Assembly: GCF_003992135.1 (NCBI RefSeq)
Contig: NZ_RQVN01000002.1
Coordinates: 124,001-188,000, forward strand
Length of the DNA stretch: 64,000 nt
Source: Veillonella sp. VA142
Lineage (GTDB): Bacteria; Bacillota; Negativicutes; Veillonellales; Veillonellaceae
Direction: 5' to 3'
Shown: in pieces, positions 1 to 64,000 of the stretch
Layout of the letters: each line of letters begins with the position of its first letter
How positions within the stretch are numbered: the first letter of the stretch is position 1
Made by a program: the position numbers and the translations under genes
The notes under the pieces: model-generated
What the model was told of the DNA's origin: nothing
Seen by the model: the letters and a program-made list of their open reading frames with translations, nothing else
Databases searched by the model: none

Positions 1-447
1 TACAAAGAAAAAATGTTGGAACGATCCGTCTTAGCAGCACAACGATTAGAAGCGGAGCAGATGAAGTGCAACAATATGTCTAGTCATACAGCAGGAAAGA
101 CCGACAATGCTAGAAATACAGCAGTGAGTACTGATTCTAATGCTGAGATACATAAAGGTACATCAGGGACTGCTATGACAGAGAAACAAAATACAAGTTT
201 TTCAGAAACAGCGACAACTCCTAAAAAGAAAACGAATTCTTTTATGGTAGAAAAGGAATTAGCCAAAGTAGAATCAGATATTGCACGGTATGAGGCGACA
301 GTTAAAATGTATACGGTACAGCTACAGGATCCATCTATACAAGGAGATATATCAGAATATGAACGATTATCTCAGGATTTGGCCAATACTACATCACAGT
401 TAGAGGCCCTCTACGAGCGGTGGGAACACCTTAGTGAAGAGGCTTAG
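1..447 (+). CDS. ABC-F family ATPase, C-terminal end (5' truncated by window)
   Basis: The frame is open from base 1, so this is the tail of a gene that starts upstream. The visible ~149 residues are a Ser/Thr/Asn-rich linker followed by a heptad-rich segment (from about residue 80: FMVEKELAKVES...) typical of the C-terminal coiled-coil domain of Uup/EttA-like ABC-F proteins, which act on ribosomes or DNA rather than in transport. Neither ATP-binding cassette is in view, so the family call rests on the coiled-coil tail alone. gluQ follows 9 bp downstream and is probably cotranscribed. Confidence 0.6.
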   Translation, partial: YKEKMLERSVLAAQRLEAEQMKCNNMSSHTAGKTDNARNTAVSTDSNAEIHKGTSGTAMTEKQNTSFSETATTPKKKTNSFMVEKELAKVESDIARYEATVKMYTVQLQDPSIQGDISEYERLSQDLANTTSQLEALYERWEHLSEEA

Positions 448-456
448 GAGGTTTCT

Positions 457-1383
457 ATGAAAGGTCGTTTTGCCCCCAGCCCTACAGGCCATATGCATGT
501 AGGGAATTTGTGGGTAGCATTTTTGTCCTATTGGTCTGCACGACGCCAAGGTGGTGAGTATATTGTCCGCATCGAAGATGTGGATACGCAACGTTCTAAA
601 CCAATCTATGCAGATCATATATTAGAAGATTTATCTTGGTTAGGTTTTAGTTGGGATGAAGCACCTACGTATCAATCCCAACGTTTAGATATATATGAAA
701 GATATCTACAAGAATTACGTACCCAAGAACGGTTATATCCATGTTATTGTAATCGAGCTCGCTTACAGGAAATCAGTAGTGCTCCTCATCAAGGTGAAGC
801 CCATCATGTATACGATGGATATTGTTTAACCCATGAGCCGACTATAGGTGAAAGACCTCCTTCTTGGCGATTTCATATGGAGGATATAAGAGGATCCTTT
901 CAGGATATATATCGAGGTACGGTAGATTATGAAATCCAATCTTGTAATGGTGATATCGTGTTAAAGCGATGGGATGGAATGATTGCCTATCATCTGGCAG
1001 TGGTCATTGATGATTATGAAATGGGGGCCACAGAAGTGATTCGAGGCAATGATTTATTACCTGTAACGGGTCATCAAATTGCGTTAGGTCAGACATTTGG
1101 ATTTCCCAAATTACAATATGGTCATGTGCCTATGTTAGTGGATACAGAAGGGTATCGCTTATCTAAACGGCAACAAAGTATAACCATGCGTGATTTACAG
1201 AATCAAGGGGCTACACCAGAGAGTCTATGGGCTTGGTTCGCCATCGAAACAGGGTTACTTACAATAAAAGACTTACCGATTTGTGGGAAGGTTACACTTT
1301 CAGAGTTACTCACTATTGATATTTCAAAAATTCTCTTAGAACAAGATACAATTAAATTGACAAACTTCGATGTTATGGTATGA
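457..1383 (+). CDS. gluQ: glutamyl-Q tRNA(Asp) synthetase
   Basis: Transfers glutamate to the queuosine base at position 34 of tRNA-Asp. At 308 residues it has only the catalytic half of a glutamyl-tRNA synthetase and no anticodon-binding domain. Visible are the N-terminal APSPTGHMHVGN class I signature (HIGH equivalent), the IRIEDVD motif, a Cys-X-Cys...Tyr-X3-Cys zinc cluster near residues 95-125 that is characteristic of GluQ, and the KMSKS counterpart RLSKRQQ near residue 234. AGGAGG lies just before the ATG. Full-length GltX would be ~480 residues, so this is not the main GluRS. Confidence 0.9.
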   Translation: MKGRFAPSPTGHMHVGNLWVAFLSYWSARRQGGEYIVRIEDVDTQRSKPIYADHILEDLSWLGFSWDEAPTYQSQRLDIYERYLQELRTQERLYPCYCNRARLQEISSAPHQGEAHHVYDGYCLTHEPTIGERPPSWRFHMEDIRGSFQDIYRGTVDYEIQSCNGDIVLKRWDGMIAYHLAVVIDDYEMGATEVIRGNDLLPVTGHQIALGQTFGFPKLQYGHVPMLVDTEGYRLSKRQQSITMRDLQNQGATPESLWAWFAIETGLLTIKDLPICGKVTLSELLTIDISKILLEQDTIKLTNFDVMV

Positions 1384-1406
1384 TAGTAAAGTATGAGGTG
1401 ATACGT

Positions 1407-1778
1407 ATGTCAATGGAAACAGCGATCCAAGAAAAAACGTGGGCCGTATTAGGTGCCACAACAAGAACCGATAAGTTCGGATATAAGATTTTCAAACATC
1501 TTTTGAATAAAGGATATACAGTGTATCCAGTAAATCCTAATATTACATCTATCGATGGTGTACAATGCTATCCAAGCTTGCATGAGTTGCCAGTAGTACC
1601 TACTGTGGTCGACTTTGTGGTACCAGAAAAAGTTGGATTAGAAGCTCTAGATGCTTGTAAAGAGTTAGGGATTAAGACCGTTTGGCTACAACCAGGTGCG
1701 GATAAACCGGCAGTAGTGAAAAAGGCAACTGAATTAGGTCTTGAAGTAATTCAAGATTGTGTATTGATTCAAATTTAA
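1407..1778 (+). CDS. CoA-binding domain protein (YccU-like)
   Basis: A single CoA-binding Rossmann domain of about 123 residues. The N-terminal TWAVLGATTRTDKFG is the nucleotide/CoA-binding loop, followed by GYTVYPVNPN and a conserved VWLQPGA segment. It resembles the CoA-binding half of succinyl-CoA synthetase alpha but lacks the ligase domain, and the function of these stand-alone proteins is not established. The start at 1407 is preferred over one at 1380 because GAGGTG precedes it and the upstream codons would overlap gluQ. trxA follows 12 bp downstream, suggesting cotranscription. Confidence 0.85.
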   Translation: MSMETAIQEKTWAVLGATTRTDKFGYKIFKHLLNKGYTVYPVNPNITSIDGVQCYPSLHELPVVPTVVDFVVPEKVGLEALDACKELGIKTVWLQPGADKPAVVKKATELGLEVIQDCVLIQI

Positions 1779-1790
1779 TAGGAGGCTTAC

Positions 1791-2114
1791 ATGAGCGCAA
1801 TTATTGATGTAACAACAGCAAATTTTAAAGAAGTAGTAGCAGGAAATGATAAAGTAACTGTCGTAGATTTCTGGGCACCATGGTGTGGATACTGTATTCG
1901 CATGATGCCAGTATATGATGAATTGGCAGCTGCGTTAGGCGACAAAGTGACATTAACAAAAGTAAACACTGACGAACAACCTGAATTGGCACAGTTCTTC
2001 AAAATTGAAATCCTTCCTACATTTGCTATTTTCAAAAATGGTGAAATCGTAGATCGTAAAATCGGGTTCATTCCATTAGAAGAGTTAAAAGCAGCTGTAG
2101 AAGCTCATTTATAA
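1791..2114 (+). CDS. trxA: thioredoxin with CGYC active site
   Basis: A 107-residue single-domain thioredoxin of normal length, with the VDFWAPWC core and the cis-proline segment ILPTFAIF. The redox motif reads Cys-Gly-Tyr-Cys where classical thioredoxin has Cys-Gly-Pro-Cys; the two residues between the cysteines tune the redox potential in this fold. No signal peptide is seen, so it should be cytoplasmic. AGGAGG precedes the ATG and a terminator follows directly. It may be a second, specialised thioredoxin rather than the main TrxA. Confidence 0.88.
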   Translation: MSAIIDVTTANFKEVVAGNDKVTVVDFWAPWCGYCIRMMPVYDELAAALGDKVTLTKVNTDEQPELAQFFKIEILPTFAIFKNGEIVDRKIGFIPLEELKAAVEAHL

Positions 2115-2120
2115 TACTCA

Positions 2121-2155
2121 AAAAGGACTGATATCTTTGAGATATCAGTCCTTTT
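2121..2155. terminator. bidirectional intrinsic terminator
   Basis: A 15-bp perfect stem (AAAAGGACTGATATC with its complement) and 5-nt loop, with A-tract and T-tract on either side. It sits between the convergent trxA and the ThrE-type exporter gene and can serve both. Confidence 0.85.
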
Positions 2156-2156
2156 C

Positions 2157-3485
2157 TTATGTATATCGTTTATCTAATAAACTTTCTAGTTTTTTCTCTT
2201 TTCTAGCGTCTAAAATCTTACCAGCTAAAATAGAAGGAATGGCTACACCGACACCAATGGAGATGATAATGAGGATAGCCGTAACACCACTTTGAATCGC
2301 TTCTACGAGGGAAGTGGAAGTAAGAGCGTTGATGTGTAACATGGCGTATAAAAATCTATAAATGAATACACCAGGTACGAGAGGTATTGCTGAAGGTATA
2401 GCTAGGACAAGAGAAGATGTTTTAGCATATCGAGCGGATTTCAAACAGAATAAACTCACCATAGCAGCAGCAATAAAAGTAGCACCAAACACTGAAAATC
2501 CTAAGTATAATATGAGTGTATTTTTTACTAAAATAGCGATGAGGCCACCAATACCTATGAGTGGAAGTAAGTGCTTTGGAGTATAAAACATCACAGCATA
2601 GCCCGCAGCGCCTACAACAGCAGCGCCTAATAAAACTGGTGAAATACTGTCAGGTACAATACTTAAATGGGTGAAATCATAGGAATGATTAAAGTATTGA
2701 GCCATACTAATGCCTACGGTCATACTTCCTACGATGAGTAGGGTATGTACCGCTCTAGAAATACCTGCTAAAATATGATTATTTAACAGGTCGTCTACTG
2801 TATTGATAAGCGGGATGCCGGGAACCATGAACAATGTACAAGCAATCATGGTGTATATCACATCGGCAGTGTCAAAAATGCATCCAGATAGAAAGGCTAA
2901 CCCAGAAGATACTGCGGCAGCACAGGCAATACCGATGTATCCATTAATCTGAAATCTTTTTAAGATAAGTTGTACAATAAAGCCTAGTAAGGCGCAAACA
3001 GTAGTTATCCAAGCAGAAATAATAGTACCACCAAATAAAATCGGAAAGGCACCGCATGCAAATCCCGCAAAAATGGCAGATGTGGCATCCGAATAGGGAG
3101 GATCTTTTTTAGCAATCTCTTCCAGTTCTTGGGAAAACTCATCAAGAGTATATTCATTACGTAATGCAGTCCAAGTTAAGATACTAGTGGCGGAAATAAT
3201 ATCCATATTAGCTCCTAAATATTGGACTTTTCTAAAGGATGTAAAGCAATCTTCAGGACTATGAATATTAATTAAAATATTAGAGTAGGCAATATGGATA
3301 TGAAGATGATCTGCTGGAATTCCCATATATGCAGCCGCGCGACGCATATCTCGAACAATTTGATTCGCATTGGCTCCATTTTCAGATAATAAACAGCCCA
3401 TACGAAGTAGAATCTTTACCTTTTTTCTGATTTCCACAAAGGGATTTTCTAAAATTTGTAAATCTTGATCTGTATACTGTGACAT
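2157..3485 (-). CDS. threonine/serine exporter family protein (fused ThrE type)
   Basis: Inner-membrane protein of 442 residues combining both ThrE halves. The N-terminal cytoplasmic part (MGCLLSENGANANQIVRDM) matches the YjjP-like domain. Several hydrophobic segments follow to the C-terminus, including FMVPGIPLINTVDD, typical of the family, and a YjjB-like second half. Family members export threonine, serine or small dicarboxylates; the substrate here is unknown. It lies one base downstream of the DUF896 gene and probably forms an operon with it. Confidence 0.85.
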   Translation of the reverse strand: MSQYTDQDLQILENPFVEIRKKVKILLRMGCLLSENGANANQIVRDMRRAAAYMGIPADHLHIHIAYSNILINIHSPEDCFTSFRKVQYLGANMDIISATSILTWTALRNEYTLDEFSQELEEIAKKDPPYSDATSAIFAGFACGAFPILFGGTIISAWITTVCALLGFIVQLILKRFQINGYIGIACAAAVSSGLAFLSGCIFDTADVIYTMIACTLFMVPGIPLINTVDDLLNNHILAGISRAVHTLLIVGSMTVGISMAQYFNHSYDFTHLSIVPDSISPVLLGAAVVGAAGYAVMFYTPKHLLPLIGIGGLIAILVKNTLILYLGFSVFGATFIAAAMVSLFCLKSARYAKTSSLVLAIPSAIPLVPGVFIYRFLYAMLHINALTSTSLVEAIQSGVTAILIIISIGVGVAIPSILAGKILDARKEKKLESLLDKRYT

Positions 3486-3486
3486 A

Positions 3487-3753
3487 TTAATGCGATTTCC
3501 GTAAATATTTCGTATCTAATTCTACATCGACTTCCACTGTATCTGTGTCTGGCTCAGCATCCACAAATTCAATAGATTCTAAATGTTGTACTACTTGAGC
3601 GCGAATAAATCCTAAGTAGACTTCGTATAGATCTTTCTTTTCTGCCAATTCTTCTTCCGTTAAAGTTTGACCAGATTTCTTTTTCGCTGCCAATGCATTA
3701 ATGCGTGTTAAGGCTTGTTCCATAGTCATATCTTTTTTTTCTTGTTCTGTCAT
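3487..3753 (-). CDS. DUF896 family protein (YnzC-like)
   Basis: Small 88-residue protein. It shows the family core INALAAKKKSGQTLTEEE followed by LYEVYLGFIRAQ, as in Bacillus YnzC, a short helical-hairpin protein of unknown function. The acidic tail (VDAEPDTDTVEVDVEL) is longer than in typical members. AGGAGA-type ribosome binding site upstream of ATG. First gene of a two-gene minus-strand unit with the exporter. Confidence 0.85.
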   Translation of the reverse strand: MTEQEKKDMTMEQALTRINALAAKKKSGQTLTEEELAEKKDLYEVYLGFIRAQVVQHLESIEFVDAEPDTDTVEVDVELDTKYLRKSH

Positions 3754-3905
3754 AGATAATCTCCTTATTTGTTAGCGCATACCCTTTGTGGTATGATACA
3801 CTATATATTAGTGTTAGATGAAAGTATCTAACCTATAATATTGATTGTAGATTTATATTATAACACGATTTATATAATTTTTTCATCTTAGAGGAGAAGG
3901 CTCCG

Positions 3906-4541
3906 ATGCGAATCACAAAAGCCATCAAGGCAGAGCAAATACGAATCTTGGGAGAAGTCTACCACGATGCAAAACCAGCACTAGAGTTTACTACACCGTT
4001 TGAATTACTAGTAGCGGTAGCATTATCTGCACAATGTACTGACGAACGAGTCAACATTGTAACAAAACGACTCTTTCCAAAATATAGTGACCCTAAAGAT
4101 ATGTATGAATTAGGCATACCTGGATTAGAGGCGCTCATTAAAGATTGCGGATTATACCGTTCAAAAGCAAAACATATTCATGAAACATGCAAAATTTTAG
4201 TGGAACAATACAATAGTGAAGTGCCCCGAGATTTTGATACTTTGGTGACATTGCCAGGGGTTGGTCGTAAAACAGCCAATGTATTAGTGTCCATTCTATT
4301 TGATACACCAGCCATTGCGGTAGACACGCATGTGTTCCGTGTATCCAATCGCTTAGGTATTGCCAAGGGTAAAACACCTGACGAAGTAGAAAAGAAACTA
4401 AAAAAAGCGATTCCTATGGAACACTGGAGTGCCGCACATCATTGGATGATCTGGCATGGTCGAAAAATTTGCAAAGCACGAAAACCATTATGTGACGAAT
4501 GTCCTTTATATGATGTATGCCAATCGGCAGGGAAGGTATAG
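3906..4541 (+). CDS. nth: endonuclease III
   Basis: DNA glycosylase/AP lyase that removes oxidised pyrimidines in base excision repair. The 211-residue protein has the helix-hairpin-helix LPGVGRKTANV with the catalytic Lys, the catalytic Asp in VDTHVFRVSNRLG, and the [4Fe-4S] cluster Cys-X6-Cys-X2-Cys-X5-Cys at the C-terminus (CKARKPLCDEC...C). Length is normal. GAGGAGAAGG precedes the ATG. The next gene starts one base after its stop. Confidence 0.95.
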   Translation: MRITKAIKAEQIRILGEVYHDAKPALEFTTPFELLVAVALSAQCTDERVNIVTKRLFPKYSDPKDMYELGIPGLEALIKDCGLYRSKAKHIHETCKILVEQYNSEVPRDFDTLVTLPGVGRKTANVLVSILFDTPAIAVDTHVFRVSNRLGIAKGKTPDEVEKKLKKAIPMEHWSAAHHWMIWHGRKICKARKPLCDECPLYDVCQSAGKV

Positions 4542-4542
4542 T

Positions 4543-6045
4543 ATGACAGAACAAATGAGACGTCTCATTGAGACTTTTACAAAGGTGGGAGTAACAGGCC
4601 CAGCCATTGTACAGGAAATAGCAAGATTCCGTGTATTAGACCAAATCATCACCCAAAGCGGTGAAGTTCGTGAATGGGGGATTACGCCGAAAGAATTATT
4701 TGAGCTTGCTAAAACATCAACAATAGATATGTTTGGTCCTTTACCATATGATGAAGCAGGCTTTAAAGAAATTTACGGCATTTCCTTTAGCGTAGAATTA
4801 ATGGATTTCATCGGTGCTACGGGCTATTATGAAGGAGTCTCTGCAGGGCGCCAGTGGTCTGTACCTATGCAAGAAGTCATCGACTTCCATAAGAATACAG
4901 AAGGTATCATACTCTTTGCTTATTTCGAAGAATATGCAGCCATTGCAGAAGAAATAATGCAAACTCTTCCAACAGATCGTTTGCTGTTCTATACAGCCTC
5001 TGAAAGCTGTTACAATTTATTCCGTAGCCTATATCCATTGGCTCCAGTGATCAATGAATGGCCAGAGGATGTCATCTTTGACCACATTGTAGCCGCTACA
5101 TCTGGTATGTTCACAGCACCAGTAACGACAATGGAACAAATGGCGGCTCGTGTGAATAATGTGAGCGAGAAAGGTACTGTACGTTACTTTATTCCAGTCT
5201 CTGCCGTACAAGATCAATTGAATATGAATCGGGTAGCCTTACAGTTCATGATTTTACAAAACCATTTAGAAGTTGTTCGTGAATGGGCTCCATTGCAAAC
5301 CTATGAATTCCGCTATGGCTTAGGACCTGTGAAAAAAGTAGATTTGTCCATTTGTGAAATTGTTGAAGATGGGTATAAGCAAACCAACTTCATTTCATTG
5401 CCTCACGAAATTTTGGCGTCAATGGAAACCTTTGGCTTGGCTCACTATGGACTTTCATTATATGGTGTGCAAGCAAGCATGAATCCAAAACACCCAACCA
5501 TGGGTGAAGATGGATATATGCATGGAGATTATCGCATTCCAACATACATGCAACGCATGTTTGAAGCTTTGGAAGGATATTATTTACAAGTATCTATGAA
5601 AGGCATCGATGTATCTGTGACATTGGAACACAAAGAGGGTATCCCATTGGGTGCTTCCCCAGAAGAACCAACAGTGCAAAAAGCTATGGAACCATCTGTT
5701 TTACAAGATGATACAGTAGCATATCGTTGGTATTTTAACCATCCAAGTGCACCATTCTTATGGTATACGTATTTCAATAGTGAAGAAGGAAAACAAGTAG
5801 TACGCACCCTTGCATCTATGGTAACGACAACACCAGCCTTATTACAATTAATGGGTAGTTGCCGTCGTCAAGTGGTGAAAGAAGAGGCATTAACTACATT
5901 TACCACATCTTTCAAAACTTCATTAGAACAGTATGAAACAGAAAAAGCGCAAGCTGAAACGAACTGGGCCAATGCATTAGCTAAACTAGCGACTGAGATT
6001 GTACCAGTACCAACCGAAGTGAAACCAGAAGTAGGGGAGGAGTAA
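4543..6045 (+). CDS. uncharacterised protein, possible eroded methyltransferase fold
   Basis: A 500-residue protein I do not recognise with certainty. The start at 4543 has GGAAGG upstream and avoids overlap with nth. Near residues 125-190 the pattern ILFAYFEEYAAIAEEI...INEWPEDVIFDHIVAAT looks like the motif I-IV layout of N6-adenine methylases, but the glycine-rich SAM loop and the NPPY catalytic motif are absent. The C-terminal ~60 residues are helical and end in a Pro/Glu-rich tail. No signal peptide or membrane segment. It sits between nth and a PC4-like ssDNA-binding protein, so a DNA-related role is possible but unproven. Confidence 0.55.
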   Translation: MTEQMRRLIETFTKVGVTGPAIVQEIARFRVLDQIITQSGEVREWGITPKELFELAKTSTIDMFGPLPYDEAGFKEIYGISFSVELMDFIGATGYYEGVSAGRQWSVPMQEVIDFHKNTEGIILFAYFEEYAAIAEEIMQTLPTDRLLFYTASESCYNLFRSLYPLAPVINEWPEDVIFDHIVAATSGMFTAPVTTMEQMAARVNNVSEKGTVRYFIPVSAVQDQLNMNRVALQFMILQNHLEVVREWAPLQTYEFRYGLGPVKKVDLSICEIVEDGYKQTNFISLPHEILASMETFGLAHYGLSLYGVQASMNPKHPTMGEDGYMHGDYRIPTYMQRMFEALEGYYLQVSMKGIDVSVTLEHKEGIPLGASPEEPTVQKAMEPSVLQDDTVAYRWYFNHPSAPFLWYTYFNSEEGKQVVRTLASMVTTTPALLQLMGSCRRQVVKEEALTTFTTSFKTSLEQYETEKAQAETNWANALAKLATEIVPVPTEVKPEVGEE

Positions 6046-6047
6046 TT

Positions 6048-6338
6048 ATGGCAGTTGTGAACTATTCAATTTATAAAGTACTAGGTACACTTTCAGAAAA
6101 TAAAGATGGCATGAAAAAACAATTAACATGCACAAGCTGGGGACGTTATAATCCTAAGTTCGATATTCGCGCTTGGGATGAAGATTACTCACAAATGACA
6201 AAAGGTGTCACCTTGACATTAGAAGAAATTTTAGAATTAAAAGAAATCTTAAACTCTGTAGATTTAGAAGAAGCTTTAGAAGAAGCAAAACAAGAACGAG
6301 CAGAGGCTAAACAATTAGAAGCAGAAAAATCTGAATAA
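6048..6338 (+). CDS. YdbC/PC4-family ssDNA-binding protein
   Basis: A 96-residue protein whose central part (LSENKDGMKKQL...PKFDIRAWDEDYSQMTKGVTLT) matches the bacterial YdbC proteins with the PC4 transcription-coactivator fold, which bind single-stranded DNA as dimers. The C-terminal 30 residues form a Glu/Lys-rich helix that goes beyond the usual ~75-residue domain. It starts two bases after the previous stop and is probably translationally linked to it. Confidence 0.8.
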   Translation: MAVVNYSIYKVLGTLSENKDGMKKQLTCTSWGRYNPKFDIRAWDEDYSQMTKGVTLTLEEILELKEILNSVDLEEALEEAKQERAEAKQLEAEKSE

Positions 6339-6354
6339 CTCATAGTCCCTAGTA

Positions 6355-6384
6355 TTGCATAGAGTGTAGCATTCGTGATATAAT
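6355..6384 (+). promoter_or_regulatory. sigma-70 type promoter for rpmE
   Basis: TTGCAT at 6355-6360 and a perfect TATAAT at 6379-6384, separated by 18 bp. It lies 40 bp before the rpmE start codon in the gap after the PC4-like gene. Confidence 0.65.
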
Positions 6385-6424
6385 CTATAAGAAAAGTTTA
6401 GACGTTGAAAAGAGGTGTATATAC

Positions 6425-6622
6425 ATGAAAGAAGGAATTCATCCTAATTATGCGGAAGCAACTGTAACTTGCGGTTGTGGAAACACATTCAAAACTGGTT
6501 CTGTTAAAGGTGATCTTCGCGTGGACGTTTGCTCCAACTGCCATCCATTCTTCACAGGCCAACAACGTGCGGCTAAAGCTCGCGGTCGTATCGAACAATT
6601 TAACAAACGTTACGGCAAATAA
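6425..6622 (+). CDS. rpmE: 50S ribosomal protein L31, zinc-binding type
   Basis: A 65-residue bL31 with the N-terminal MKEGIHPNY signature and zinc ligands CGCG (residues 16-19) and CSNC (about 36-39), followed by the HPFFTG motif. This is the Cys-containing, zinc-requiring paralogue type, normally used under zinc-replete conditions. AGAGGTG precedes the ATG. Confidence 0.95.
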
Positions 6623-6650
6623 TTACGTAAATAACCTATACAAATTAATT

Positions 6651-6670
6651 GGCAGAGCTAAGGCTCTGCC
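6651..6670 (+). terminator. hairpin after rpmE
   Basis: GGCAGAGC and GCTCTGCC form an 8-bp stem with a 4-nt loop, followed by a broken T-tract. It probably terminates rpmE transcripts partially, or attenuates into the DUF1385 gene. Confidence 0.55.
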
Positions 6671-6694
6671 TATATTTGTTTTACAGGAGACCCT

Positions 6695-7585
6695 ATGACT
6701 CAACAACGAGTAAAAAAATATGTAGGTGGACAAGCCGTCATTGAAGGGGTTATGATGCGTGGTCCTAAGATTATGGCCACAGCTTGTCGAAAACCAGATG
6801 GAACCATCACGGTTAAAGAAGAACCTACGAAATCTATCCAAGACAAGTATCCCGTATTAAAGTTGCCATTTCTGCGTGGAGTAGTAGCTTTATTTGAATC
6901 CTTAGTGATTGGTATGAAAGCCTTATCCTTTTCGGCGCAGGCCTCTGGAGAAGAAGAGGAAGAGGTATCTAATAAAGAAATTGCCATCACTATGGTTGTA
7001 TCTGTACTCATTGCAGCAGCAGTATTTATTGCCTTACCGACATGGCTGGCTAAATTTATGCCAGGTGCAGGCACAGATCATATGATATTGAATTTATATG
7101 AAGGAATGATTCGTTTAATCCTTTTTTTATTATATATTTTTGCTATCGGACTCACTCCAGATATTAAGCGTGTCTTTCAGTACCATGGGGCAGAGCATAA
7201 GACGATACACACCTATGAAAATGATATGGAATTAACCGTGGAAAATGTGCGAAATCATTCTAGATTACATGCACGCTGCGGTACTAATTTCTTGTTATTC
7301 GTCATGGTAGTGAGTATTATTGTATTCGCATTTCTAGGTTGGCCTAACTTAGTGGAACGTATAATATCTAGATTAGCCTTGATGCCAGTGGTGGCTGGAA
7401 TTTCCTATGAATTGATTCGCCTAGCTGGACGGACACAGCATCCACTCATGAAAGCCATCATTGCTCCTGGTTTGGCCCTACAATATATGACTACGAGAGA
7501 ACCAGAGGATGACCAAATTGAAGTGGCTATTCGTGCCTTACAATGTGTGCGACCTAGTGAAGAAGATGCTTACGAAGAAGATTAG
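6695..7585 (+). CDS. DUF1385 family membrane protein (YqhQ-like)
   Basis: A 296-residue protein with the family's N-terminal signature VGGQAVIEGVMMRGP, four hydrophobic segments in the middle (about residues 95-120, 135-155, 200-220, 225-245) and the conserved FQYHGAEHKTIHTYE motif with possible His/Glu metal ligands. The function of the family is unknown. It lies 12 bp upstream of prfA, an association common in Firmicutes, and is probably cotranscribed with prfA-prmC. Confidence 0.9.
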   Translation: MTQQRVKKYVGGQAVIEGVMMRGPKIMATACRKPDGTITVKEEPTKSIQDKYPVLKLPFLRGVVALFESLVIGMKALSFSAQASGEEEEEVSNKEIAITMVVSVLIAAAVFIALPTWLAKFMPGAGTDHMILNLYEGMIRLILFLLYIFAIGLTPDIKRVFQYHGAEHKTIHTYENDMELTVENVRNHSRLHARCGTNFLLFVMVVSIIVFAFLGWPNLVERIISRLALMPVVAGISYELIRLAGRTQHPLMKAIIAPGLALQYMTTREPEDDQIEVAIRALQCVRPSEEDAYEED

Positions 7586-7597
7586 AAAGGAGTCACC

Positions 7598-8680
7598 GTG
7601 TTAGTCGATAAACTGCAAGTGATTGAAGATAAATTTTTAGACTTGGAACAGCGCATTTCTGACCCAGATGTGATTGCTCGCCAAGAGGAATGGCGTAAAC
7701 TGACTCGCCAACATGCGTCATTAACGGATACTGTGAACACATTCCGTCAATATAAACAAGTCTTAGCCGGCATTGAAGAAGCGTTAGAAGTACTAGGTGA
7801 TAAAAGCCTAGATGAAGACTTCCGTGCTATGGCACAAGAAGAATTGAATGAATTAAAAGTTCGTCGAGATGAATTAGAAGCAGAATTACATATTTTGCTA
7901 TTACCTAAAGACCCAAATGATGATAAAAATATTATCGTCGAAATTCGTGGCGGTGCTGGTGGTGATGAAGCAGCTTTATTCGCAGGAGATTTATTTCGCA
8001 TGTTTACAAAGTACGCAGAAACACAAGGCTGGAGATGTACCATCATCGATGCGAACGAGCCTGAATTAGGGGGTTTCAAAGAGGTGGTATTCTCTATCGA
8101 AGGCGACAGTGTATATTCTAAGTTAAAATTTGAAAGTGGCGTACACCGTGTGCAACGTGTGCCAGATACAGAATCTTCTGGACGTATCCATACGTCTACT
8201 GTAACGGTAGCAGTATTACCAGAAGCAGAAGATATCGATATTGAAATCAATGAAAAAGATTTGGAAATCGATACATACCGTGCCTCTGGTGCAGGTGGAC
8301 AGCACATTAATAAAACGGAGTCAGCTGTCCGTATTACACACAAACCATCTGGTATTGTGGTAGCTTGTCAGGATGAGCGTTCTCAGCTCAAAAACCGTGA
8401 AAAAGCCATGCGCGTATTGCGTGCTAAATTACAAGATAAAGCAGAGCAAGAAGCGACGTCTGCTATGGCAGCAGACCGTAAAAGCCAAGTGGGTACAGGG
8501 GATCGCTCCGAGCGTATTCGTACGTACAACTATCCACAAGGTCGTGTCACAGACCATCGCATTAACTTAACTTTATACAAATTAAATGCTGTATTAAATG
8601 GAGATATGGATGAATTAATTCAAGCTTTAATCACAGCAGAACAAGCCGCTAAAATGCAAGAGGCAAATCAACATGGATAA
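7598..8680 (+). CDS. prfA: peptide chain release factor 1
   Basis: Terminates translation at UAA/UAG. The 360-residue protein has the peptidyl-hydrolysis motif [12 protein letters not shown] and the codon-recognition tripeptide Pro-Asp-Thr in [10 protein letters not shown], the PxT form that marks RF1 rather than RF2. The start is GTG at 7598 with AAAGGAG 5 bp upstream. It overlaps prmC by 8 bp, fitting their functional link: PrmC methylates the GGQ glutamine. Confidence 0.96.
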
Positions 8681-9623
8681 TGAGTTATGGACTATTAGTC
8701 GCATGCTCCAATGGACAGAGCAGTATTTTCGCTCCAAAGGCATAGAATCAAGCCGCTTGGATGGGGAAGTACTGCTTTCTCATAGTTTGGGATGTGACCG
8801 TATGTACTTATATGTCAATTTTGACCGTCCGTTGGACAAAGCTGAATTAGATGCCTATCGACCTCTAGTGATACAGCGTGCAAAGGGATATAGTGTAGCA
8901 GCTATTACAGGGCATAAAGAATTTATGGGGTTAGACTTTCATGTGAACGAGCATGTATTGATTCCCCGTCCTGATACGGAAACATTAATTGAGGATATAC
9001 TAGCTCTCTATGATGTAGATGCATCTCCACGCATCTTAGATTTATGCACAGGACCCGGTACCATTTTGTTAAGTCTATTGCATTATTTGCCGAATGCCAC
9101 CGGTGTAGGTATAGATATTTCAAATAAGGCCTTAGTAGTAGCTGAGGAGAATCGTATATCTTTAGAATTAGTCGATGTTTCAAGGTTCTGTGAAAGTGAT
9201 ATAAAGCAACTGTTAGAACAGGTGAAAGTAGGGAAAGGTACTGAATATGGTGCGGTATTGGATGCTTGTAAGTCTCTATTGGGTGAGCAACAAACAGCCT
9301 TAGAAGGTATGTTTGATGTGCTTGTGTCGAATCCACCATATATTACTACCGCAGAGATGAACACATTATCTCAAGAAGTATTACACGAACCTCATATTGC
9401 GCTACATGGAGGAGATTCGGGATTAGAGTTTTATATTCCTATCATTTGTGAAGGTTGGCGTCTTGTAAGAGACGGTGGATATCTTGCCATTGAAATTGGA
9501 CAAGGCCAAGAAGAGGCTGTATCAAAGCTAGCCGCAGAAACAGGATGCTATGGAGAACCAGTGTATCAACAAGATATAGCGGGTATTATTCGTGAAGTGC
9601 GTTGGAAGATACAACGAAAATAG
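8673..9623 (+). CDS. prmC: release factor glutamine N5-methyltransferase
   Basis: Methylates the Gln of the GGQ motif in release factors. The 316 residues include an N-terminal helical domain, a SAM-binding motif [15 protein letters not shown], and the catalytic NPPY motif ([12 protein letters not shown]). Around residues 170-215 there is an extra segment ([16 protein letters not shown]...[11 protein letters not shown]) that makes it longer than the usual ~280 residues. Overlaps the end of prfA by 8 bp. Confidence 0.94.
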
Positions 9624-9656
9624 TGATATAATATTACATAGGAAAGGAGGTATGAT

Positions 9657-10751
9657 ATGGAAGCATTAGATCAGATTGAAACGCAGGTATTAACTCCTGA
9701 TGATGTGGAATTAGCAGGAACTTTGCTTCGTGTAGGCGATTTAGTAGCTATACCTACGGAGACGGTGTACGGTTTAGGAGCTAATGGACTGGCAGCGGAT
9801 GCGATGGATCGCATTTATACTGCAAAGGGACGACCTTCTGATAATCCTTTAATTTTACATGTATGTGACCAGTCTATGGTACACCGTTTAGTGAAACATA
9901 TCTCTCCTTTAGAACAAAGATTAATGGATACCTTTTGGCCAGGTCCATTGACGATTACCTTTGAAAAGTCTGCGCTAGTGCCAGAGCGTGCGACCGGTGG
10001 ACTTTCACGGGTGGCATTACGATGCCCAAACCATGAGGTATGCCGTGAGATGATACGTATTGCGGGTGTGCCTATTGCAGCGCCTAGTGCCAATCTCTCA
10101 GGTCGACCAAGCCCGACTACGGCAGAAGCAGTCTTACACGATATGAAAGGACGTATTCATGCCATAGTGGATGCAGGTCCCTGTGAAATTGGAGTGGAAT
10201 CTACGGTAGTACAAGTAGAAGATGATACTGTGATTATCTTGCGCCCCGGTGGTGTCACAAAAGAGATGCTAGAAATGGTGGTGGACCATGTGGCATATGA
10301 CACGGCTTTGAATGATCCTACAGAGGCGCCGAAAGCGCCAGGAATGAAATATCGCCATTATGCTCCAGATATGCCTGTACAAGTACTAGTAGGACAGTCA
10401 TTAACAGTAGCGGAACACATGAAAGACATCATAGATAAGATGGTTCACCAGGAGCCTATTTCACAAGAAGATTGCAAGGAAAAGCTGAGAATTGGGTTAT
10501 TACTTTCAGAGGAAACTTTGGAAAATTTAAATGCAGTACTTCCCAATTTTACGCTTTCAGTAGATATCATTGTATATGATGAACAAGCAGAGGCTATAGC
10601 ATTGGCCAACCGTTTATATGATAGTTTATTACAGTTCAACGACATGGGTGTGGATACATTACTTGTGGAAGGCTGTGCACCGGTAGGACTTGGAGTAGCG
10701 GTTATGAATCGCTTAGAGAAGGCCAGTGGTGGCCATGTACAATATATCTAA
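9657..10751 (+). CDS. tsaC: threonylcarbamoyl-AMP synthase (Sua5/YwlC type)
   Basis: Makes threonylcarbamoyl-AMP for t6A37 modification of ANN-decoding tRNAs. The 364-residue protein has the YrdC domain with PTETVYGLG and the substrate-binding YTAKGRPSDNPL near residues 35-70, plus SPSAN-like APSANLSG. The C-terminal Sua5 domain (from about residue 230) marks the long YwlC/Sua5 form. GGAGG-type ribosome binding site upstream. Classic neighbour of prmC. Confidence 0.93.
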   Translation: MEALDQIETQVLTPDDVELAGTLLRVGDLVAIPTETVYGLGANGLAADAMDRIYTAKGRPSDNPLILHVCDQSMVHRLVKHISPLEQRLMDTFWPGPLTITFEKSALVPERATGGLSRVALRCPNHEVCREMIRIAGVPIAAPSANLSGRPSPTTAEAVLHDMKGRIHAIVDAGPCEIGVESTVVQVEDDTVIILRPGGVTKEMLEMVVDHVAYDTALNDPTEAPKAPGMKYRHYAPDMPVQVLVGQSLTVAEHMKDIIDKMVHQEPISQEDCKEKLRIGLLLSEETLENLNAVLPNFTLSVDIIVYDEQAEAIALANRLYDSLLQFNDMGVDTLLVEGCAPVGLGVAVMNRLEKASGGHVQYI

Positions 10752-10907
10752 GGATGTTTGAACCGCTTGATGGGATGAGTGCATTAGGTGTTAATATTGG
10801 TGTATTGATATATATCAAAGATGGTTTCCATTAATTGTTTTTGTAAACATGATGGCTAGATTATATTGAATGATGTAAAATAGCTTTAAAGTATAGTGGA
10901 GGTAATT

Positions 10908-11360
10908 ATGAATTTATTGTTTGTATGTACAGGAAATACCTGTCGTAGTCCCATGGGAGAAGGTATTGCCCGTGCGGTTGGACGTGAACTTGGGGTAGAG
11001 GTAGTGACTTTGTCTACAGGTTTATTTTGTGTTCCCGGAGCTAAGGTGAGCGAGGAAGCTGTGGTGGCAGTTCGTGAATTAGTCGGTGAAGATATTAGTG
11101 AACACAGCTCTCGCCCATTAAAGGTAGATTTTGTGAAAGCCGCAGATTATGTACTTCCTATGACGGAAGACCATAAGAAAATATTACTTCGTCAATTTCC
11201 TTTCGACAGTAAAAAAATTATGACTGTCGCTGAATTTGGCGGCGAAGTAGGGGATGTGGAAGACCCATTTGGACAATCCCAAGAAGTATATACTAAGACA
11301 GCGAAGCAGATTGTAGAGTATGTACGAAAAGGGATTGAATTACATAAGAATGATGAATGA
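10908..11360 (+). CDS. low-molecular-weight protein arginine/tyrosine phosphatase
   Basis: A 150-residue cysteine phosphatase with the P-loop CTGNTCRSPMGEG (CX5R) at residues 7-20 and the general-acid Asp in VEDPFGQS. YwlE-type proteins occur beside ywlC and rpiB, as here, and in Bacillus act on phosphoarginine; whether this one prefers Arg-P or Tyr-P cannot be read from the sequence. The ATG at 10908 is chosen because TGGAGG lies just before it; an upstream GTG at 10896 would overlap that site. Confidence 0.85.
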   Translation: MNLLFVCTGNTCRSPMGEGIARAVGRELGVEVVTLSTGLFCVPGAKVSEEAVVAVRELVGEDISEHSSRPLKVDFVKAADYVLPMTEDHKKILLRQFPFDSKKIMTVAEFGGEVGDVEDPFGQSQEVYTKTAKQIVEYVRKGIELHKNDE

Positions 11361-11383
11361 CGTATTAAACAAAGGAGGACTTT

Positions 11384-11821
11384 ATGAAAGTAGCAGTTGG
11401 TTGTGATCATGGTGGATTTCATTTGAAAGAGGCTATTAAAGGCTTACTAGAAAAACAAGGCATTGAGTACAAAGATTATGGTACGTACTCCACAGATTCC
11501 ATGGATTATCCAGATGTAGCAAAACCATTGGCGGAAGCAGTGGCGGCAGGCGAATTTGATCGCGGTATTTTGACATGTGGTACAGGTATTGGCATCGGCA
11601 TTGCAGCAAACAAGGTAAAAGGGATTCGTGCTGCATTATGTCATGATACATTCTCTGCCCACGCTAGTCGTCAGCATAATAATGCCAACGTACTCACAAT
11701 GGGAGAACGTGTTATCGGTCCAGGCCTAGCATTAGATATCGTCGATATATGGCTACATACTGAATTTGAAGGCGGTCGACATGCAAAACGTGTGGATAAA
11801 ATCTCCGCTATTGAAGAATAA
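11384..11821 (+). CDS. rpiB: ribose 5-phosphate isomerase B
   Basis: Interconverts ribose 5-phosphate and ribulose 5-phosphate in the pentose phosphate pathway. The 145 residues carry the family signatures VGCDHGGFHLKE, the catalytic-Cys loop ILTCGTGIGIGIAANK, and HDTFSAHASRQHNNANVL. Normal length and AAAGGAGG before the ATG. Third gene of the tsaC-phosphatase-rpiB set; a terminator follows. Confidence 0.95.
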   Translation: MKVAVGCDHGGFHLKEAIKGLLEKQGIEYKDYGTYSTDSMDYPDVAKPLAEAVAAGEFDRGILTCGTGIGIGIAANKVKGIRAALCHDTFSAHASRQHNNANVLTMGERVIGPGLALDIVDIWLHTEFEGGRHAKRVDKISAIEE

Positions 11822-11847
11822 CATAATAGAATAATATCGAACAAAGT

Positions 11848-11883
11848 AACGGCTAGTCCTAAAAATGGGCTAGCCGTTTTTAT
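11848..11883 (+). terminator. intrinsic terminator after rpiB
   Basis: A 12-bp stem (AACGGCTAGTCC against GGGCTAGCCGTT, one G-U pair) with a 7-nt loop and TTTTT. Confidence 0.85.
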
Positions 11884-11993
11884 GTTCGATGTAATTTTAA
11901 AATAAATATATTTGGCATCTTCCAAATATAGAAATATTACTCAATTTCCTATACAATAGTAGATATATTATTACTATATAGATAGGAGATACT

Positions 11994-12755
11994 ATGCATA
12001 TTTTATTAACAAATGACGACGGCCTATGGGCCCCAGGGATACAAGGTTTAGCACAGGAGTTAGCAAAGTACCATAGGGTAACAATGGTAGCACCTAAGGT
12101 GGAGCAAAGTGCTAAATCTAGTGCGTTAACGGTACAGGTACCGATTCGAGCTAAAGAGATGAGCGAAGAGGGCGACAACCCAAGAATGATCTTTGTAGAG
12201 GGCACACCAGTGGACTGTGTGAAATTCTCTTTGTCCTATTTATTAGAACAAGATCGTCCTGACCTAGTGGTATCTGGGATTAATCATGGATTTAACTTAG
12301 GATCTGATGCTTTATATTCTGGTACTGTCGGTGCCGCATTAGAAGGATTGATGTACGGGATTCCATCCTTGGCATTATCCATAGAGAAATATAGTGTGAA
12401 ACGGATGGAAGAAATACTGCCGTTTATTACTGATTTTATCAAGGTTATGTACGAAGAAGGACAATACCAAGGGTTATTGAATATTAACTTCTTAAAAGAA
12501 GGTCCTGTAGGTTGGGAACAAGTGAAAGTATTCCATCAAGGCTTTCAAGAGTATACTAACGTCATCGATGTACGGAAAGATGCCAAGGGAAGAGAATACT
12601 ATTGGATTGTAGGAGATCAAGGGTTTCAGAAGGAAGATAAACCTACTGATGTGGGACACATCAAAGAAGGCTATATATCTGTGGTACCATTGACGTGGAA
12701 GCAAGAAGATACGGATCAAATTCCAGTGGTGGAACAGTTAATTGCAAATAAATAG
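11994..12755 (+). CDS. surE: 5'/3'-nucleotidase SurE
   Basis: Metal-dependent nucleoside monophosphatase with stationary-phase roles in other bacteria. The 253-residue protein has the N-terminal MHILLTNDDG metal-binding motif, the APKVEQSAKSSALT segment, and SGINHGFNLGSDALYSGTVGAA, all diagnostic of SurE. ATAGGAGAT precedes the ATG. Flanked by terminators on both sides, so probably monocistronic. Confidence 0.94.
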   Translation: MHILLTNDDGLWAPGIQGLAQELAKYHRVTMVAPKVEQSAKSSALTVQVPIRAKEMSEEGDNPRMIFVEGTPVDCVKFSLSYLLEQDRPDLVVSGINHGFNLGSDALYSGTVGAALEGLMYGIPSLALSIEKYSVKRMEEILPFITDFIKVMYEEGQYQGLLNINFLKEGPVGWEQVKVFHQGFQEYTNVIDVRKDAKGREYYWIVGDQGFQKEDKPTDVGHIKEGYISVVPLTWKQEDTDQIPVVEQLIANK

Positions 12756-12859
12756 CGTACAGTCATTAAAGTTTTACATCTCCGTGGAGGTAGTATAATC
12801 TTTTAGATATATTTGTTATAGTATAGTTATAAATCTTTGATGTATCTAACAATATAGAA

Positions 12860-12902
12860 ACGATTGCTCTATCATGATATATGATAGAGTGGTCGTTTTT
12901 TA
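12860..12902 (+). terminator. intrinsic terminator after surE
   Basis: A 16-nt arm (ACGATTGCTCTATCAT) pairs with ATGATAGAGTGGTCGT with G-U pairs, then a T-run. Confidence 0.8.
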
Positions 12903-12903
12903 T

Positions 12904-12960
12904 TTGTTAACTCCTATTAAATTCATTCGAGTTGACAATAGAAAAGATGAATGCTTTAAT
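12904..12960 (+). promoter_or_regulatory. bioY promoter with possible BirA operator
   Basis: TTGACA at 12932-12937 and TTTAAT at 12955-12960 are 17 bp apart, a good promoter 58 bp before bioY. An inverted repeat TTGTTAAC (12904-12911) / GTTGACAA (12931-12938) overlaps the -35 box. These half-sites resemble the biotin repressor BirA operator (TTGTTAACC...GGTTAACAA type), though the gap between 9-mers is 17 rather than the usual 14-16 bp. The promoter is the stronger claim; BirA binding is inferred from the half-sites and the bioY context. Confidence 0.5.
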
Positions 12961-13017
12961 ACTACTTGAAAGACATTTTTTATCATCTTATGTTGTGGCT
13001 CAAGGGAGGGTCCTATC

Positions 13018-13584
13018 ATGAAAGAAGAAACAAATGTAACAGGTATGATGAGTGCAAGGCAAATCACGATGACCGCATTGTTTGTAGCTTTGGTAGCAGT
13101 AGGAGCATTTATTAAGATTCCTATTCCTAATTTGCCATTTACCTTGCAATTGCTCTTTACCACATTAGCTGGTTTAATCTTGGGAAGTCGATTAGGCGGT
13201 ATGAGTGTGGCGATGTACATCATTCTTGGTCTTGTCGGGGTACCGGTGTTCACTGAAGGTGGCGGATTTATGTACATCTTCAAACCTACCTTTGGCTATC
13301 TATTAGGCTTTGCTGTTGGTGCTTTTGTGGCAGGTCGTATGATAGAAAAAGCAACAGTTGTGACTTTCAAAACATTGTTAACGGCTTCTTTTGTGAATTT
13401 AGCTATAGTATATGCCTTAGGCATGGTCTACTTATATGAAATTATGGATTTATACTTAGCTAAACCAATTGGACTAGATGTATTATTTATCTACTGTTTT
13501 GCATTACCCGTGATACCAGATATTTTCCTTTGTATCTTGGCTGCAGTGATTGCAAAACGATTGCTTCCGATATTAAAACGATAG
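13018..13584 (+). CDS. bioY: biotin transporter BioY
   Basis: Membrane substrate-binding (S) component for biotin uptake, working alone or with a shared ECF module. The 188-residue protein has six predicted hydrophobic segments and the family motifs FIKIPIPNLPFTLQ, GLVGVPVF and the GGGFMYIFKPTFGYLLGF signature. No bioMN genes follow, so it would need an ECF module from elsewhere. AGGGAGGG precedes the ATG. First of a biotin cluster with bioD and bioA. Confidence 0.93.
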   Translation: MKEETNVTGMMSARQITMTALFVALVAVGAFIKIPIPNLPFTLQLLFTTLAGLILGSRLGGMSVAMYIILGLVGVPVFTEGGGFMYIFKPTFGYLLGFAVGAFVAGRMIEKATVVTFKTLLTASFVNLAIVYALGMVYLYEIMDLYLAKPIGLDVLFIYCFALPVIPDIFLCILAAVIAKRLLPILKR

Positions 13585-13692
13585 TATGCATAACAGATGT
13601 GACATAAGGTGCACATACACGTTGGTATGTACCTTGTGTTAATTTTGTGAAAGTCACCGCAGGTGGTGAAGAATGTAGGAAAGGAGAAAATT

Positions 13693-14397
13693 ATGACAAG
13701 AATTCAAAGCCCAAAAGGGTTATACATATTAGGTACAGGAACAGACGTAGGTAAAACATATATCACTGCTTTATGGCTTAAAAGACTTCGTGAAGCTGGC
13801 CATGATGTAGCGTATTATAAAGCGGCGGTCAGCGGTGCACTTAATATTTCTGAAAGTGATGCAGGGTATGTAAAACAAGTGGCGGAACTTTCACAGGAGG
13901 ATGAAACCTTACTATCCTATATATTTGATGAGGCTGTATCTCCGCACTTGGCATCACGGCATGAAAATCAATGTATTGATCGAACGGTGGTGAATACAAA
14001 TTTTTATAAAGTTGTGACAGACTATGAATACACAACGGTAGAAGGTAGTGGCGGAATCATTTGTCCATTATATGTGACGGACACAGAATTGTACATGTTA
14101 GAAGATGTGGTAAAAGATTTACAGTTGCCGACGATTGTGGTAGCTACAGCAGCACTTGGTACCATCAATAGTACGGTGTTGACAATTCACTATTTGCAAT
14201 CCAAAGGAATCACTGTAAAAGGAATCATAGTCAATCAATACACAGGAAACTCCATGGAAGAAGATAACTGTGTGATGATAGAACGATTGTCAGGTCTTCC
14301 TGTCTTAGATCGAGTAAGACCTGGTGAAACATCGTTGCATATGGATGTAGAGGCTATGTTAAATTGCTATGAGGATATTATAAATCCCCATGCGTAA
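13693..14397 (+). CDS. bioD: dethiobiotin synthetase
   Basis: ATP-dependent ring closure of diaminopelargonate to dethiobiotin. The N-terminal P-loop reads GTGTDVGKT, followed by YYKAAVSG with the substrate-binding Lys, and VEGSGGIICPL, the conserved Glu-Gly motif. 234 residues, normal length. The start at 13693 has AAAGGAGA 5 bp upstream; an upstream GTG extension to 13663 is less likely. Confidence 0.93.
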   Translation: MTRIQSPKGLYILGTGTDVGKTYITALWLKRLREAGHDVAYYKAAVSGALNISESDAGYVKQVAELSQEDETLLSYIFDEAVSPHLASRHENQCIDRTVVNTNFYKVVTDYEYTTVEGSGGIICPLYVTDTELYMLEDVVKDLQLPTIVVATAALGTINSTVLTIHYLQSKGITVKGIIVNQYTGNSMEEDNCVMIERLSGLPVLDRVRPGETSLHMDVEAMLNCYEDIINPHA

Positions 14398-14609
14398 TTA
14401 GGTACATATAGATTGTGTTTGATTTGTTTCTATTAGTGTTATAACAGCAGCATCAAGTTCCTATACATAGCTTTCAAAGTTATTGTAAGAGTGAATATAG
14501 TAACTGATAGTATCCAGATATAAGATATAGTTGCTGTTTGAAATATAGCGTAGAAAATATAATGATAGTAAAAGCTGTATAGTAAAATGCGAGAGGTATA
14601 GGTATACAC

Positions 14610-15956
14610 ATGAAAGATTGGGCAAAAAAGGACTTGGAATTAATTTGGCATCCATGTTCTCAAATGAAAGATTATGAAACATTGCCACCGATTGTTATCG
14701 ACCATGCAAAAGGTTGCTATTTATATGATGTAGAGGGAAAAGAATATATAGATATCATCAGTTCTTGGTGGTGTAATTTATTGGGCCATTGCCATCCAAA
14801 GGTAAATGAGGCGATTAAACACCAACTAGATACATTGGAGCATGTTATCTTCGCTAACTTTAGCCATCGTCCAGCTATCACTTTGGCTGAACGATTGAAA
14901 GAAGTGGTGCCAGAAGGATTAACACGGTTTCACTTCAGTGATAATGGGTCTGGCGCTGTAGAATGTGCTTTGAAAATGGCGTTCCAATATCATTACCAAA
15001 CAGGTCATCCAGAGCGTCAAAAATTCTTATGCCTTAGTGAAAGTTATCATGGTGAAACTATCGGTGCTTTATCGGTGGGCAGTATGGACTTGTTTGCTGA
15101 AATTTATAAGCCAATGTTGATGGATCAAACTGTTCACGCTCAAGGACCGGACTGTTATCGTTGCGCTTATGATAAAACTCGTGAAACTTGTTCTTGTGAA
15201 TGTTTTGAGCATATGGAACAAGACTTTGCAGAGCATGGTTCCACATTAGCAGCGGTGATTGTAGAGCCGTTGATTCAAGGATGTGCAGGTATGAAAATGT
15301 ATCCGCCTGAATACCTACGTAAACTACGTGAACTGTGCGACCGTTATGGAGTGTTATTGATTGCTGATGAAATTGCCACAGGATTTGGACGTACTGGTAA
15401 GCTATTCGCTTTTGATCATGCAGGAGTATCTCCAGATATCATGACTGTCTCCAAAGCGTTAACTGGTGGTTATATGCCGATGTCCATTACAGTAGTGGCT
15501 GAAAAAATTTATCAGGCGTTCTATGATGATTACAACACGATGAAAGCATTCATGCATAGTCATACCTATAGTGGTAACCCATTGGGCTGTGCCGCAGCAT
15601 TAGCGGTATTAGATACATTGCGGGATGAACATATTTTAGAACAAGCTGAGGAAATGGGAAACTATTTGCATAATGCCTTAGTGAAAGCCTTAGGTAACCA
15701 CCCCAATGTAGGAGAAATCCGTCGTATGGGATTAATTAATGCTATTGAACTTGTTACCAATAAAGAAACAAAAGAAGGCTTTGATGGCTCCTTACGAATG
15801 GGCTATCAAATCTACAAAAAAGCATTGGAAAGAGGGTTGTTGTTGCGTCCATTAGGCAATGTTATCTACTTTAACCCGCCGTTAACCATAGATAAAGAAA
15901 CCATCGATATTGCTATCGAACGAACAGTACAAGCCATGGTGGATGTATTGGGATAA
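14610..15956 (+). CDS. bioA: adenosylmethionine-8-amino-7-oxononanoate aminotransferase
   Basis: PLP enzyme that makes 7,8-diaminopelargonate from KAPA using SAM. Seen in the 448 residues: the substrate-site SSWWCNLLGHCHP, the GSGAVE PLP-phosphate loop, DEIATGFGRTG, and the PLP lysine in VSKALTGGYMP. HSHTYSGNP is the BioA-specific motif. A Cys-rich stretch (DCYRCAYDKTRETCSCEC, residues ~178-196) is present, as in several Firmicute BioAs. bioB and bioF are not in this window. The 212-bp gap before it shows no clear operator. Confidence 0.94.
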   Translation: MKDWAKKDLELIWHPCSQMKDYETLPPIVIDHAKGCYLYDVEGKEYIDIISSWWCNLLGHCHPKVNEAIKHQLDTLEHVIFANFSHRPAITLAERLKEVVPEGLTRFHFSDNGSGAVECALKMAFQYHYQTGHPERQKFLCLSESYHGETIGALSVGSMDLFAEIYKPMLMDQTVHAQGPDCYRCAYDKTRETCSCECFEHMEQDFAEHGSTLAAVIVEPLIQGCAGMKMYPPEYLRKLRELCDRYGVLLIADEIATGFGRTGKLFAFDHAGVSPDIMTVSKALTGGYMPMSITVVAEKIYQAFYDDYNTMKAFMHSHTYSGNPLGCAAALAVLDTLRDEHILEQAEEMGNYLHNALVKALGNHPNVGEIRRMGLINAIELVTNKETKEGFDGSLRMGYQIYKKALERGLLLRPLGNVIYFNPPLTIDKETIDIAIERTVQAMVDVLG

Positions 15957-16033
15957 GCTTTAGTCATTAAATATAACTCGTTAAACTAGTATCTTTGTGC
16001 TATAATTTAGATAGAAAAAGGAGTGTGAATCCT

Positions 16034-16873
16034 ATGTCTATCAAGCCTTATGAAGAACTTACGATACAAGATAATTTTATCTTTCAGAAAGTTATGCGTA
16101 ATAAACGTATTTGCAAGCAAACGATAGAAAGGCTTTTAGATATTGATATTAAGGATATTGAATATCTGGAAGAAGAGAAGACTATTGATGTTCGCTTGGA
16201 TAGCAAGAGTGTGCGACTAGATGTATTTGTGAATGATGATAAAGGAACTATCTTTAACATTGAGATGCAAACTAGTAAAGATATGAAGGAGCTTATTAAA
16301 AGAGCGCGATATTATCAAAGTGCCATAGATATTGATAGTTTAGAAAAGGGACAGCACTATTCAGAACTAAACGATGTATACGTTATTTTTATATGTACAT
16401 TTGAGGTATATCCAGATAAGCTTCATAAGTATGACTTTAAAAATGTATGTTTGCAGAATACGCGTAGACACTTGAATGATGGGACTCATAAGATTTTTTT
16501 GAGTACTAAGGGTGAATTGGATGATGTATCTAAGGAGCTAAAATATTTTTTAGATTATATTGATGGAAAAGAACCTGAAGACAGTCTGATGTGTGAGATT
16601 GATAGTGAAGTTCATACGATAAAACAATGTGATGAATGGAGGCGAGATTATATGACCTTAGCATTTGAAATGGAGAATAAGCTAAAAGAAGGAATTGAAA
16701 TAGGACGAGAAGAAGGAAGAGAAGAAGGGAGAGAAGAAGGCCGAACTGAAGGTAAGGTAGAAGCTGTTATTGGAATGCTTAAGGAGAAATTGTCCGTAGA
16801 GATGATTTCTCGTATTACAAAATTAACAGTAGAACAAATTACTGAAATTGGTAAAATGAATGCATTGCTATAG
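16034..16873 (+). CDS. Rpn family PD-(D/E)XK nuclease / transposase-like protein
   Basis: A 279-residue member of the recombination-promoting nuclease (Rpn, formerly transposase_31-like) family. The N-terminal DNFIFQKVMRNKRI and the nuclease core RLDVFVND...FNIEMQ (Asp and Glu-X-Gln) near residues 60-80 are visible. A charged repeat GREEGREEGREEGR near residues 224-238 is typical of the family and links the core to a C-terminal helical segment. The start at 16034 has AAAGGAG upstream. No terminal inverted repeats or target duplications were seen, so it is not an intact mobile element. Confidence 0.85.
   Translation: MSIKPYEELTIQDNFIFQKVMRNKRICKQTIERLLDIDIKDIEYLEEEKTIDVRLDSKSVRLDVFVNDDKGTIFNIEMQTSKDMKELIKRARYYQSAIDIDSLEKGQHYSELNDVYVIFICTFEVYPDKLHKYDFKNVCLQNTRRHLNDGTHKIFLSTKGELDDVSKELKYFLDYIDGKEPEDSLMCEIDSEVHTIKQCDEWRRDYMTLAFEMENKLKEGIEIGREEGREEGREEGRTEGKVEAVIGMLKEKLSVEMISRITKLTVEQITEIGKMNALL
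16703..16750 (+). repeat. 12-nt in-frame tandem repeats in the Rpn gene
   Basis: Four near-identical 12-nt units, each coding Gly-Arg-Glu-Glu (the last Gly-Arg-Thr-Glu). Unit-number change would alter the protein in frame. Confidence 0.75.
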
Positions 16874-16902
16874 TTGTTCTATAAGCAATGAATTAGAATA
16901 AT

Positions 16903-16944
16903 AAAAAGGCTGTAAGCAAACGATACGAATGCTTACAGCCTTTT
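16903..16944. terminator. bidirectional intrinsic terminator
   Basis: A stem of about 15 bp (AAAAGGCTGTAAGCA) with an 11-nt loop, flanked by A- and T-tracts, between the convergent Rpn gene and rqcH. Confidence 0.85.
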
Positions 16945-17028
16945 CTATATTTTGATTGTGTTGTTAAGAATCATTAGATCTGTTAGATTACAAAGAGCTA
17001 TGCTATCTTGTATGTAAGATATTCTAAA

Positions 17029-18756
17029 CTAGTTGTTTTCTATATATCCCTCAGGCGCTTTAGGTTCTACTACAATATCATTATGGGTGTTAAATATGAC
17101 ATATCCCAAAGGTGATCCAGGTGGCTTTTTAATATGTTTTACTAAGGTGTAGTCCACAGTTACTTTAGATGTATCTTTTCCTTTGCTAAAGTATGCGGCG
17201 ATTTGCGCAGCGGCTTCAATCATTTTAATATCTGGTTCAACATCAGAACGCAAAATGACGTGGGATCCTTGTATATGCTGTGTATGTAACCATAGGTCAT
17301 TAGGTTTAGCCCAACGGTTGGTGAGGTATTCGTTTTGTTGGTTATTTTGCCCTACATATACGTCACCATTAGGAATAGTAAAATGCAAGAAATTATCCTT
17401 CTTAATTTTGAAAGGAATCGGCTTTTTGGATTGACGTAAGATGCCAGCACTTTCACATTCGCTACGAATTTCTTGAACAGATTGTTTTGTCGTAGCCAAA
17501 GATAAACTGTATTGTATGGATTCCAAATAAGAAAGGCGCATAGCACTTTGTTCTAATTGGTATTGACCATTCTTCGTACGATTTTTCATCTTACGATATA
17601 GTTTATAATAGGCTTGCGCATTTTCTGTAATGGACAAGGGTGGTTCCAATGGGATGGTAATATCTTCAGCTGAGTCAGATAATACATTTTGTACGGTCAC
17701 TTCCGATTCATAGTGGTGAGGTAAATAGCTGTAAATCATGAGCAAGTCTCCGTAGGCTTTATACATATCCGCTTTGGATGTGTCATCTAGTTCAGCTTTA
17801 ATTTTTTCATGACGACCTTCTTCTTTTTTGATAGCGGCGGAGATAATTTTTTCTAACTCTTTTCCTGCCGTATGAATAGCTCCTAACTTTGCCACATCCT
17901 GTGAAAGTGCCTCGGAAATCGTTGCATATTGTATGGTGTCAACAATGGTGTGAGGGGAACATTCACAGAGAGGAATGGGCGTTAACAAGCGTTTACCAGT
18001 AGCCGTAGTGTATTGCAATAATCCTTGTGCATTGAGAAGTTGAGCCTGTAATTGGGTCAGCCCTTCCGTGATTTGGTTGATGAGGTCCGCTGACATCGGT
18101 GTCGTAGAAGTTAGCCCCATACGACAACATAGGTCATCTAATAGAACAGGACCAAATCCGTTAAAGATATGACGAATGGTATTACCTACTGTATCTTGGG
18201 AAAAGGATTGTAGTAATTGTGTGATTTCTGGACCAGAGAATTGCATAAGATCCACACGAGATGTATTAGGCGGTAATTCATAGGGCAATTTAGGTGCCAC
18301 TGAACGCACACGATTCATAAGTGGTGTGACATGAACAAGGGATTCTAAAATGATGCCATCTTGCACGAATATACAGTTGGAATATTTGCCCATGAGTTCT
18401 ACATAGATTTCGTTTACAACGATGGAACCATCTAAGCCTAATTTGTCGGCAGTGATGCGGATGATACGGTCCCCGTGAAGTTGCTCGATATTGGTAATGC
18501 GAGCTCCTTCAATATGTTTCCGTAAATACATAATAAGAGACGTGGGCTCCTTTGGAGCATCTACAATCTTGTCTGTTACATAGATAGACGGAGCGCTTCC
18601 TACAGTAATCACCAAGTAGGGACTTGTGGTAGGTGTATTAATTTTTAAAAGTATACTTGTTTTATCAATCTGCTGAATACGTTGAATCTGACCGTTTCCG
18701 ACCTGCTCGTTCAGTTCTCGTATTAATACAGACAATGTTAAACCATCTAAATTCAT
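17029..18756 (-). CDS. rqcH: Rqc2/RqcH-type ribosome quality control protein (NFACT family)
   Basis: Binds obstructed 50S-peptidyl-tRNA complexes and drives C-terminal alanine tailing in Bacillus. The 575-residue protein has the NFACT-N domain from the first residue (MNLDGLTLSVLIREL), a central helix-hairpin-helix and coiled-coil region, and the NFACT-R domain near residues 450-560 with the DLWLHTQHIQGSHVIL signature. Often annotated as fibronectin-binding protein A. Transcribed alone on the minus strand. Confidence 0.92.
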   Translation of the reverse strand: MNLDGLTLSVLIRELNEQVGNGQIQRIQQIDKTSILLKINTPTTSPYLVITVGSAPSIYVTDKIVDAPKEPTSLIMYLRKHIEGARITNIEQLHGDRIIRITADKLGLDGSIVVNEIYVELMGKYSNCIFVQDGIILESLVHVTPLMNRVRSVAPKLPYELPPNTSRVDLMQFSGPEITQLLQSFSQDTVGNTIRHIFNGFGPVLLDDLCCRMGLTSTTPMSADLINQITEGLTQLQAQLLNAQGLLQYTTATGKRLLTPIPLCECSPHTIVDTIQYATISEALSQDVAKLGAIHTAGKELEKIISAAIKKEEGRHEKIKAELDDTSKADMYKAYGDLLMIYSYLPHHYESEVTVQNVLSDSAEDITIPLEPPLSITENAQAYYKLYRKMKNRTKNGQYQLEQSAMRLSYLESIQYSLSLATTKQSVQEIRSECESAGILRQSKKPIPFKIKKDNFLHFTIPNGDVYVGQNNQQNEYLTNRWAKPNDLWLHTQHIQGSHVILRSDVEPDIKMIEAAAQIAAYFSKGKDTSKVTVDYTLVKHIKKPPGSPLGYVIFNTHNDIVVEPKAPEGYIENN

Positions 18757-19242
18757 GAGAATCCTTTCGTTATAGGTGTATCGTATTGTTATATCTGAAA
18801 GTGTAATATATTAGTGAAATCATACTTCGATACTGTACAAAAGAAATAACTATTTCTATATAAGATTACAAAAATGATTGATATTACATGGTATATTACT
18901 AAGGATACCATGCATATATGCTATTTATTAGGAAGAGAATAAATTTTAAAAAACATCCCTATACTAGTATACACTAATCTAGTACTAGTAGATATAGGTA
19001 GCTTTTGAATTAAAGGTATGACACCCAAAATATAGCTGAATAGAGATATCGTTAAACTTGATGTTGCATTGAGAGCAATATATAAGATAAGGATAATGCA
19101 TATCCGGATTAGTAGTGAAATAAAACTTCTAACTATAGTAACGTGATGGTAGGTATAGATTAGAGCAAATAAAACGTTTTATTTTTACGTCTACCGTGCT
19201 ATACTGAAAGATAAGAAATAGATCGGAACGCGAGGTAAATCC
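18757..19242. other. 486-bp intergenic region between divergent rqcH and yloC
   Basis: No convincing ORF. It holds a perfect 8-bp inverted repeat CATGGTAT/ATACCATG (18887-18894, 18905-18912) and two copies of the palindrome TACTAGTA (18962-18969, 18983-18990) nested in a larger CCTATA/TATAGG inverted repeat. A TATACT at 19200-19205 could be the yloC -10 box, with only a weak -35. The role of the palindromes is unknown. Confidence 0.5.
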
Positions 19243-20124
19243 ATGAACAGTATGACAGGCTTTGGTCGCGGCATAGTGACTACGGAAACAGGAAGTTTCC
19301 AAGTAGAAATCAAAACGGTAAACACAAGGTATTGTGATATTGCCATTAAAAGTCCCAAACAATTTAATACCTTTGAAGACAAAGTACGGCGGTTAATCCA
19401 ATCTGCTTTTCACCGTGGTAAGGTAGAGGTGTCTATCCTCTATAAAGAATCTGGTGAACAAGAAAAAGACTTGTCTATGAATCGTGCCTTATGTGGACAA
19501 ATTAAACAATTCTTGGTAGAAGAGGGATTCTATGCAGATGTGAAAGAGGTCCCTTTATCTTCCATCATGTCCATTTCTTCTGACTGGATTACTATAGAAG
19601 AACCACCTACTGATGAAGATGCTATAGGACGTGCCTTAGAAGAAGCCACAAAATTAGCTATAGACGGTGTTCTTGCGATGCGTGCCAAAGAAGGCATTGC
19701 GATGAAAGAGGATATTACGAAACGCCTTCAAGGAATTGAAACATTATTTGCTTACATGGAAAGTCGGAGAGACATAGCCTTAGCGCACCATGAAGAGCGC
19801 TTATTACAACGAATCCAGACAATGCTAGATAAAGTGGGCGTAGACTTTCAAGAAGAACGGTTTATGCAAGAGGTGGCCATACTTTCAGATAAAGTAGATA
19901 TATCGGAAGAGATTGCCCGATTTGCTTCACATGTGGTACAATTAAAGGAAATACTTGAGGAAGAAGGGCCTATTGGACGTAAGTTAGATTTCTTGTTACA
20001 AGAAATGAACCGTGAGGTGAATACAATGGGATCCAAAGGGAATGAAATCACCATTGTAGACACTGTTGTACAATTGAAGGTGGAGTTAGAAAAAGTAAGA
20101 GAACAAATTCAAAATATAGAATAA
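19243..20124 (+). CDS. yloC: YicC/YloC family endoribonuclease
   Basis: A 293-residue protein starting with the family signature MNSMTGFGRG, followed by VEIKTVNTRYCDI and ending in a conserved C-terminal domain (RKLDFLLQEMNREVNTMGSK). YicC proteins are endoribonucleases implicated in small-RNA turnover. It heads the yloC-gmk-rpoZ cluster, an order seen in Bacillus. No strong AGGAGG; GCGAGGTAAATCC precedes the ATG. Confidence 0.92.
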   Translation: MNSMTGFGRGIVTTETGSFQVEIKTVNTRYCDIAIKSPKQFNTFEDKVRRLIQSAFHRGKVEVSILYKESGEQEKDLSMNRALCGQIKQFLVEEGFYADVKEVPLSSIMSISSDWITIEEPPTDEDAIGRALEEATKLAIDGVLAMRAKEGIAMKEDITKRLQGIETLFAYMESRRDIALAHHEERLLQRIQTMLDKVGVDFQEERFMQEVAILSDKVDISEEIARFASHVVQLKEILEEEGPIGRKLDFLLQEMNREVNTMGSKGNEITIVDTVVQLKVELEKVREQIQNIE

Positions 20125-20148
20125 TGTGTAAGTAGTACTGGAGCTATC

Positions 20149-20781
20149 ATGTCTGATAAAGGAATATTAATCGTCATTTCAGGACCATCTGGGGCAGGAA
20201 AAGGCACGATTTGTGCAGAACTCCGCAAACAAATGCCAAATTTGGTCTATTCTGTATCGATGACCACACGTCAACCACGAGTGGGTGAAGAAGAGGGCAT
20301 TAGCTATTTCTTCCGAGATGTAGATACATTTGAAAAGTTAATCAAAGAAGATGCATTCTTAGAATATGCAAAAGTGTACGATAATTATTATGGTACACCG
20401 AAAGAGCACGTGATGAACTTATTAGAAGAAGGCAAAAGCGTGATTTTGGAGATTGATATACAAGGTGCTATGAAGGTAAAAGAATCCTACAGCGATGCTG
20501 TCTTTATCTACGTTGTGCCGCCATCCTTAGATGTGTTGACATCTCGCCTACATGGTCGTGGTACAGATGATAAGGAAGTGATTCATAAACGGTTATCGTT
20601 GGCTTGTTCTGAGTTAGCTTTGGCACATCGTTACGATTACATTGTAGTGAACGATGACTTAGAAGATGCTATTGAACGAACGGCATCCATCCTACGAGCA
20701 GAGACCTGTAAGATTAGTCGTAACAAAGAAAAGATTCAATACATTTATAAGCGATATAGTAATGAGCAAGAACAACAATAA
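20149..20781 (+). CDS. gmk: guanylate kinase
   Basis: Phosphorylates GMP to GDP with ATP. The 210 residues include the P-loop SGPSGAGKGT, the GMP-binding SMTTRQPRVGE and EYAKVYDNYYGT, and the LEIDIQGA strand. Normal length. Between yloC and rpoZ. Confidence 0.96.
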   Translation: MSDKGILIVISGPSGAGKGTICAELRKQMPNLVYSVSMTTRQPRVGEEEGISYFFRDVDTFEKLIKEDAFLEYAKVYDNYYGTPKEHVMNLLEEGKSVILEIDIQGAMKVKESYSDAVFIYVVPPSLDVLTSRLHGRGTDDKEVIHKRLSLACSELALAHRYDYIVVNDDLEDAIERTASILRAETCKISRNKEKIQYIYKRYSNEQEQQ

Positions 20782-20811
20782 TATAATAAGTAGATAAAGG
20801 AGACTTTCATT

Positions 20812-21024
20812 ATGATGGTAGAACCGCATTTAAAAGATTTGGAAAAACAAGTGGATAGCAAATACACGTTGGTAACATTAGCAGCTAAGCGTGCTCGTGA
20901 ATTGACTGATGGAGATCCATCCCTTGTAGGTGAAGTTGGAACGGAAAATCCAGTGTCTATTGCTTTGTATGAAATCGCCGCAGAGCAAGTAGGTTTTGAA
21001 CGTACAAAAGATGGTGTTAAATAA
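20812..21024 (+). CDS. rpoZ: RNA polymerase omega subunit
   Basis: A 70-residue omega subunit with the conserved DSKYTLVTLAAKRARELTDG core and the helix with PVSIALYEIA. AAAGGAG precedes tandem ATG codons at 20812 and 20815; either could start. Gene order gmk-rpoZ supports the call. A terminator follows. Confidence 0.92.
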   Translation: MMVEPHLKDLEKQVDSKYTLVTLAAKRARELTDGDPSLVGEVGTENPVSIALYEIAAEQVGFERTKDGVK

Positions 21025-21043
21025 ATTGATATAATAATAGTAG

Positions 21044-21091
21044 ATGCCTAATGAGTAGAGAAATCAAAGCTGTATTCATTAGGTATTTTTT
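21044..21091 (+). terminator. intrinsic terminator after rpoZ
   Basis: ATGCCTAATGA pairs with TCATTAGGTAT (one G-U pair), then TTTTTT. Confidence 0.8.
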
Positions 21092-21204
21092 CTGCGTATA
21101 CTACATTCCTAAAAGCTATAATAAAAGCACACTATAAAAGTAGAAAATATAAGGGAAGTAGGGTATAATTAAACTGTTCATGTAAATAATTATTGGAGGT
21201 TTAT

Positions 21205-21699
21205 ATGGCTAAAGATTGTTCATTTGACGTAGTATCTGAAGTAGATATGCAAGAAGTAGATAATGCAGTCAATCAAGCGAAAAAAGAAATCGGCACACGC
21301 TACGATTTCCGTAATAGTAAAGCAGATATAGAACACGATGGTGATACTATTAAAATTCATTGTGATGATGAATATAAATTAGGGGCTATCATCGATGTGC
21401 TAAAAGGCAAAATGGTTAAACGTAATGTGGCTATTAAAAACTTGGAGTATGGTAAAATTGAACCAGCATCTGGTGGCACTGTTCGTCAAGTTGTGACTAT
21501 CAAAAATGGCATATCTAAAGAGGTTGCTAAAGATGTGGTAAAACTCATCAAAAACATGAAATTAAAAGTGACAGCTCAAATTATGGAAGACCAAGTACGT
21601 GTAGCAGGAAAAGATAAAGATCAGTTGCAAGCAGTGATTACTATGCTTCGTGAACAAGATTTACCTGTGGAATTACAATTTGTGAATTTCCGTTCTTAA
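21205..21699 (+). CDS. yajQ: YajQ family nucleotide-binding protein
   Basis: A 164-residue protein with the family start KDCSFDVVSEVDMQEVDNA, GTRYDFRNS and the C-terminal EQDLPVELQFVNFR. Two ferredoxin-like halves are expected. Some homologues bind c-di-GMP or c-di-AMP-type ligands and some RNA; the ligand here is not evident. The ATG at 21205 has GGAGG upstream, so the TTG at 21193 is rejected as start. Confidence 0.93.
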   Translation: MAKDCSFDVVSEVDMQEVDNAVNQAKKEIGTRYDFRNSKADIEHDGDTIKIHCDDEYKLGAIIDVLKGKMVKRNVAIKNLEYGKIEPASGGTVRQVVTIKNGISKEVAKDVVKLIKNMKLKVTAQIMEDQVRVAGKDKDQLQAVITMLREQDLPVELQFVNFRS

Positions 21700-21707
21700 C
21701 CAAATAG

Positions 21708-21738
21708 AGGAGCATCACCGAATAGATGCTCCTATTTT
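21708..21738 (+). terminator. intrinsic terminator between yajQ and cbiD
   Basis: AGGAGCATC / GATGCTCCT, 9-bp stem, 8-nt loop, then ATTTTAT. It leaves only about 15 bp before cbiD, so cbiD is likely reached by read-through past this hairpin, or the hairpin regulates the operon. Confidence 0.75.
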
Positions 21739-21753
21739 ATCATGTGAGGGACT

Positions 21754-22872
21754 ATGAATGTAGAAGATATGCGGGGTGGATACACTACTGGTTCCTGCGC
21801 AACAGCAGGGGTAAAAGCTGGACTCTTAGCCCTAATCGAAGAAGAAATCGTGGATCAAGTTTCTATACGAAACCCTCAAGGTGCTTTCATTGATGTACCC
21901 ATTGCGAAGGTAGAAGTGGTATCTCCATCAGAGGCAATGGTAACAGTTGTGAAAGACGGTGGTGATGATCCGGATGTCACACATGGTACGGATATTGTAA
22001 CTACGGTGACACTCAATCAATCTGGTACCATTACTTATGAATCTGGGTTTGGTGTAGGAACCATAACTAAACCTGGACTGGCTTTACCGGTAGGTGAACC
22101 TGCTATCAATCCAGGCCCTAGAACGATGATTTCCTATGTGTTCGACGATCTCGTACCAAAGGGGATGGGCATTCATGTGAAAGTGTCCGTACCAGCGGGG
22201 GAAACCTTGGCTAGAAAAACCTTGAATGGCACTCTTGGTATTGAAGGCGGTATTTCTATTATTGGTACAACAGGTATTGTAAAACCTATGAGTGAAGAAG
22301 GGTTCAAAAACTCCTTAGTACCGCAATTACGTGTCATGAAAGAAGCTGGCTATACAACGGCTATCCTGGTACCGGGGCGTATAGGACAAGAAATTGCGAA
22401 AGAGCAGCTGGGTGTTTCTATCAACCAAATGGCAGAAACAAGTAATTTTATTGGCTTTATGTTAGAACAATGTGTAAAAATTGGCTTTAAAAATATTCTT
22501 ATTATTGGTCACATTGGTAAAATTATTAAATTGGCTAGCGGTAGCTTTCATACCCATAATCGCATGAGTGATGGACGTATGGAAACGATTGTTGCCTATG
22601 CAGCCTTAGAAGGGGCATCTCAACAGGTGTGCGAAGAATTAATGGACTGTCGCACCACAGAAGCGGCTATGCCAATTATAGAACGGGAACACCTAGAGGG
22701 CATTTATCAACGCGTAGCGGATCGGGCGTCTTTGCGTTCTATGCGATATATTGCGCAAGAGGCAAACGTTGGTATTATCATATCTACCTTAGATGGCACT
22801 ATATTGGCTGTCGATGAGGTAGCGAAGAAAATAGGAGAAGAAGAATCATGGCACATACCTTGTATGTCGTAG
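21754..22872 (+). CDS. cbiD: cobalt-precorrin-5B C1-methyltransferase
   Basis: Methylates C1 of cobalt-precorrin-5B in anaerobic cobalamin synthesis. The 372 residues begin with GGYTTGSCATAGVKAGLLAL and include DVTHGTD and HIGKIIKLASGSFHTHNRMSDGR, both diagnostic of CbiD. First gene of an eight-gene cbi run in which most neighbours overlap or abut. It overlaps cbiE by 25 bp. No cobalamin riboswitch is seen upstream. Confidence 0.95.
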   Translation: MNVEDMRGGYTTGSCATAGVKAGLLALIEEEIVDQVSIRNPQGAFIDVPIAKVEVVSPSEAMVTVVKDGGDDPDVTHGTDIVTTVTLNQSGTITYESGFGVGTITKPGLALPVGEPAINPGPRTMISYVFDDLVPKGMGIHVKVSVPAGETLARKTLNGTLGIEGGISIIGTTGIVKPMSEEGFKNSLVPQLRVMKEAGYTTAILVPGRIGQEIAKEQLGVSINQMAETSNFIGFMLEQCVKIGFKNILIIGHIGKIIKLASGSFHTHNRMSDGRMETIVAYAALEGASQQVCEELMDCRTTEAAMPIIEREHLEGIYQRVADRASLRSMRYIAQEANVGIIISTLDGTILAVDEVAKKIGEEESWHIPCMS

Positions 22873-23474
22873 GTATTGGCCCTGGGAATCCAGAGTATGT
22901 AGTACCTAGAGGATTACATCTTATCAAAGAGGCTAAGGTTCTGGTAGGAAGTGAACGGGCCTTAGAAGATTTTGCTCAGCCTGGTCAGTTGACCTTTCCC
23001 ATAGCGAAATTAGCGCCTATGGCAGAGTGGATGGGACAGCAACTACAATCCAATGACATTGTAGTCTTAGTCAGCGGTGATACAGGATATTATTCTTTAT
23101 TACCGTATTTAAAAACTAAGTTTCCTAACAATCCTATTGATGTAACACCAGGAATTAGCTCCATGACATTTGCCTTTGCTAGACTTGGTGAGGTCTGGCA
23201 TAATGCAGATTTAATGAGCTTTCATGGTCGTCGACCAGAAGAGAAAGACTTATATTATAAGAAAGGGCGTAAGTTAGGGTTCCTAACAGATCCTGAGCAA
23301 AATCCTGCTTATATTGCAAGATATTTAATCGAAGAGCATGGTTGGCCAAAGGATACAAAAGCAGCTGCTTGCGAGCGATTAAGTTATGATGATGAGCGTA
23401 TTGAACGCGGTACATTAGAAGAATTACAGATATTGGAGGGCTTTGGTCACTCCGTGATGGTGGTATTAGGATGA
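22848..23474 (+). CDS. cbiE: cobalt-precorrin-7 C5-methyltransferase
   Basis: Tetrapyrrole methylase of 208 residues that methylates C5; works with CbiT. It has the N-terminal VVGIGPGNPEYVVPRG, the VLVSGDTGYYSLL and VTPGISSMTFAFARLG motifs. Start at 22848 is preceded by AGGAGAAG inside the end of cbiD. CbiE and CbiT are separate here; CobL is the fused form elsewhere. It overlaps cbiT by 4 bp. Confidence 0.93.
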   Translation: MAHTLYVVGIGPGNPEYVVPRGLHLIKEAKVLVGSERALEDFAQPGQLTFPIAKLAPMAEWMGQQLQSNDIVVLVSGDTGYYSLLPYLKTKFPNNPIDVTPGISSMTFAFARLGEVWHNADLMSFHGRRPEEKDLYYKKGRKLGFLTDPEQNPAYIARYLIEEHGWPKDTKAAACERLSYDDERIERGTLEELQILEGFGHSVMVVLG

Positions 23475-24052
23475 GACATTTTTTTGGAATTGAAGACGAG
23501 GAATTTATTCGTGGCGATGTGCCCATGACGAAAAAAGAAATTCGCATGGTTGTTATGAATGAAGCCCGCATTGAAGAGGATAGCGTAGTTCTTGATGTAG
23601 GGGCCGGTACAGGTTCGATTTCTATCGAAGCTGCTTTAGGAGCTCCTAAAGGACATGTGTATGCCATAGAACGCTTTGAAAAAGCGACAGATTTAATTCG
23701 CCAAAATCAAGAAAAATTTGGTGTGAAAAACTTAACAATTATTGAGGCCAAAGCGCCAGAAGGCATGGAAGATTTGCCAGAATTAGATGCTGTTATTATC
23801 GGCGGTAGCGCTGGTGGTATGGGCACCATTATGGACGAAGCGACACGCTTGTTAAAGGTGGGCGGTCGTCTTGTGGTAACAGCCGTGACTATGGAAACAG
23901 GGTATACCATTTTGAAAGAATTAAAAGGTAGACCATATACCTATGAAGGATTTCAAATGCAAGTGAGTCGTTTCAGAAAAGCTGGTCCATATCATTTATT
24001 AAATCCATTGAGCCCTATTTTTATCGTTACTGCAGTGAAACAGGAGGCATAA
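23471..24052 (+). CDS. cbiT: cobalt-precorrin-6B C15-methyltransferase (decarboxylating)
   Basis: Rossmann-type SAM methyltransferase of 193 residues that methylates C15 and removes the C12 acetate carboxyl. N-terminal DEEFIRGDVPMTKKEIR is the CbiT signature, followed by the SAM loop DVGAGTGSISIEAA. The start ATG overlaps the cbiE stop (ATGA type). Confidence 0.94.
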   Translation: MRHFFGIEDEEFIRGDVPMTKKEIRMVVMNEARIEEDSVVLDVGAGTGSISIEAALGAPKGHVYAIERFEKATDLIRQNQEKFGVKNLTIIEAKAPEGMEDLPELDAVIIGGSAGGMGTIMDEATRLLKVGGRLVVTAVTMETGYTILKELKGRPYTYEGFQMQVSRFRKAGPYHLLNPLSPIFIVTAVKQEA

Positions 24053-24053
24053 T

Positions 24054-24812
24054 ATGGCACAAGTGCATATTGTGGGCGCTGGCCCTGGAGATTCAGAATT
24101 AATTACCCGCAAGGGATATCGATTGGTGCAAGAAGCAGATGTAGTGATTTACGCAGGCTCTTTGGTCAATCCAGCTATTTTAGAAGCTTGCAAAGAAAGT
24201 TGTGAAATTCACAATTCTGCCTCTATGAGCTTAGATGATGTATTAGCAGTGACAAAAGCGCGTGTAGCAGAAGGTAAAACAGTGGTTCGATTACACACAG
24301 GTGATCCTGCAATCTATGGAGCCATCCAAGAACAAATGGATGCGTTAAAAGAAATGGGAATCACTTTTGATGTAACACCAGGGGTAAGTTCCTTTTTAGC
24401 AACGGCAGCAGCTTTGCAACAAGAGTATACATTGCCCAATGTAACGCAAACTGTGATTATCACGCGTATGGAAGGCAGAACACCTATGCCAGAGAAAGAA
24501 AAATTATCTATGCTGGCTAGTCATGGTGCTACTATGTGTATTTTCTTGTCTGTTCAAATGATTGACAAGGTAGCAGAAGAGCTAATCGAAGGTGGCTATG
24601 ACAAAACGACACCAGTAGCCATCGTAGTGAAAGCATCTTGGCCAGATCAACGCATCATTCGTGGTACATTAGAAACCATTGCTGATGTGGTAGCAGAAGA
24701 GGGCGTTATTCGTCAGGCTATGATTGTAGTAAGCCGTGTATTAGACACAGATTACGAATTGTCTAAGCTCTATGACAAAGGCTTTGCTCATATGTATCGG
24801 GATGCTAAGTAA
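24054..24812 (+). CDS. cbiF: cobalt-precorrin-4 C11-methyltransferase
   Basis: Tetrapyrrole methylase of 252 residues. VHIVGAGPGDSELITRKG and VIYAGSLVNPAIL are typical of CbiF/CobM; RLHTGDPAIYGAIQEQ is the second conserved motif. GGAGGCAT precedes its ATG, two bases after cbiT. Its stop abuts cbiG (overlap of one base). Confidence 0.94.
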   Translation: MAQVHIVGAGPGDSELITRKGYRLVQEADVVIYAGSLVNPAILEACKESCEIHNSASMSLDDVLAVTKARVAEGKTVVRLHTGDPAIYGAIQEQMDALKEMGITFDVTPGVSSFLATAAALQQEYTLPNVTQTVIITRMEGRTPMPEKEKLSMLASHGATMCIFLSVQMIDKVAEELIEGGYDKTTPVAIVVKASWPDQRIIRGTLETIADVVAEEGVIRQAMIVVSRVLDTDYELSKLYDKGFAHMYRDAK

Positions 24813-25888
24813 TGAAGGTTGCTATAGTATCTGTTACAAAACGTGGGGCTAAGCTTGGGCAACAAGTGCGCAGTGCTTACGTACAAGACCATGTGGTAGA
24901 TTGTTATGAAAAAGAAGAACGTGAAAGTGGAGACACAGCCATATCCTTTTCTTCCTTGAAACTGCATATTGAGCAATTGTGGAAAGAATATGATCGTATC
25001 TTATTCATCATGGCTACAGGCATTGTGGTACGCATGATTGCGCCTTTCATTAAGCATAAATCAGAAGATCCAGCCATTTTAGTGATGGATGAAGGTGGTC
25101 ATTTTGTGATTAGCCTATTATCTGGTCACTTAGGGGGTGCCAATGAATGGACCAGTGAAGTGGCTATGATTACTGGTGCTACGCCGGTGATTACAACCGC
25201 GACAGATGTGAATCAGTTGCCCGCACCAGATGTATTGGCTCGTAAGATAGGCGCCAAGGTGGAAGACTTTTCCATGCTTATTAAGGTGAATGCAGCTATC
25301 GTCAATGGTGATGCTGTTAAATATTATTTGGATAGTACCTTGGCAGATGACTTTGAGCCAGCTGTGCAAGCACATCAAGTGGACTATGCTCTCTTTCATC
25401 CAGAGGAAATATTTCCATGGGGGGATGAGCCAAAGGTTGTCATTACGGATAGAACCATTGATTGTATAGGTGTTGCACTGGTGTTGCGTCCACCGACTAT
25501 GACGGTAGGTATCGGATGTCGCCGTGATACACCGAAGGAATTGATACTTTCAGCCGTAGCAGAATCATTGCAAAATATAGGACGGTCCCCATTAAGTGTG
25601 AAAGGAGCGGCCTCAGTTATCGTAAAAGCTGATGAAGTAGGATTATTGGAAGCCATGGAAGAGCTCAAATGGCCTATCCAATTTTACACACAAGAAGAAA
25701 TGGCCCCTTGTATTGAAGAGGCACAAATTATAGAATCAAATTTTGTTAAAGAAACTATAGGAGTAGGAAACGTATGCGAAACGACAGCATTATTATTAGC
25801 GCAGGGGCAGGAGCTACTGCAGCACAAAACAATATTTCCGAGAACAACCGTAGCCATTGCACGGGTTCATTGCAAGTTATCGGAATAG
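24812..25888 (+). CDS. cbiG: cobalt-precorrin-5A hydrolase
   Basis: Opens the delta-lactone ring of cobalt-precorrin-5A and releases acetaldehyde, a step specific to the anaerobic pathway. The 358 residues have the central domain with MATGIVVRMIAPFIKHKSEDPA and SLLSGHLGGANEWT, and the C-terminal CbiG domain (VGIGCRRDTP...GVGNVCETTALLLAQG...TVAIAR). The last ~115 bp also encode the N-terminus of cbiH in another frame. Confidence 0.94.
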   Translation: MKVAIVSVTKRGAKLGQQVRSAYVQDHVVDCYEKEERESGDTAISFSSLKLHIEQLWKEYDRILFIMATGIVVRMIAPFIKHKSEDPAILVMDEGGHFVISLLSGHLGGANEWTSEVAMITGATPVITTATDVNQLPAPDVLARKIGAKVEDFSMLIKVNAAIVNGDAVKYYLDSTLADDFEPAVQAHQVDYALFHPEEIFPWGDEPKVVITDRTIDCIGVALVLRPPTMTVGIGCRRDTPKELILSAVAESLQNIGRSPLSVKGAASVIVKADEVGLLEAMEELKWPIQFYTQEEMAPCIEEAQIIESNFVKETIGVGNVCETTALLLAQGQELLQHKTIFPRTTVAIARVHCKLSE

Positions 25889-26598
25889 GCCCTGGTAATC
25901 CTGAGTTTATGACGCCAGAAGCGCGTGAAGCGATTTTACAAGCAGACCGTGTGGTAGGGTATCTTACATATTTAGACTTAATTCAAGACCTTGTAGCAGA
26001 CAAAGTAACTGTAGGTACAGGTATGATGCAAGAGGTAGATCGTTGCCAACAAGCAGTTAATTTGGCTGTAGAAGGTTACAAAGTGGTGGTAGTATCCAGT
26101 GGTGACCCTGGTGTATACGGCATGGCCGGTCTTGTCATTGAATTGGCTAATAAAGTAGCAGAGGAGAAACGTCCACCTGTACATATCGTACCAGGTTTAA
26201 GTGCTGTGAATATGGCGGCAGCCGTATTGGGTGCTCCATTAATGCATGACTTTGCTGTCATCAGCTTAAGTGATTTGATGACACCATGGGATTTAATCAA
26301 AAAACGTGCCGCTCTATGTGCAGAAGGTGATATGGTTATTGCTTTATACAACCCACGCAGTAAAAAACGTATCACTCATTTAGATGAAGTACGTGAATTA
26401 GTTTTACAACATCGTGATCCTAACACACCAGTAGGCATTGTTCAAAAAGCAGGCCGTCAAGGTCAACATATTATTATTTCTGATTTAGAACATTTCCACA
26501 AAGAAGAAATTGATATGCAAACATTAGTTATCATTGGTAATAGCCAAACCTATGTGGAAAATGGTAAAATTATTACTCCACGAGGATATAAACTGTGA
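25774..26598 (+). CDS. cbiH: cobalt-precorrin-3 C17-methyltransferase
   Basis: Ring-contraction methylase of 274 residues. The conserved domain starts near residue 33 with VIGIGPGNPEFMTPEAR, then GYLTYLDLI and VSSGDPGVYGMAGL. The ATG at 25774 is preceded by AGGAGTAGG, which supports a ~32-residue N-terminal extension encoded inside the end of cbiG. The only other in-frame start close to the domain is a TTG near 25870 without a clear ribosome binding site. Confidence 0.9.
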   Translation: MRNDSIIISAGAGATAAQNNISENNRSHCTGSLQVIGIGPGNPEFMTPEAREAILQADRVVGYLTYLDLIQDLVADKVTVGTGMMQEVDRCQQAVNLAVEGYKVVVVSSGDPGVYGMAGLVIELANKVAEEKRPPVHIVPGLSAVNMAAAVLGAPLMHDFAVISLSDLMTPWDLIKKRAALCAEGDMVIALYNPRSKKRITHLDEVRELVLQHRDPNTPVGIVQKAGRQGQHIIISDLEHFHKEEIDMQTLVIIGNSQTYVENGKIITPRGYKL

Positions 26599-27371
26599 TT
26601 TGGGTTATAGCGGGCACATTGGATGGTCGTAACTTGGCGGTGTCTGTGCAAGAGCATACGGGATTACCGGTGTTGGTGTCTGTGGTGAGCCAATATGGTG
26701 CACAATTGGCATCCCATCCAGGCATTGAAGTGCATGAAGGACGATTGAATTTAGAAGAGATGAAAGCTCTCATTCAAAATAAAGGGATTACCATGCTCAT
26801 CGATGCGAGCCATCCTTATGCAGCAATTGTGACAGCCACAGCACGTGAGGCAGCAGCAGATATGGAGATTCCTTTCATTCGATTTGAACGGAAAGAAGTT
26901 CCGTTACCAGCGTATGATAAATTACACCATGTGAGCAATGAAGAGGAGGCAGCTACCTTAGCAGGTAAGCTAGGTAAAGTGGTATATCTGACAACAGGTA
27001 GTAAGACCATGCATGTCTTTGCCAAGTCTGAAGCTCTACAAGATGCAGAAGTATGGACCCGTGTGTTACCAACGGCGGAAGTGCTACAAATGATGGAAGA
27101 CTTAGGTGTCTCTCCTAAGCATACCATCGCTATGCAAGGACCATTTTCTTATGACATGAATAAGGTGATGTTCCAAGATACAAAAGCAGAGGTAGTAGTG
27201 ATGAAGAACTCTGGCCTTGTAGGAGGTTCAGATACTAAGCTACAAGCTGCTATCGATTTAGATGTTCATGTCATTGTTATTGATCGCCCAACACCGGCAA
27301 AAGGGGCAGTGACAATTTCAACAGTAGAAGAATTTAAAACCCTATGGGAGGATTACGATGGATTACATTAA
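26595..27371 (+). CDS. cbiJ: cobalt-precorrin-6A reductase
   Basis: NAD(P)H-dependent reduction of precorrin-6A. The 258-residue protein starts at GTG (26595), overlapping the cbiH stop; it opens with VIAGTLDGRNLAV and has LIDASHPYAAIVTATA and GPFSYDMN-type motifs of CobK/CbiJ. It overlaps cbiC by 14 bp. Confidence 0.92.
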   Translation: MIWVIAGTLDGRNLAVSVQEHTGLPVLVSVVSQYGAQLASHPGIEVHEGRLNLEEMKALIQNKGITMLIDASHPYAAIVTATAREAAADMEIPFIRFERKEVPLPAYDKLHHVSNEEEAATLAGKLGKVVYLTTGSKTMHVFAKSEALQDAEVWTRVLPTAEVLQMMEDLGVSPKHTIAMQGPFSYDMNKVMFQDTKAEVVVMKNSGLVGGSDTKLQAAIDLDVHVIVIDRPTPAKGAVTISTVEEFKTLWEDYDGLH

Positions 27372-28023
27372 AAACCCGAAAGCAATTGAAGATAAAAGTA
27401 TGGAAATTATTTACCCATATGTGAAAGACATGGGATTTACTGAAGACGAAATTCGTGTGGTATCTCGTACTATCCATGCGTCTGGTGACGTAGAATATGC
27501 GAAATTATTCCGTACTAGTGAAGGTGCTGTAGCTGCAGGTATTGCAGCTGTGAATAATGGCGCTCATGTTTACACTGATGTGGAAATGGTGCGCACAGGT
27601 ATTTCTAAACCAGCATTGAAGCTTCACAACAGTGAAGCACATTGCTTAATTCGTGATGAAAAAGTAGCAGAAATGGCAAAAGAATTAGGTGTAACACGCT
27701 CTATTGCGGCTATGCGTACATTTGGTAAACAATTAGAAGGTCAAATCGTGGCGATCGGTAATGCACCGACTGCTTTATACGAAGTATTGCGCCTTGCCTT
27801 AGAAGAAGGTATTCGTCCCGCTTTAATCATCGGTATTCCAGTAGGCTTCGTAGGTGCTGCAGAATCTAAGGATTATTTAGCAGAAGTATCTCCAGTTCCT
27901 TATATTACAATCCAAGGTAACAAAGGTGGTAGCTCCATTGCTGCATCCGTTGTTAACGCATTGTTCTACACAGATGTAAAACGTAACGATATGTTATTTG
28001 TAGAAGGAAAAGAAAAGAAATAA
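27358..28023 (+). CDS. cbiC: cobalt-precorrin-8 methylmutase
   Basis: Moves the methyl group from C11 to C12 to give cobyrinic acid. The 221 residues carry the catalytic-His motif RTIHASGDVEYAKLFR, VYTDVEMVRTGI, and the C-terminal GNKGGSSIAASVVNAL. Last cbi gene of the run; its stop overlaps the start of the ABC permease gene, so metabolite synthesis and transport are coupled. Confidence 0.94.
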   Translation: MDYIKNPKAIEDKSMEIIYPYVKDMGFTEDEIRVVSRTIHASGDVEYAKLFRTSEGAVAAGIAAVNNGAHVYTDVEMVRTGISKPALKLHNSEAHCLIRDEKVAEMAKELGVTRSIAAMRTFGKQLEGQIVAIGNAPTALYEVLRLALEEGIRPALIIGIPVGFVGAAESKDYLAEVSPVPYITIQGNKGGSSIAASVVNALFYTDVKRNDMLFVEGKEKK

Positions 28024-29021
28024 TGAATAGAACGAGTCAAACACGCAATGCATGGCGTATGTTTCTCGTTCTAGTGTTTGGGGCAGCAGCGATTGCTGCC
28101 CTCATCTTATCATTAGTATTTGGGTCCGCCCAGACTACATTGGCTCAAATATGGCATACATTGTGGTCTCCCACTTTATCTGATACGAACTCACTAGTCA
28201 TATGGAACATTCGCTTACCGAGGAATATAGTAGCGGCCCTAGTAGGCTCGAATCTAGCTGTAGCAGGTGCTATCTTACAAGCAGTTATGAAAAATCCATT
28301 AGCAGATCCGCAAATCGTAGGGGTTTCCTCAGGTGCAGGATTAGCTGGTGTCATAGTATTAATTTTATTTCCTTACCTAGAATATGCAGTGCCATTCATC
28401 GCCTTTATTGGCGCTTTGACGGCAGCTATTCTTGTATATGCCTTAGCCTGGAAACAGGGCATACGTCCGAGTCGTATTATCTTAGCTGGCGTAGCCGTAG
28501 CTGCATTTCTAGGGTCCATGATATCTGCCCTTCTCGTGTTCTATGGTGATCGCGTACAAGGGGCTTTATTATGGATGGTAGGTGGTCTTGCTGCTCGTAG
28601 TTGGCCACAAGTGTATATCTTAATTCCTTATACCATAGGTGGCTTGTTATTTGCTTTCTTAGGAGCAAAACGATTGACCATACTCAGTTTAGGTGATGAA
28701 ACAGCACGCAGTTTAGGCTTAGCCGTTGAAAAAACACGGTTTATGATGACTGCCGTGGCGGCATTATTGGCGGCGAGTGCTGTATCGGTGGCAGGTTTGA
28801 TTGGTTTCGTAGGATTGATTATTCCGCACATTGCGCGCATGATGTTGGGCACAGATTATCGATTCCTATTGCCGGGCTCTGCCTTCTTAGGAGCTTTTGT
28901 GCTAGTTATTAGCGATACTGTGGGGCGTACGTTATTTAGCCCAATTGAAATTCCAGTGGGTATTATTATGGCTTTCTTTGGTGCGCCATTCTTCTTGTAT
29001 TTATTGAGGAGGGATGACTAA
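28023..29021 (+). CDS. FecCD-family ABC transporter permease (BtuC-like)
   Basis: Inner-membrane permease of 332 residues with about ten hydrophobic segments. RNIVAALVGSNLAVAGAILQ, NPLADPQIVGVSSGAG and GLIGFVGLIIPHIARMMLG are family signatures. The family moves iron-siderophores, haem and cobalamin; the direct overlap with cbiC (TAATG) suggests a cobalamin, corrinoid or cobalt/iron chelate substrate. No binding-protein gene is adjacent; the closest is the lipoprotein at 31.8-32.7 kb on the other strand. Confidence 0.9.
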   Translation: MNRTSQTRNAWRMFLVLVFGAAAIAALILSLVFGSAQTTLAQIWHTLWSPTLSDTNSLVIWNIRLPRNIVAALVGSNLAVAGAILQAVMKNPLADPQIVGVSSGAGLAGVIVLILFPYLEYAVPFIAFIGALTAAILVYALAWKQGIRPSRIILAGVAVAAFLGSMISALLVFYGDRVQGALLWMVGGLAARSWPQVYILIPYTIGGLLFAFLGAKRLTILSLGDETARSLGLAVEKTRFMMTAVAALLAASAVSVAGLIGFVGLIIPHIARMMLGTDYRFLLPGSAFLGAFVLVISDTVGRTLFSPIEIPVGIIMAFFGAPFFLYLLRRDD

Positions 29022-29794
29022 TGAAACCAGTAATTTCTGTGAAAGATTGTCGTGTCTCCTTCGGGGAAAAAGAAGTCTTAAAGGGCATCGATTGGACCGT
29101 CTATGAAGGGGAAATCGCTACCTTAATCGGTCCTAATGGTTGTGGTAAAAGTACATTATTACATGCCATTACTAGTGCCATTAAAAGTACCGGAACCATC
29201 CAAATTGCAGGGAAAGAGGCAAAGGGCTATTCTAATAAAGAATTAGCTAGATATATGGCATTTTTACCACAAGTGCCTTCTATCCCAAAAGATATGTTAG
29301 TAGAAGAACTCGTTAACTGTGGTCGATTCCCATATCAATCTTGGTGGAAGCAACAAGGATCCCATGATACAGAAGTGGTAGATGCTGCCCTAGAGGCCAC
29401 ACAAGTGAGTCATTTACGGAATCAGCTAGTATCTTCCTTATCTGGTGGAGAACGGCAACGGGTATGGATTGCTATGGCCTTAGCTCAAGAACCAAAGGTA
29501 TTGATTTTAGATGAACCAACCACCTACTTAGATATTAATCACCAGTTGGAGATTATGGAACTGTTACAAGACTTAAATCGCCGTGAAGGGTTAACAGTTG
29601 TCATGGTTCTTCATGAATTGAACCAAGCGGCACAATATTCCCATCGGGTCGGTGTACTCTATCAAGGGCATATCTTGGCCGATGGATCACCAAAAGATGT
29701 AATGACAGAAGAATTACTAGAAAAAGTATTTGCTGTTAGAACAGATGTAGAAGTAAGAGAGTTTCCTTATATACGGATACAGGGGTTGCTGTAG
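29021..29794 (+). CDS. FecE/BtuD-type ABC transporter ATP-binding protein
   Basis: ATPase subunit, 257 residues. Walker A GPNGCGKST near residue 38, signature SSLSGGERQRVWIAMAL, Walker B VLILDEPTTYLD, and switch His in VLHELNQAAQ. Overlaps the permease gene by one base and should pair with it. A terminator follows, closing the cbi-transport operon. Confidence 0.93.
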   Translation: MKPVISVKDCRVSFGEKEVLKGIDWTVYEGEIATLIGPNGCGKSTLLHAITSAIKSTGTIQIAGKEAKGYSNKELARYMAFLPQVPSIPKDMLVEELVNCGRFPYQSWWKQQGSHDTEVVDAALEATQVSHLRNQLVSSLSGGERQRVWIAMALAQEPKVLILDEPTTYLDINHQLEIMELLQDLNRREGLTVVMVLHELNQAAQYSHRVGVLYQGHILADGSPKDVMTEELLEKVFAVRTDVEVREFPYIRIQGLL

Positions 29795-29837
29795 TACTTA
29801 AGCAAAACTTAACAAGAAATCTATAACTTTTTATATT

Positions 29838-29873
29838 GGCATAGTCATAACCATTGGCTATGCCGATTTTTTT
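29838..29873 (+). terminator. intrinsic terminator of the cbi-ABC operon
   Basis: GGCATAG / CTATGCC stem, 13-nt loop, followed by a run of seven T. Confidence 0.8.
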
Positions 29874-30066
29874 GAGTTGGGATATGTACTGATGGTGTTA
29901 GTATATAAAATAATAATTCTATGATACAATAACGGTATATTAATGAGTAAAATTGACAAATAATTTTCAAAAATAAGATGTTTGATATGGGTGTGGATAC
30001 TATTTTTAAAATAAGTGGTGAAAGATTAGGAATAGGGTAGGACGATAAATTTTTAAAGGAGTATAT

Positions 30067-30780
30067 ATGAATACAACAAAAGAATGGATTGAAAAATATG
30101 AAACAGTAAAACATTTATTAGTTGCCCCTATGAACTATGCAGAAGTTTTTGAAAAAAATGAAATTCATGGGAAAAAATTATTTGTTTTAGAAATGGGAGA
30201 ACTTATATTTCCTACGGGAGAAATTTTGGTAAGAGATCCTTTGGTTTGGCTGACTAGAGTAGAAAAACCTTACTTAACAAAAGTACCAATAGGAAAGTAT
30301 AGCATTGAAACTTTAGTAGCAGAAATCGAAGAAGAACACTATCGTTATGTACTTACAAGAGTAAAATTTAATGAATATAAGCCTGTGATTTATTACGAAG
30401 CTTTAAAAGGCGATGAAAACCTAGAAGATGTAGATAATGAAAGTATTTTTGGATTTATGGTTGATGCAGGATTGGCAACTATAGTTGATGTAGAAACAAG
30501 AGATAAATATTGTGATTTTGTAGAGCAGTGGTGTAAAGAAAATACTGAAAAAAATATTTATAATGATTTTTTTGCAAAGGAATTTAAAGAAAATGCCATG
30601 AAATATCCAAAATTTCAAAGAGAAGATGGAGACTGGATAAACTTTAAAATTCCTAATACAGATTTATCAATTCCTATGATTCAGTCTGGTTTTGGAGATG
30701 GACAGTATCCAGTATATTTTGGGTATGATGAAAAGGAAAATCTTTGTGATATTGTTTTAGAGTATATACCGATAAATTAA
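30067..30780 (+). CDS. DUF4241 domain protein, immunity-like
   Basis: A 237-residue cytoplasmic protein ending in IPMIQSGFGDGQYPVYFGYDE, the hallmark of the DUF4241 family. Such genes are frequent in polymorphic-toxin/immunity loci, but a role as an immunity protein is an inference. The gene is clearly AT-richer than its neighbours (many AAA, AAT and ATT codons), pointing to acquisition. AAAGGAG upstream. No toxin gene with a secretion signal is nearby. Confidence 0.75.
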   Translation: MNTTKEWIEKYETVKHLLVAPMNYAEVFEKNEIHGKKLFVLEMGELIFPTGEILVRDPLVWLTRVEKPYLTKVPIGKYSIETLVAEIEEEHYRYVLTRVKFNEYKPVIYYEALKGDENLEDVDNESIFGFMVDAGLATIVDVETRDKYCDFVEQWCKENTEKNIYNDFFAKEFKENAMKYPKFQREDGDWINFKIPNTDLSIPMIQSGFGDGQYPVYFGYDEKENLCDIVLEYIPIN

Positions 30781-30782
30781 TT

Positions 30783-31010
30783 TCAAAGGGGGATAAAAAG
30801 TCTAATTTAAATAATGAAGCAAATGCTATAGATGAATTAGATTTTTACATAATAGAATATAGAAAATATGAACATAAAAAGAACTTTAAGCATTATCAAG
30901 CTTTCTTTGATAAATCAGAAACTATTATTTCTTATCTTGAAAAGCATTTAAACGATGAAGAGATTGATGCAGAAAAATGGATAGATGTAACAAGTGAATT
31001 TACAGAATAA
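30783..31010 (+). pseudogene. startless gene remnant in the AT-rich island
   Basis: One frame stays open from the DUF4241 stop to TAA at 31008 (~75 codons) and reads like real coding sequence: DELDFYIIEYRKYEH, then KHYQAFFDKSETIISYLEKH and EIDAEKWIDVTSEF. It has no ATG, GTG or TTG in a useful position, although an AAAGGGGG sits at its upstream end. Most likely the 3' end of a gene that lost its start; the family is not recognised. Alternatively it uses a non-standard start. Confidence 0.45.
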
Positions 31011-31034
31011 ATAAAAGTTGTAATGAGGTAGAAT

Positions 31035-31508
31035 ATGGAAAAAATAAAACATGATTTTTTTGGAGAATTAGATTTAGTAAATGGATTAGACGATGGTATG
31101 GGATTTAGTAATGATGTTGTTGTATTGTGGGAAGAAGAGGTAAATGGAATTAATACAACACTTTGGTATGGTAAACCAGCTAAAATCACAACAGAGTTAT
31201 TAGATAATTTTACGAAGTTTTTACAAAATTTTGGTGAATATAACATAAAAGCTAGAAAAGTAATAGGAGAATATCTATTAGAAGATAATACATATATTAC
31301 ATTTCATAAAGAAGAATTAGGACTTGATTTACCAGAAGGTGTAAATGAATTTGTACAATGTATGAAAGTTACGAATATTGGATTATGGACAGATGGAGAG
31401 AATGTAATGATTGTAGATTATATGATTTCTCCAGAAGAAAGTGATGAAATTTTAGCTGTTAAATTTAATGATAGTCTTGATATTATAGATATTTCTTGGG
31501 AAAGTTAA
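31035..31508 (+). CDS. DUF2004-like hypothetical protein, immunity-like
   Basis: A 157-residue cytoplasmic protein. KIKHDFFGELDL at the N-terminus and the alternating hydrophobic/acidic layout suggest DUF2004, a family often found singly or among immunity genes. Strongly acidic. GAGGTAGA precedes the ATG. Shares the AT-rich codon use of the DUF4241 gene. Family call is tentative. Confidence 0.6.
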   Translation: MEKIKHDFFGELDLVNGLDDGMGFSNDVVVLWEEEVNGINTTLWYGKPAKITTELLDNFTKFLQNFGEYNIKARKVIGEYLLEDNTYITFHKEELGLDLPEGVNEFVQCMKVTNIGLWTDGENVMIVDYMISPEESDEILAVKFNDSLDIIDISWES

Positions 31509-31736
31509 AATTTAAAATTAAAGGGTAACTATTAGAATATTTTGTGTAAATGTCAATATAAGAATGTACAATTTTGACGATATAAAATGCACTTAAATTG
31601 CAAGTAGAAGACGAAATAGGAAGTTTGAAGTAACATATAGGTACGAAATCAATTCAGAAGAGATTAAAAGGAGAAGAAAGTGAACTGCTTATAATTTGTA
31701 AATAGTTGAGAATGAAAGCAACAAGATAGCAAAATA

Positions 31737-31789
31737 AAATGCATGCTATACAGTATATAGATTGCTATATATGTTAGCATGCATTTTAT
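31737..31789. terminator. terminator between island and binding-protein gene
   Basis: A 13-bp perfect stem AAAATGCATGCTA / TAGCATGCATTTT with a 25-nt loop and A/T tracts on both sides. It can end the minus-strand lipoprotein transcript and the plus-strand island transcript. Confidence 0.75.
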
Positions 31790-31792
31790 CGT

Positions 31793-32737
31793 TTATAATT
31801 GTACTTTCACGCCGTAAATGATCTTAACTAATTCAGCCATTGCCTCAGGTGTTTCTAGTCCAGGATTCAATAGGAACCATTGGGAAGGTAAGAAGATAAC
31901 TTTGTCATTTTTCACAGCTTGTAATTGATTCCAAGCAGGGTTGCTAGTCATTTCTTTGGCAAAGGTTGCATTGATTTCATCCTTTTTACCCATGGTAACG
32001 ACAAGGATTATGTCCGGGTTATCTACTGTTAATGTTTCCAAGGAATAAGGCACTGTTTTAGATGTCACATTGTCTTTCAAATGTTGTTCTACTACATTGT
32101 TGATGCCTAATTCACGAACCATGGACGCCGTAATTGCTAATGGAGTTTCGGCTGTTACCGATTTACCAGTAGCTCGTAATACAGCGATTTTGACAGGTTT
32201 ATCTTTAGGGACAGCAGCTTTCACAGTATCGATTTTTTTATTGTAATCTTCGATGACAGATTTGGCTTTATCTTCTGTATGGAAAATATTACCCAATAAT
32301 GTTAAAAGTGGAATATTATCATTGATTCCATCGTAGTTAATCAAAATAGATGGAATGTTATTGCTATCTAGTTGCCCTTTGAATTTTTCATGTTGGCTAG
32401 GTAAGCCTAATACTAAATCAGGATGTAGACCAACTAATTGTTCCATATTAGGATTGGCTGTATGGCCTATGCTTGGTAATGATTCAATTTCACTAGGTAA
32501 TTTTTCGTTACTTTCAACACGAGCGATGGCTTTGCCACCTACAGCATAGATCATTTTAGAAATAGAGTTAGATAGGGCTACCACCTTGGATGGGTTAGCA
32601 GGAATTGTGTAGGACTGATCTTGGTAAGAGACAGTGCGAGTTGTTTCTGTTGTAGTAGGACCTGTTTTTGCGCATCCACCTAGTAACAAAGAAGTGGAAA
32701 GTAGAACAGCACTACAAATTTTTAAATATGTTTTCAT
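31793..32737 (-). CDS. ABC transporter substrate-binding lipoprotein (iron/haem/corrinoid type)
   Basis: A 314-residue class III binding protein. Signal peptide with lipobox LLLGGC (Cys ~22), then RTVSYQDQSYTIPANPSKVVALS, IGHTANPNMEQLVGLHPDLVLG, and the two-lobe layout joined by a long helix (KAKSVIEDYNKKIDTV). The family binds siderophores, haem or cobalamin. It lies downstream of the exported chelatase gene on the same strand and is the likely partner of the permease/ATPase at 28.0-29.8 kb. Confidence 0.85.
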   Translation of the reverse strand: MKTYLKICSAVLLSTSLLLGGCAKTGPTTTETTRTVSYQDQSYTIPANPSKVVALSNSISKMIYAVGGKAIARVESNEKLPSEIESLPSIGHTANPNMEQLVGLHPDLVLGLPSQHEKFKGQLDSNNIPSILINYDGINDNIPLLTLLGNIFHTEDKAKSVIEDYNKKIDTVKAAVPKDKPVKIAVLRATGKSVTAETPLAITASMVRELGINNVVEQHLKDNVTSKTVPYSLETLTVDNPDIILVVTMGKKDEINATFAKEMTSNPAWNQLQAVKNDKVIFLPSQWFLLNPGLETPEAMAELVKIIYGVKVQL

Positions 32738-32757
32738 TGTTTATTTCTTTCAAATAA

Positions 32758-32778
32758 GGGGATACGAAACGTATCCCC
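32758..32778 (-). terminator. hairpin between cbiK and the lipoprotein gene
   Basis: Perfect 9-bp stem GGGGATACG / CGTATCCCC with a 3-nt loop. On the minus strand it is followed by TTATTT, a weak T-tract, so it may lower but not abolish expression of the downstream lipoprotein gene, or stabilise the upstream mRNA. Confidence 0.6.
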
Positions 32779-32811
32779 CTAAATTTTAATACTATACTAT
32801 TGTGATTGCAA

Positions 32812-33807
32812 TTATTTTACTAATGCATCATATGCTTCGGAAGCACGTTCAGCAAAGATATCACGAATTTGTTGGTTTTCACCAGCACCATGGATGTAAG
32901 TATCTACAGTGAAACCTTCTTTCATAAGGATATTTTTGTGAGAATCAGGTTCGTCGCCAGCCATATCGTTGTTTGCATGGTCACCAGCCACCATCATTAA
33001 TGGCATTAATGTAACGTGTTTGATTCCTTTTTCTTTCAATTGAGGGATCACTGTTTCAAGGTTTGGCCATCCTTCAACAGTGTAAAGGTATGTGTTTTGG
33101 AATCCCATGGAATCGATACGATCTTGGATTACTGCATAGTACGCATTAGATGGATCTGGAGTACCATGAGCCATGATCAATACAGCAGAATCTTTTGTTT
33201 GGATCATAGGGAATTGGGAAGAGTATGCTTTTAATGCTTGTTCAATATCATCGCGTTGTTCTTCTTGTCCCATCCAATACATTAAAGGTAAACCTAATGT
33301 CATTTTTTTGAAATCTTGTTTATGGTGGTTGAATACAGCGCCAGCATAGTTATATTCCATACCTGGAATCATATTTAATGTTGTTAAAGCAACACGAGTG
33401 TATCCATCAGCTTTTAATTGGTCTAATGCTTCTTCTGGAGTAGGGTATGTAATGCCTTCTTTAGCTTTAATACGGTCAATGATGATATGGGATGTGAAAG
33501 CAGTGACTACTTTCACATTTGGATGTTGTGCTTTGATTTCATTGATTGTAGCATCAATTGTTTTTGCACGAGTATCTTTGAAAGTAGTGCCAAAGGACAT
33601 AACTACGATAGCATCTTTATTCATTGCGTCTTTCATCATTGGATTTTCGTATGTGCGAACACCAATGGAAGCTGCTTCTTGTAATGCTGGAGTTGCGTCT
33701 TTTACTTCAGAGTTTAACATGTACGCCGCATCAGTAGATTGAGAAACACCGAAAGCTGCAGTTACGGCTAATGCTGCAACCATAGCGCTTTTAGAAAAGA
33801 ACTTCAT
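32812..33807 (-). CDS. cbiK: exported sirohydrochlorin cobaltochelatase (CbiK type)
   Basis: CbiK inserts cobalt (or iron) into sirohydrochlorin. After residue ~45 the 331-residue protein follows CbiK: VVMSFGTTFKDTRAKTI, the metal-site His in LIMAHGTPDPS, and MMVAGDHANNDMAG with the second His. Unlike cytoplasmic CbiK (~265 residues) it begins with a signal peptide, MKFFSKSAMVAALAVTAAFG...TDA|A, so it should be periplasmic, as described for CbiK-P of Desulfovibrio. The cytoplasmic cbi operon would not be served by an exported enzyme unless substrate is exchanged. AAGGAG precedes ATG. Confidence 0.9.
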   Translation of the reverse strand: MKFFSKSAMVAALAVTAAFGVSQSTDAAYMLNSEVKDATPALQEAASIGVRTYENPMMKDAMNKDAIVVMSFGTTFKDTRAKTIDATINEIKAQHPNVKVVTAFTSHIIIDRIKAKEGITYPTPEEALDQLKADGYTRVALTTLNMIPGMEYNYAGAVFNHHKQDFKKMTLGLPLMYWMGQEEQRDDIEQALKAYSSQFPMIQTKDSAVLIMAHGTPDPSNAYYAVIQDRIDSMGFQNTYLYTVEGWPNLETVIPQLKEKGIKHVTLMPLMMVAGDHANNDMAGDEPDSHKNILMKEGFTVDTYIHGAGENQQIRDIFAERASEAYDALVK

Positions 33808-33845
33808 AATAATTCTCCTTACCTAAAACTAGAATATACCCAAAA

Positions 33846-33874
33846 GCATGAATACTTATTTTCCCTATTCATAC
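33846..33874. promoter_or_regulatory. inverted repeat in the cbiK 5' leader
   Basis: GCATGAATA (33846-33854) and TATTCATAC (33866-33874) form a 9-bp inverted repeat with one mismatch and an 11-bp spacer. It lies between the cbiK -10 box and start codon, so it could be an operator or an RNA hairpin. No known regulator is matched. Confidence 0.4.
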
Positions 33875-33882
33875 TTACTATT

Positions 33883-33911
33883 ATTATAATCTCAACTGTG
33901 ATAAGTGTCAA
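33883..33911 (-). promoter_or_regulatory. consensus sigma-70 promoter for cbiK
   Basis: On the minus strand, TTGACA (33911-33906) and TATAAT (33888-33883) with exactly 17 bp between them, a perfect consensus. It gives a leader of about 70 nt before the cbiK ATG and implies strong expression unless repressed. Confidence 0.8.
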
Positions 33912-34022
33912 TGAAATAGGGATATCTAATGATGAAAGTTAGCTATAATGATAAGGTGCAATCGTATTGGCATAGGTTGTATTAAGTTTGTTTTTACTTA
34001 TATATAAGTTTTATGAATAAAA

Positions 34023-34051
34023 TTGACAATAAAAAAGAGATATGCTAACTT
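34023..34051 (+). promoter_or_regulatory. promoter for the trimeric autotransporter gene
   Basis: TTGACA at 34023-34028, 17-bp spacer, and an extended -10 element TGC-TAACTT ending at 34051. It lies about 75 bp before the start codon. Confidence 0.6.
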
Positions 34052-34124
34052 TATACAGTTATAAAAAATAAACTTTTGTATATGAAATTAATAAGTAGTT
34101 ACTATGAGAAGGTAGAGGTTAGGA

Positions 34125-36446
34125 ATGAAATTTGAAAAGCGTCAGTCTAAGTTAGCAGTTCTTACTCTTGTGTTAGGTACAATGTCTGCACCAACAATGG
34201 CAGCATATCCTGCTGTTGTTGTAGGTGGTAGCAATGCCAGCGCAACTGGTCATGTGGCATTGGCTGTTGGGGCTAATGCCAATGCATCGGGTAACCAAGG
34301 GGTTGCTATAGGAGCTAATTCTATAGCTAGTGGTGGTAATGCGACGGCTCTTGGGTTAAATGCAACGGCAACACATACAGATGCATTAGCCATTGGTACA
34401 AAAGCAAAGGCAACGAATGTGAATACTACTGTAGTAGGTGCGTATGCTGTATCTAGTGGAGATTATGGGGTGGCAGTTGGAGCCGATTCTTATGCGACAG
34501 GTAACCGTGCTATTTCTATTGGTGTAGCAATCAATGAGACAGAAAATAAACGATTTGGTGCTACCGGTGATCGTTCTATTAGCATTGGTAATGAAACACT
34601 GGCTTCTAGTACGCATACAACAGCCGTAGGTGATAGTGCTACAGCTACTAGCAATCGATCTGCGTCCTATGGGGCATTTGCGAATGCAACGGGTATTCAA
34701 TCCACAGCGGTTGGTCATGCCTCCAATGCAACAGGCAACTATAGCGCTTCCTTTGGTGATGCTTCTGCTGCTAGTGGTGAAACAGCTGTAGCTATAGGTT
34801 ATGGAGCAAAGGCTCGAGATACAGAAACAATTGCTATCGGTAGAGGGGCTAGTACGAATGATTCGGGATCCCATGGCTCTATTGCTATTGGTCGAAACTC
34901 GACGGCTACAGCAGGACTTTCTGTTGCCATAGGGGCAGATGCTAGAAATGAAACGAAGCATCCCACAGCAGATCATACCTATTATGCGGCAACTGCCGTA
35001 GGTACAGGTGCTAGGACTGGTAGTGTTGGGTCTATTGCTATCGGTAATAATAGTGTGGCTAATACAGAGTTAGTAGACGGTGAAATTGGCGTATATTCGA
35101 CTGCAGTTGGTACATCAAGTTCGTCGCAAGGGATATATTCTACGGCAATAGGTGTACATTCTAAGGCGTATGGTCACTATTCCGTTGCCATGGGTATGCA
35201 TAAGCATCAAGTGACAGGAGAAGAGCTAGGTGCCCGTGGATATGGCTCAGCTGCCATCGGTTTATATGCTAATTCTATTGGTTTGCAAAGTGTTGCCATC
35301 GGACAAGAGAGCAAAACTGATCGTAATCGAAGTATAGCAATCGGTCTTAAAGCGATTACTAATGGTGTGGATAGTATAGCGATGGGAACTAAATCAAGCA
35401 CACATGCCTCTAACAGTGTTGCTATTGGTTTAGACTCGAAAACAACCATTGATTCTTCCGTTGCACTAGGTGCATTATCCTCCACATCGGGTCAAGCTTT
35501 CACAGCGGGCTATGATCCTACTACAAAAGCGGCTATGGATATGAGTACTGTGGTGAAAGATGTAGCTGCTTATGAGGCACAAAAAACTATCATTAAAGAG
35601 GCGAATGAGACAATCGACAAGTCTAATGTCGTACTTCGTACAGCTGAATATGATCGTATCTATGGCGCCACTGCAGATATTCGCAATGCAGCTGATACCT
35701 TAACGGCAGAGCATCGTGGAAAAATTATTGACGCAGAAGCTAAAAAGTTGGAGGCAATGCAGGCGATTAAGAATAACTTTCAAGGTGCTTCTGCATGGGA
35801 GAGCTCATTAGGTGGTGTATCTGTTGGTAACGCAGACTTGGGATTAACTCGCCAAATTAATAACGTGGCGGCAGGTACGTTGGATACAGATGCTGTTAAT
35901 GTAGCTCAGTTAAAACGAGTACTTAATACAAGTATCAACAATACTATGGGAGACATCATGAACCAAACGAACACTTTGGTGAATGGAGTTCGTCAAGATG
36001 TACAGGCTCTTCGTAGTGAAAGTCGAGAAGGGGATGCAATAAATGCTGCGTTAGCAGCATTAAAACCAGTGGCGTATAAATCGACAGAGCCTACACAAAT
36101 TATGGCGGGTGTAGGACATAACTCTGGTACTACCGGTTTTGCTTTAGGTGTAGCTCATTATACAGACGAAGGAACCATGTTTAATGCGGGGATTGCATTT
36201 GCTGGTAAACAACGATCCTATAATGGAGGTGTTACATTTAGAATTGGACATGGCAGTGATGATGTGCCACAATATGCACCTCCAGCAACAGTGCAAGTTC
36301 TTTCAGAAGAGTTAGCAATGGAGAAATCTAACAATGTATTGCAAGAGCGTCGCATTGAAGAACAAGATGTAAAAATTAATCGTTTATTAGAACAAAATGA
36401 ACGGTTGCAACAAGATGTACAAGCCTTAAAGGCTTTGTTAAAATAA
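34125..36446 (+). CDS. trimeric autotransporter adhesin (YadA-like) with C-terminal coiled-coil tail
   Basis: Surface adhesin of 773 residues. Signal peptide 1-27 (...SAPTMAA). Residues ~30-465 are a YadA-type head of 14-residue repeats of the AIGxxSxAxGxxS kind. Residues ~470-640 are a stalk with a neck motif (AAGTLDTDAVNVAQLKRVL). The membrane anchor runs from about 640 to 707 (LKPVAYKSTEPTQIMAG...GGVTFRIG). Unusually a further ~65 residues follow: a Pro-rich joint and a heptad coiled coil (VLQERRIEEQDVKINRLLEQ), which should lie in the periplasm. GAGGTTAGGA precedes the ATG. Veillonella Hag-type adhesins are the nearest known group. Confidence 0.92.
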   Translation: MKFEKRQSKLAVLTLVLGTMSAPTMAAYPAVVVGGSNASATGHVALAVGANANASGNQGVAIGANSIASGGNATALGLNATATHTDALAIGTKAKATNVNTTVVGAYAVSSGDYGVAVGADSYATGNRAISIGVAINETENKRFGATGDRSISIGNETLASSTHTTAVGDSATATSNRSASYGAFANATGIQSTAVGHASNATGNYSASFGDASAASGETAVAIGYGAKARDTETIAIGRGASTNDSGSHGSIAIGRNSTATAGLSVAIGADARNETKHPTADHTYYAATAVGTGARTGSVGSIAIGNNSVANTELVDGEIGVYSTAVGTSSSSQGIYSTAIGVHSKAYGHYSVAMGMHKHQVTGEELGARGYGSAAIGLYANSIGLQSVAIGQESKTDRNRSIAIGLKAITNGVDSIAMGTKSSTHASNSVAIGLDSKTTIDSSVALGALSSTSGQAFTAGYDPTTKAAMDMSTVVKDVAAYEAQKTIIKEANETIDKSNVVLRTAEYDRIYGATADIRNAADTLTAEHRGKIIDAEAKKLEAMQAIKNNFQGASAWESSLGGVSVGNADLGLTRQINNVAAGTLDTDAVNVAQLKRVLNTSINNTMGDIMNQTNTLVNGVRQDVQALRSESREGDAINAALAALKPVAYKSTEPTQIMAGVGHNSGTTGFALGVAHYTDEGTMFNAGIAFAGKQRSYNGGVTFRIGHGSDDVPQYAPPATVQVLSEELAMEKSNNVLQERRIEEQDVKINRLLEQNERLQQDVQALKALLK

Positions 36447-36478
36447 ATACAATAGAATACAAATGGTAGTTATACCGC

Positions 36479-36516
36479 AAAGGCTATAGACTGATAGAAT
36501 CGGCTATAGCCTTTTT
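36479..36516 (+). terminator. intrinsic terminator after the adhesin gene
   Basis: AAAGGCTATAG region pairs with CTATAGCCTTT; 14-nt loop; T-run at 36512-36516. Confidence 0.8.
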
Positions 36517-36600
36517 GTGTTATTTCAATTTGTGAATCAAATGGAGCATTTTATGTCTATTTAGAGTAGATGTAAATCATCATTAGTAATAAAATATAAA

Positions 36601-36615
36601 TGATTAATATTATCA
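36601..36615. promoter_or_regulatory. Fur-box-like palindrome upstream of receptor 1
   Basis: TGATTAATATTATCA matches the 7-1-7 Fur consensus TGATAATnATTATCA at 12 of 14 fixed positions. It lies 36-50 bp before the start codon at 36651. The best -10 candidate, TAAAAT at 36590-36595, is just upstream, so binding could block transcription. Iron control is inferred from the match and from the gene type. Confidence 0.55.
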
Positions 36616-36650
36616 ATGATATTTATATTATAGAAAGATGGTGGAATGCT

Positions 36651-39600
36651 ATGCATTATACTAAGCCGTATCAAAAACGTTTACTTACTGGTGCAGTCAT
36701 GAGTTGGATGGCATGCTCTTGGTATCTATTAGGTGGGTTAGCACCTGTACAGGCAGAAGGGTCAGTATTTGTTACAGCAGATCGTGCACAAGAAGAAGCA
36801 AAATATAACTCTCAACAAGTGCAAATCATTACCAAAAAAGATATTGAACTAAAGCAGGCTAAATCTGTGGAAGATATCGTATTTACACAAGCTGGTGTAA
36901 GTCGTACAGTGGACAGTATGGGCCGTGTCGGTGTATCGATTCGTGGTGCCGAACCTCGTCATACATTAATACTCGTAGATGGTCAGCCAGTGATGGGTGA
37001 ATTTGCAAAGTATCAGGGGCAAGGCGATGAATTGCAACGACTAGGTACAGAAAATGTGGAACGTATAGAAATTATTCAAGGTGCAGCAAGCGCAAAATAC
37101 GGATCTGATGCCATTGGTGGTGTTATCAATGTAATTACAAATAAACCAAATAAAAATGCTAATATCCGCATTAATGGTGAGAGTATTCGTTCTCGTGGCG
37201 ACCAAGGCTTGTTCCCATACAGTAACTTCTTTATGCGTGCTGATTCAGGCCAACAAGGTAAATTACGAGTGAATATTCACGGTAGCAAACGTGATATTGT
37301 GCCCGTATATGCTGCACGAGAAAGAAAAGAAGTTCCATTTGGTGATCCTAGTGTGCCCCATCGATTCCCTAAAAACTCACTTCGTTATTATGGCGCCAAT
37401 GCCAATATTGGCTTGTCTGCTATCTATGATGTGAATGATAAAAATTCATTTTCTTTCACCATGGATCGATATAACGAAGATTTAGAGCGATATGTAAAAC
37501 GAACGAATTCTGAAGATGAACCACAAGTGCATTATAAACGTGATTTGGATCGGAATAAAATTAACTTTTCCTATGCTGGTTCCGATGAAAAAAATAACTG
37601 GAAAGTGGAATTGAACTCTGCCCGGACAAAAGAAGATGATGTGACCCTTACTAGTGAATTTGGAAATAGTAACTATGAAGGTAAAAACACGTTGAATTAT
37701 GTGGACAATGTGGATCATAAACAATGGAGCTTAAATGTTACTGGCGATACACAAGCCAATGAAAATCATTTACTTTCTTATGGGTTTGGATACACTACTG
37801 AAAGTGGTGAAGGTAGTCGATTAAAAAGCGCGCCTCACACATGGGTTCGTAACATTGACCCATGGGATTATGATAAAAGTTTAGCTGTGAAAAAAGGGAA
37901 ACCTTCTAGTACCATCTATCGTCATTCTTTTGATAAAAATAGTGATGGCTCTTTACGGTGGAATAAAGAACATGAATGGTATGGCTATGATGGAACAATT
38001 AATACCAGTGTGCCTGAATTTACCTATGAAGACTTTAAAAACTATTTAGACCCAGAAGCAGGGCTAGATGAGTCTGCCTTTATGGGTTTGGTCTATGATT
38101 CTGGTGGAAATTATACGCCGAACAATCTTCAAAGACGCAATCCTGAAGCCTTTAAACGGTTTGAAGCATTCAACGAAAGATTAAAACAAATTCCTTACAA
38201 TCAAGAACTGGTGGCTAAGTATGGGCCAGGACATCAAGGATCCACCACCATAGATGGAGTGAAACCACCAATTATTAACTTAGCGTATTTGGCTTTATTC
38301 TATTATATGGAAGATCCATCCTTTAAAATTGTACGACCTCAATTCAATGGTGGTCATTTTAAGGATGAGTACAATAAACGGATTAATCAGCAAACGGTAG
38401 GGAGTGCTCGGTTACGGAAACAACATTTCTTCATCCAAGATACATGGCAAGTGAATAAGAACACGATTTTACAACCGATTGCTCGCCTAGACCATAGTGA
38501 TTTATTCGGTTCCCATATGACTTTCAACATGGGGGTTACCCATAATGTAAAGGGCAATGCACATCGTCGTTTGAAAGCTAATATTGGAACCAGCTACACC
38601 GAGCCAGGCATGGGGGAAATGTACTATAATTGGGAAATGTATGGCCCTACGGTAACGAATGTAGCTCCACTTTCCGGTGGTCGTGCACGACTAGGATGGT
38701 ATTGGATTGGTAATCCTGATTTAAAACCAGAAACCTCGAAAAATATAGATATCTCTTTTGAAGGGGAAAACAAAAATACCTATTTCAAATTAACTGCTTT
38801 CCGCAACCAAATTACGAACTACATGACCATTGCTAATACAGGACATATTATAGATTTTCATCCTTATTTAAATGAAAGTACTTATATGGGTGCTACAAAA
38901 TTTGAACATGCACCAGATATGATTTATACTTTTAAAAATATAGGTAAAGCTCGTATTAATGGCTTGGAATTAGAGTTAAAACAACGGTTGAATGAGCATT
39001 TTAAATTTAAATTCGGTTATACCTATTTGAATGCCATTAATAAAACAAATCCAGATTTGCCACGTCGATTGCTAGATAAACCAATGCATAAATTGGACTT
39101 AGGTTTAGAATTTGAAGATAAAAAAAGTGGCTGGAGTGGTAATATTTGGGCAGACTATTACTATAAAATGCTAGATAGTAATTCCGTATCTGGCGGTGGT
39201 AATTATATTACATCACAAAAAGACCCTGATAATGACGATAAATCTATCATTACCTACGAGTTTAATACGAAAAAGACAGCGGATATGTATAAGTTAAAAT
39301 CCTATGGCATTTGGAACATGATTGTGCAAAAGAAAATCAATAAAGATTCCTTAGTGTATTTTGGCATTAATAATATCTTTGATCATCGAGATGATGATCG
39401 AGCCTTGCAAGGTCGTCAATATCGGTTTGGGATGAATTTAAAATTTGGGGCTTCTAGTGAAACAAAGGATAAGGTAGTAGAAGTATCTACAAAAGTCATT
39501 CATGATAAAAATGATATTATAGCCATGACTCCACTGAATACATTTGTCTTGGAGAAACCATTTGATGAAGGCAAAGAAAAAGGAATTACATTCATAGGCG

Positions 39601-41798
39601 ATTTACGTATGGGTGGAGATAGTCATTTAGGTAGTGATCGACCATCCAATCGGGTTACAGCAGTCAGCTCAATTAGTGATGGGGCATTGAAAAACCTACT
39701 AGATAAAAATGAACATGGGTTCCATACACGGTTGCGTTTGGGTGCTAATGCACGAGTTAATGATACTATGAATGTAAAATTACTCATCACAGCACAGGGG
39801 CAAAACGGTGTGGATACATCTCATGAAATGGTAGGTTCAAAAGGTATTCAACATAGTAGAGTAGAAGAGTTAGATTTGACGAAACATCATGCAAAATGGG
39901 ATTATTCTGTAGGTAGGATGAAAGAACGAATGGGTGCTACAGGGTACTGGTTTAATAAAGAATTTGATGGACTTCGTACCGTTTGGACTAGTGATAAAGA
40001 CCAAGTACGTATTGGATTTGGGGATTTCTCCCGCAGCACCGGTATCCAAGACTCTTCGTATACTCATGCAATTTATACGAAGTTTAAACGACCACCAACT
40101 GTGGATGAGTTTGTTGGTACATCCTATGATTACTCAGAACTTTCAGAAGAAGACCGAAACCGTGTTGGTGGAGCAAAAGTTGAAAAAGTTGTGAAAGATG
40201 CACCGAATACAGTGAATTTCTATCAACAGTTGAAAAAGTTGCTGAGGGAATATAAGGAGTTATCTGCAAAAAAAGATGACTATACTACTGAATTAGATAG
40301 TTTAAAAGATGACTTGGCAGGTAATGGTTGGGTAACACCTACAGAAGAGGAAAAAGTTGAACTACGAGCAAAAATTGAAGCTAAAACAAAAGAATTGGAA
40401 GAAATTACTACAAAATGGGAAGCTAATGTAGATGCTCAGTATGGAACACTGGCTCGCATGCAAGACATTGTAATAAAAGCCTATGGTAATGATAAAGCTT
40501 TCACTACAGTTGATATAGCGACAAGGACGGAAAAAGAAATTACCATTCCAATTAAAATGCCAAAATTAAACTATACCTTAAAGGGAAAATCACAGGAATT
40601 TAAATATGATGATGATGGAGATTTGATGCGTGGACCAGATGGAAACCCTATTCCAGCTGGACCTGCAACCGAAAGCTCATTTAAACAAGCGATTAGTCCT
40701 AGTGGGAATAATATAAATAACCCTATTTTCAAATTAAAACTTAAGGATATTCAAGTTCTTGGCAAAAATAAAAAAGAATTTTTAGCAAAGTGGTTTAAAG
40801 AGAATAAAGCAGAAATATTAAAGGGATATGACGAGGAAGCCAAACGACTCGCTATTGGAGCTTTTAACGGAGGTGTTACAGGAGTAGAATTGACTGATGA
40901 TTCTGGTAAAGTAGGAGATGAGCTTTATAAAAATAATTATCTAGAGACTGATGGAAGTCCTCAAGATCATACAATATACAACACATACGATTCAGACATG
41001 TACCCATACTTAATTGCTCAATATTTCAATAAACTCGTTAGTGTCTTAGAGGCCACTGATGCTCATAGTCGTTTACCAAGGGAAACATTGACTCCATACA
41101 CAGGAGCTATTATTCCTGCGAAAGGTATCGTATTGCAACGTGATACTATACCACCAATTAAAGGAGCTGGATTTATTCAACTTCGACATATGGTAGGTAA
41201 ACAAATGGGAATCAGTGCATGGTATTTACGTTCCTTAGGTAATGATGAATTTAGTATGGCCTACGCTTCTGGATTGACCACATCCTCTAAAACGTTACGA
41301 GGTATGGCTAATGTGATTGGTATTGGTGCTAATTATCGAATGGGGCAAGCTACGGTTTCCTTCGATTATGGTCAAAACAGAACAGACCTTGGTCGATTTA
41401 TGAATGGTCGCACTATCTATGATTATGTGCCAGGGTCCATAAACTTTACCCCAACAGGTCGAACTAATGGTGGGAATCCAACATTCTGGGCTGTTCGTTT
41501 TGATGTTGGACAATCGGATATGAGTAGACCAGGTAGCTGGAATGGATTCATCGATTACAAATCCTTTGACCATGGTTCCTTCTTCGGCGGAAATGGAACG
41601 GGGGCTGTACCAGATCGATACCTAGATGGTATTCGTAGCTTCACCGTTGGTGGTGGATATGTACCATGGAAAGATGTATTATTAGAAGCATCCTATACCT
41701 TCGATGCAAAAGCGATTGGACAAAGAGATACTTTATACGGTGCAGAAAACTTTAAATTAGGAAATTACACAAGAATCCAAGGAACTTATAGGTTCTAG
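36651..41798 (+). CDS. TonB-dependent receptor fused to a second porin-like barrel (paralogue 1)
   Basis: Outer-membrane protein of 1,715 residues. Signal peptide to VQA (~35); TonB box GSVFVTA like that of BtuB; plug at ~50-170 (VSIRGAEPRHTLILVDGQ, ERIEIIQGAASAKYGSDAIGG); receptor barrel to ~932, ending in the normal receptor terminus YRFGMNLKF. A ~30-residue linker leads to a second part (~964-1715) with porin-like strands (ATGYWFNKEFDGLRTVWTS) and a terminal Phe (TRIQGTYRF). The second part holds a Lys/Glu-rich insert with coiled coil (~1158-1513). Start at 36651: a 36600 ATG lies in the Fur-like site and lacks a ribosome binding site. Likely ligand haem, iron chelate or corrinoid, by context. 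Confidence 0.88.
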   Translation: MHYTKPYQKRLLTGAVMSWMACSWYLLGGLAPVQAEGSVFVTADRAQEEAKYNSQQVQIITKKDIELKQAKSVEDIVFTQAGVSRTVDSMGRVGVSIRGAEPRHTLILVDGQPVMGEFAKYQGQGDELQRLGTENVERIEIIQGAASAKYGSDAIGGVINVITNKPNKNANIRINGESIRSRGDQGLFPYSNFFMRADSGQQGKLRVNIHGSKRDIVPVYAARERKEVPFGDPSVPHRFPKNSLRYYGANANIGLSAIYDVNDKNSFSFTMDRYNEDLERYVKRTNSEDEPQVHYKRDLDRNKINFSYAGSDEKNNWKVELNSARTKEDDVTLTSEFGNSNYEGKNTLNYVDNVDHKQWSLNVTGDTQANENHLLSYGFGYTTESGEGSRLKSAPHTWVRNIDPWDYDKSLAVKKGKPSSTIYRHSFDKNSDGSLRWNKEHEWYGYDGTINTSVPEFTYEDFKNYLDPEAGLDESAFMGLVYDSGGNYTPNNLQRRNPEAFKRFEAFNERLKQIPYNQELVAKYGPGHQGSTTIDGVKPPIINLAYLALFYYMEDPSFKIVRPQFNGGHFKDEYNKRINQQTVGSARLRKQHFFIQDTWQVNKNTILQPIARLDHSDLFGSHMTFNMGVTHNVKGNAHRRLKANIGTSYTEPGMGEMYYNWEMYGPTVTNVAPLSGGRARLGWYWIGNPDLKPETSKNIDISFEGENKNTYFKLTAFRNQITNYMTIANTGHIIDFHPYLNESTYMGATKFEHAPDMIYTFKNIGKARINGLELELKQRLNEHFKFKFGYTYLNAINKTNPDLPRRLLDKPMHKLDLGLEFEDKKSGWSGNIWADYYYKMLDSNSVSGGGNYITSQKDPDNDDKSIITYEFNTKKTADMYKLKSYGIWNMIVQKKINKDSLVYFGINNIFDHRDDDRALQGRQYRFGMNLKFGASSETKDKVVEVSTKVIHDKNDIIAMTPLNTFVLEKPFDEGKEKGITFIGDLRMGGDSHLGSDRPSNRVTAVSSISDGALKNLLDKNEHGFHTRLRLGANARVNDTMNVKLLITAQGQNGVDTSHEMVGSKGIQHSRVEELDLTKHHAKWDYSVGRMKERMGATGYWFNKEFDGLRTVWTSDKDQVRIGFGDFSRSTGIQDSSYTHAIYTKFKRPPTVDEFVGTSYDYSELSEEDRNRVGGAKVEKVVKDAPNTVNFYQQLKKLLREYKELSAKKDDYTTELDSLKDDLAGNGWVTPTEEEKVELRAKIEAKTKELEEITTKWEANVDAQYGTLARMQDIVIKAYGNDKAFTTVDIATRTEKEITIPIKMPKLNYTLKGKSQEFKYDDDGDLMRGPDGNPIPAGPATESSFKQAISPSGNNINNPIFKLKLKDIQVLGKNKKEFLAKWFKENKAEILKGYDEEAKRLAIGAFNGGVTGVELTDDSGKVGDELYKNNYLETDGSPQDHTIYNTYDSDMYPYLIAQYFNKLVSVLEATDAHSRLPRETLTPYTGAIIPAKGIVLQRDTIPPIKGAGFIQLRHMVGKQMGISAWYLRSLGNDEFSMAYASGLTTSSKTLRGMANVIGIGANYRMGQATVSFDYGQNRTDLGRFMNGRTIYDYVPGSINFTPTGRTNGGNPTFWAVRFDVGQSDMSRPGSWNGFIDYKSFDHGSFFGGNGTGAVPDRYLDGIRSFTVGGGYVPWKDVLLEASYTFDAKAIGQRDTLYGAENFKLGNYTRIQGTYRF

Positions 41799-41859
41799 AT
41801 TTACGTAATTGAAAGTGAGTTTCTCTCCTGTATTGGATAATTTAATAGTTAGAAGAGAT

Positions 41860-41898
41860 GCCTAATGACTGTTTGTCTTATAGTTATTAGGCATTTTT
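41860..41898 (+). terminator. intrinsic terminator between the two receptor genes
   Basis: GCCTAATGACT pairs with AGTTATTAGGC (one G-U), 11-nt loop, then ATTTTT. The rest of the 306-bp gap (41799-42104) has no ORF; it carries the Fur-like site and the ribosome binding site AGGAG at 42091. Confidence 0.8.
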
Positions 41899-42036
41899 GA
41901 TGTTCGATGTTAACACAATCAGGTGTATATTTATAGATAAAAATAAGAAAGAGTTTCAAATAAATGAACTAATTGGGCTATTGGATTTCATTTTGGAGTA
42001 GAATTGAAATATCATTTACTATAAAATAATAGAAAA

Positions 42037-42051
42037 TGATACTTTTTGTCA
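42037..42051. promoter_or_regulatory. Fur-box-like palindrome upstream of receptor 2
   Basis: TGATACTTTTTGTCA matches the 7-1-7 Fur consensus at 11 of 14 fixed positions and extends into an AAATGA/TCATTT inverted repeat. It is 54-68 bp before the start of paralogue 2, similar to the site before paralogue 1. A weak promoter TTGAAA-N17-TAATAG lies just upstream. Confidence 0.5.
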
Positions 42052-42104
42052 TTTATAGGGATTCATTGATATATAGTTTTTTAGAGATATAGGAGCAGAT
42101 TGCC

Positions 42105-45100
42105 ATGACCACACATCGGAGAAAGCAACAGAAATACTTTATGCTATCTTGCGCTATAGCTACATGGATAGCTATGCCTGGATTGATGTATACAAATACG
42201 GTACAAGCTGAGGGTTCTGTGTATGTAACAGCCGACAAAGCACATGAAGAGGCAAAATATAACTCTCAACAAGTGAGTATTATTACTAAAAAGGATATTG
42301 AGCAAAAACAAGCGAAGTCATTAGAAGATATCATTTTTACTGAAAGCGGTGTATCTCGTACTGTGGATTCGATGGGTCGTGTAGGTGTATCCATCCGTGG
42401 TGCCGAAGCACGACATACTCTAATTTTAGTAGATGGACAAGCCGTATTAGGGGACTTGGCTAAGTTTAGTGGCGCCGCTGACGAAGTGATGCGTTTAGGT
42501 ACAGAAAACGTGGAACGCATTGAAATCGTACAAGGTTCTGCTAGTGCGAAATATGGTTCCGATGCGATTGGTGGTGTAGTGAACATTATCACTAAAAAAG
42601 CAGCAAAAAAACCAACTATTCAAATCAATGGTGAAGGATCTCGTGCTAAAGGTGGAGAAACTGGATATGGTAATTCAAATTTCTTCTTACGTGCTGATTC
42701 TGGACAAATGGGTAAAGTGCGTGTAGCTATCTCTGGTAGTAAACGTGATATTATGCCTGTATATGCTACGCAAGCAAGAAGAGATACTGGAGATAAACTA
42801 GAAGGCGAGTTTAAACCAAATGTGCTTCGTTTCTATGGAGATACCTCTGATGTTGGGTTGAACGCAATTTACGATATTAATAAAGAAAACAATATTCAAG
42901 TTCGTCTAAATCGATATACAGAAGATTTACAACGTGATGTAAAACATAGTACATCTCCATTTGAGCCACAGCGCCATTTTAAACGTGATAGCAACCGTAA
43001 TACATTGAATATGATTTGGAACGGTCGAGGTGGTGCTAGCGATTGGAAATTAGAATTGAACCATTCTCGCATTAATGAAAATGATATTTCTTTAATTAAT
43101 TACTTCGGCCGTTCTCAGTACGAAGGTAAAAATGAATTGAAGTATATTGATGATGTAGACCATCGTCAAACTGATATCCGCTTCAATGCAAATTCTGCTA
43201 TTGGGGATACACACACATTGAGTTGGGGGATTGCACAAACCCATGAAACTGGTTTTGGTAGTCGCTTGAAAAGCTCTCCAAATGTAAAAACAAGATATAT
43301 TGATCCATGGGACTATGATAAAAACTTGTTAGTAGCTGGTGTAGATCGTCTAGAGCGTCGCCCTGGGGACAATAGTTTGCGTGTTTATTCACACATTCAT
43401 GATTTTAAATTTAAACCAAGTAAAGATGGTTTACCAATTTGGGATAAAGATTATGAATATTATGGCGCTGAGAAAAAGAGCGACATTCCACCGATTACCT
43501 ATGAATACTTCCGTGAACATAAATTAGATGACCCTAATAAAACAACAGACCCATCCTCGGTGTATAATAATTTAACAGATTTTGGAGTAGATGATGAACA
43601 CTGGGAAAAAATTCGTGATTTCAATGATGCATTAAAAAATGAAAATAATCTTCAAAGTGCATCTTCTGTGTATGTAAAATACTTTACACAAGGGGAATCC
43701 TTGGATCCAGCAGAGCGTGCGAAAGCACCAAAATACAAAGGCGTTAAATTCCTTGAGAAATATCGTGAACGTGAACAACGTATTACAGAAGGGGAAGGCA
43801 CTATCAATAAAACAAATATGTACTTATCCGATGCTTGGCAAGTCAATAAAGATTTATTAGTACAACCAACAGTTCGTATTGATAAAAGTAACTTATTCGG
43901 TAGTCATGTATCCTGGAATTTAGGGGCTACCTATAATGTAAACTCCAATGCGCATCGTCGTTTGAAAGTCAATGTAGGTACAGGCTACGCTGAACCAGGT
44001 ATGGGTGAATTGTGGTATAATTGGCAAATGTTTGGTTCTAACCCAGTAGCACAAGGTGTAGCTAAAATGGGTTGGTACTGGGCAGGTAACCCTAACTTGA
44101 AACCAGAAACATCCAAAAATATCGACATTAGTTTTGAAGGAGAAGGCAAAAATGACTATGCTCGCTTTGGCATTTTCCAAAACCGTATTACTAATTACAT
44201 GTCGGTATATTTTACAGGAGAACTACAAGATTGGGCTCCGCAATTATCGAAACAAGATAAATGGATGCAAGCACCAGATTTAATTTATAGCTTTAAAAAT
44301 ATTGGGAAAGCTAAAATTACCGGTGCCCAATTAGAGTGGAAACATAAATTTGGTAATCATTGGAGTACGCGCTTTGGCTGGACTCGTCTACAGGCTTTAA
44401 ACCAATCTGATCCAACAATGCCTAGACATTTATTAGATCGTCCAACTAATAAAATTGACTTTGGTATTACATACGAAACTAAAAAATGGAATGCACAACT
44501 TTGGGCGGACTATTACCATAAAATGTTGGATAGTAATACGCAAAAAAATCGTTCCAACTATTGGATTAGTGGAATTGATTCCGATAGTGCTATTTATAAT
44601 GTTTCTAATGAATACGAAGAAAAATCCTACGGTATATGGAATGCCATGGTACAACGTAAATTTGGCGATGATTCATTAGTATACTTTGGTGTTAATAATA
44701 TCTTTGATCATCGCGATGATGACCGTGCAACACAAGCTCGTGTATATCGTTTTGGTGTGAACCTAAAATTTGGCCCTGGTGGTGCACATAAAGATACAAA
44801 TGTGAAAGCACAAACACCAGGTACAGCGAATAGTAGTATAGGATCCACAACACCGATTTCTCAAACTCAAGTTGATACTGCGTTAGCTAGAGTCAATGGC
44901 GATAATATGGGACATAGTCATCACTTCTTAGATCGTCCATTTGATGCAAATAAAGAAGTAGGCACTCAATTTATCGGTGATTACCGAGCACGCTTAATGG
45001 CTCATGGTGGTTCTGAACGTCCACAATCCTTGTATACAAGTACTTCTTATGTAGGAAGTGCTGAATATAACTTAAAAGATCAAAGAGAACATGGCTTAGA

Positions 45101-47345
45101 ACAACGCATTCGTTTTGGTGCAGATGAAAAAATCAATGACCACACGAATGTGAAAGTGTTAGCAAGTGCAAGTGGTACTCACTCCGTAGATACAGCAAGC
45201 ACAACAGTTAACTCACAAGGACTTAATAAACAACGATTGGAAAACCTAGATGTGACAAATTCTAATGGACGTTGGGATTTCTCTATCGGTCGTTTATCTG
45301 AATCTATGGGTACTACAGGTTATTGGTTTAATAAAACATTTGATGGTGTTCGTGCTGTTTGGACGGACCAACGAAATCAATTCCGTACGGGTATCGGATC
45401 ATTCAAAGCAAGCACGGGTATTACAGATTCTGCTTACACTCATAGTACGTACGCTACGTACTTTAGAGCGCCAACATTGGATGAATTTATTGGATTAAAC
45501 AGCCAAATATACAACACATTTAATGAAGGCATGTACGGCAATGAGTGGAAGACTCCGATTGAAGAAAAAGATGGAAAAAGAATTCCTCAAAAAGGATCTT
45601 TTATGGAAAGATACTTAAAGGACTTTAAAGGTAAGAACGAAAATCTATTTTTTGTAGAGCAATTGAGCGATATAGAAAATACAATGTCTAACCTATCAGA
45701 ACAAGAACGGGCTGCAAAACGTACTGAGATTGTACAACGCATGGCCGAGATTGTTGGTAAAGCATATCCAGAACTAGCTAACTCTACTCACTTAGCATAT
45801 AGGACTGAAACGCCTGGAAAAACGATAAACATTATGTATGAAGTAGAGGATGCTAATGGTACAAAGGCATACTTAATGGCTCAGATGGATCTTTATTCAT
45901 CTGGTGGAAAATTTAGCCCATATCCGATTTACAAGAATGATTCAGACGAAAGAAAAGCTGTTAAAAAAGAGAAAAACGAAATCTTAAAAGAGTTGTATGG
46001 TAAAACATTAGCGTCTGTTAATTCAAAATTTGCCGCAAGTTTGGGAGACCCAACGGTATTAACCAAGGAATACATTGATAAGAATAAAGCAAAATTAGAA
46101 GAAGGATACAAGGCTGCTGCTGAATGGGCTGCACGTAAACAATGGATTGAAGATAATGAATATTCTTTGGATTCACGTGATGACAAAATAAAATATTCTG
46201 AGAACTTTGCTCTTACGGATGATGGATATTATAAACAAATCTCTTCAAGTGCTCCTGAGGCAAGAAAACTTGATAATCCAGTCAAGGATTATAAATTTAA
46301 AAGAGTTGTAAAAATATTTGAAAAAGGGGAAAACGTATTTGGCAAAGGCATTAAAATGAAAGATGTTGATATTGCCGAAACATTAAAATCTGCGAATTTT
46401 GTTACAACACCTAGTGATTATACAGAAGGTCAGATGCAGTTTTTCCCAGAATTATATTTAAGAGAATTAATTAAATTATTAAGAGACTCTGAACAAGGTA
46501 ATACATTACCTCGCGCAGCCTTAGAAAAAGTAATTGGCAAACCAATCAAAGTGACTGGTTTAAAATTAGAACGTGATACAATTCCTGCGATCGATAAAGC
46601 TATCTTTGCTCAATATAAAACGCAAATTAACCCACGGTTAGGTATTCAAGCATGGTTCTTACGTTCCTTGAACAATAATGAACACACAATGCAAGCTGGT
46701 CATGCAAAAACTAAGATGGTCACTCATACAGGTATTACCGGGTATAATACAGATTGGGCAGGAGATATCAATCCAGATGATCCAATTTACGGCGATGTAA
46801 CATCTGAAGTACCAGACTTAACAAATGATACATACACAACAAATCGCTTGGCAAATATCTTTGCGATCGGTGCACAATATCAATTAGGTCATAATGCGTT
46901 ACTTTCCTTAGATTATGGTTTGAATCGCAGTGATTTCGGTCGCTATATGAATGGTCATACCAACTTTGATCATGTTCGAAATACTGCTGACTTCACAGTG
47001 AAAGGTCACTCCATGGGAGGTACTCCACACTTCTGGACAGCTCGTCTTGACATCGGACAATCTGATTACACAAGACCGGGTAGCTGGAATGCGTTCATGG
47101 ATTATAAATACTTTGCTCATGGTTCCTTCTTCGGTGGTAATGGCACAGGTGCAGTACCTGATCGTTACTTAGATGGTATCCGCAGCTTTACATTAGGTGG
47201 TGGATATGTTCCTCGTAAAGACTTCTTAGTAGAGGCATTCTATACATTTGATGCCAAAGGTATTGGACAACGTGATACATTATATGGTGGAGAAAACTTT
47301 AAATTAGGTAACTACACTCGTATTCAAGGTACTTACAAGTTCTAA
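42105..47345 (+). CDS. TonB-dependent receptor fused to a second porin-like barrel (paralogue 2)
   Basis: A 1,746-residue paralogue of the preceding gene with the same order of parts: signal peptide to VQA, TonB box GSVYVTA, plug (SIRGAEARHTLILVDGQAV, SAKYGSDAIGGVVNIITK), receptor barrel ending near residue 891 (VYRFGVNLKF), a linker with Thr/Pro/Ser, then a second porin-like part ending in TRIQGTYKF. The part-2 flanks are very similar to paralogue 1 (GSFFGGNGTGAVPDRYLDGI occurs in both), but the middle insert (~1132-1505) is divergent. AGGAG lies 9 bp before ATG. Probably a duplication followed by divergence of ligand or surface specificity. Confidence 0.88.
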   Translation: MTTHRRKQQKYFMLSCAIATWIAMPGLMYTNTVQAEGSVYVTADKAHEEAKYNSQQVSIITKKDIEQKQAKSLEDIIFTESGVSRTVDSMGRVGVSIRGAEARHTLILVDGQAVLGDLAKFSGAADEVMRLGTENVERIEIVQGSASAKYGSDAIGGVVNIITKKAAKKPTIQINGEGSRAKGGETGYGNSNFFLRADSGQMGKVRVAISGSKRDIMPVYATQARRDTGDKLEGEFKPNVLRFYGDTSDVGLNAIYDINKENNIQVRLNRYTEDLQRDVKHSTSPFEPQRHFKRDSNRNTLNMIWNGRGGASDWKLELNHSRINENDISLINYFGRSQYEGKNELKYIDDVDHRQTDIRFNANSAIGDTHTLSWGIAQTHETGFGSRLKSSPNVKTRYIDPWDYDKNLLVAGVDRLERRPGDNSLRVYSHIHDFKFKPSKDGLPIWDKDYEYYGAEKKSDIPPITYEYFREHKLDDPNKTTDPSSVYNNLTDFGVDDEHWEKIRDFNDALKNENNLQSASSVYVKYFTQGESLDPAERAKAPKYKGVKFLEKYREREQRITEGEGTINKTNMYLSDAWQVNKDLLVQPTVRIDKSNLFGSHVSWNLGATYNVNSNAHRRLKVNVGTGYAEPGMGELWYNWQMFGSNPVAQGVAKMGWYWAGNPNLKPETSKNIDISFEGEGKNDYARFGIFQNRITNYMSVYFTGELQDWAPQLSKQDKWMQAPDLIYSFKNIGKAKITGAQLEWKHKFGNHWSTRFGWTRLQALNQSDPTMPRHLLDRPTNKIDFGITYETKKWNAQLWADYYHKMLDSNTQKNRSNYWISGIDSDSAIYNVSNEYEEKSYGIWNAMVQRKFGDDSLVYFGVNNIFDHRDDDRATQARVYRFGVNLKFGPGGAHKDTNVKAQTPGTANSSIGSTTPISQTQVDTALARVNGDNMGHSHHFLDRPFDANKEVGTQFIGDYRARLMAHGGSERPQSLYTSTSYVGSAEYNLKDQREHGLEQRIRFGADEKINDHTNVKVLASASGTHSVDTASTTVNSQGLNKQRLENLDVTNSNGRWDFSIGRLSESMGTTGYWFNKTFDGVRAVWTDQRNQFRTGIGSFKASTGITDSAYTHSTYATYFRAPTLDEFIGLNSQIYNTFNEGMYGNEWKTPIEEKDGKRIPQKGSFMERYLKDFKGKNENLFFVEQLSDIENTMSNLSEQERAAKRTEIVQRMAEIVGKAYPELANSTHLAYRTETPGKTINIMYEVEDANGTKAYLMAQMDLYSSGGKFSPYPIYKNDSDERKAVKKEKNEILKELYGKTLASVNSKFAASLGDPTVLTKEYIDKNKAKLEEGYKAAAEWAARKQWIEDNEYSLDSRDDKIKYSENFALTDDGYYKQISSSAPEARKLDNPVKDYKFKRVVKIFEKGENVFGKGIKMKDVDIAETLKSANFVTTPSDYTEGQMQFFPELYLRELIKLLRDSEQGNTLPRAALEKVIGKPIKVTGLKLERDTIPAIDKAIFAQYKTQINPRLGIQAWFLRSLNNNEHTMQAGHAKTKMVTHTGITGYNTDWAGDINPDDPIYGDVTSEVPDLTNDTYTTNRLANIFAIGAQYQLGHNALLSLDYGLNRSDFGRYMNGHTNFDHVRNTADFTVKGHSMGGTPHFWTARLDIGQSDYTRPGSWNAFMDYKYFAHGSFFGGNGTGAVPDRYLDGIRSFTLGGGYVPRKDFLVEAFYTFDAKGIGQRDTLYGGENFKLGNYTRIQGTYKF

Positions 47346-47441
47346 TGCAAGATACTATCAAGTCTTATAGACGTTGGCCTAAGTCTATGCACTAATGCAC
47401 AGTATGATAGACTAGCATTTAATACATAATGATATACCATA

Positions 47442-47474
47442 GAGGATAGTTGACGATGTCAGTTGGCTATCCTC
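47442..47474. other. stable hairpin without T-tract in a 412-bp intergenic region
   Basis: GAGGATAG (47442-47449) pairs perfectly with CTATCCTC (47467-47474), with a smaller GAC/GTC stem in the loop. No T-run follows on either strand. It may be a weak terminator for the receptor gene or part of an untranslated RNA. A second small inverted repeat ATAGAC/GTCTAT lies upstream. No ORF in 47346-47757. Confidence 0.45.
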
Positions 47475-47557
47475 TACTACCATGCTCTGTGCAACAGTAT
47501 GGCAGTATAGGACTGCAATCTATCTAGAGGAAAGGAATATTCTCAGCGTATCTAAAA

Positions 47558-47712
47558 TTAGATTGAGATACAACGATTACATTGAGATACAAAAATTGTT
47601 TATTGTAGAGTAAAATTTACATTGAAATGCAAAAAACTATCGATTTTAAATAAAGATTGCATTGGAATGCAATCTTGTGTCAAAATATAGCGGAGTTTGC
47701 ATCCTAATGTAT
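47558..47712. repeat. array of five 16-bp quasi-palindromes, 40-bp period
   Basis: Copies at 47558, 47577, 47617, 47657 and 47697; the last four are spaced exactly 40 bp. Consensus TTRCATTGRRATRCAA, itself near-palindromic; copy 4 extends to a perfect 20-bp inverted repeat (GATTGCATT/AATGCAATC with central GG). The 24-bp intervals are unrelated. It looks like a multi-site operator or a protein-binding array upstream of the 56-residue gene. Too short a repeat for CRISPR. Confidence 0.6.
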
Positions 47713-47757
47713 TATTTGAAATAGCAATGAATTGTAAGGTATAAGCGGGTGGTATTT

Positions 47758-47928
47758 ATGGCGATGTCAAGTTTTTTAACGGAATTTAAGTTTGATGAAA
47801 CAGCAACAAAGAAAATTTCTAAAATATTTGATGAAAATAAAAAATTGAATATTCCTTCAGATTTTGAGGTTGAATGTATAAGCAAAGAGGATATTCCCAA
47901 TTTTTTAAATATGGAGAAATTTTATTAG
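47758..47928 (+). CDS. 56-residue hypothetical protein downstream of the palindrome array
   Basis: A small ORF: M A M S S F L T E F K F D E T A T K K I, continuing to NMEKFY. GCGGGTGG lies about 7 bp before the ATG. The sequence has amphipathic, coding-like composition and AT-rich codons as in the 30-31.5 kb island. I do not recognise the family. The array of operator-like sites that ends 45 bp upstream suggests it is tightly regulated, as antitoxins and small regulators often are, but no toxin partner follows. Confidence 0.5.
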   Translation: MAMSSFLTEFKFDETATKKISKIFDENKKLNIPSDFEVECISKEDIPNFLNMEKFY

Positions 47929-47953
47929 CATATATGTTATATAAGGGTTACAA

Positions 47954-48376
47954 GTGAAAGAAGAAATGACAAAAGAAATACAAGAATCGACGGGTGTGAT
48001 TCGTTATATTTGGATTGTATTGGGTGCTATTAGTTTTGGCTTAGGGTCATTGGGAATTGTATTGCCTTTATTGCCAACGGTACCATTTTATTTATTCGCT
48101 GTATTTTGTTTTGCTAGAGGATCTAAACGATTCCATGAGAAGTTTGTAAACTCAAAACTCTATGCAAACTATGTAGAGCCTTTTAAAAGTAAAAGTGGCA
48201 TGCCATTGCGCACTAAGATTAATATTTTGGTATCCGTGTCTATTTTATTGGGCATTGGTGCTTATGGTATGCGCAATATGCCGGTAGCATTATACATTAT
48301 GGGGGCTGTGTGGATAGGTCATGTGATTGCCCTTGCGTTTATTGTGAAAACGGCACCACCTGAACCTAAAGCATAA
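47954..48376 (+). CDS. DUF454 family inner-membrane protein (YbaN-like)
   Basis: A 140-residue membrane protein with LGSLGIVLPLLPTVPFYLFAVFCFARGSKRFH-type family core (shown here in part: GIVLPLLPTVPF and CFARGSKRFHEKF) and about three hydrophobic segments. Function unknown; homologues are sometimes linked to haem or iron genes. Start taken as GTG at 47954 with AAGGG upstream; an ATG at 47966 is an alternative. Confidence 0.85.
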   Translation: MKEEMTKEIQESTGVIRYIWIVLGAISFGLGSLGIVLPLLPTVPFYLFAVFCFARGSKRFHEKFVNSKLYANYVEPFKSKSGMPLRTKINILVSVSILLGIGAYGMRNMPVALYIMGAVWIGHVIALAFIVKTAPPEPKA

Positions 48377-48462
48377 TAATAGTTATTTTCGTAGTAGTGC
48401 AAGTGTATCATGTTTGTATATTACTGAATATGATGTACACATACAAATAGAATAGTTGTATT

Positions 48463-48499
48463 AGCCAAATCATGAATGCATATTTATCGTGATTTGGCT
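48463..48499 (+). terminator. intrinsic terminator after the DUF454 gene
   Basis: AGCCAAATCATGA pairs with TCGTGATTTGGCT (one G-U), 11-nt loop, then TTTATT. Confidence 0.75.
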
Positions 48500-48558
48500 T
48501 TTATTGTGTTGTGCTTATGTGATATAGTAGTAGCAACGTTTAAATATAACTTACGTCA

Positions 48559-48693
48559 TTGGGTGTACTGGTAGAAAGTTATGTTACAGAATCTATCGTT
48601 ACAATAGATAGTGAGTATTATGAAGTATTCACTAAGGATAATTCAATCTACTTGATGACACATAAATTTATTGTTAAAAAATACTTGGAGTAA
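48559..48693 (+). pseudogene. short coding-like ORF or remnant before aroD
   Basis: A 44-codon frame from TTG: LGVLVESYVTESIVTIDSEY, continuing to KFIVKKYLE and TAA. Its composition looks protein-like but there is no ATG at the start and no ribosome binding site, and a stop codon lies just upstream. Probably a gene remnant; family not recognised. The rest of the 48377-48739 gap holds only the terminator. Confidence 0.25.
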
Positions 48694-48739
48694 TATATAG
48701 TTGTGTATATGTATAGATTATAATTAGGAGCGGAATACT

Positions 48740-49507
48740 ATGAAATCAAAACAACAACAAGGCCCTATACAAGGAGATCGATGTGGTATCTGCGTTCCTA
48801 TTGTAGGACCTAGTATCGAGGAAGTTCTTTCACAGGTACAAAAGGCAGTGCAAGCAGAGGTAGACCTCATTGAGTTGCGCCCTGATATGTGGATGAAGGA
48901 TTCCCATATATCTGAGGAAGTGTACATACCCACAATAGTAAATTTGGTAGAAGAAGTGCATTCTAAATATGAAAAGATGCCTATGTTGTTTACATGGCGT
49001 ACCCTAGCTGAGGGCGGAGAAACACCTTTAAGTAGTGAGAATTACTGTAATTTATTACAAGTAATTGTGGATCAAAATGTGGTGGATGCTGTGGATGTAG
49101 AATTATTTGCCTACACAGAGAAAATTGGTAGCATCATGAAACAGGCTCATCAGCAAGGAATGCAAACGGTAATGAGCTATCACAACTTTTACAAAACATT
49201 GGGGATAGATACATTGCATCTCTATGCAGAGCAAATGATATCTGCAGGAGCTTCCGTGATTAAGTTTGCTTTGATGCCAACATCGAGTGATGACGTATTT
49301 TCCGTATTACAGTTTACAAGAGAGTTAACACAAAGATATCCGCAGTTACCACGTATAACTATGTCTATGGGACAATTAGGACAGATGACACGGACCTGTG
49401 GCAATGTGTTTGGTAATTGTTTGACCTTTGGCACACTGGGACAAGCATCGGCACCTGGACAGATAGAGGTGGCGGTTTTAAGGCAACTAATAAAAGGCAA
49501 AAAATAA
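48740..49507 (+). CDS. aroD: 3-dehydroquinate dehydratase, type I
   Basis: Third step of the shikimate pathway. The 255 residues include the N-terminal CGICVPIVGPS, DLIELRPDMW, the catalytic His in MSYHNFYKT, the Schiff-base Lys in VIKFALMP, and MSMGQLGQMTR / FGTLGQASAPGQ near the end. Class I enzyme, normal length. TAGGAGCGG upstream. It lies just before the T-box of the trp operon, so chorismate-pathway genes are grouped. Confidence 0.94.
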   Translation: MKSKQQQGPIQGDRCGICVPIVGPSIEEVLSQVQKAVQAEVDLIELRPDMWMKDSHISEEVYIPTIVNLVEEVHSKYEKMPMLFTWRTLAEGGETPLSSENYCNLLQVIVDQNVVDAVDVELFAYTEKIGSIMKQAHQQGMQTVMSYHNFYKTLGIDTLHLYAEQMISAGASVIKFALMPTSSDDVFSVLQFTRELTQRYPQLPRITMSMGQLGQMTRTCGNVFGNCLTFGTLGQASAPGQIEVAVLRQLIKGKK

Positions 49508-49591
49508 TGTGATAGTCAAATTGTTTCATAATTACTATACAATGGCATCAAGAAGATTATTTTCTGCTACTCTGTATGGTAAGGAGTAGAT

Positions 49592-49699
49592 ATGAGATCA
49601 TTAGTTTTTATTCTTCGTATGTACATAGCTATAGAGATTATCTATAGAATAGACAGAAGAGTCTATAAAAATTATAGAAGAAATGTTAATATTCAGTAG
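49592..49699 (+). CDS. candidate 35-residue basic small protein
   Basis: ATG at 49592 has AAGGAGTAG directly upstream at good spacing, in a gap otherwise lacking genes. The product starts MRSLVFILRMYIAIEIIYRI and ends in an Arg/Lys/Asn/Tyr-rich tail, so it would be an amphipathic, positively charged peptide that could associate with the membrane. No family recognised. It sits between aroD and the trp T-box. Could be a leader peptide or chance. Confidence 0.35.
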   Translation: MRSLVFILRMYIAIEIIYRIDRRVYKNYRRNVNIQ

Positions 49700-49759
49700 A
49701 CAAATGTATTTTAGTGTGATAATATTTGATACATAATTTAATACTCGCCTACGAAACCG

Positions 49760-50056
49760 ATGAGGTGGAGATAAAAATAGAACGTGCACTTCCAGAGAGT
49801 GGGGGTAGCTGAGAGCCCCGCAGAACGCAGTCTATTAAATGGACCACCGAGGGTATGGGGAACGGACAATGTGTCTTAGTATAGCATAACGTGTCATGAG
49901 CGTTAATCGTGAGGGATATGATAGTATCCTGCAAAGGGGAATGCATGCATTCAAACAAGGTGGTACCGCGATTTATATGAATCTTTCTGCGCATTCGTGC
50001 AGCTTTTAGCATATGAACTCGTCCTTGACATTTACGTCTAGGGCGAGTTTTTTTTT
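49760..50056 (+). ncRNA. T-box riboswitch (tryptophan) of the trp operon
   Basis: The T-box core AAGGTGGTACCGCG lies at 49959-49972. Stem I is closed by GGTGG (49764-49768) and CCACC (49844-49848); UGG at 49840-49842, on the 3' side of stem I, is the likely specifier for tRNA-Trp. The intrinsic terminator is ACTCGTCC...GGGCGAGT at 50017-50048 followed by nine T. Uncharged tRNA-Trp would stabilise the antiterminator and switch on trpE and the genes after it. The specifier identity is supported by the downstream genes. Confidence 0.88.
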
Positions 50057-50068
50057 GCAGGAGGATTT

Positions 50069-51532
50069 ATGAAACCATCATTAGAAACAGTGAAACAATT
50101 GGGGCAAGGGTATGATATCGTACCAGTTTATGTGGAATTATTATCAGATATTCGCACACCTATTTCCGTACTGAAAGCCCTAAAAAAGGTGAGCGCCCAT
50201 ACTTTCTTATTAGAAAGTGCAGATAATACTCATCACTGGGGTCGATATTCTTTCTTAGGTTATAATCCATTGTTAGAAGTCACATGCAAAAACCATATGA
50301 TGACAATTAAGGGAGATATGACACGCACATTCACATGTAATAATCCGGCGGAAGAAATTAGAAATATATTGAATCAATATAAAAGCCCTAGAGTAGAAGA
50401 ATTGCCAACTTTTACAGGTGGATTTGTAGGATACTTCGCCTATGAATACATTCGATACATAGAACCTACTTTGGATCAACACATCAGTGATACAGATACG
50501 AGCATGGTTAACGATGTGGACCTTATGCTCTTTGATAAAGTTATTGCTTTCGACCATTATAAAAATAAAATCTATATCATCGGTCATGTACGTACAGATG
50601 ATATAGAACGCAATTATGAGCGGACCCAATTGGAATTACAAGCCTTAGCAGATCTAGTGACAGAAGGAGAAGAGGCAGACATCGAACGTGGTGTACTGGA
50701 AAATGAATTCACCTCTGAGTTTACTTCCGAAGAATATCAAGAGGTAGTACGAAAAACACAACACTACATCACAGAAGGAGATATTTTCCAAGCGGTGGTA
50801 TCTAATCGTAGAGAAGCGAAGTTCAAGGGGAGTTTACTCAATGCATATCGAGTGCTACGAACAATGAACCCATCGCCGTACATGTTCTATATGAGTGGTA
50901 AATCTGTGGAATTAACAGGTGCATCTCCGGAAACATTGGTAAAATTACAAGATAGGAGTGTTTACACTTTCCCAATTGCGGGCACATTACCACGGGGCAA
51001 GAATGAAGAGGAAGATAGGGCGCAAGAGGCTAAGCTAAGTCAGGACGAAAAAGAACTAGCGGAACATAATATGCTTGTCGATTTAGGCCGTAACGACATT
51101 GGTAAAGTTTGTGAGTTTGGTTCCGTCCAAGTAGAAGCGTTACATCAATTACAACGGTTCTCCCACGTTATCCATTTAACTAGCACTGTGAAAGGAACCT
51201 TACGAGAAGAGTTTGATGCTTTAGATGCTATTGGTGCTACCTTGCCAGCAGGAACTTTGTCGGGTGCCCCTAAGATTCGTGCCATTCAGATTTTACAAGA
51301 ATTAGAGAAAAGCCCGCGTGGTGTATATGGAGGTGCCGTAGGATACTTAGATTTTTCCGGGAATATGGATGTGTGTATTGGCATCCGCATGGCTATGGCA
51401 AAAAACGGAAGAGTATTTGTGCGGTCTGGCGGTGGTATTGTGCGAGACAGTGTACCTGTGAATGAATACAATGAAACGATTCATAAAGCACAATCTATGG
51501 TGACAGCTATCACATTGGCACAGGAGGTGTAA
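50069..51532 (+). CDS. trpE: anthranilate synthase component I
   Basis: Converts chorismate to anthranilate with ammonia from TrpG. The 487-residue protein has the Trp feedback-site LLES motif (FLLESADNTHHWGRY), and the catalytic ASPETLVKL, PIAGTLPRG and LPAGTLSGAPKIRA segments. AGGAGG precedes the ATG directly after the T-box terminator. Two bases separate it from trpG. Confidence 0.95.
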   Translation: MKPSLETVKQLGQGYDIVPVYVELLSDIRTPISVLKALKKVSAHTFLLESADNTHHWGRYSFLGYNPLLEVTCKNHMMTIKGDMTRTFTCNNPAEEIRNILNQYKSPRVEELPTFTGGFVGYFAYEYIRYIEPTLDQHISDTDTSMVNDVDLMLFDKVIAFDHYKNKIYIIGHVRTDDIERNYERTQLELQALADLVTEGEEADIERGVLENEFTSEFTSEEYQEVVRKTQHYITEGDIFQAVVSNRREAKFKGSLLNAYRVLRTMNPSPYMFYMSGKSVELTGASPETLVKLQDRSVYTFPIAGTLPRGKNEEEDRAQEAKLSQDEKELAEHNMLVDLGRNDIGKVCEFGSVQVEALHQLQRFSHVIHLTSTVKGTLREEFDALDAIGATLPAGTLSGAPKIRAIQILQELEKSPRGVYGGAVGYLDFSGNMDVCIGIRMAMAKNGRVFVRSGGGIVRDSVPVNEYNETIHKAQSMVTAITLAQEV

Positions 51533-51533
51533 T

Positions 51534-52112
51534 ATGGTATTGCTCATTGATCATTACGATAGTTTTTCTTTCAATATTTACCAATTAATTGGTTCCTTAG
51601 TGAAAGATATTAAAGTCATCCGCAGCGATGAAATGACAGTGGAAGAAATTCAAGAACTGTCACCAGATTGTGTGATTCTTTCACCGGGAACAGGACGACC
51701 AAAGGATGCAGGAGTGTATGAAGAATTGCTCGAAACATGCCAAGGAAAGTTTCCTATCTTGGGCATCTGCTTGGGCCATCAGGCGATGGGCGAAGTGTTC
51801 GGAGCTACTGTAGGGTATGCGAAAGAAGTGATGCATGGCAAACAAAGCGTGGCTACTCAATGTTATCCATCTATATTATGGAAAGATATTCCTCAAGAAT
51901 TTCCTGTGGCTAGGTATCATTCCTTAGCAGTCTTAGAAGATACATTAGGAGATGAACTGGTGGTGACAGCTCGTACAACAGATGGAGAAATCATGGCTAT
52001 GGAACATAAGACGTATCCTATATATGGTGTGCAATTCCATCCAGAATCTATTTTGACACCACAGGGGGAACAGATGGTGAAGAACTTTTTGGAGACACAT
52101 AATATTATTTAA
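51534..52112 (+). CDS. trpG: anthranilate synthase component II (glutamine amidotransferase)
   Basis: 192-residue class I amidotransferase with LLIDHYDSFSFN at the N-terminus, nucleophile Cys in GICLGHQAMGE, and the His-Glu pair in GVQFHPESI. It might also serve folate synthesis (PabA), but it lies between trpE and trpD. AGGAGG upstream. Confidence 0.95.
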   Translation: MVLLIDHYDSFSFNIYQLIGSLVKDIKVIRSDEMTVEEIQELSPDCVILSPGTGRPKDAGVYEELLETCQGKFPILGICLGHQAMGEVFGATVGYAKEVMHGKQSVATQCYPSILWKDIPQEFPVARYHSLAVLEDTLGDELVVTARTTDGEIMAMEHKTYPIYGVQFHPESILTPQGEQMVKNFLETHNII

Positions 52113-52222
52113 TATTGTTAGTAGTGATTACGCATTGTAAATGAATACTATAATATAGTTGTCAGTACATATCATTATAGTATCTAAGTATAGAAGATGT
52201 ATGATTAATGGAGACATAGACT

Positions 52223-53239
52223 ATGATTCAACAAGCAATACGCCTCGTTACAGAGGGTCAAGATATGCCCTATGAAGTGGCAAAAGTAACGATGAATGCG
52301 ATTATGAGCGGCGACGTACAGGAGGTGCCTATGGCAGCCTTTTTAGGAGGCCTACAAGCAAAGGGACCTAGCGTGACAGAGATTACAGCTTTTGCAGAAG
52401 TGATGCGTGAAAAAGCAGGTTCCGTACCACATGACAATACAGTAGTAGAAATCGTAGGAACCGGTGGAGATGGTAGTAGTACATTTAATATTTCCACTAC
52501 GTCAGCCATATTGTTAGCTGCGGCGGGTATTCCTGTGGCTAAACATGGAAATCGTAGTGTTTCTAGTAAATGTGGGGCTGCCGACGTATTAGAAGCACTG
52601 GGTGTGAAACTAGATCTGAATGGAGAGCAAAATAAAAAGGTCTTAGAAGAAGCAAATATTTGCTTTATGTTTGCCCCTGTGTACCATGAAGCTATGAAGT
52701 ATGCAGGTCCTGTACGAAAAGCTATGGGGGTAAGAACGGTATTTAATATTTTGGGGCCTTTGGCAAATCCAGCCGGTGCTACGGTAGAGCTCGTGGGTGT
52801 GTACGATCGGTCCTTAATAGAACCCTTGGCACAGGTCTTATCTAACTTAGGTGTATATCGTGGTGCCGTGGTATATGGCAGTGATGGGTTAGATGAGATT
52901 ACAGCCACAGGTACAACGACAGTGTGTGAAATCAATCATGGTACCTTCAAAACTTATGAGCTAGATCCGAAGGATTATGACTTTACCTATGCCACACTAG
53001 ATGAATTAGTAGGAGGTGATGCACAGGTAAATGCTGAAATCACACGCAATTTACTTGAAGGTAAGGATAGAAGTGGTCGTGCTACAGCAGTAATACTCAA
53101 TGCGGGTATGGCATACTATTTAGCTAAAGAGGGAGCGGTTACCATAGAAGAATCATTCAAAAGGATACAAGAATTGTTATACTCTGGCGCAGGTGCAAAG
53201 GCGCTTTCAAGATTTGTGAATGCCTCGCAAAATGCTTAA
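52223..53239 (+). CDS. trpD: anthranilate phosphoribosyltransferase
   Basis: Transfers phosphoribose from PRPP to anthranilate. The 338 residues include GTGGDGSSTFNISTTSA (PRPP loop), KHGNRSVSSKCGAADVLE, and FNILGPLANPA. Normal length. Separate from trpG, unlike the fused enteric form. A 110-bp gap without clear signals precedes it. Confidence 0.95.
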   Translation: MIQQAIRLVTEGQDMPYEVAKVTMNAIMSGDVQEVPMAAFLGGLQAKGPSVTEITAFAEVMREKAGSVPHDNTVVEIVGTGGDGSSTFNISTTSAILLAAAGIPVAKHGNRSVSSKCGAADVLEALGVKLDLNGEQNKKVLEEANICFMFAPVYHEAMKYAGPVRKAMGVRTVFNILGPLANPAGATVELVGVYDRSLIEPLAQVLSNLGVYRGAVVYGSDGLDEITATGTTTVCEINHGTFKTYELDPKDYDFTYATLDELVGGDAQVNAEITRNLLEGKDRSGRATAVILNAGMAYYLAKEGAVTIEESFKRIQELLYSGAGAKALSRFVNASQNA

Positions 53240-53456
53240 TAGTCCGTGGTTATCATTATACTTATAAAGCAGGAGATATTCGTTAGGAATAGTAGATTCT
53301 AGAACCTAGTTAGGTAACTTGTCAACTAAATAGTACAAATATAGAAATTCCTACTGTTATCATTTAGATATATAAATACTTCTGATTGCGTGTTGGCATA
53401 TACATACTATGGTTATAAGAGTATGCAAGAATATTAGGATAGAAATAGAGATAGTT

Positions 53457-55043
53457 ATGATATTAGATAAAATCGTGGCAGCTACTGAAAAGCGGGTGCG
53501 TGACGCAAAAGCTAAGCTACCCTTGTCAGAGTTGCAACAGCAAGTAGAAAGAATGCCAATCACGAAGGACTTCCCTTTTGAACAGGCGTTACAAGAATTA
53601 GATTTCAATTTCATATGTGAAGTGAAAAAAGCATCTCCATCAAAAGGGATAATTTCAGAAGATTTTCCCTATCTAGATATTGCTAAAGACTATGAAATGG
53701 CAGGGGCAGCAGCGATTTCTGTGTTGACGGAATCAGACTTCTTTTTAGGTAGCCTTCAGTACTTACAAGAGATTGCAGCAATTGTACATATTCCTGTACT
53801 TCGGAAGGATTTCATCATCGATGAATACCAAATCTATGAAGCAAAACTATGGGGCGCCTCAGCTATATTACTCATAGCCGCTATCTTGGATGATGAAACA
53901 ATGGCACGCTTTTATAAGCTAGCAGATAGTTTGGGATTGTCCTGCTTGGTAGAGGCTCACGATGAAACGGAAGTGTTACGAGCTGCTAAGATAGGAGCCC
54001 GCATCATTGGAGTGAACAACCGTAATTTAAAAGATTTTACGGTGAATGTGAACAACAGCATTCATTTACGTAATCTTGTAGATGATTCAGTGATTTTCGT
54101 ATCTGAAAGCGGACTAGATACAGCTGAAGATATTCAGTGTTTACGAGATAACAACATTCATGCTGCACTCATGGGTGAAAGCTTTATGAGGTCTACAGAT
54201 AAAGTGGCTAAGTTAGCTGAGTTATATGGCCCTATTCGACATAATACTTTTGAGGGGAATTATACAAATCAAGATTTGCTAGAAACATATGAAACATATA
54301 AGGTGGAAGGTGTACAGACATCGAAAGAAGAGATGTTGATACCAAGGGAACCTAATCCTCTTACAGAACCGAGATATGAAGTGAAAATAAAATTCTGTGG
54401 CATAACCCAAGAAGATACAGTTCCTGTATTGCTGGATACACAACCAGATTATGTGGGTTTTGTCTTTGCACAGAGCAAGCGACAAGTGACAAGAGAGCAA
54501 GCCCGTTCTATTGCCAATAGTTTACAAAACACCTTGCAAGATGCGACTAATGATAAGCCTACTTCTTATGTAGGTGTATTTGTAAATGAAACGATATCTA
54601 CTATTGTAGAGATTGCTAAGACGGTGCCACTTTCAGTAGTGCAATTACATGGAGATGAATCTGTAGACTATATTGAAACATTACGGAATCAATTACAGGA
54701 ACAAGAATTAGAATCTTGTCAGATATGGAAAGCCATACAGGTGCAAAGTAAAGAAGATATTGTGCCATGGAAACAAGTACCTATTGATGGACTAGTGGTA
54801 GATTCCTACTCTAAGGAAGAACGAGGAGGTACCGGTAAGACTATCGATTGGTCACTCCTAGAAGAAGTACAGGTCCCATTCTACCTAGCCGGTGGTATAG
54901 GACTACACAATGTAGCCCGTGCTATCCGAAGACTACAGCCTTATGGGCTTGACATGAGCAGTAGTTTAGAAACGAATGGACAAAAAGATGCTAAGAAAAT
55001 GAGAACCATGTCACACATTATTAAGACAGTCACACATAGATAA
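53457..55043 (+). CDS. trpCF: fused indole-3-glycerol-phosphate synthase / phosphoribosylanthranilate isomerase
   Basis: Bifunctional protein of 528 residues. TrpC part ~1-265: CEVKKASPSKG, VLRKDFIIDEYQIYEA, GVNNRNLKDF, VSESGL. TrpF part from ~305: IKFCGITQEDT, VGFVFAQSKRQV, VVQLHGDE, and the C-terminal FYLAGGIG and DMSSSLE. A ~40-residue linker joins them. The order TrpC-TrpF is that of enteric bacteria. The start at 53457 fits the conserved MILDKIVAATEKR; the upstream codons lack a ribosome binding site and read as non-conserved. Confidence 0.94.
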   Translation: MILDKIVAATEKRVRDAKAKLPLSELQQQVERMPITKDFPFEQALQELDFNFICEVKKASPSKGIISEDFPYLDIAKDYEMAGAAAISVLTESDFFLGSLQYLQEIAAIVHIPVLRKDFIIDEYQIYEAKLWGASAILLIAAILDDETMARFYKLADSLGLSCLVEAHDETEVLRAAKIGARIIGVNNRNLKDFTVNVNNSIHLRNLVDDSVIFVSESGLDTAEDIQCLRDNNIHAALMGESFMRSTDKVAKLAELYGPIRHNTFEGNYTNQDLLETYETYKVEGVQTSKEEMLIPREPNPLTEPRYEVKIKFCGITQEDTVPVLLDTQPDYVGFVFAQSKRQVTREQARSIANSLQNTLQDATNDKPTSYVGVFVNETISTIVEIAKTVPLSVVQLHGDESVDYIETLRNQLQEQELESCQIWKAIQVQSKEDIVPWKQVPIDGLVVDSYSKEERGGTGKTIDWSLLEEVQVPFYLAGGIGLHNVARAIRRLQPYGLDMSSSLETNGQKDAKKMRTMSHIIKTVTHR

Positions 55044-55054
55044 GGAGATAGACT

Positions 55055-56248
55055 ATGACAACACATCGCCATGGCTATTTCGGGGACTTTGGTGGACAAT
55101 TCATGCCGGAAACATTAATGAATGCCATCATTGAACTGGAAGAAGCCTATGAAATGTATAAAAACGATCCAGAATTTATTAAAGAGTTAGAAGACCTACA
55201 TGTATCGTATACAGGTCGTCCCTCCATGTTATATTATGCAGAGAAAATGACAAAAGATTTAGGGGGCGCTAAGATTTATTTGAAGAGGGAAGACTTAAAT
55301 CATACAGGGTCCCACAAATTAAATAATGTGCTAGGTCAAATGTTACTAGCTAAGCGAATGGGGAAAACTCGAGTCATTGCCGAAACAGGTGCCGGTCAAC
55401 ATGGTGTAGCCACTGCCACAGTAGCTGCATTAATGGGTATGGAATGTGAAATTTTCATGGGTCAAGAAGATTGTGAAAGACAAGCTTTAAATGTATACCG
55501 GATGGAGCTATTAGGTGCCAAGGTACATCCTGTGACATCTGGTACCAGTACCTTAAAAGATGCCGTATCTGAAGCAATGCGTGAATGGACGAATCGTATG
55601 GCAGACACTCACTACGTGTTAGGATCTGTCATGGGCGCCCATCCATTTCCTATGATGGTCCGTGACTTTCAATCTATCATCAGTCGTGAAGCAAGAAAAC
55701 AAATTCTAGACAAAGAAGGCAAACTACCAGCGGCTGTGTTAGCTTGCGTTGGTGGCGGTAGTAATGCTATCGGTATGTTCTATCATTTTATTCCTGATGC
55801 GGACGTGCAACTCATCGGCTGTGAATCGGCAGGTAAAGGTGTGGATACAGAGCAACATGCGGCAACCATGACGAAGGGTACTGTGGGAATTTTCCATGGT
55901 ATGAAATCTTATTTCTGCCAAAACTCATATGGTCAAATTGCACCGGTTTATTCCATTTCTGCTGGGTTAGACTATCCAGGTATTGGACCAGAGCATGCCC
56001 ATTTACGAGACAGTGGACGTGCTCAATATGTGCCGATTACAGATGATGAAGCAGTGGATGCTTTTGAATATCTATCTCGTATGGAGGGGATTATTCCAGC
56101 TATTGAAAGTGCTCATGCCGTAGCGCATGCTATGCGATTGGCACCTACTCTAAGTCCTGATGAAAGTATCATCATTTGTTTATCTGGACGTGGTGATAAA
56201 GATGTAGCAGCTATGGCAAGATATAGAGGGGTGAACTTACATGAATAA
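55055..56248 (+). CDS. trpB: tryptophan synthase beta chain
   Basis: PLP enzyme joining indole and serine. The 397 residues carry [13 protein letters not shown], the PLP Lys in [13 protein letters not shown], and the phosphate loop [10 protein letters not shown]. TrpB1-type length. AAGGAGATAG upstream; overlaps trpA by 8 bp. Confidence 0.96.
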
Positions 56249-57026
56249 AATAACAATAGCAGAAGCTTTTAAAAATAAAGCATTTATCCCTTTCATTACA
56301 GCAGGTGACCAAGGGATTGATACCACGGAGAAATATATTCGTACCATGGCAAAAGCGGGAGCGACTTTGATTGAAATTGGCATTCCTTTTTCAGACCCTG
56401 TAGCCGAAGGACCTGTTATTCAAGCTGCTAGTGAGCGTGCTTTGTCCACAGGGGTTACTACAGATGATATTTTTGAGATGGTCCGACGTTTGCGCACTGG
56501 TACGGATGCATTGACGATTCCACTTGTGTTCATGACCTATATGAATCCTATCTATGTGTATGGTGTTGAAAGCTTTATGACACGCTGTGAAAAAGTGGGC
56601 ATCCAAGGTGTCATTGTGCCAGACTGTCCATTGGAAGAAAAACAAGAACTAAGCAACCAAACGAAGGCGCATGGAGTTTCTGTTATCTCTTTAATTGCAC
56701 CTACCTCTGAGCAACGGATTGAGGAAATTGCCAGTCAAGCAGAGGGCTTTGTGTACTGTGTATCTTCACTTGGTGTAACAGGTATGCGCAGTGACATCAA
56801 AACAGACATTGCTAGCATCGTGCAACAGATTCGCCAATACACAGATATTCCAGTGGCAGTTGGTTTTGGTATTTCCACACCGGAACAAGCAAAATCAATG
56901 GCTTCACTATCTGATGGTGCCATCGTAGGTAGTGCTATTGTGAAACAAATTGGAGAGTGGGGCTTAAATGGGGAAGAAGCGTTATATAACTATGTTCGTT
57001 CTATGGTAGAGGCTGTAGGTAACTAA
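56241..57026 (+). CDS. trpA: tryptophan synthase alpha chain
   Basis: Cleaves indole-3-glycerol phosphate. The 261 residues contain PFITAGD, the catalytic Glu and Asp in [19 protein letters not shown], and [10 protein letters not shown]. Last gene of the trp operon; start overlaps the trpB end. Confidence 0.95.
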
Positions 57027-57119
57027 CAGTAATGCGCTCTAAGGTAATGCACATGTATAACAGAGTTATTTGATGATGATATCTCTCTTGTCCTATTCTG
57101 TTATTTACGATGTCTATTG

Positions 57120-57158
57120 AATAGCTGTGCAAGAAGTGAATCTTGTGCAGCTATTTTT
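57120..57158 (+). terminator. intrinsic terminator of the trp operon
   Basis: 15-bp stem AATAGCTGTGCAAGA / TCTTGTGCAGCTATT with a 6-nt loop, then TTTTT. It is about 90 bp after the trpA stop. Confidence 0.85.
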
Positions 57159-57298
57159 ATATATTAGATACTTACTTATAAGTAGCGTAGTGTTTTATAA
57201 TATAGTAGGTAATAAGCAGTTATAAAAACCTGTGGTAACATACATTGATATACTGTATACTTAAGGATATATAAAATTCTTAACAGGAGACATAGGGT

Positions 57299-57718
57299 AT
57301 GGAAAAAACAAGTATTGGCGTTGGGCGTGCTGCATTGCATGTTGCTATTTCTGAAAGTCGCACAGAAGAGATGGCATTGCGAAAAGACTTTGAAGCACAG
57401 GGGATTCATAGTTGTGCTGTGGATTTTGGAGGAGCTTTCACAGAGATTATTCCTAAAATTATTGAACGATCCGTTGTAGCATCGGAACGTCAAGGGTTAA
57501 TACAAGGTGATCATGTTAGTAAAGGCGCTGTGGTAGGCGCCACAGCACAAGCCTTAGAGCAAATCAAAAATAAATGTGTAGGTCTTAATGTTGGCGGCAA
57601 AGTGGGGATTGCACGTAGTCAAGAACATCTAAGTGTAGCAATTTACTTAGGAGTCGGTGTATTGCATTTGGATGAGATTGCCGTAGCTATGGCGCATCGA
57701 GCTGTACCAAATCTTTAG
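57299..57718 (+). CDS. HutP-family RNA-binding protein
   Basis: A 139-residue protein resembling HutP, the Mg/His-dependent antiterminator of Bacillus hut genes. IIPKIIERSVVASERQGLI matches the family helix, and HLSVAIYLGVGVLHLDEIAVAM matches the C-terminal strand pair. No histidine-utilisation genes are near, so the effector and target RNA are unknown. GGAGA-type ribosome binding site. It lies alone between trpA and menB. Confidence 0.7.
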   Translation: MEKTSIGVGRAALHVAISESRTEEMALRKDFEAQGIHSCAVDFGGAFTEIIPKIIERSVVASERQGLIQGDHVSKGAVVGATAQALEQIKNKCVGLNVGGKVGIARSQEHLSVAIYLGVGVLHLDEIAVAMAHRAVPNL

Positions 57719-57799
57719 AAATGCTATAAATTTATGAATAGATTTGGTATAATATTTTTTAGAGTATATAGACAATAGCTAATCATTTTGGAGGTAACT

Positions 57800-58642
57800 A
57801 TGAGTCAATTCGATTGGAAAGTGCTAGATCGTAATTACGAAGATGTCATTTACGAAACATATAATGGGATTGCTAAAATCACAATTAATCGCCCAGAAGT
57901 GCGCAATGCGTTCCGTCCTAAAACAGTGATGGAGTTAATTGATGCTTTCACGATTGCACGTGAAGATGCAGAAGTAGGGGTTATTATTTTGACTGGCGCT
58001 AACCATGGTCAAGGAGAAGATAAAGAAGCGTTCTGCTCCGGTGGTGACCAACGTGTTCGTGGAGATGGTGGTTATGTTGGAGATGATAAAATTCCTCGTC
58101 TAAACGTGTTGGATTTACAACATTTAATCCGTATTACTCCAAAACCTGTTATTGCTATGGTTAACGGTTTTGCTATTGGTGGAGGACATGTATTACATAT
58201 CGTTTGTGATCTTTCTATTGCCTCTGAAAATGCAAAATTTGGTCAAACTGGTCCTCGTGTAGGCTCTTTTGATGCTGGTTATGGTGCTGGTTACCTAGCC
58301 CGTTTAGTAGGCCATAAAAAAGCTCGCGAAATTTGGTTCTTGTGCCGTCAATATTCTGCAAAAGAAGCATTAGACATGGGTCTTGTAAATACAGTAGTGC
58401 CATTTGATCAATTAGAAGCAGAAACTGTGAAATGGTGTGAAGAAATTCTTCAATTGTCTCCTATGGCACTTCGCTTCTTGAAAGCTTCTTTCAATGCGGA
58501 TACAGATGGGTTAGCTGGTTTACAACAATTTGCAGGGGATGCGACTTTATTATTCTACACAACAGACGAAGGTAAAGAAGGTCGCGATGCTTTTAAAGAA
58601 AAACGTAAACCTAATTTTAAACAATTTCCTAAATTCCCTTAA
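57800..58642 (+). CDS. menB: 1,4-dihydroxy-2-naphthoyl-CoA synthase
   Basis: Crotonase-family ring closure in menaquinone synthesis. The 280 residues have [19 protein letters not shown], the MenB-specific loop, [18 protein letters not shown] and [13 protein letters not shown]. Length and motifs match MenB rather than other crotonases. The ATG at 57800 follows TGGAGG. Cotranscribed with menE, 11 bp apart. Confidence 0.96.
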
Positions 58643-58653
58643 TGGGTTAGGTT

Positions 58654-60258
58654 ATGAAGTGGTTATATAATCGAGCACAAACACATGGAGATAAGCTTTT
58701 TTTAAACGAGCTTACCTATGGTACTGTGTTGGATTTAACAATAGCTACAGCAAAACGACTCGCTCCTCATCTTCGAGGGGAGAGTCGTATTGCTTTATGG
58801 GCAGAAAATTCAGTATCCATGGCGATACACCTATTTGCTCTATCTGCATTGGGTATAGAAACAGTATTGCTGAATACGAATCTGACTGAACGAGAAGTGA
58901 CCGAACAGATGGAAAGTACGGGAGTTCGCACCTTATTGATGTCAGAGAAAATGACACAGATTTTGCGTGCGCAGAAGGAAGCCTGCGACATAGAGGTCAC
59001 AGATGTTTCTACTTATGAGCATAGCCATAGTCAAGTGGACCGACAGTATTTGTGCTTTTCTACATACATAGACACTGATTTAAAGGCTATTTCTTCTATG
59101 CATAATGACGGAGATGTTAGAAATGAAAATACTAATGGCGCAAAATATACATCTATCAAAATAGATGATGAAGAAAACCCCAGTATGGACTCTTTTAGAA
59201 ATAGATGTAATCACCTGGGTGATGTTGAAGACTCTACAGATTGCGAGAATAATCTAGACTGGAATCCATCAGAGGACAAAATTTTTTGCATTATCAACAC
59301 TAGTGCTACAACAGGCAAGTTCAAATCCGTCCCTGTGCGATGGTCACAGATTAAGGCTCATGTGAAAGCTTCTGCGAATGTGCTTGGCGTGGAGGAAGAT
59401 GATAATTGGCTTGTGGTGCTCCCTATGTTCCATGTCAGCGGCTTATCTATTATTTTACGTACCTTGTATAATGGCACAAGAGCTACCATTCGTGAAAAGT
59501 TTTCGGAACAAGTTGTACTAGATGCATTAGAAACGGAAGAAGTCACCATAGTATCCTTGGTGCCCACAGTGTTACAACGCATAGTAGAACGTATACAAGC
59601 ACCAACTTTACGGGCTATCTTACTAGGTGGCGAGTTCATTCCTATGCCACTGTTACAAGAGTGCGTACAACGAAATTTACCAGTCTATAAGACGTACGGC
59701 ATGTCAGAAACCTTTGCACAAAGTACGACATTTAGTGTTAAGGAGCGTCCGAATAAATTAGCCTCTGTAGGATATCCTTTAGAGGGGGTTACCATTGAAA
59801 TTCGCAATCCTGATGAAGAAGGAGTAGGAGAAGTGTGGCTTTCATCCCCGATGCTGATGAAAGGATACCTTAATAAAGAACCTATTAAAGGCGCTTTTAA
59901 TACAGATGACATTGGTTACATAGATGAAGATGGATTTTTATATCTTTTGAACCGCAGAAAGGACATCATCATTTCTGGTGGAGAAAATATTTATCCTAAG
60001 GAAATAGAGGACGTCCTATACGGGATGAAGGGTATTAAAGAATGTGCAGTTATTCCTGTCCCTGATTCTAAGTGGGGACAAGTGCCTGTTCTTTGTGTAG
60101 TTAGTAGTCATCCAGAAGCAGAAATATCCGACTATTTAATGAGCCGTTTAGCGAAGTATAAAATACCGAAGCGAATTGTATATTATGAAACATTGCCGAA
60201 AAATAGCATGGGGAAAATATTGCGACAAGAGTTGATTTACGAAGTAGAAAGGACATAG
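58654..60258 (+). CDS. menE: O-succinylbenzoate-CoA ligase, with an insertion
   Basis: Adenylate-forming ligase of 534 residues that activates OSB. Visible are the P-loop INTSATTGKFKSVPV, LPMFHVSGLSII, the YGMSETFA motif, GYIDEDGFLYLLNRRKDIIISGGENI, and the C-terminal catalytic Lys in KNSMGKILR. Residues ~125-205 form an acidic, Asn/Asp-rich stretch (SMHNDGDVRNENTNGAKY) not seen in typical 450-490-residue MenE proteins. It abuts the thioesterase gene. Confidence 0.9.
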   Translation: MKWLYNRAQTHGDKLFLNELTYGTVLDLTIATAKRLAPHLRGESRIALWAENSVSMAIHLFALSALGIETVLLNTNLTEREVTEQMESTGVRTLLMSEKMTQILRAQKEACDIEVTDVSTYEHSHSQVDRQYLCFSTYIDTDLKAISSMHNDGDVRNENTNGAKYTSIKIDDEENPSMDSFRNRCNHLGDVEDSTDCENNLDWNPSEDKIFCIINTSATTGKFKSVPVRWSQIKAHVKASANVLGVEEDDNWLVVLPMFHVSGLSIILRTLYNGTRATIREKFSEQVVLDALETEEVTIVSLVPTVLQRIVERIQAPTLRAILLGGEFIPMPLLQECVQRNLPVYKTYGMSETFAQSTTFSVKERPNKLASVGYPLEGVTIEIRNPDEEGVGEVWLSSPMLMKGYLNKEPIKGAFNTDDIGYIDEDGFLYLLNRRKDIIISGGENIYPKEIEDVLYGMKGIKECAVIPVPDSKWGQVPVLCVVSSHPEAEISDYLMSRLAKYKIPKRIVYYETLPKNSMGKILRQELIYEVERT

Positions 60259-60259
60259 T

Positions 60260-60685
60260 ATGAAGGGAACTTCTTTATTAGAACAATTACAGATAGAGAC
60301 ATTCCACTGTGCTGGACAGGCCTTTCTGAGTACAATGAAACTTTCATCATTTCATGCACAACCTTATGGATTCGTCAATGGTGGCGTGTATTTAGCTTAT
60401 GGAGAAGCTTTAGCTGGGATGGCGTCAAATGCCATATTGGCCCAAGAAATGACGGCGCCTAGTGAAAGTGGCATAGGTTCAGAACCTATCAAACAACGGG
60501 TAGCGGTAGGTCAATCGGTGACGGCTAATCATGTGAAATCGAAACGATGTGATGGCTATGTAGTAGCGCGTGGACAATTGTTACACCAAGGCGGACGTAA
60601 TCATGTGTGGATGATTTCTATCTTTGATGAAATGGATCAACTGTTATCTCACATGACAGTGACAAATAGTATAATTAATGTGTAA
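60260..60685 (+). CDS. hotdog-fold thioesterase, probable DHNA-CoA thioesterase
   Basis: A 141-residue PaaI/MenI-like hotdog protein: GFVNGGVYLAYGEALAGMASN with the catalytic region, then TANHVKSKRCDGYVVARGQLLHQG. It starts 1 base after menE, so hydrolysis of 1,4-dihydroxy-2-naphthoyl-CoA in menaquinone synthesis is the likely job. The specific substrate is inferred from context. Confidence 0.8.
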   Translation: MKGTSLLEQLQIETFHCAGQAFLSTMKLSSFHAQPYGFVNGGVYLAYGEALAGMASNAILAQEMTAPSESGIGSEPIKQRVAVGQSVTANHVKSKRCDGYVVARGQLLHQGGRNHVWMISIFDEMDQLLSHMTVTNSIINV

Positions 60686-60873
60686 GAAATTATGTCTATT
60701 AGTCGGAATTTATGTATAACACGATATTATCATTACATCCATGTTGATTAGACAAGAGTATCTATAGATAGATTGGTAGTACACCGTAACACTTTATAAA
60801 TAAGTAGAATAAGTCTGAATAGAATTAATATGTTATACAGTATTGTATTGACTAGAAAGGAGGTGCATAGTCC

Positions 60874-61704
60874 ATGAATATAGATATTATATCGTTGTTC
60901 CCAGAGTTTTTTGATGCCTTTTTTACCCATTCCATTATCAAACGTGCCTTACAGGGGAATCGCTTGGATATGAAAGTGACGAATCCGAGGGAGTTTTCTC
61001 ATAGCAAGCATGGTCAAGTAGACGATACGCCCTACGGCGGTGGTGCTGGTATGCTCATGAAAGCACCCCCTCTCTTTGAGGCTGTAGAACATGTGTTGCA
61101 GATGCCTATCGAAGAACATCGTAGTACCAAGGCGAATCACAAACGTCATGTCGTGTTTATGGGGCCAACAGGGACAACTTTCACACAAGAAAAAGCAAGG
61201 GAATTAGCTACCTATGATCAGCTTGTTATCGTGTGTGGACACTATGAAGGGGTAGACTATCGAGTGGAAGAACACTTAGTCGATGAAACTATATCTATCG
61301 GTGACTATGTGTTAACTGGTGGTGAATTACCAGCCTTGGTAGTAGTTGATGCAGTGGCTCGCATGATTCCTGGTGTGTTAGGCGCTACATCAGGAGCCAT
61401 AGAAGATTCTTTTTATCATCCTGTACTTGAGTGTCCGCAATACACGAAACCACAAGAATACAGAGGTATGATGGCGCCAGATATATTGCTGAGCGGTCAT
61501 CATAAAAATATTGAACAGTGGCGACTAGAAGAGTCCATTAAACGAACGGCTCTGCTACGAGAAGATTTATTACATCGTGAGTTAACAGTAGAAGAAGTTA
61601 AAATATTACATAGATTGCTAGAGAAATCCACATCTCAAGAAGAGCAAGAACGATTAGAAAGAATTTTAGGTCAGTCTACTTTCACAGAGGAAAAGAGGAA
61701 ATAA
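60874..61704 (+). CDS. trmD: tRNA (guanine37-N1)-methyltransferase
   Basis: SPOUT methyltransferase that makes m1G37. The 276 residues have IDIISLFPEFFDAF, DDTPYGGGAGM, CGHYEGVDYRVEE and the knot segment SIGDYVLTGGELPALVV. AAAGGAGGTG lies upstream. The usual rpsP-rimM neighbours are absent; a second SPOUT-type gene follows immediately. Confidence 0.95.
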   Translation: MNIDIISLFPEFFDAFFTHSIIKRALQGNRLDMKVTNPREFSHSKHGQVDDTPYGGGAGMLMKAPPLFEAVEHVLQMPIEEHRSTKANHKRHVVFMGPTGTTFTQEKARELATYDQLVIVCGHYEGVDYRVEEHLVDETISIGDYVLTGGELPALVVVDAVARMIPGVLGATSGAIEDSFYHPVLECPQYTKPQEYRGMMAPDILLSGHHKNIEQWRLEESIKRTALLREDLLHRELTVEEVKILHRLLEKSTSQEEQERLERILGQSTFTEEKRK

Positions 61705-62277
61705 ATGGCGAATTTATATATTGGCCTCGTTCATTATCCCATTATGAATAAACATGGTGAAGTCATTACGACGGCCATCACGAACTACGACATCCACGAT
61801 ATTGCCAGAGCATCCACAACCTACGATGTGGAACGGTATTTTATCATTCATAATGTGCCGAGCCAACGTGAACTGGCTGAGACCGTTATGAGTCATTGGA
61901 AAACAGGATTTGGTAGCACTTACAATCCGGATCGAAAGGATGCTTTCAAACATGTAGAACTAGTTAATTCTATTCGACAAGCTATTGATACGGTGACGGA
62001 ATTAGAAGGACAGAAGCCGATCGTGTGTACCACTGATGCGAGGACCTATGAGAATACGATTACCTATGCCTCGATCCGTAAATCACTTGAAAGTGAGAGC
62101 CGTCCTGTGGTAGTATTATTTGGAACGGGGTATGGTATGACGAAAGAAACAATGGAAGATTTCGATTATATCTTAGAACCCATCTATGGACATGGAGAGT
62201 ACAATCACCTTTCAGTTCGTAGTGCCGTATCAATTATCTTAGACCGCTTACGAGGCGAAGCGTGGTGGAATAAATAG
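61705..62277 (+). CDS. SPOUT-family RNA methyltransferase (PF09936-like)
   Basis: A 190-residue protein starting at the base after the trmD stop. NLYIGLVHYPIMNKHGEVI, HWKTGFGSTYNPDRKDAF, VVLFGTGYGMTKE and HLSVRSAVSIILDRL match the trmD-linked family also found in Thermotoga and other Firmicutes, with a trefoil-knot C-terminus. The RNA target is unknown. Confidence 0.85.
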   Translation: MANLYIGLVHYPIMNKHGEVITTAITNYDIHDIARASTTYDVERYFIIHNVPSQRELAETVMSHWKTGFGSTYNPDRKDAFKHVELVNSIRQAIDTVTELEGQKPIVCTTDARTYENTITYASIRKSLESESRPVVVLFGTGYGMTKETMEDFDYILEPIYGHGEYNHLSVRSAVSIILDRLRGEAWWNK

Positions 62278-62286
62278 GAGGACACA

Positions 62287-63018
62287 ATGTCAGGACATTC
62301 TAAATGGTCAAATATTAAACATAGAAAAGGTAAAAATGATGCATTAAAAGCAAAAATTACCACAAAAATTAGTCGTGAAATCACAGTGGCTGTAAAAGCT
62401 GGCGGTACAGATCCAACCGGCAATATGCGCTTGAAATTGGCGTTACAAAAAGCTCGTGAAAATAACATTCCTAAGGATAATATCCAACGTGCCATCGATA
62501 AAGGTGCTGGTGCTGGTGATGCGAACAACTACGAAGAAATTACCTATGAAGGATACGGCCCAGGTGGCGCTGCCATCCTTGTAGAAGTGATGACAGATAA
62601 CCGCAACCGTGCCGCAGCAGACGTTCGTCACGCCTTCTCCAAACGTGGTGGCAACCTAGGTGAAAGTGGCTCCGTCAATTGGATGTTCAAACGCAAAGGT
62701 GTATTTGTAATTCCACAAGAAGGCAATGATGAAGAAACATTGACATTGTTGGCTCTTGACGCTGGCGCTGAAGACATCAAAGTAGAAGATGATGTATTCG
62801 TTATCTACACATTGCCAGATGATTACGATGCTGTAGAATCTGCCCTAGCAGAAGCATCTATCGCTACAGATATGGCGCAAATCACAATGGTTCCAGATAC
62901 CAATATGGAATTAACCGGTGATGATGCAATAAACATGCAACGTATATTGGATATGCTAGAAGACTTGGATGATGTACAAGATGTGTATCATAATGCCATT
63001 ATGGATGTGGAAGAATAA
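62287..63018 (+). CDS. yebC: YebC/PmpR family protein
   Basis: A 243-residue protein with the invariant MSGHSKWSNIKHRKGKND start and GVFVIP / EDLDDVQDVYHN segments. Homologues are described as transcription regulators and, more recently, as factors that ease translation of proline stretches. AGGAGGACA upstream. Normal length. Confidence 0.95.
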   Translation: MSGHSKWSNIKHRKGKNDALKAKITTKISREITVAVKAGGTDPTGNMRLKLALQKARENNIPKDNIQRAIDKGAGAGDANNYEEITYEGYGPGGAAILVEVMTDNRNRAAADVRHAFSKRGGNLGESGSVNWMFKRKGVFVIPQEGNDEETLTLLALDAGAEDIKVEDDVFVIYTLPDDYDAVESALAEASIATDMAQITMVPDTNMELTGDDAINMQRILDMLEDLDDVQDVYHNAIMDVEE

Positions 63019-63076
63019 TTTACTATAAAAATTTACTAATCCATGCTATACTATAAGCAAGTAAATATTTTAGATT

Positions 63077-63165
63077 TGCAAGGGAGCCTATGTAATAGGC
63101 TGAGAAAGGACTATGAAGTACCTGACCTTTTGACCTGATCGGGATCATGCCCGCGTAGGAAGCAC
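63077..63165 (+). ncRNA. TPP (THI-box) riboswitch aptamer of thiC
   Basis: Contains the conserved THI-box elements CTGAGA (63100-63105), ACCTGATC (63133-63140) and GCGTAGGAA (63153-63161), with the GCCT/AGGC stem. It lies 90-175 bp before thiC, whose expression it should lower when thiamine pyrophosphate is high. Confidence 0.95.
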
Positions 63166-63178
63166 GCTGACATATGTG

Positions 63179-63206
63179 GGTATCGATGTAATATCGATAC
63201 CTTTTT
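63179..63206 (+). terminator. riboswitch expression-platform terminator
   Basis: GGTATCGAT / ATCGATACC, a 9-bp stem with 5-nt loop followed by TTTTT, directly after the TPP aptamer. Confidence 0.8.
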
Positions 63207-63221
63207 GTATATAGAGTACCC

Positions 63222-63253
63222 CATAGGCTCCTTTGTAATGAAAGGAGCTTTTT
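63222..63253 (+). promoter_or_regulatory. hairpin that sequesters the thiC ribosome binding site
   Basis: GCTCCTTT (63227-63234) pairs with AAAGGAGC (63241-63248), which contains the thiC Shine-Dalgarno sequence; TTTTT follows, so it could also act as a terminator. CATAGGCTCC (63222-63231) is exactly complementary to GGAGCCTATG (63083-63092) in the aptamer's 5' strand, a plausible competing pairing. Confidence 0.65.
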
Positions 63254-64000
63254 ATGTTTTACACACAAATGCAAGCAGCCCAAAAAGGCATTGTTACCGA
63301 CGCGATGAAAGTGGTAGCAGAAAAAGAAAACATGGATGTTGAGGTATTGCGAGAGTTAGTAGCAAAAGGACATGTAACCATTCCATGCAACAAAAATCAC
63401 ACTTCATTACAACCTGAAGGTATTGGTCAAAAGTTGCGCACAAAAATCAATGTGAACTTGGGCACGTCCAAAGATTGTACAGATTACGAAGAAGAAATGA
63501 AGAAAGTCCATCATGCAGTGGCATTAGGAGCTGAATCTATTATGGACTTGTCTACACATGGTGATACAAAAGTGTTCCGTCGTCTGTTGACAAAAGAGTG
63601 TCCTGTTATGATCGGCACTGTGCCTATCTATGATAGCGTTATCCATCACCAAAAAGATTTAGGTGAATTAACTGCAGAGGACTTTATTTCTACGATCCGT
63701 CTTCATGCAGAAGATGGCGTAGACTTTGTCACATTACACTGTGGGATTACACAACACACAGTAGAGCAAATTAAACGACATAAACGGAAGTTAAATATTG
63801 TTAGCCGTGGCGGTAGTTTAGTGTTTGCTTGGATGTCCATGACTGGTCAAGAAAATCCTTTCTATGAATATTATGATGAAATTTTAGACATTTGTGCAGA
63901 ATATGATATGACGATTTCTCTTGGAGATGCCTGCCGTCCTGGTTGTTTGGCAGATGCCACAGATATCTGTCAAATCGAAGAACTCGTTCGACTTGGTGAA
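63254..64000 (+). CDS. thiC: phosphomethylpyrimidine synthase (3' truncated by window)
   Basis: Radical-SAM enzyme converting AIR to HMP-phosphate in thiamine synthesis. The first 249 residues are present: MFYTQMQAAQKGIVT, VTIPCNKNHTSL, INVNLGTSKDC, MDLSTHGD, VGTVPIYDSV-like GTVPIYDSV, and VDFVTLHCGIT. The C-terminal CX2CX4C cluster motif lies beyond the window. ATG at 63254 with AAAGGAG; the frame is open to the window edge. Confidence 0.95.
   Translation, partial: MFYTQMQAAQKGIVTDAMKVVAEKENMDVEVLRELVAKGHVTIPCNKNHTSLQPEGIGQKLRTKINVNLGTSKDCTDYEEEMKKVHHAVALGAESIMDLSTHGDTKVFRRLLTKECPVMIGTVPIYDSVIHHQKDLGELTAEDFISTIRLHAEDGVDFVTLHCGITQHTVEQIKRHKRKLNIVSRGGSLVFAWMSMTGQENPFYEYYDEILDICAEYDMTISLGDACRPGCLADATDICQIEELVRLGE

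Follow-up and report, generated by a model that had tools for sequence, protein, structure and literature searches.

Tandem Veillonella genes that join a TonB-dependent receptor to an OmpM-type barrel: a predicted double-barrel receptor family of the Negativicutes

An outer-membrane protein is normally thought of as a single barrel whose assembly signal lies at the extreme C terminus of its chain. The locus described here raises the question of whether two complete barrels can share a single chain and, if so, what the second one is for. The window, a stretch of 64,000 nucleotides from a Veillonella species near strains VA139, CHU740, and 3891, contains two uninterrupted plus-strand open reading frames, 36600-41798 (1732 residues) and 42105-47345 (1746 residues), each of which encodes a TonB-dependent receptor (TBDT) that does not stop where such receptors stop. 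For copy 1, the ATG at 36651, the start given in a preliminary description of this DNA, is likely to be the true one rather than the opening of the frame at 36600, since the signal peptide begins there. The parts of the two genes are as follows.

36651..41798, plus strand: copy 1, fused TonB-dependent receptor and OmpM-like porin (open reading frame, Pfam)
36651..36755, plus strand: copy 1 signal peptide, MHYTKP...APVQA (by eye)
36762..36779, plus strand: copy 1 TonB-box-like motif, SVFVTA (by eye; aligned consensus xTxxVxVxA)
36810..37124, plus strand: copy 1 plug domain PF07715, residues 71-175 (Pfam)
37158..39449, plus strand: copy 1 first (TBDT) barrel, closing with a strand near residues 940-950 (Pfam, model, Foldseek)
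39450..39581, plus strand: copy 1 variable inter-barrel linker (conservation, pairwise identity)
39582..40025, plus strand: opening strands of the copy 1 second barrel, about residues 995-1142 (model, Foldseek)
40026..41165, plus strand: copy 1 second-barrel insertion, mostly helical, predicted coiled coil, putatively loop L4 by strand parity
41166..41795, plus strand: copy 1 second barrel, remaining strands with conserved L7 and L8 and terminal TYRF (model, conservation)
42105..47345, plus strand: copy 2, fused TonB-dependent receptor and OmpM-like porin (open reading frame, Pfam)
42264..42578, plus strand: copy 2 plug domain, residues 54-158 (Pfam)
43539..44774, plus strand: copy 2 TBDT barrel, residues 479-866 by Pfam and onward to the terminal strand near residue 890 (Pfam, anchor motif)
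44967..47342, plus strand: copy 2 second, OmpM-like barrel with insertion, start approximate (Pfam)

The first half of each protein is a complete TonB-dependent receptor. A signal peptide and a TonB-box-like motif can be recognized by eye in both copies, the TonB-box consensus being visible also in the alignment, and the Pfam models for the plug (PF07715; E 1.4e-21 in copy 1 and 3.2e-20 in copy 2) and for the TBDT barrel of the 22-strand type (PF00593; E 2.9e-38 and 4.8e-30, respectively) are both matched, the barrel model to its final position (436 of 436) at residues 926 and 866. The first barrels end in RQYRFGMNLKFG (copy 1) and RVYRFGVNLKFG (copy 2), consistent with the ends near residues 932 and 891 that had been proposed previously, and the long continuation that had been described beyond them amounts to some 780-860 residues in each protein. 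AlphaFold2 models, which cover copy 1 alone as separate halves cut at a boundary of our choosing, predict a TBDT for residues 21-962 (pLDDT 79, pTM 0.77), whose last strand, residues 940-950, bears the usual barrel-end pattern; in Foldseek comparisons this half matches complete PfeA, PirA, Cir, and BtuB (target TM 0.67-0.84, E down to 5e-37). Receptors of the CirA, PfeA/FepA, and BtuB types are the best matches of the receptor half in both sequence and fold and share with it the plug, the barrel, and, as judged by eye, the signal peptide and TonB-box-like motif. However, these known catecholate- and cobalamin-type TBDTs end at the barrel, whereas the fused proteins continue with a further barrel and constitute a clade of their own.

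The second half belongs to the porin/OmpM family, as had been anticipated. When isolated, the second part of copy 1 scores 26.9 bits against Porin_5 (PF16930; E 2.3e-6), for which the curated cut-off is 22, and that of copy 2 falls just under the cut-off at 21.1 bits (E 1.3e-4). In related genomes, the unfused proteins nearest to it in sequence are OmpM porins with SLH domains; the second part aligns with OmpM across its last third (hhalign, 99.3%, E 3.9e-20). A sequence search of the PDB with a profile of the second part gave no real match, the fold search alone providing one: the AlphaFold2 model of copy 1 residues 952-1732 (19 sequences; mean pLDDT 81, pTM 0.66) has as its top four Foldseek matches chains of Veillonella parvula OmpM1 (8bys/8bym/8byt; E 3e-13, target TM 0.69-0.75), with Campylobacter MOMP, AlgE, and OmpU ranking below. 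In the numbering of this model, strands at 44-213 are followed by a mostly helical, coiled-coil insertion and by further strands at 554-780, giving 16-18 strands in all, a count set by one hairpin. A terminal Phe closes both proteins, as the preliminary description had stated for the second set of strands, and is shared with OmpM, as are the barrel fold and the sequence family (V. parvula OmpM1, PDB 8BYM/8BYS/8BYT). The earlier term "OmpM-like porin" is appropriate for the type of barrel, but the SLH domain that defines OmpM gave no match in either protein in Pfam and NCBIfam scans, and the barrel is interrupted by the large helical insertion. The SLH domain and stalk are both missing, with the TBDT occupying their place before a short and variable linker, and the insertion, about 380 residues with its flanks, is larger than in OmpM. 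Matches of the insertion to CspZ/CRASP-2, myosin tails, and similar proteins were weak and driven by the coiled coil and were disregarded. A helical insertion of coiled-coil-like character is also present, apparently at the corresponding loop, in three stand-alone OmpM-type porins of related genomes (L036-L038), together with a similar glycine-rich L7; an SLH domain is seen in L037 and L038, whereas L036 is cut and lacks its start. Among living proteins, these porins may be the closest relatives that the captured barrel has.

Taken from the models of the two halves of copy 1, each of which resembles complete solved barrels (of TBDTs and of V. parvula OmpM1, respectively, as expected from the previous proposal), the predicted architecture is very probably one of two separate barrels in one chain, and we infer that the same arrangement is adopted in vivo. 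That the chain could instead form one very large single barrel, or that it could represent an assembly joint of two genes, has the length of the chain in its favor and nothing else that was found; since each half matches a complete barrel, with a non-conserved linker between them, and since the fusion is carried by a closed V. parvula chromosome and by several families, we regard either possibility as extremely unlikely.

A scan of 84,980 species genomes, which misses distant relatives because it requires exact peptide words, identified 59 loci in Veillonella, Megasphaera, Colibacter, Anaeroglobus, Selenomonas, and Centipeda, as well as in one Sporomusaceae metagenome-assembled genome and one unclassified Negativicutes metagenome-assembled fragment. 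All intact genes among these loci are fused with the same domain order, the lone halves being contig ends or frameshifts. A survey of 301 Negativicutes genomes gave 43 matches at E ≤ 1e-15 within 8 of 97 genera; the fused type is present in 42 of the genomes, one of which (G024) contains a short fragment only, and the remaining match (G033) is an OmpM. At the same threshold, a phylum sample of 300 genomes produced three matches, in Negativicutes only. In a search with the receptor half, the full-length relatives with at least 41% identity were all in fused frames or fragments of these, and the ordinary TBDTs of the same bacteria (670-857 residues) showed only 32-40% identity over about 250 residues. 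Within the clade, the 59 loci, the class survey, and the receptor-half search yielded no intact gene in which either half stands alone, and the expectations that the domain order would recur in Negativicutes, and that neither a chance fusion nor a sequencing joint is involved, were both borne out. An assembly joint or an oddity of a single genome is ruled out by the spread over many genomes, including the closed one, and a mobile or viral origin was rejected, no relative being present in plasmids or viral contigs. The genome of the window itself encodes six plug-containing proteins, three ordinary (659-767 residues) and three fused (1565, 1732, and about 1750 residues); the third fused protein, of 1565 residues, is on a different contig.

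Trees of either half place copy 1 with V. parvula copy 1, Colibacter, and M. micronuciformis, and copy 2 apart, which indicates that the tandem pair antedates Veillonella. The preliminary description was thus correct in seeing the fusion in both copies of a duplicated gene, but the duplication is not recent, the copies being old paralogues that predate the Veillonella radiation. The pairwise distances of the two halves are strongly correlated (Mantel r 0.883, reached in 0 of 2000 permutations), and the simplest history is a single ancient fusion that has been inherited as a unit, although the copies may occasionally have exchanged sequence. About 16 fused-receptor loci were found on separate contigs of one draft genome, that of Megasphaera cerevisiae DSM 20462 (L052-L097); many are frameshifted or at contig ends, and few pairs have long near-identical stretches. 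They represent a lineage-specific expansion that possibly includes silent copies.

No description of a TBDT-porin fusion was found in the literature, in a search that covered open-access full text, and the combination of a TBDT and an OmpM-type porin in one chain appears to be an undescribed receptor design that is shared by a whole receptor family within the Negativicutes. The outer membranes of V. parvula contain "TonB family proteins" Vpar_0061/0065/0066/0074 (PMC5491611), and it is plausible that the fused proteins are identical with these.

The disposition of the chain in the membrane can be considered from the models. In outer-membrane barrels, the long loops are outside and the short turns are periplasmic. 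By a count of strands back from the C terminus, the insertion separates strands 7 and 8, so that by strand parity the ∼380-residue segment is probably in extracellular loop L4. If the model hairpin 204-213/554-563 were part of the barrel, the number of strands would be 18 and the insertion would be periplasmic, which is less likely. Because the TBDT ends and an OmpM-type barrel begins in the periplasm, a periplasmic linker would be able to join the barrels without crossing the membrane. This linker is among the least conserved parts of the 43 full-length fused proteins used for the conservation profile, with a mean pairwise identity of 13% at residues 951-980. The low identity and the low model confidence of this stretch, with the normal barrel-end signature retained at the internal TBDT end, are features to be expected of a precursor that is cut in the linker by a periplasmic protease to yield two separate barrels in equal amounts. 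The linker contains no conserved cleavage motif, however, and the fusion is kept in all intact members of the clade when a two-gene operon would serve equally, so that processing of this kind seems quite improbable.

In the same profile, the plug is the most conserved part (0.85-0.92), and the second-barrel insertion (about 0.2-0.4) and receptor residues 476-575 (about 0.32) join the linker at the lower extreme. Loops L7 (HGSFFGGNGTxxVPDRYLDG) and L8 of the second barrel have values of about 0.85 and 0.80, as compared with 0.38 and 0.41 in 10 stand-alone OmpM sequences in which these loops are variable, suggesting that the second barrel is constrained on its outer face in a way not shown by the stand-alone porins that were compared. 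This bears on the view that the second barrel functions as a diffusion porin, its fusion serving to tie together the amounts and positions of a TonB-gated and a passive channel. The closest structure is that of the OmpM1 porin, and the OmpMs of V. parvula have been described as its general diffusion porins (PMC10628300), but such strongly conserved outer loops and a large insertion in one loop are atypical of a general porin, several stand-alone OmpMs are already encoded in the genome, and we consider this role unlikely. In OmpM1, three 16-stranded barrels form a trimer (PMC10628300), and the resemblance of the second part to the OmpM1 barrel would also be compatible with a module for assembly or clustering that trimerizes to gather three receptors; the SLH/stalk region of OmpM is absent, however, and a clustering function is rated as a rather poor prospect.

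The explanation that we prefer, with a probability of roughly 0.45, is that the proteins are double-barrel chains in which a TonB-driven receptor is combined with an accessory second barrel. One secreted chain would fold as two side-by-side outer-membrane barrels connected by a flexible periplasmic linker. The first would be a TonB-dependent receptor, taking up its bound ligand under the pull of TonB-ExbB-ExbD, and the second would be derived from an OmpM-type porin in which the receptor has taken the place of the peptidoglycan-binding SLH part. The second barrel would display the large variable insertion, probably extracellular on L4, beside the strongly conserved L7 and L8, and the exposed head might capture or screen ligand beside the mouth of the receptor. 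In view of the size, variability, and probable exposure of the insertion, the fixed outer loops nearby, and the TonB-driven receptor as partner, our best guess, at somewhat less than even odds, is that the second barrel acts as a barrel-anchored accessory receptor. In other bacteria, ligand capture beside a receptor is carried out by surface lipoproteins such as TbpB and BtuG. The proposed principle, an exposed accessory part by a TonB-driven channel, would be the same as in TbpA-TbpB, BtuB-BtuG, and SusC-SusD, by analogy and not homology; the partner in these systems is a separate lipoprotein, whereas in the fused proteins a barrel of the receptor chain itself would take that part.

If this architecture is correct, the assembly machinery must make two whole barrels out of a single polypeptide in which one barrel-end signal is internal, and a conserved two-barrel chain of this type allows one to test how BAM completes one barrel and begins another without releasing the chain. 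The family also suggests a route by which receptor-accessory pairs may have arisen in diderm Firmicutes. Such tests are practical in V. parvula, which is amenable to genetics, with ompM deletion mutants in existence (PMC10628300), and carries two orthologues of the fused receptors.

Expression of the family may be switched in some genera. In 780,101 bases of related loci, 11 G/C tracts of at least 8 bases were found, 10 at the starts of fused-receptor genes and the eleventh inside one. The start-proximal tracts, G8-G13 (L052, L061, L064, L066, L070, L071, L072, L084, L086, and L093), occur in Megasphaera, Selenomonas, Colibacter, and Anaeroglobus, mostly between the signal peptide and the TonB box; no G-tract is present in the window copies. 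In M. cerevisiae, a tract of G12 holds the frame (L071) and one of G13 breaks it (e.g. L052), and the frame is broken in 7 of the 8 G-tract genes that could be scored. Judged by sequence, the start-proximal tracts outside Veillonella are likely to reflect slipped-strand phase variation, although tracts of this kind are also possible sites of draft-assembly error. Phase variation was rejected as the cause of all broken copies, because the internal frameshifts of the M. cerevisiae, Colibacter, and Anaeroglobus copies mostly fall outside long tracts and therefore look like decay or draft-assembly errors; among the broken copies, it would fit those with start-proximal G-tracts only. The Neisseria hemoglobin receptors HmbR and HpuAB are phase-variable, and poly-G near the start of a TBDT gene can set the frame. 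The non-Veillonella fused genes share the start-proximal poly-G with these, but the Neisseria proteins are single-barrel receptors from another phylum. The tracts suggest a pressure for on/off switching such as often acts on surface targets of phage, bacteriocins, and immunity. The wider proposal, of a class-specific family of single-chain double-barrel receptors that captured an OmpM barrel as a partner for ligand capture and that is phase-variable in several genera, is a tentative one that we hold to be rather less probable than an even chance.

With regard to the energy supply, ExbB and ExbD come after the orthologous tandem in V. parvula SKV38 and are upstream in one Sporomusaceae locus, and the genome of the window has one TonB and one ExbD side by side on another contig. 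Two candidate regulatory sites precede the copies.

36601..36615, plus strand: candidate Fur-box-like near-palindrome TGATTAATATTATCA upstream of copy 1, differing from TGATAATNATTATCA by 2 mismatches
42037..42051, plus strand: weaker candidate of the Fur-box-like type upstream of copy 2, with 3 mismatches

A Fur-box-like site with at most 3 mismatches is located upstream of all 22 fused Veillonella genes, as compared with 12% of shuffled upstream sequences and 10 of 29 AT-rich control genes, an enrichment that is suggestive only because the 22 genes are related; across the whole window, such sites are no more frequent than expected by chance. Upstream of the copies, the window contains cobalamin biosynthesis (cbi) genes, a FecCD permease and ATPase, a periplasmic binding protein, and CbiK, neighbors that hint at a corrinoid, heme, or iron substrate, but this neighborhood differs at the V. 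parvula tandem, and a search of the window for riboswitches revealed no cobalamin riboswitch and only one for TPP. The substrate is perhaps an iron-siderophore, heme, or a corrinoid.

Several other features of the window may be recorded. The CbiK cobalt chelatase (32812-33807, minus strand) has a signal-peptide-like N terminus, adjoins the periplasmic binding protein (31793-32737), and lies downstream of the cbi/FecCD cluster (21754-29794); a role in periplasmic tetrapyrrole handling is possible. The TPP riboswitch (63070-63178, E 4.3e-12) is an ordinary one, with a thiC-like gene past the end of the window. A YadA-type trimeric autotransporter (34125-36446) lies directly upstream of the fused receptors, and a DUF454 membrane protein is encoded near the tandem both in the window (47954-48376) and in V. 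parvula (L043:1935-2327, with an AraC regulator), on opposite sides.
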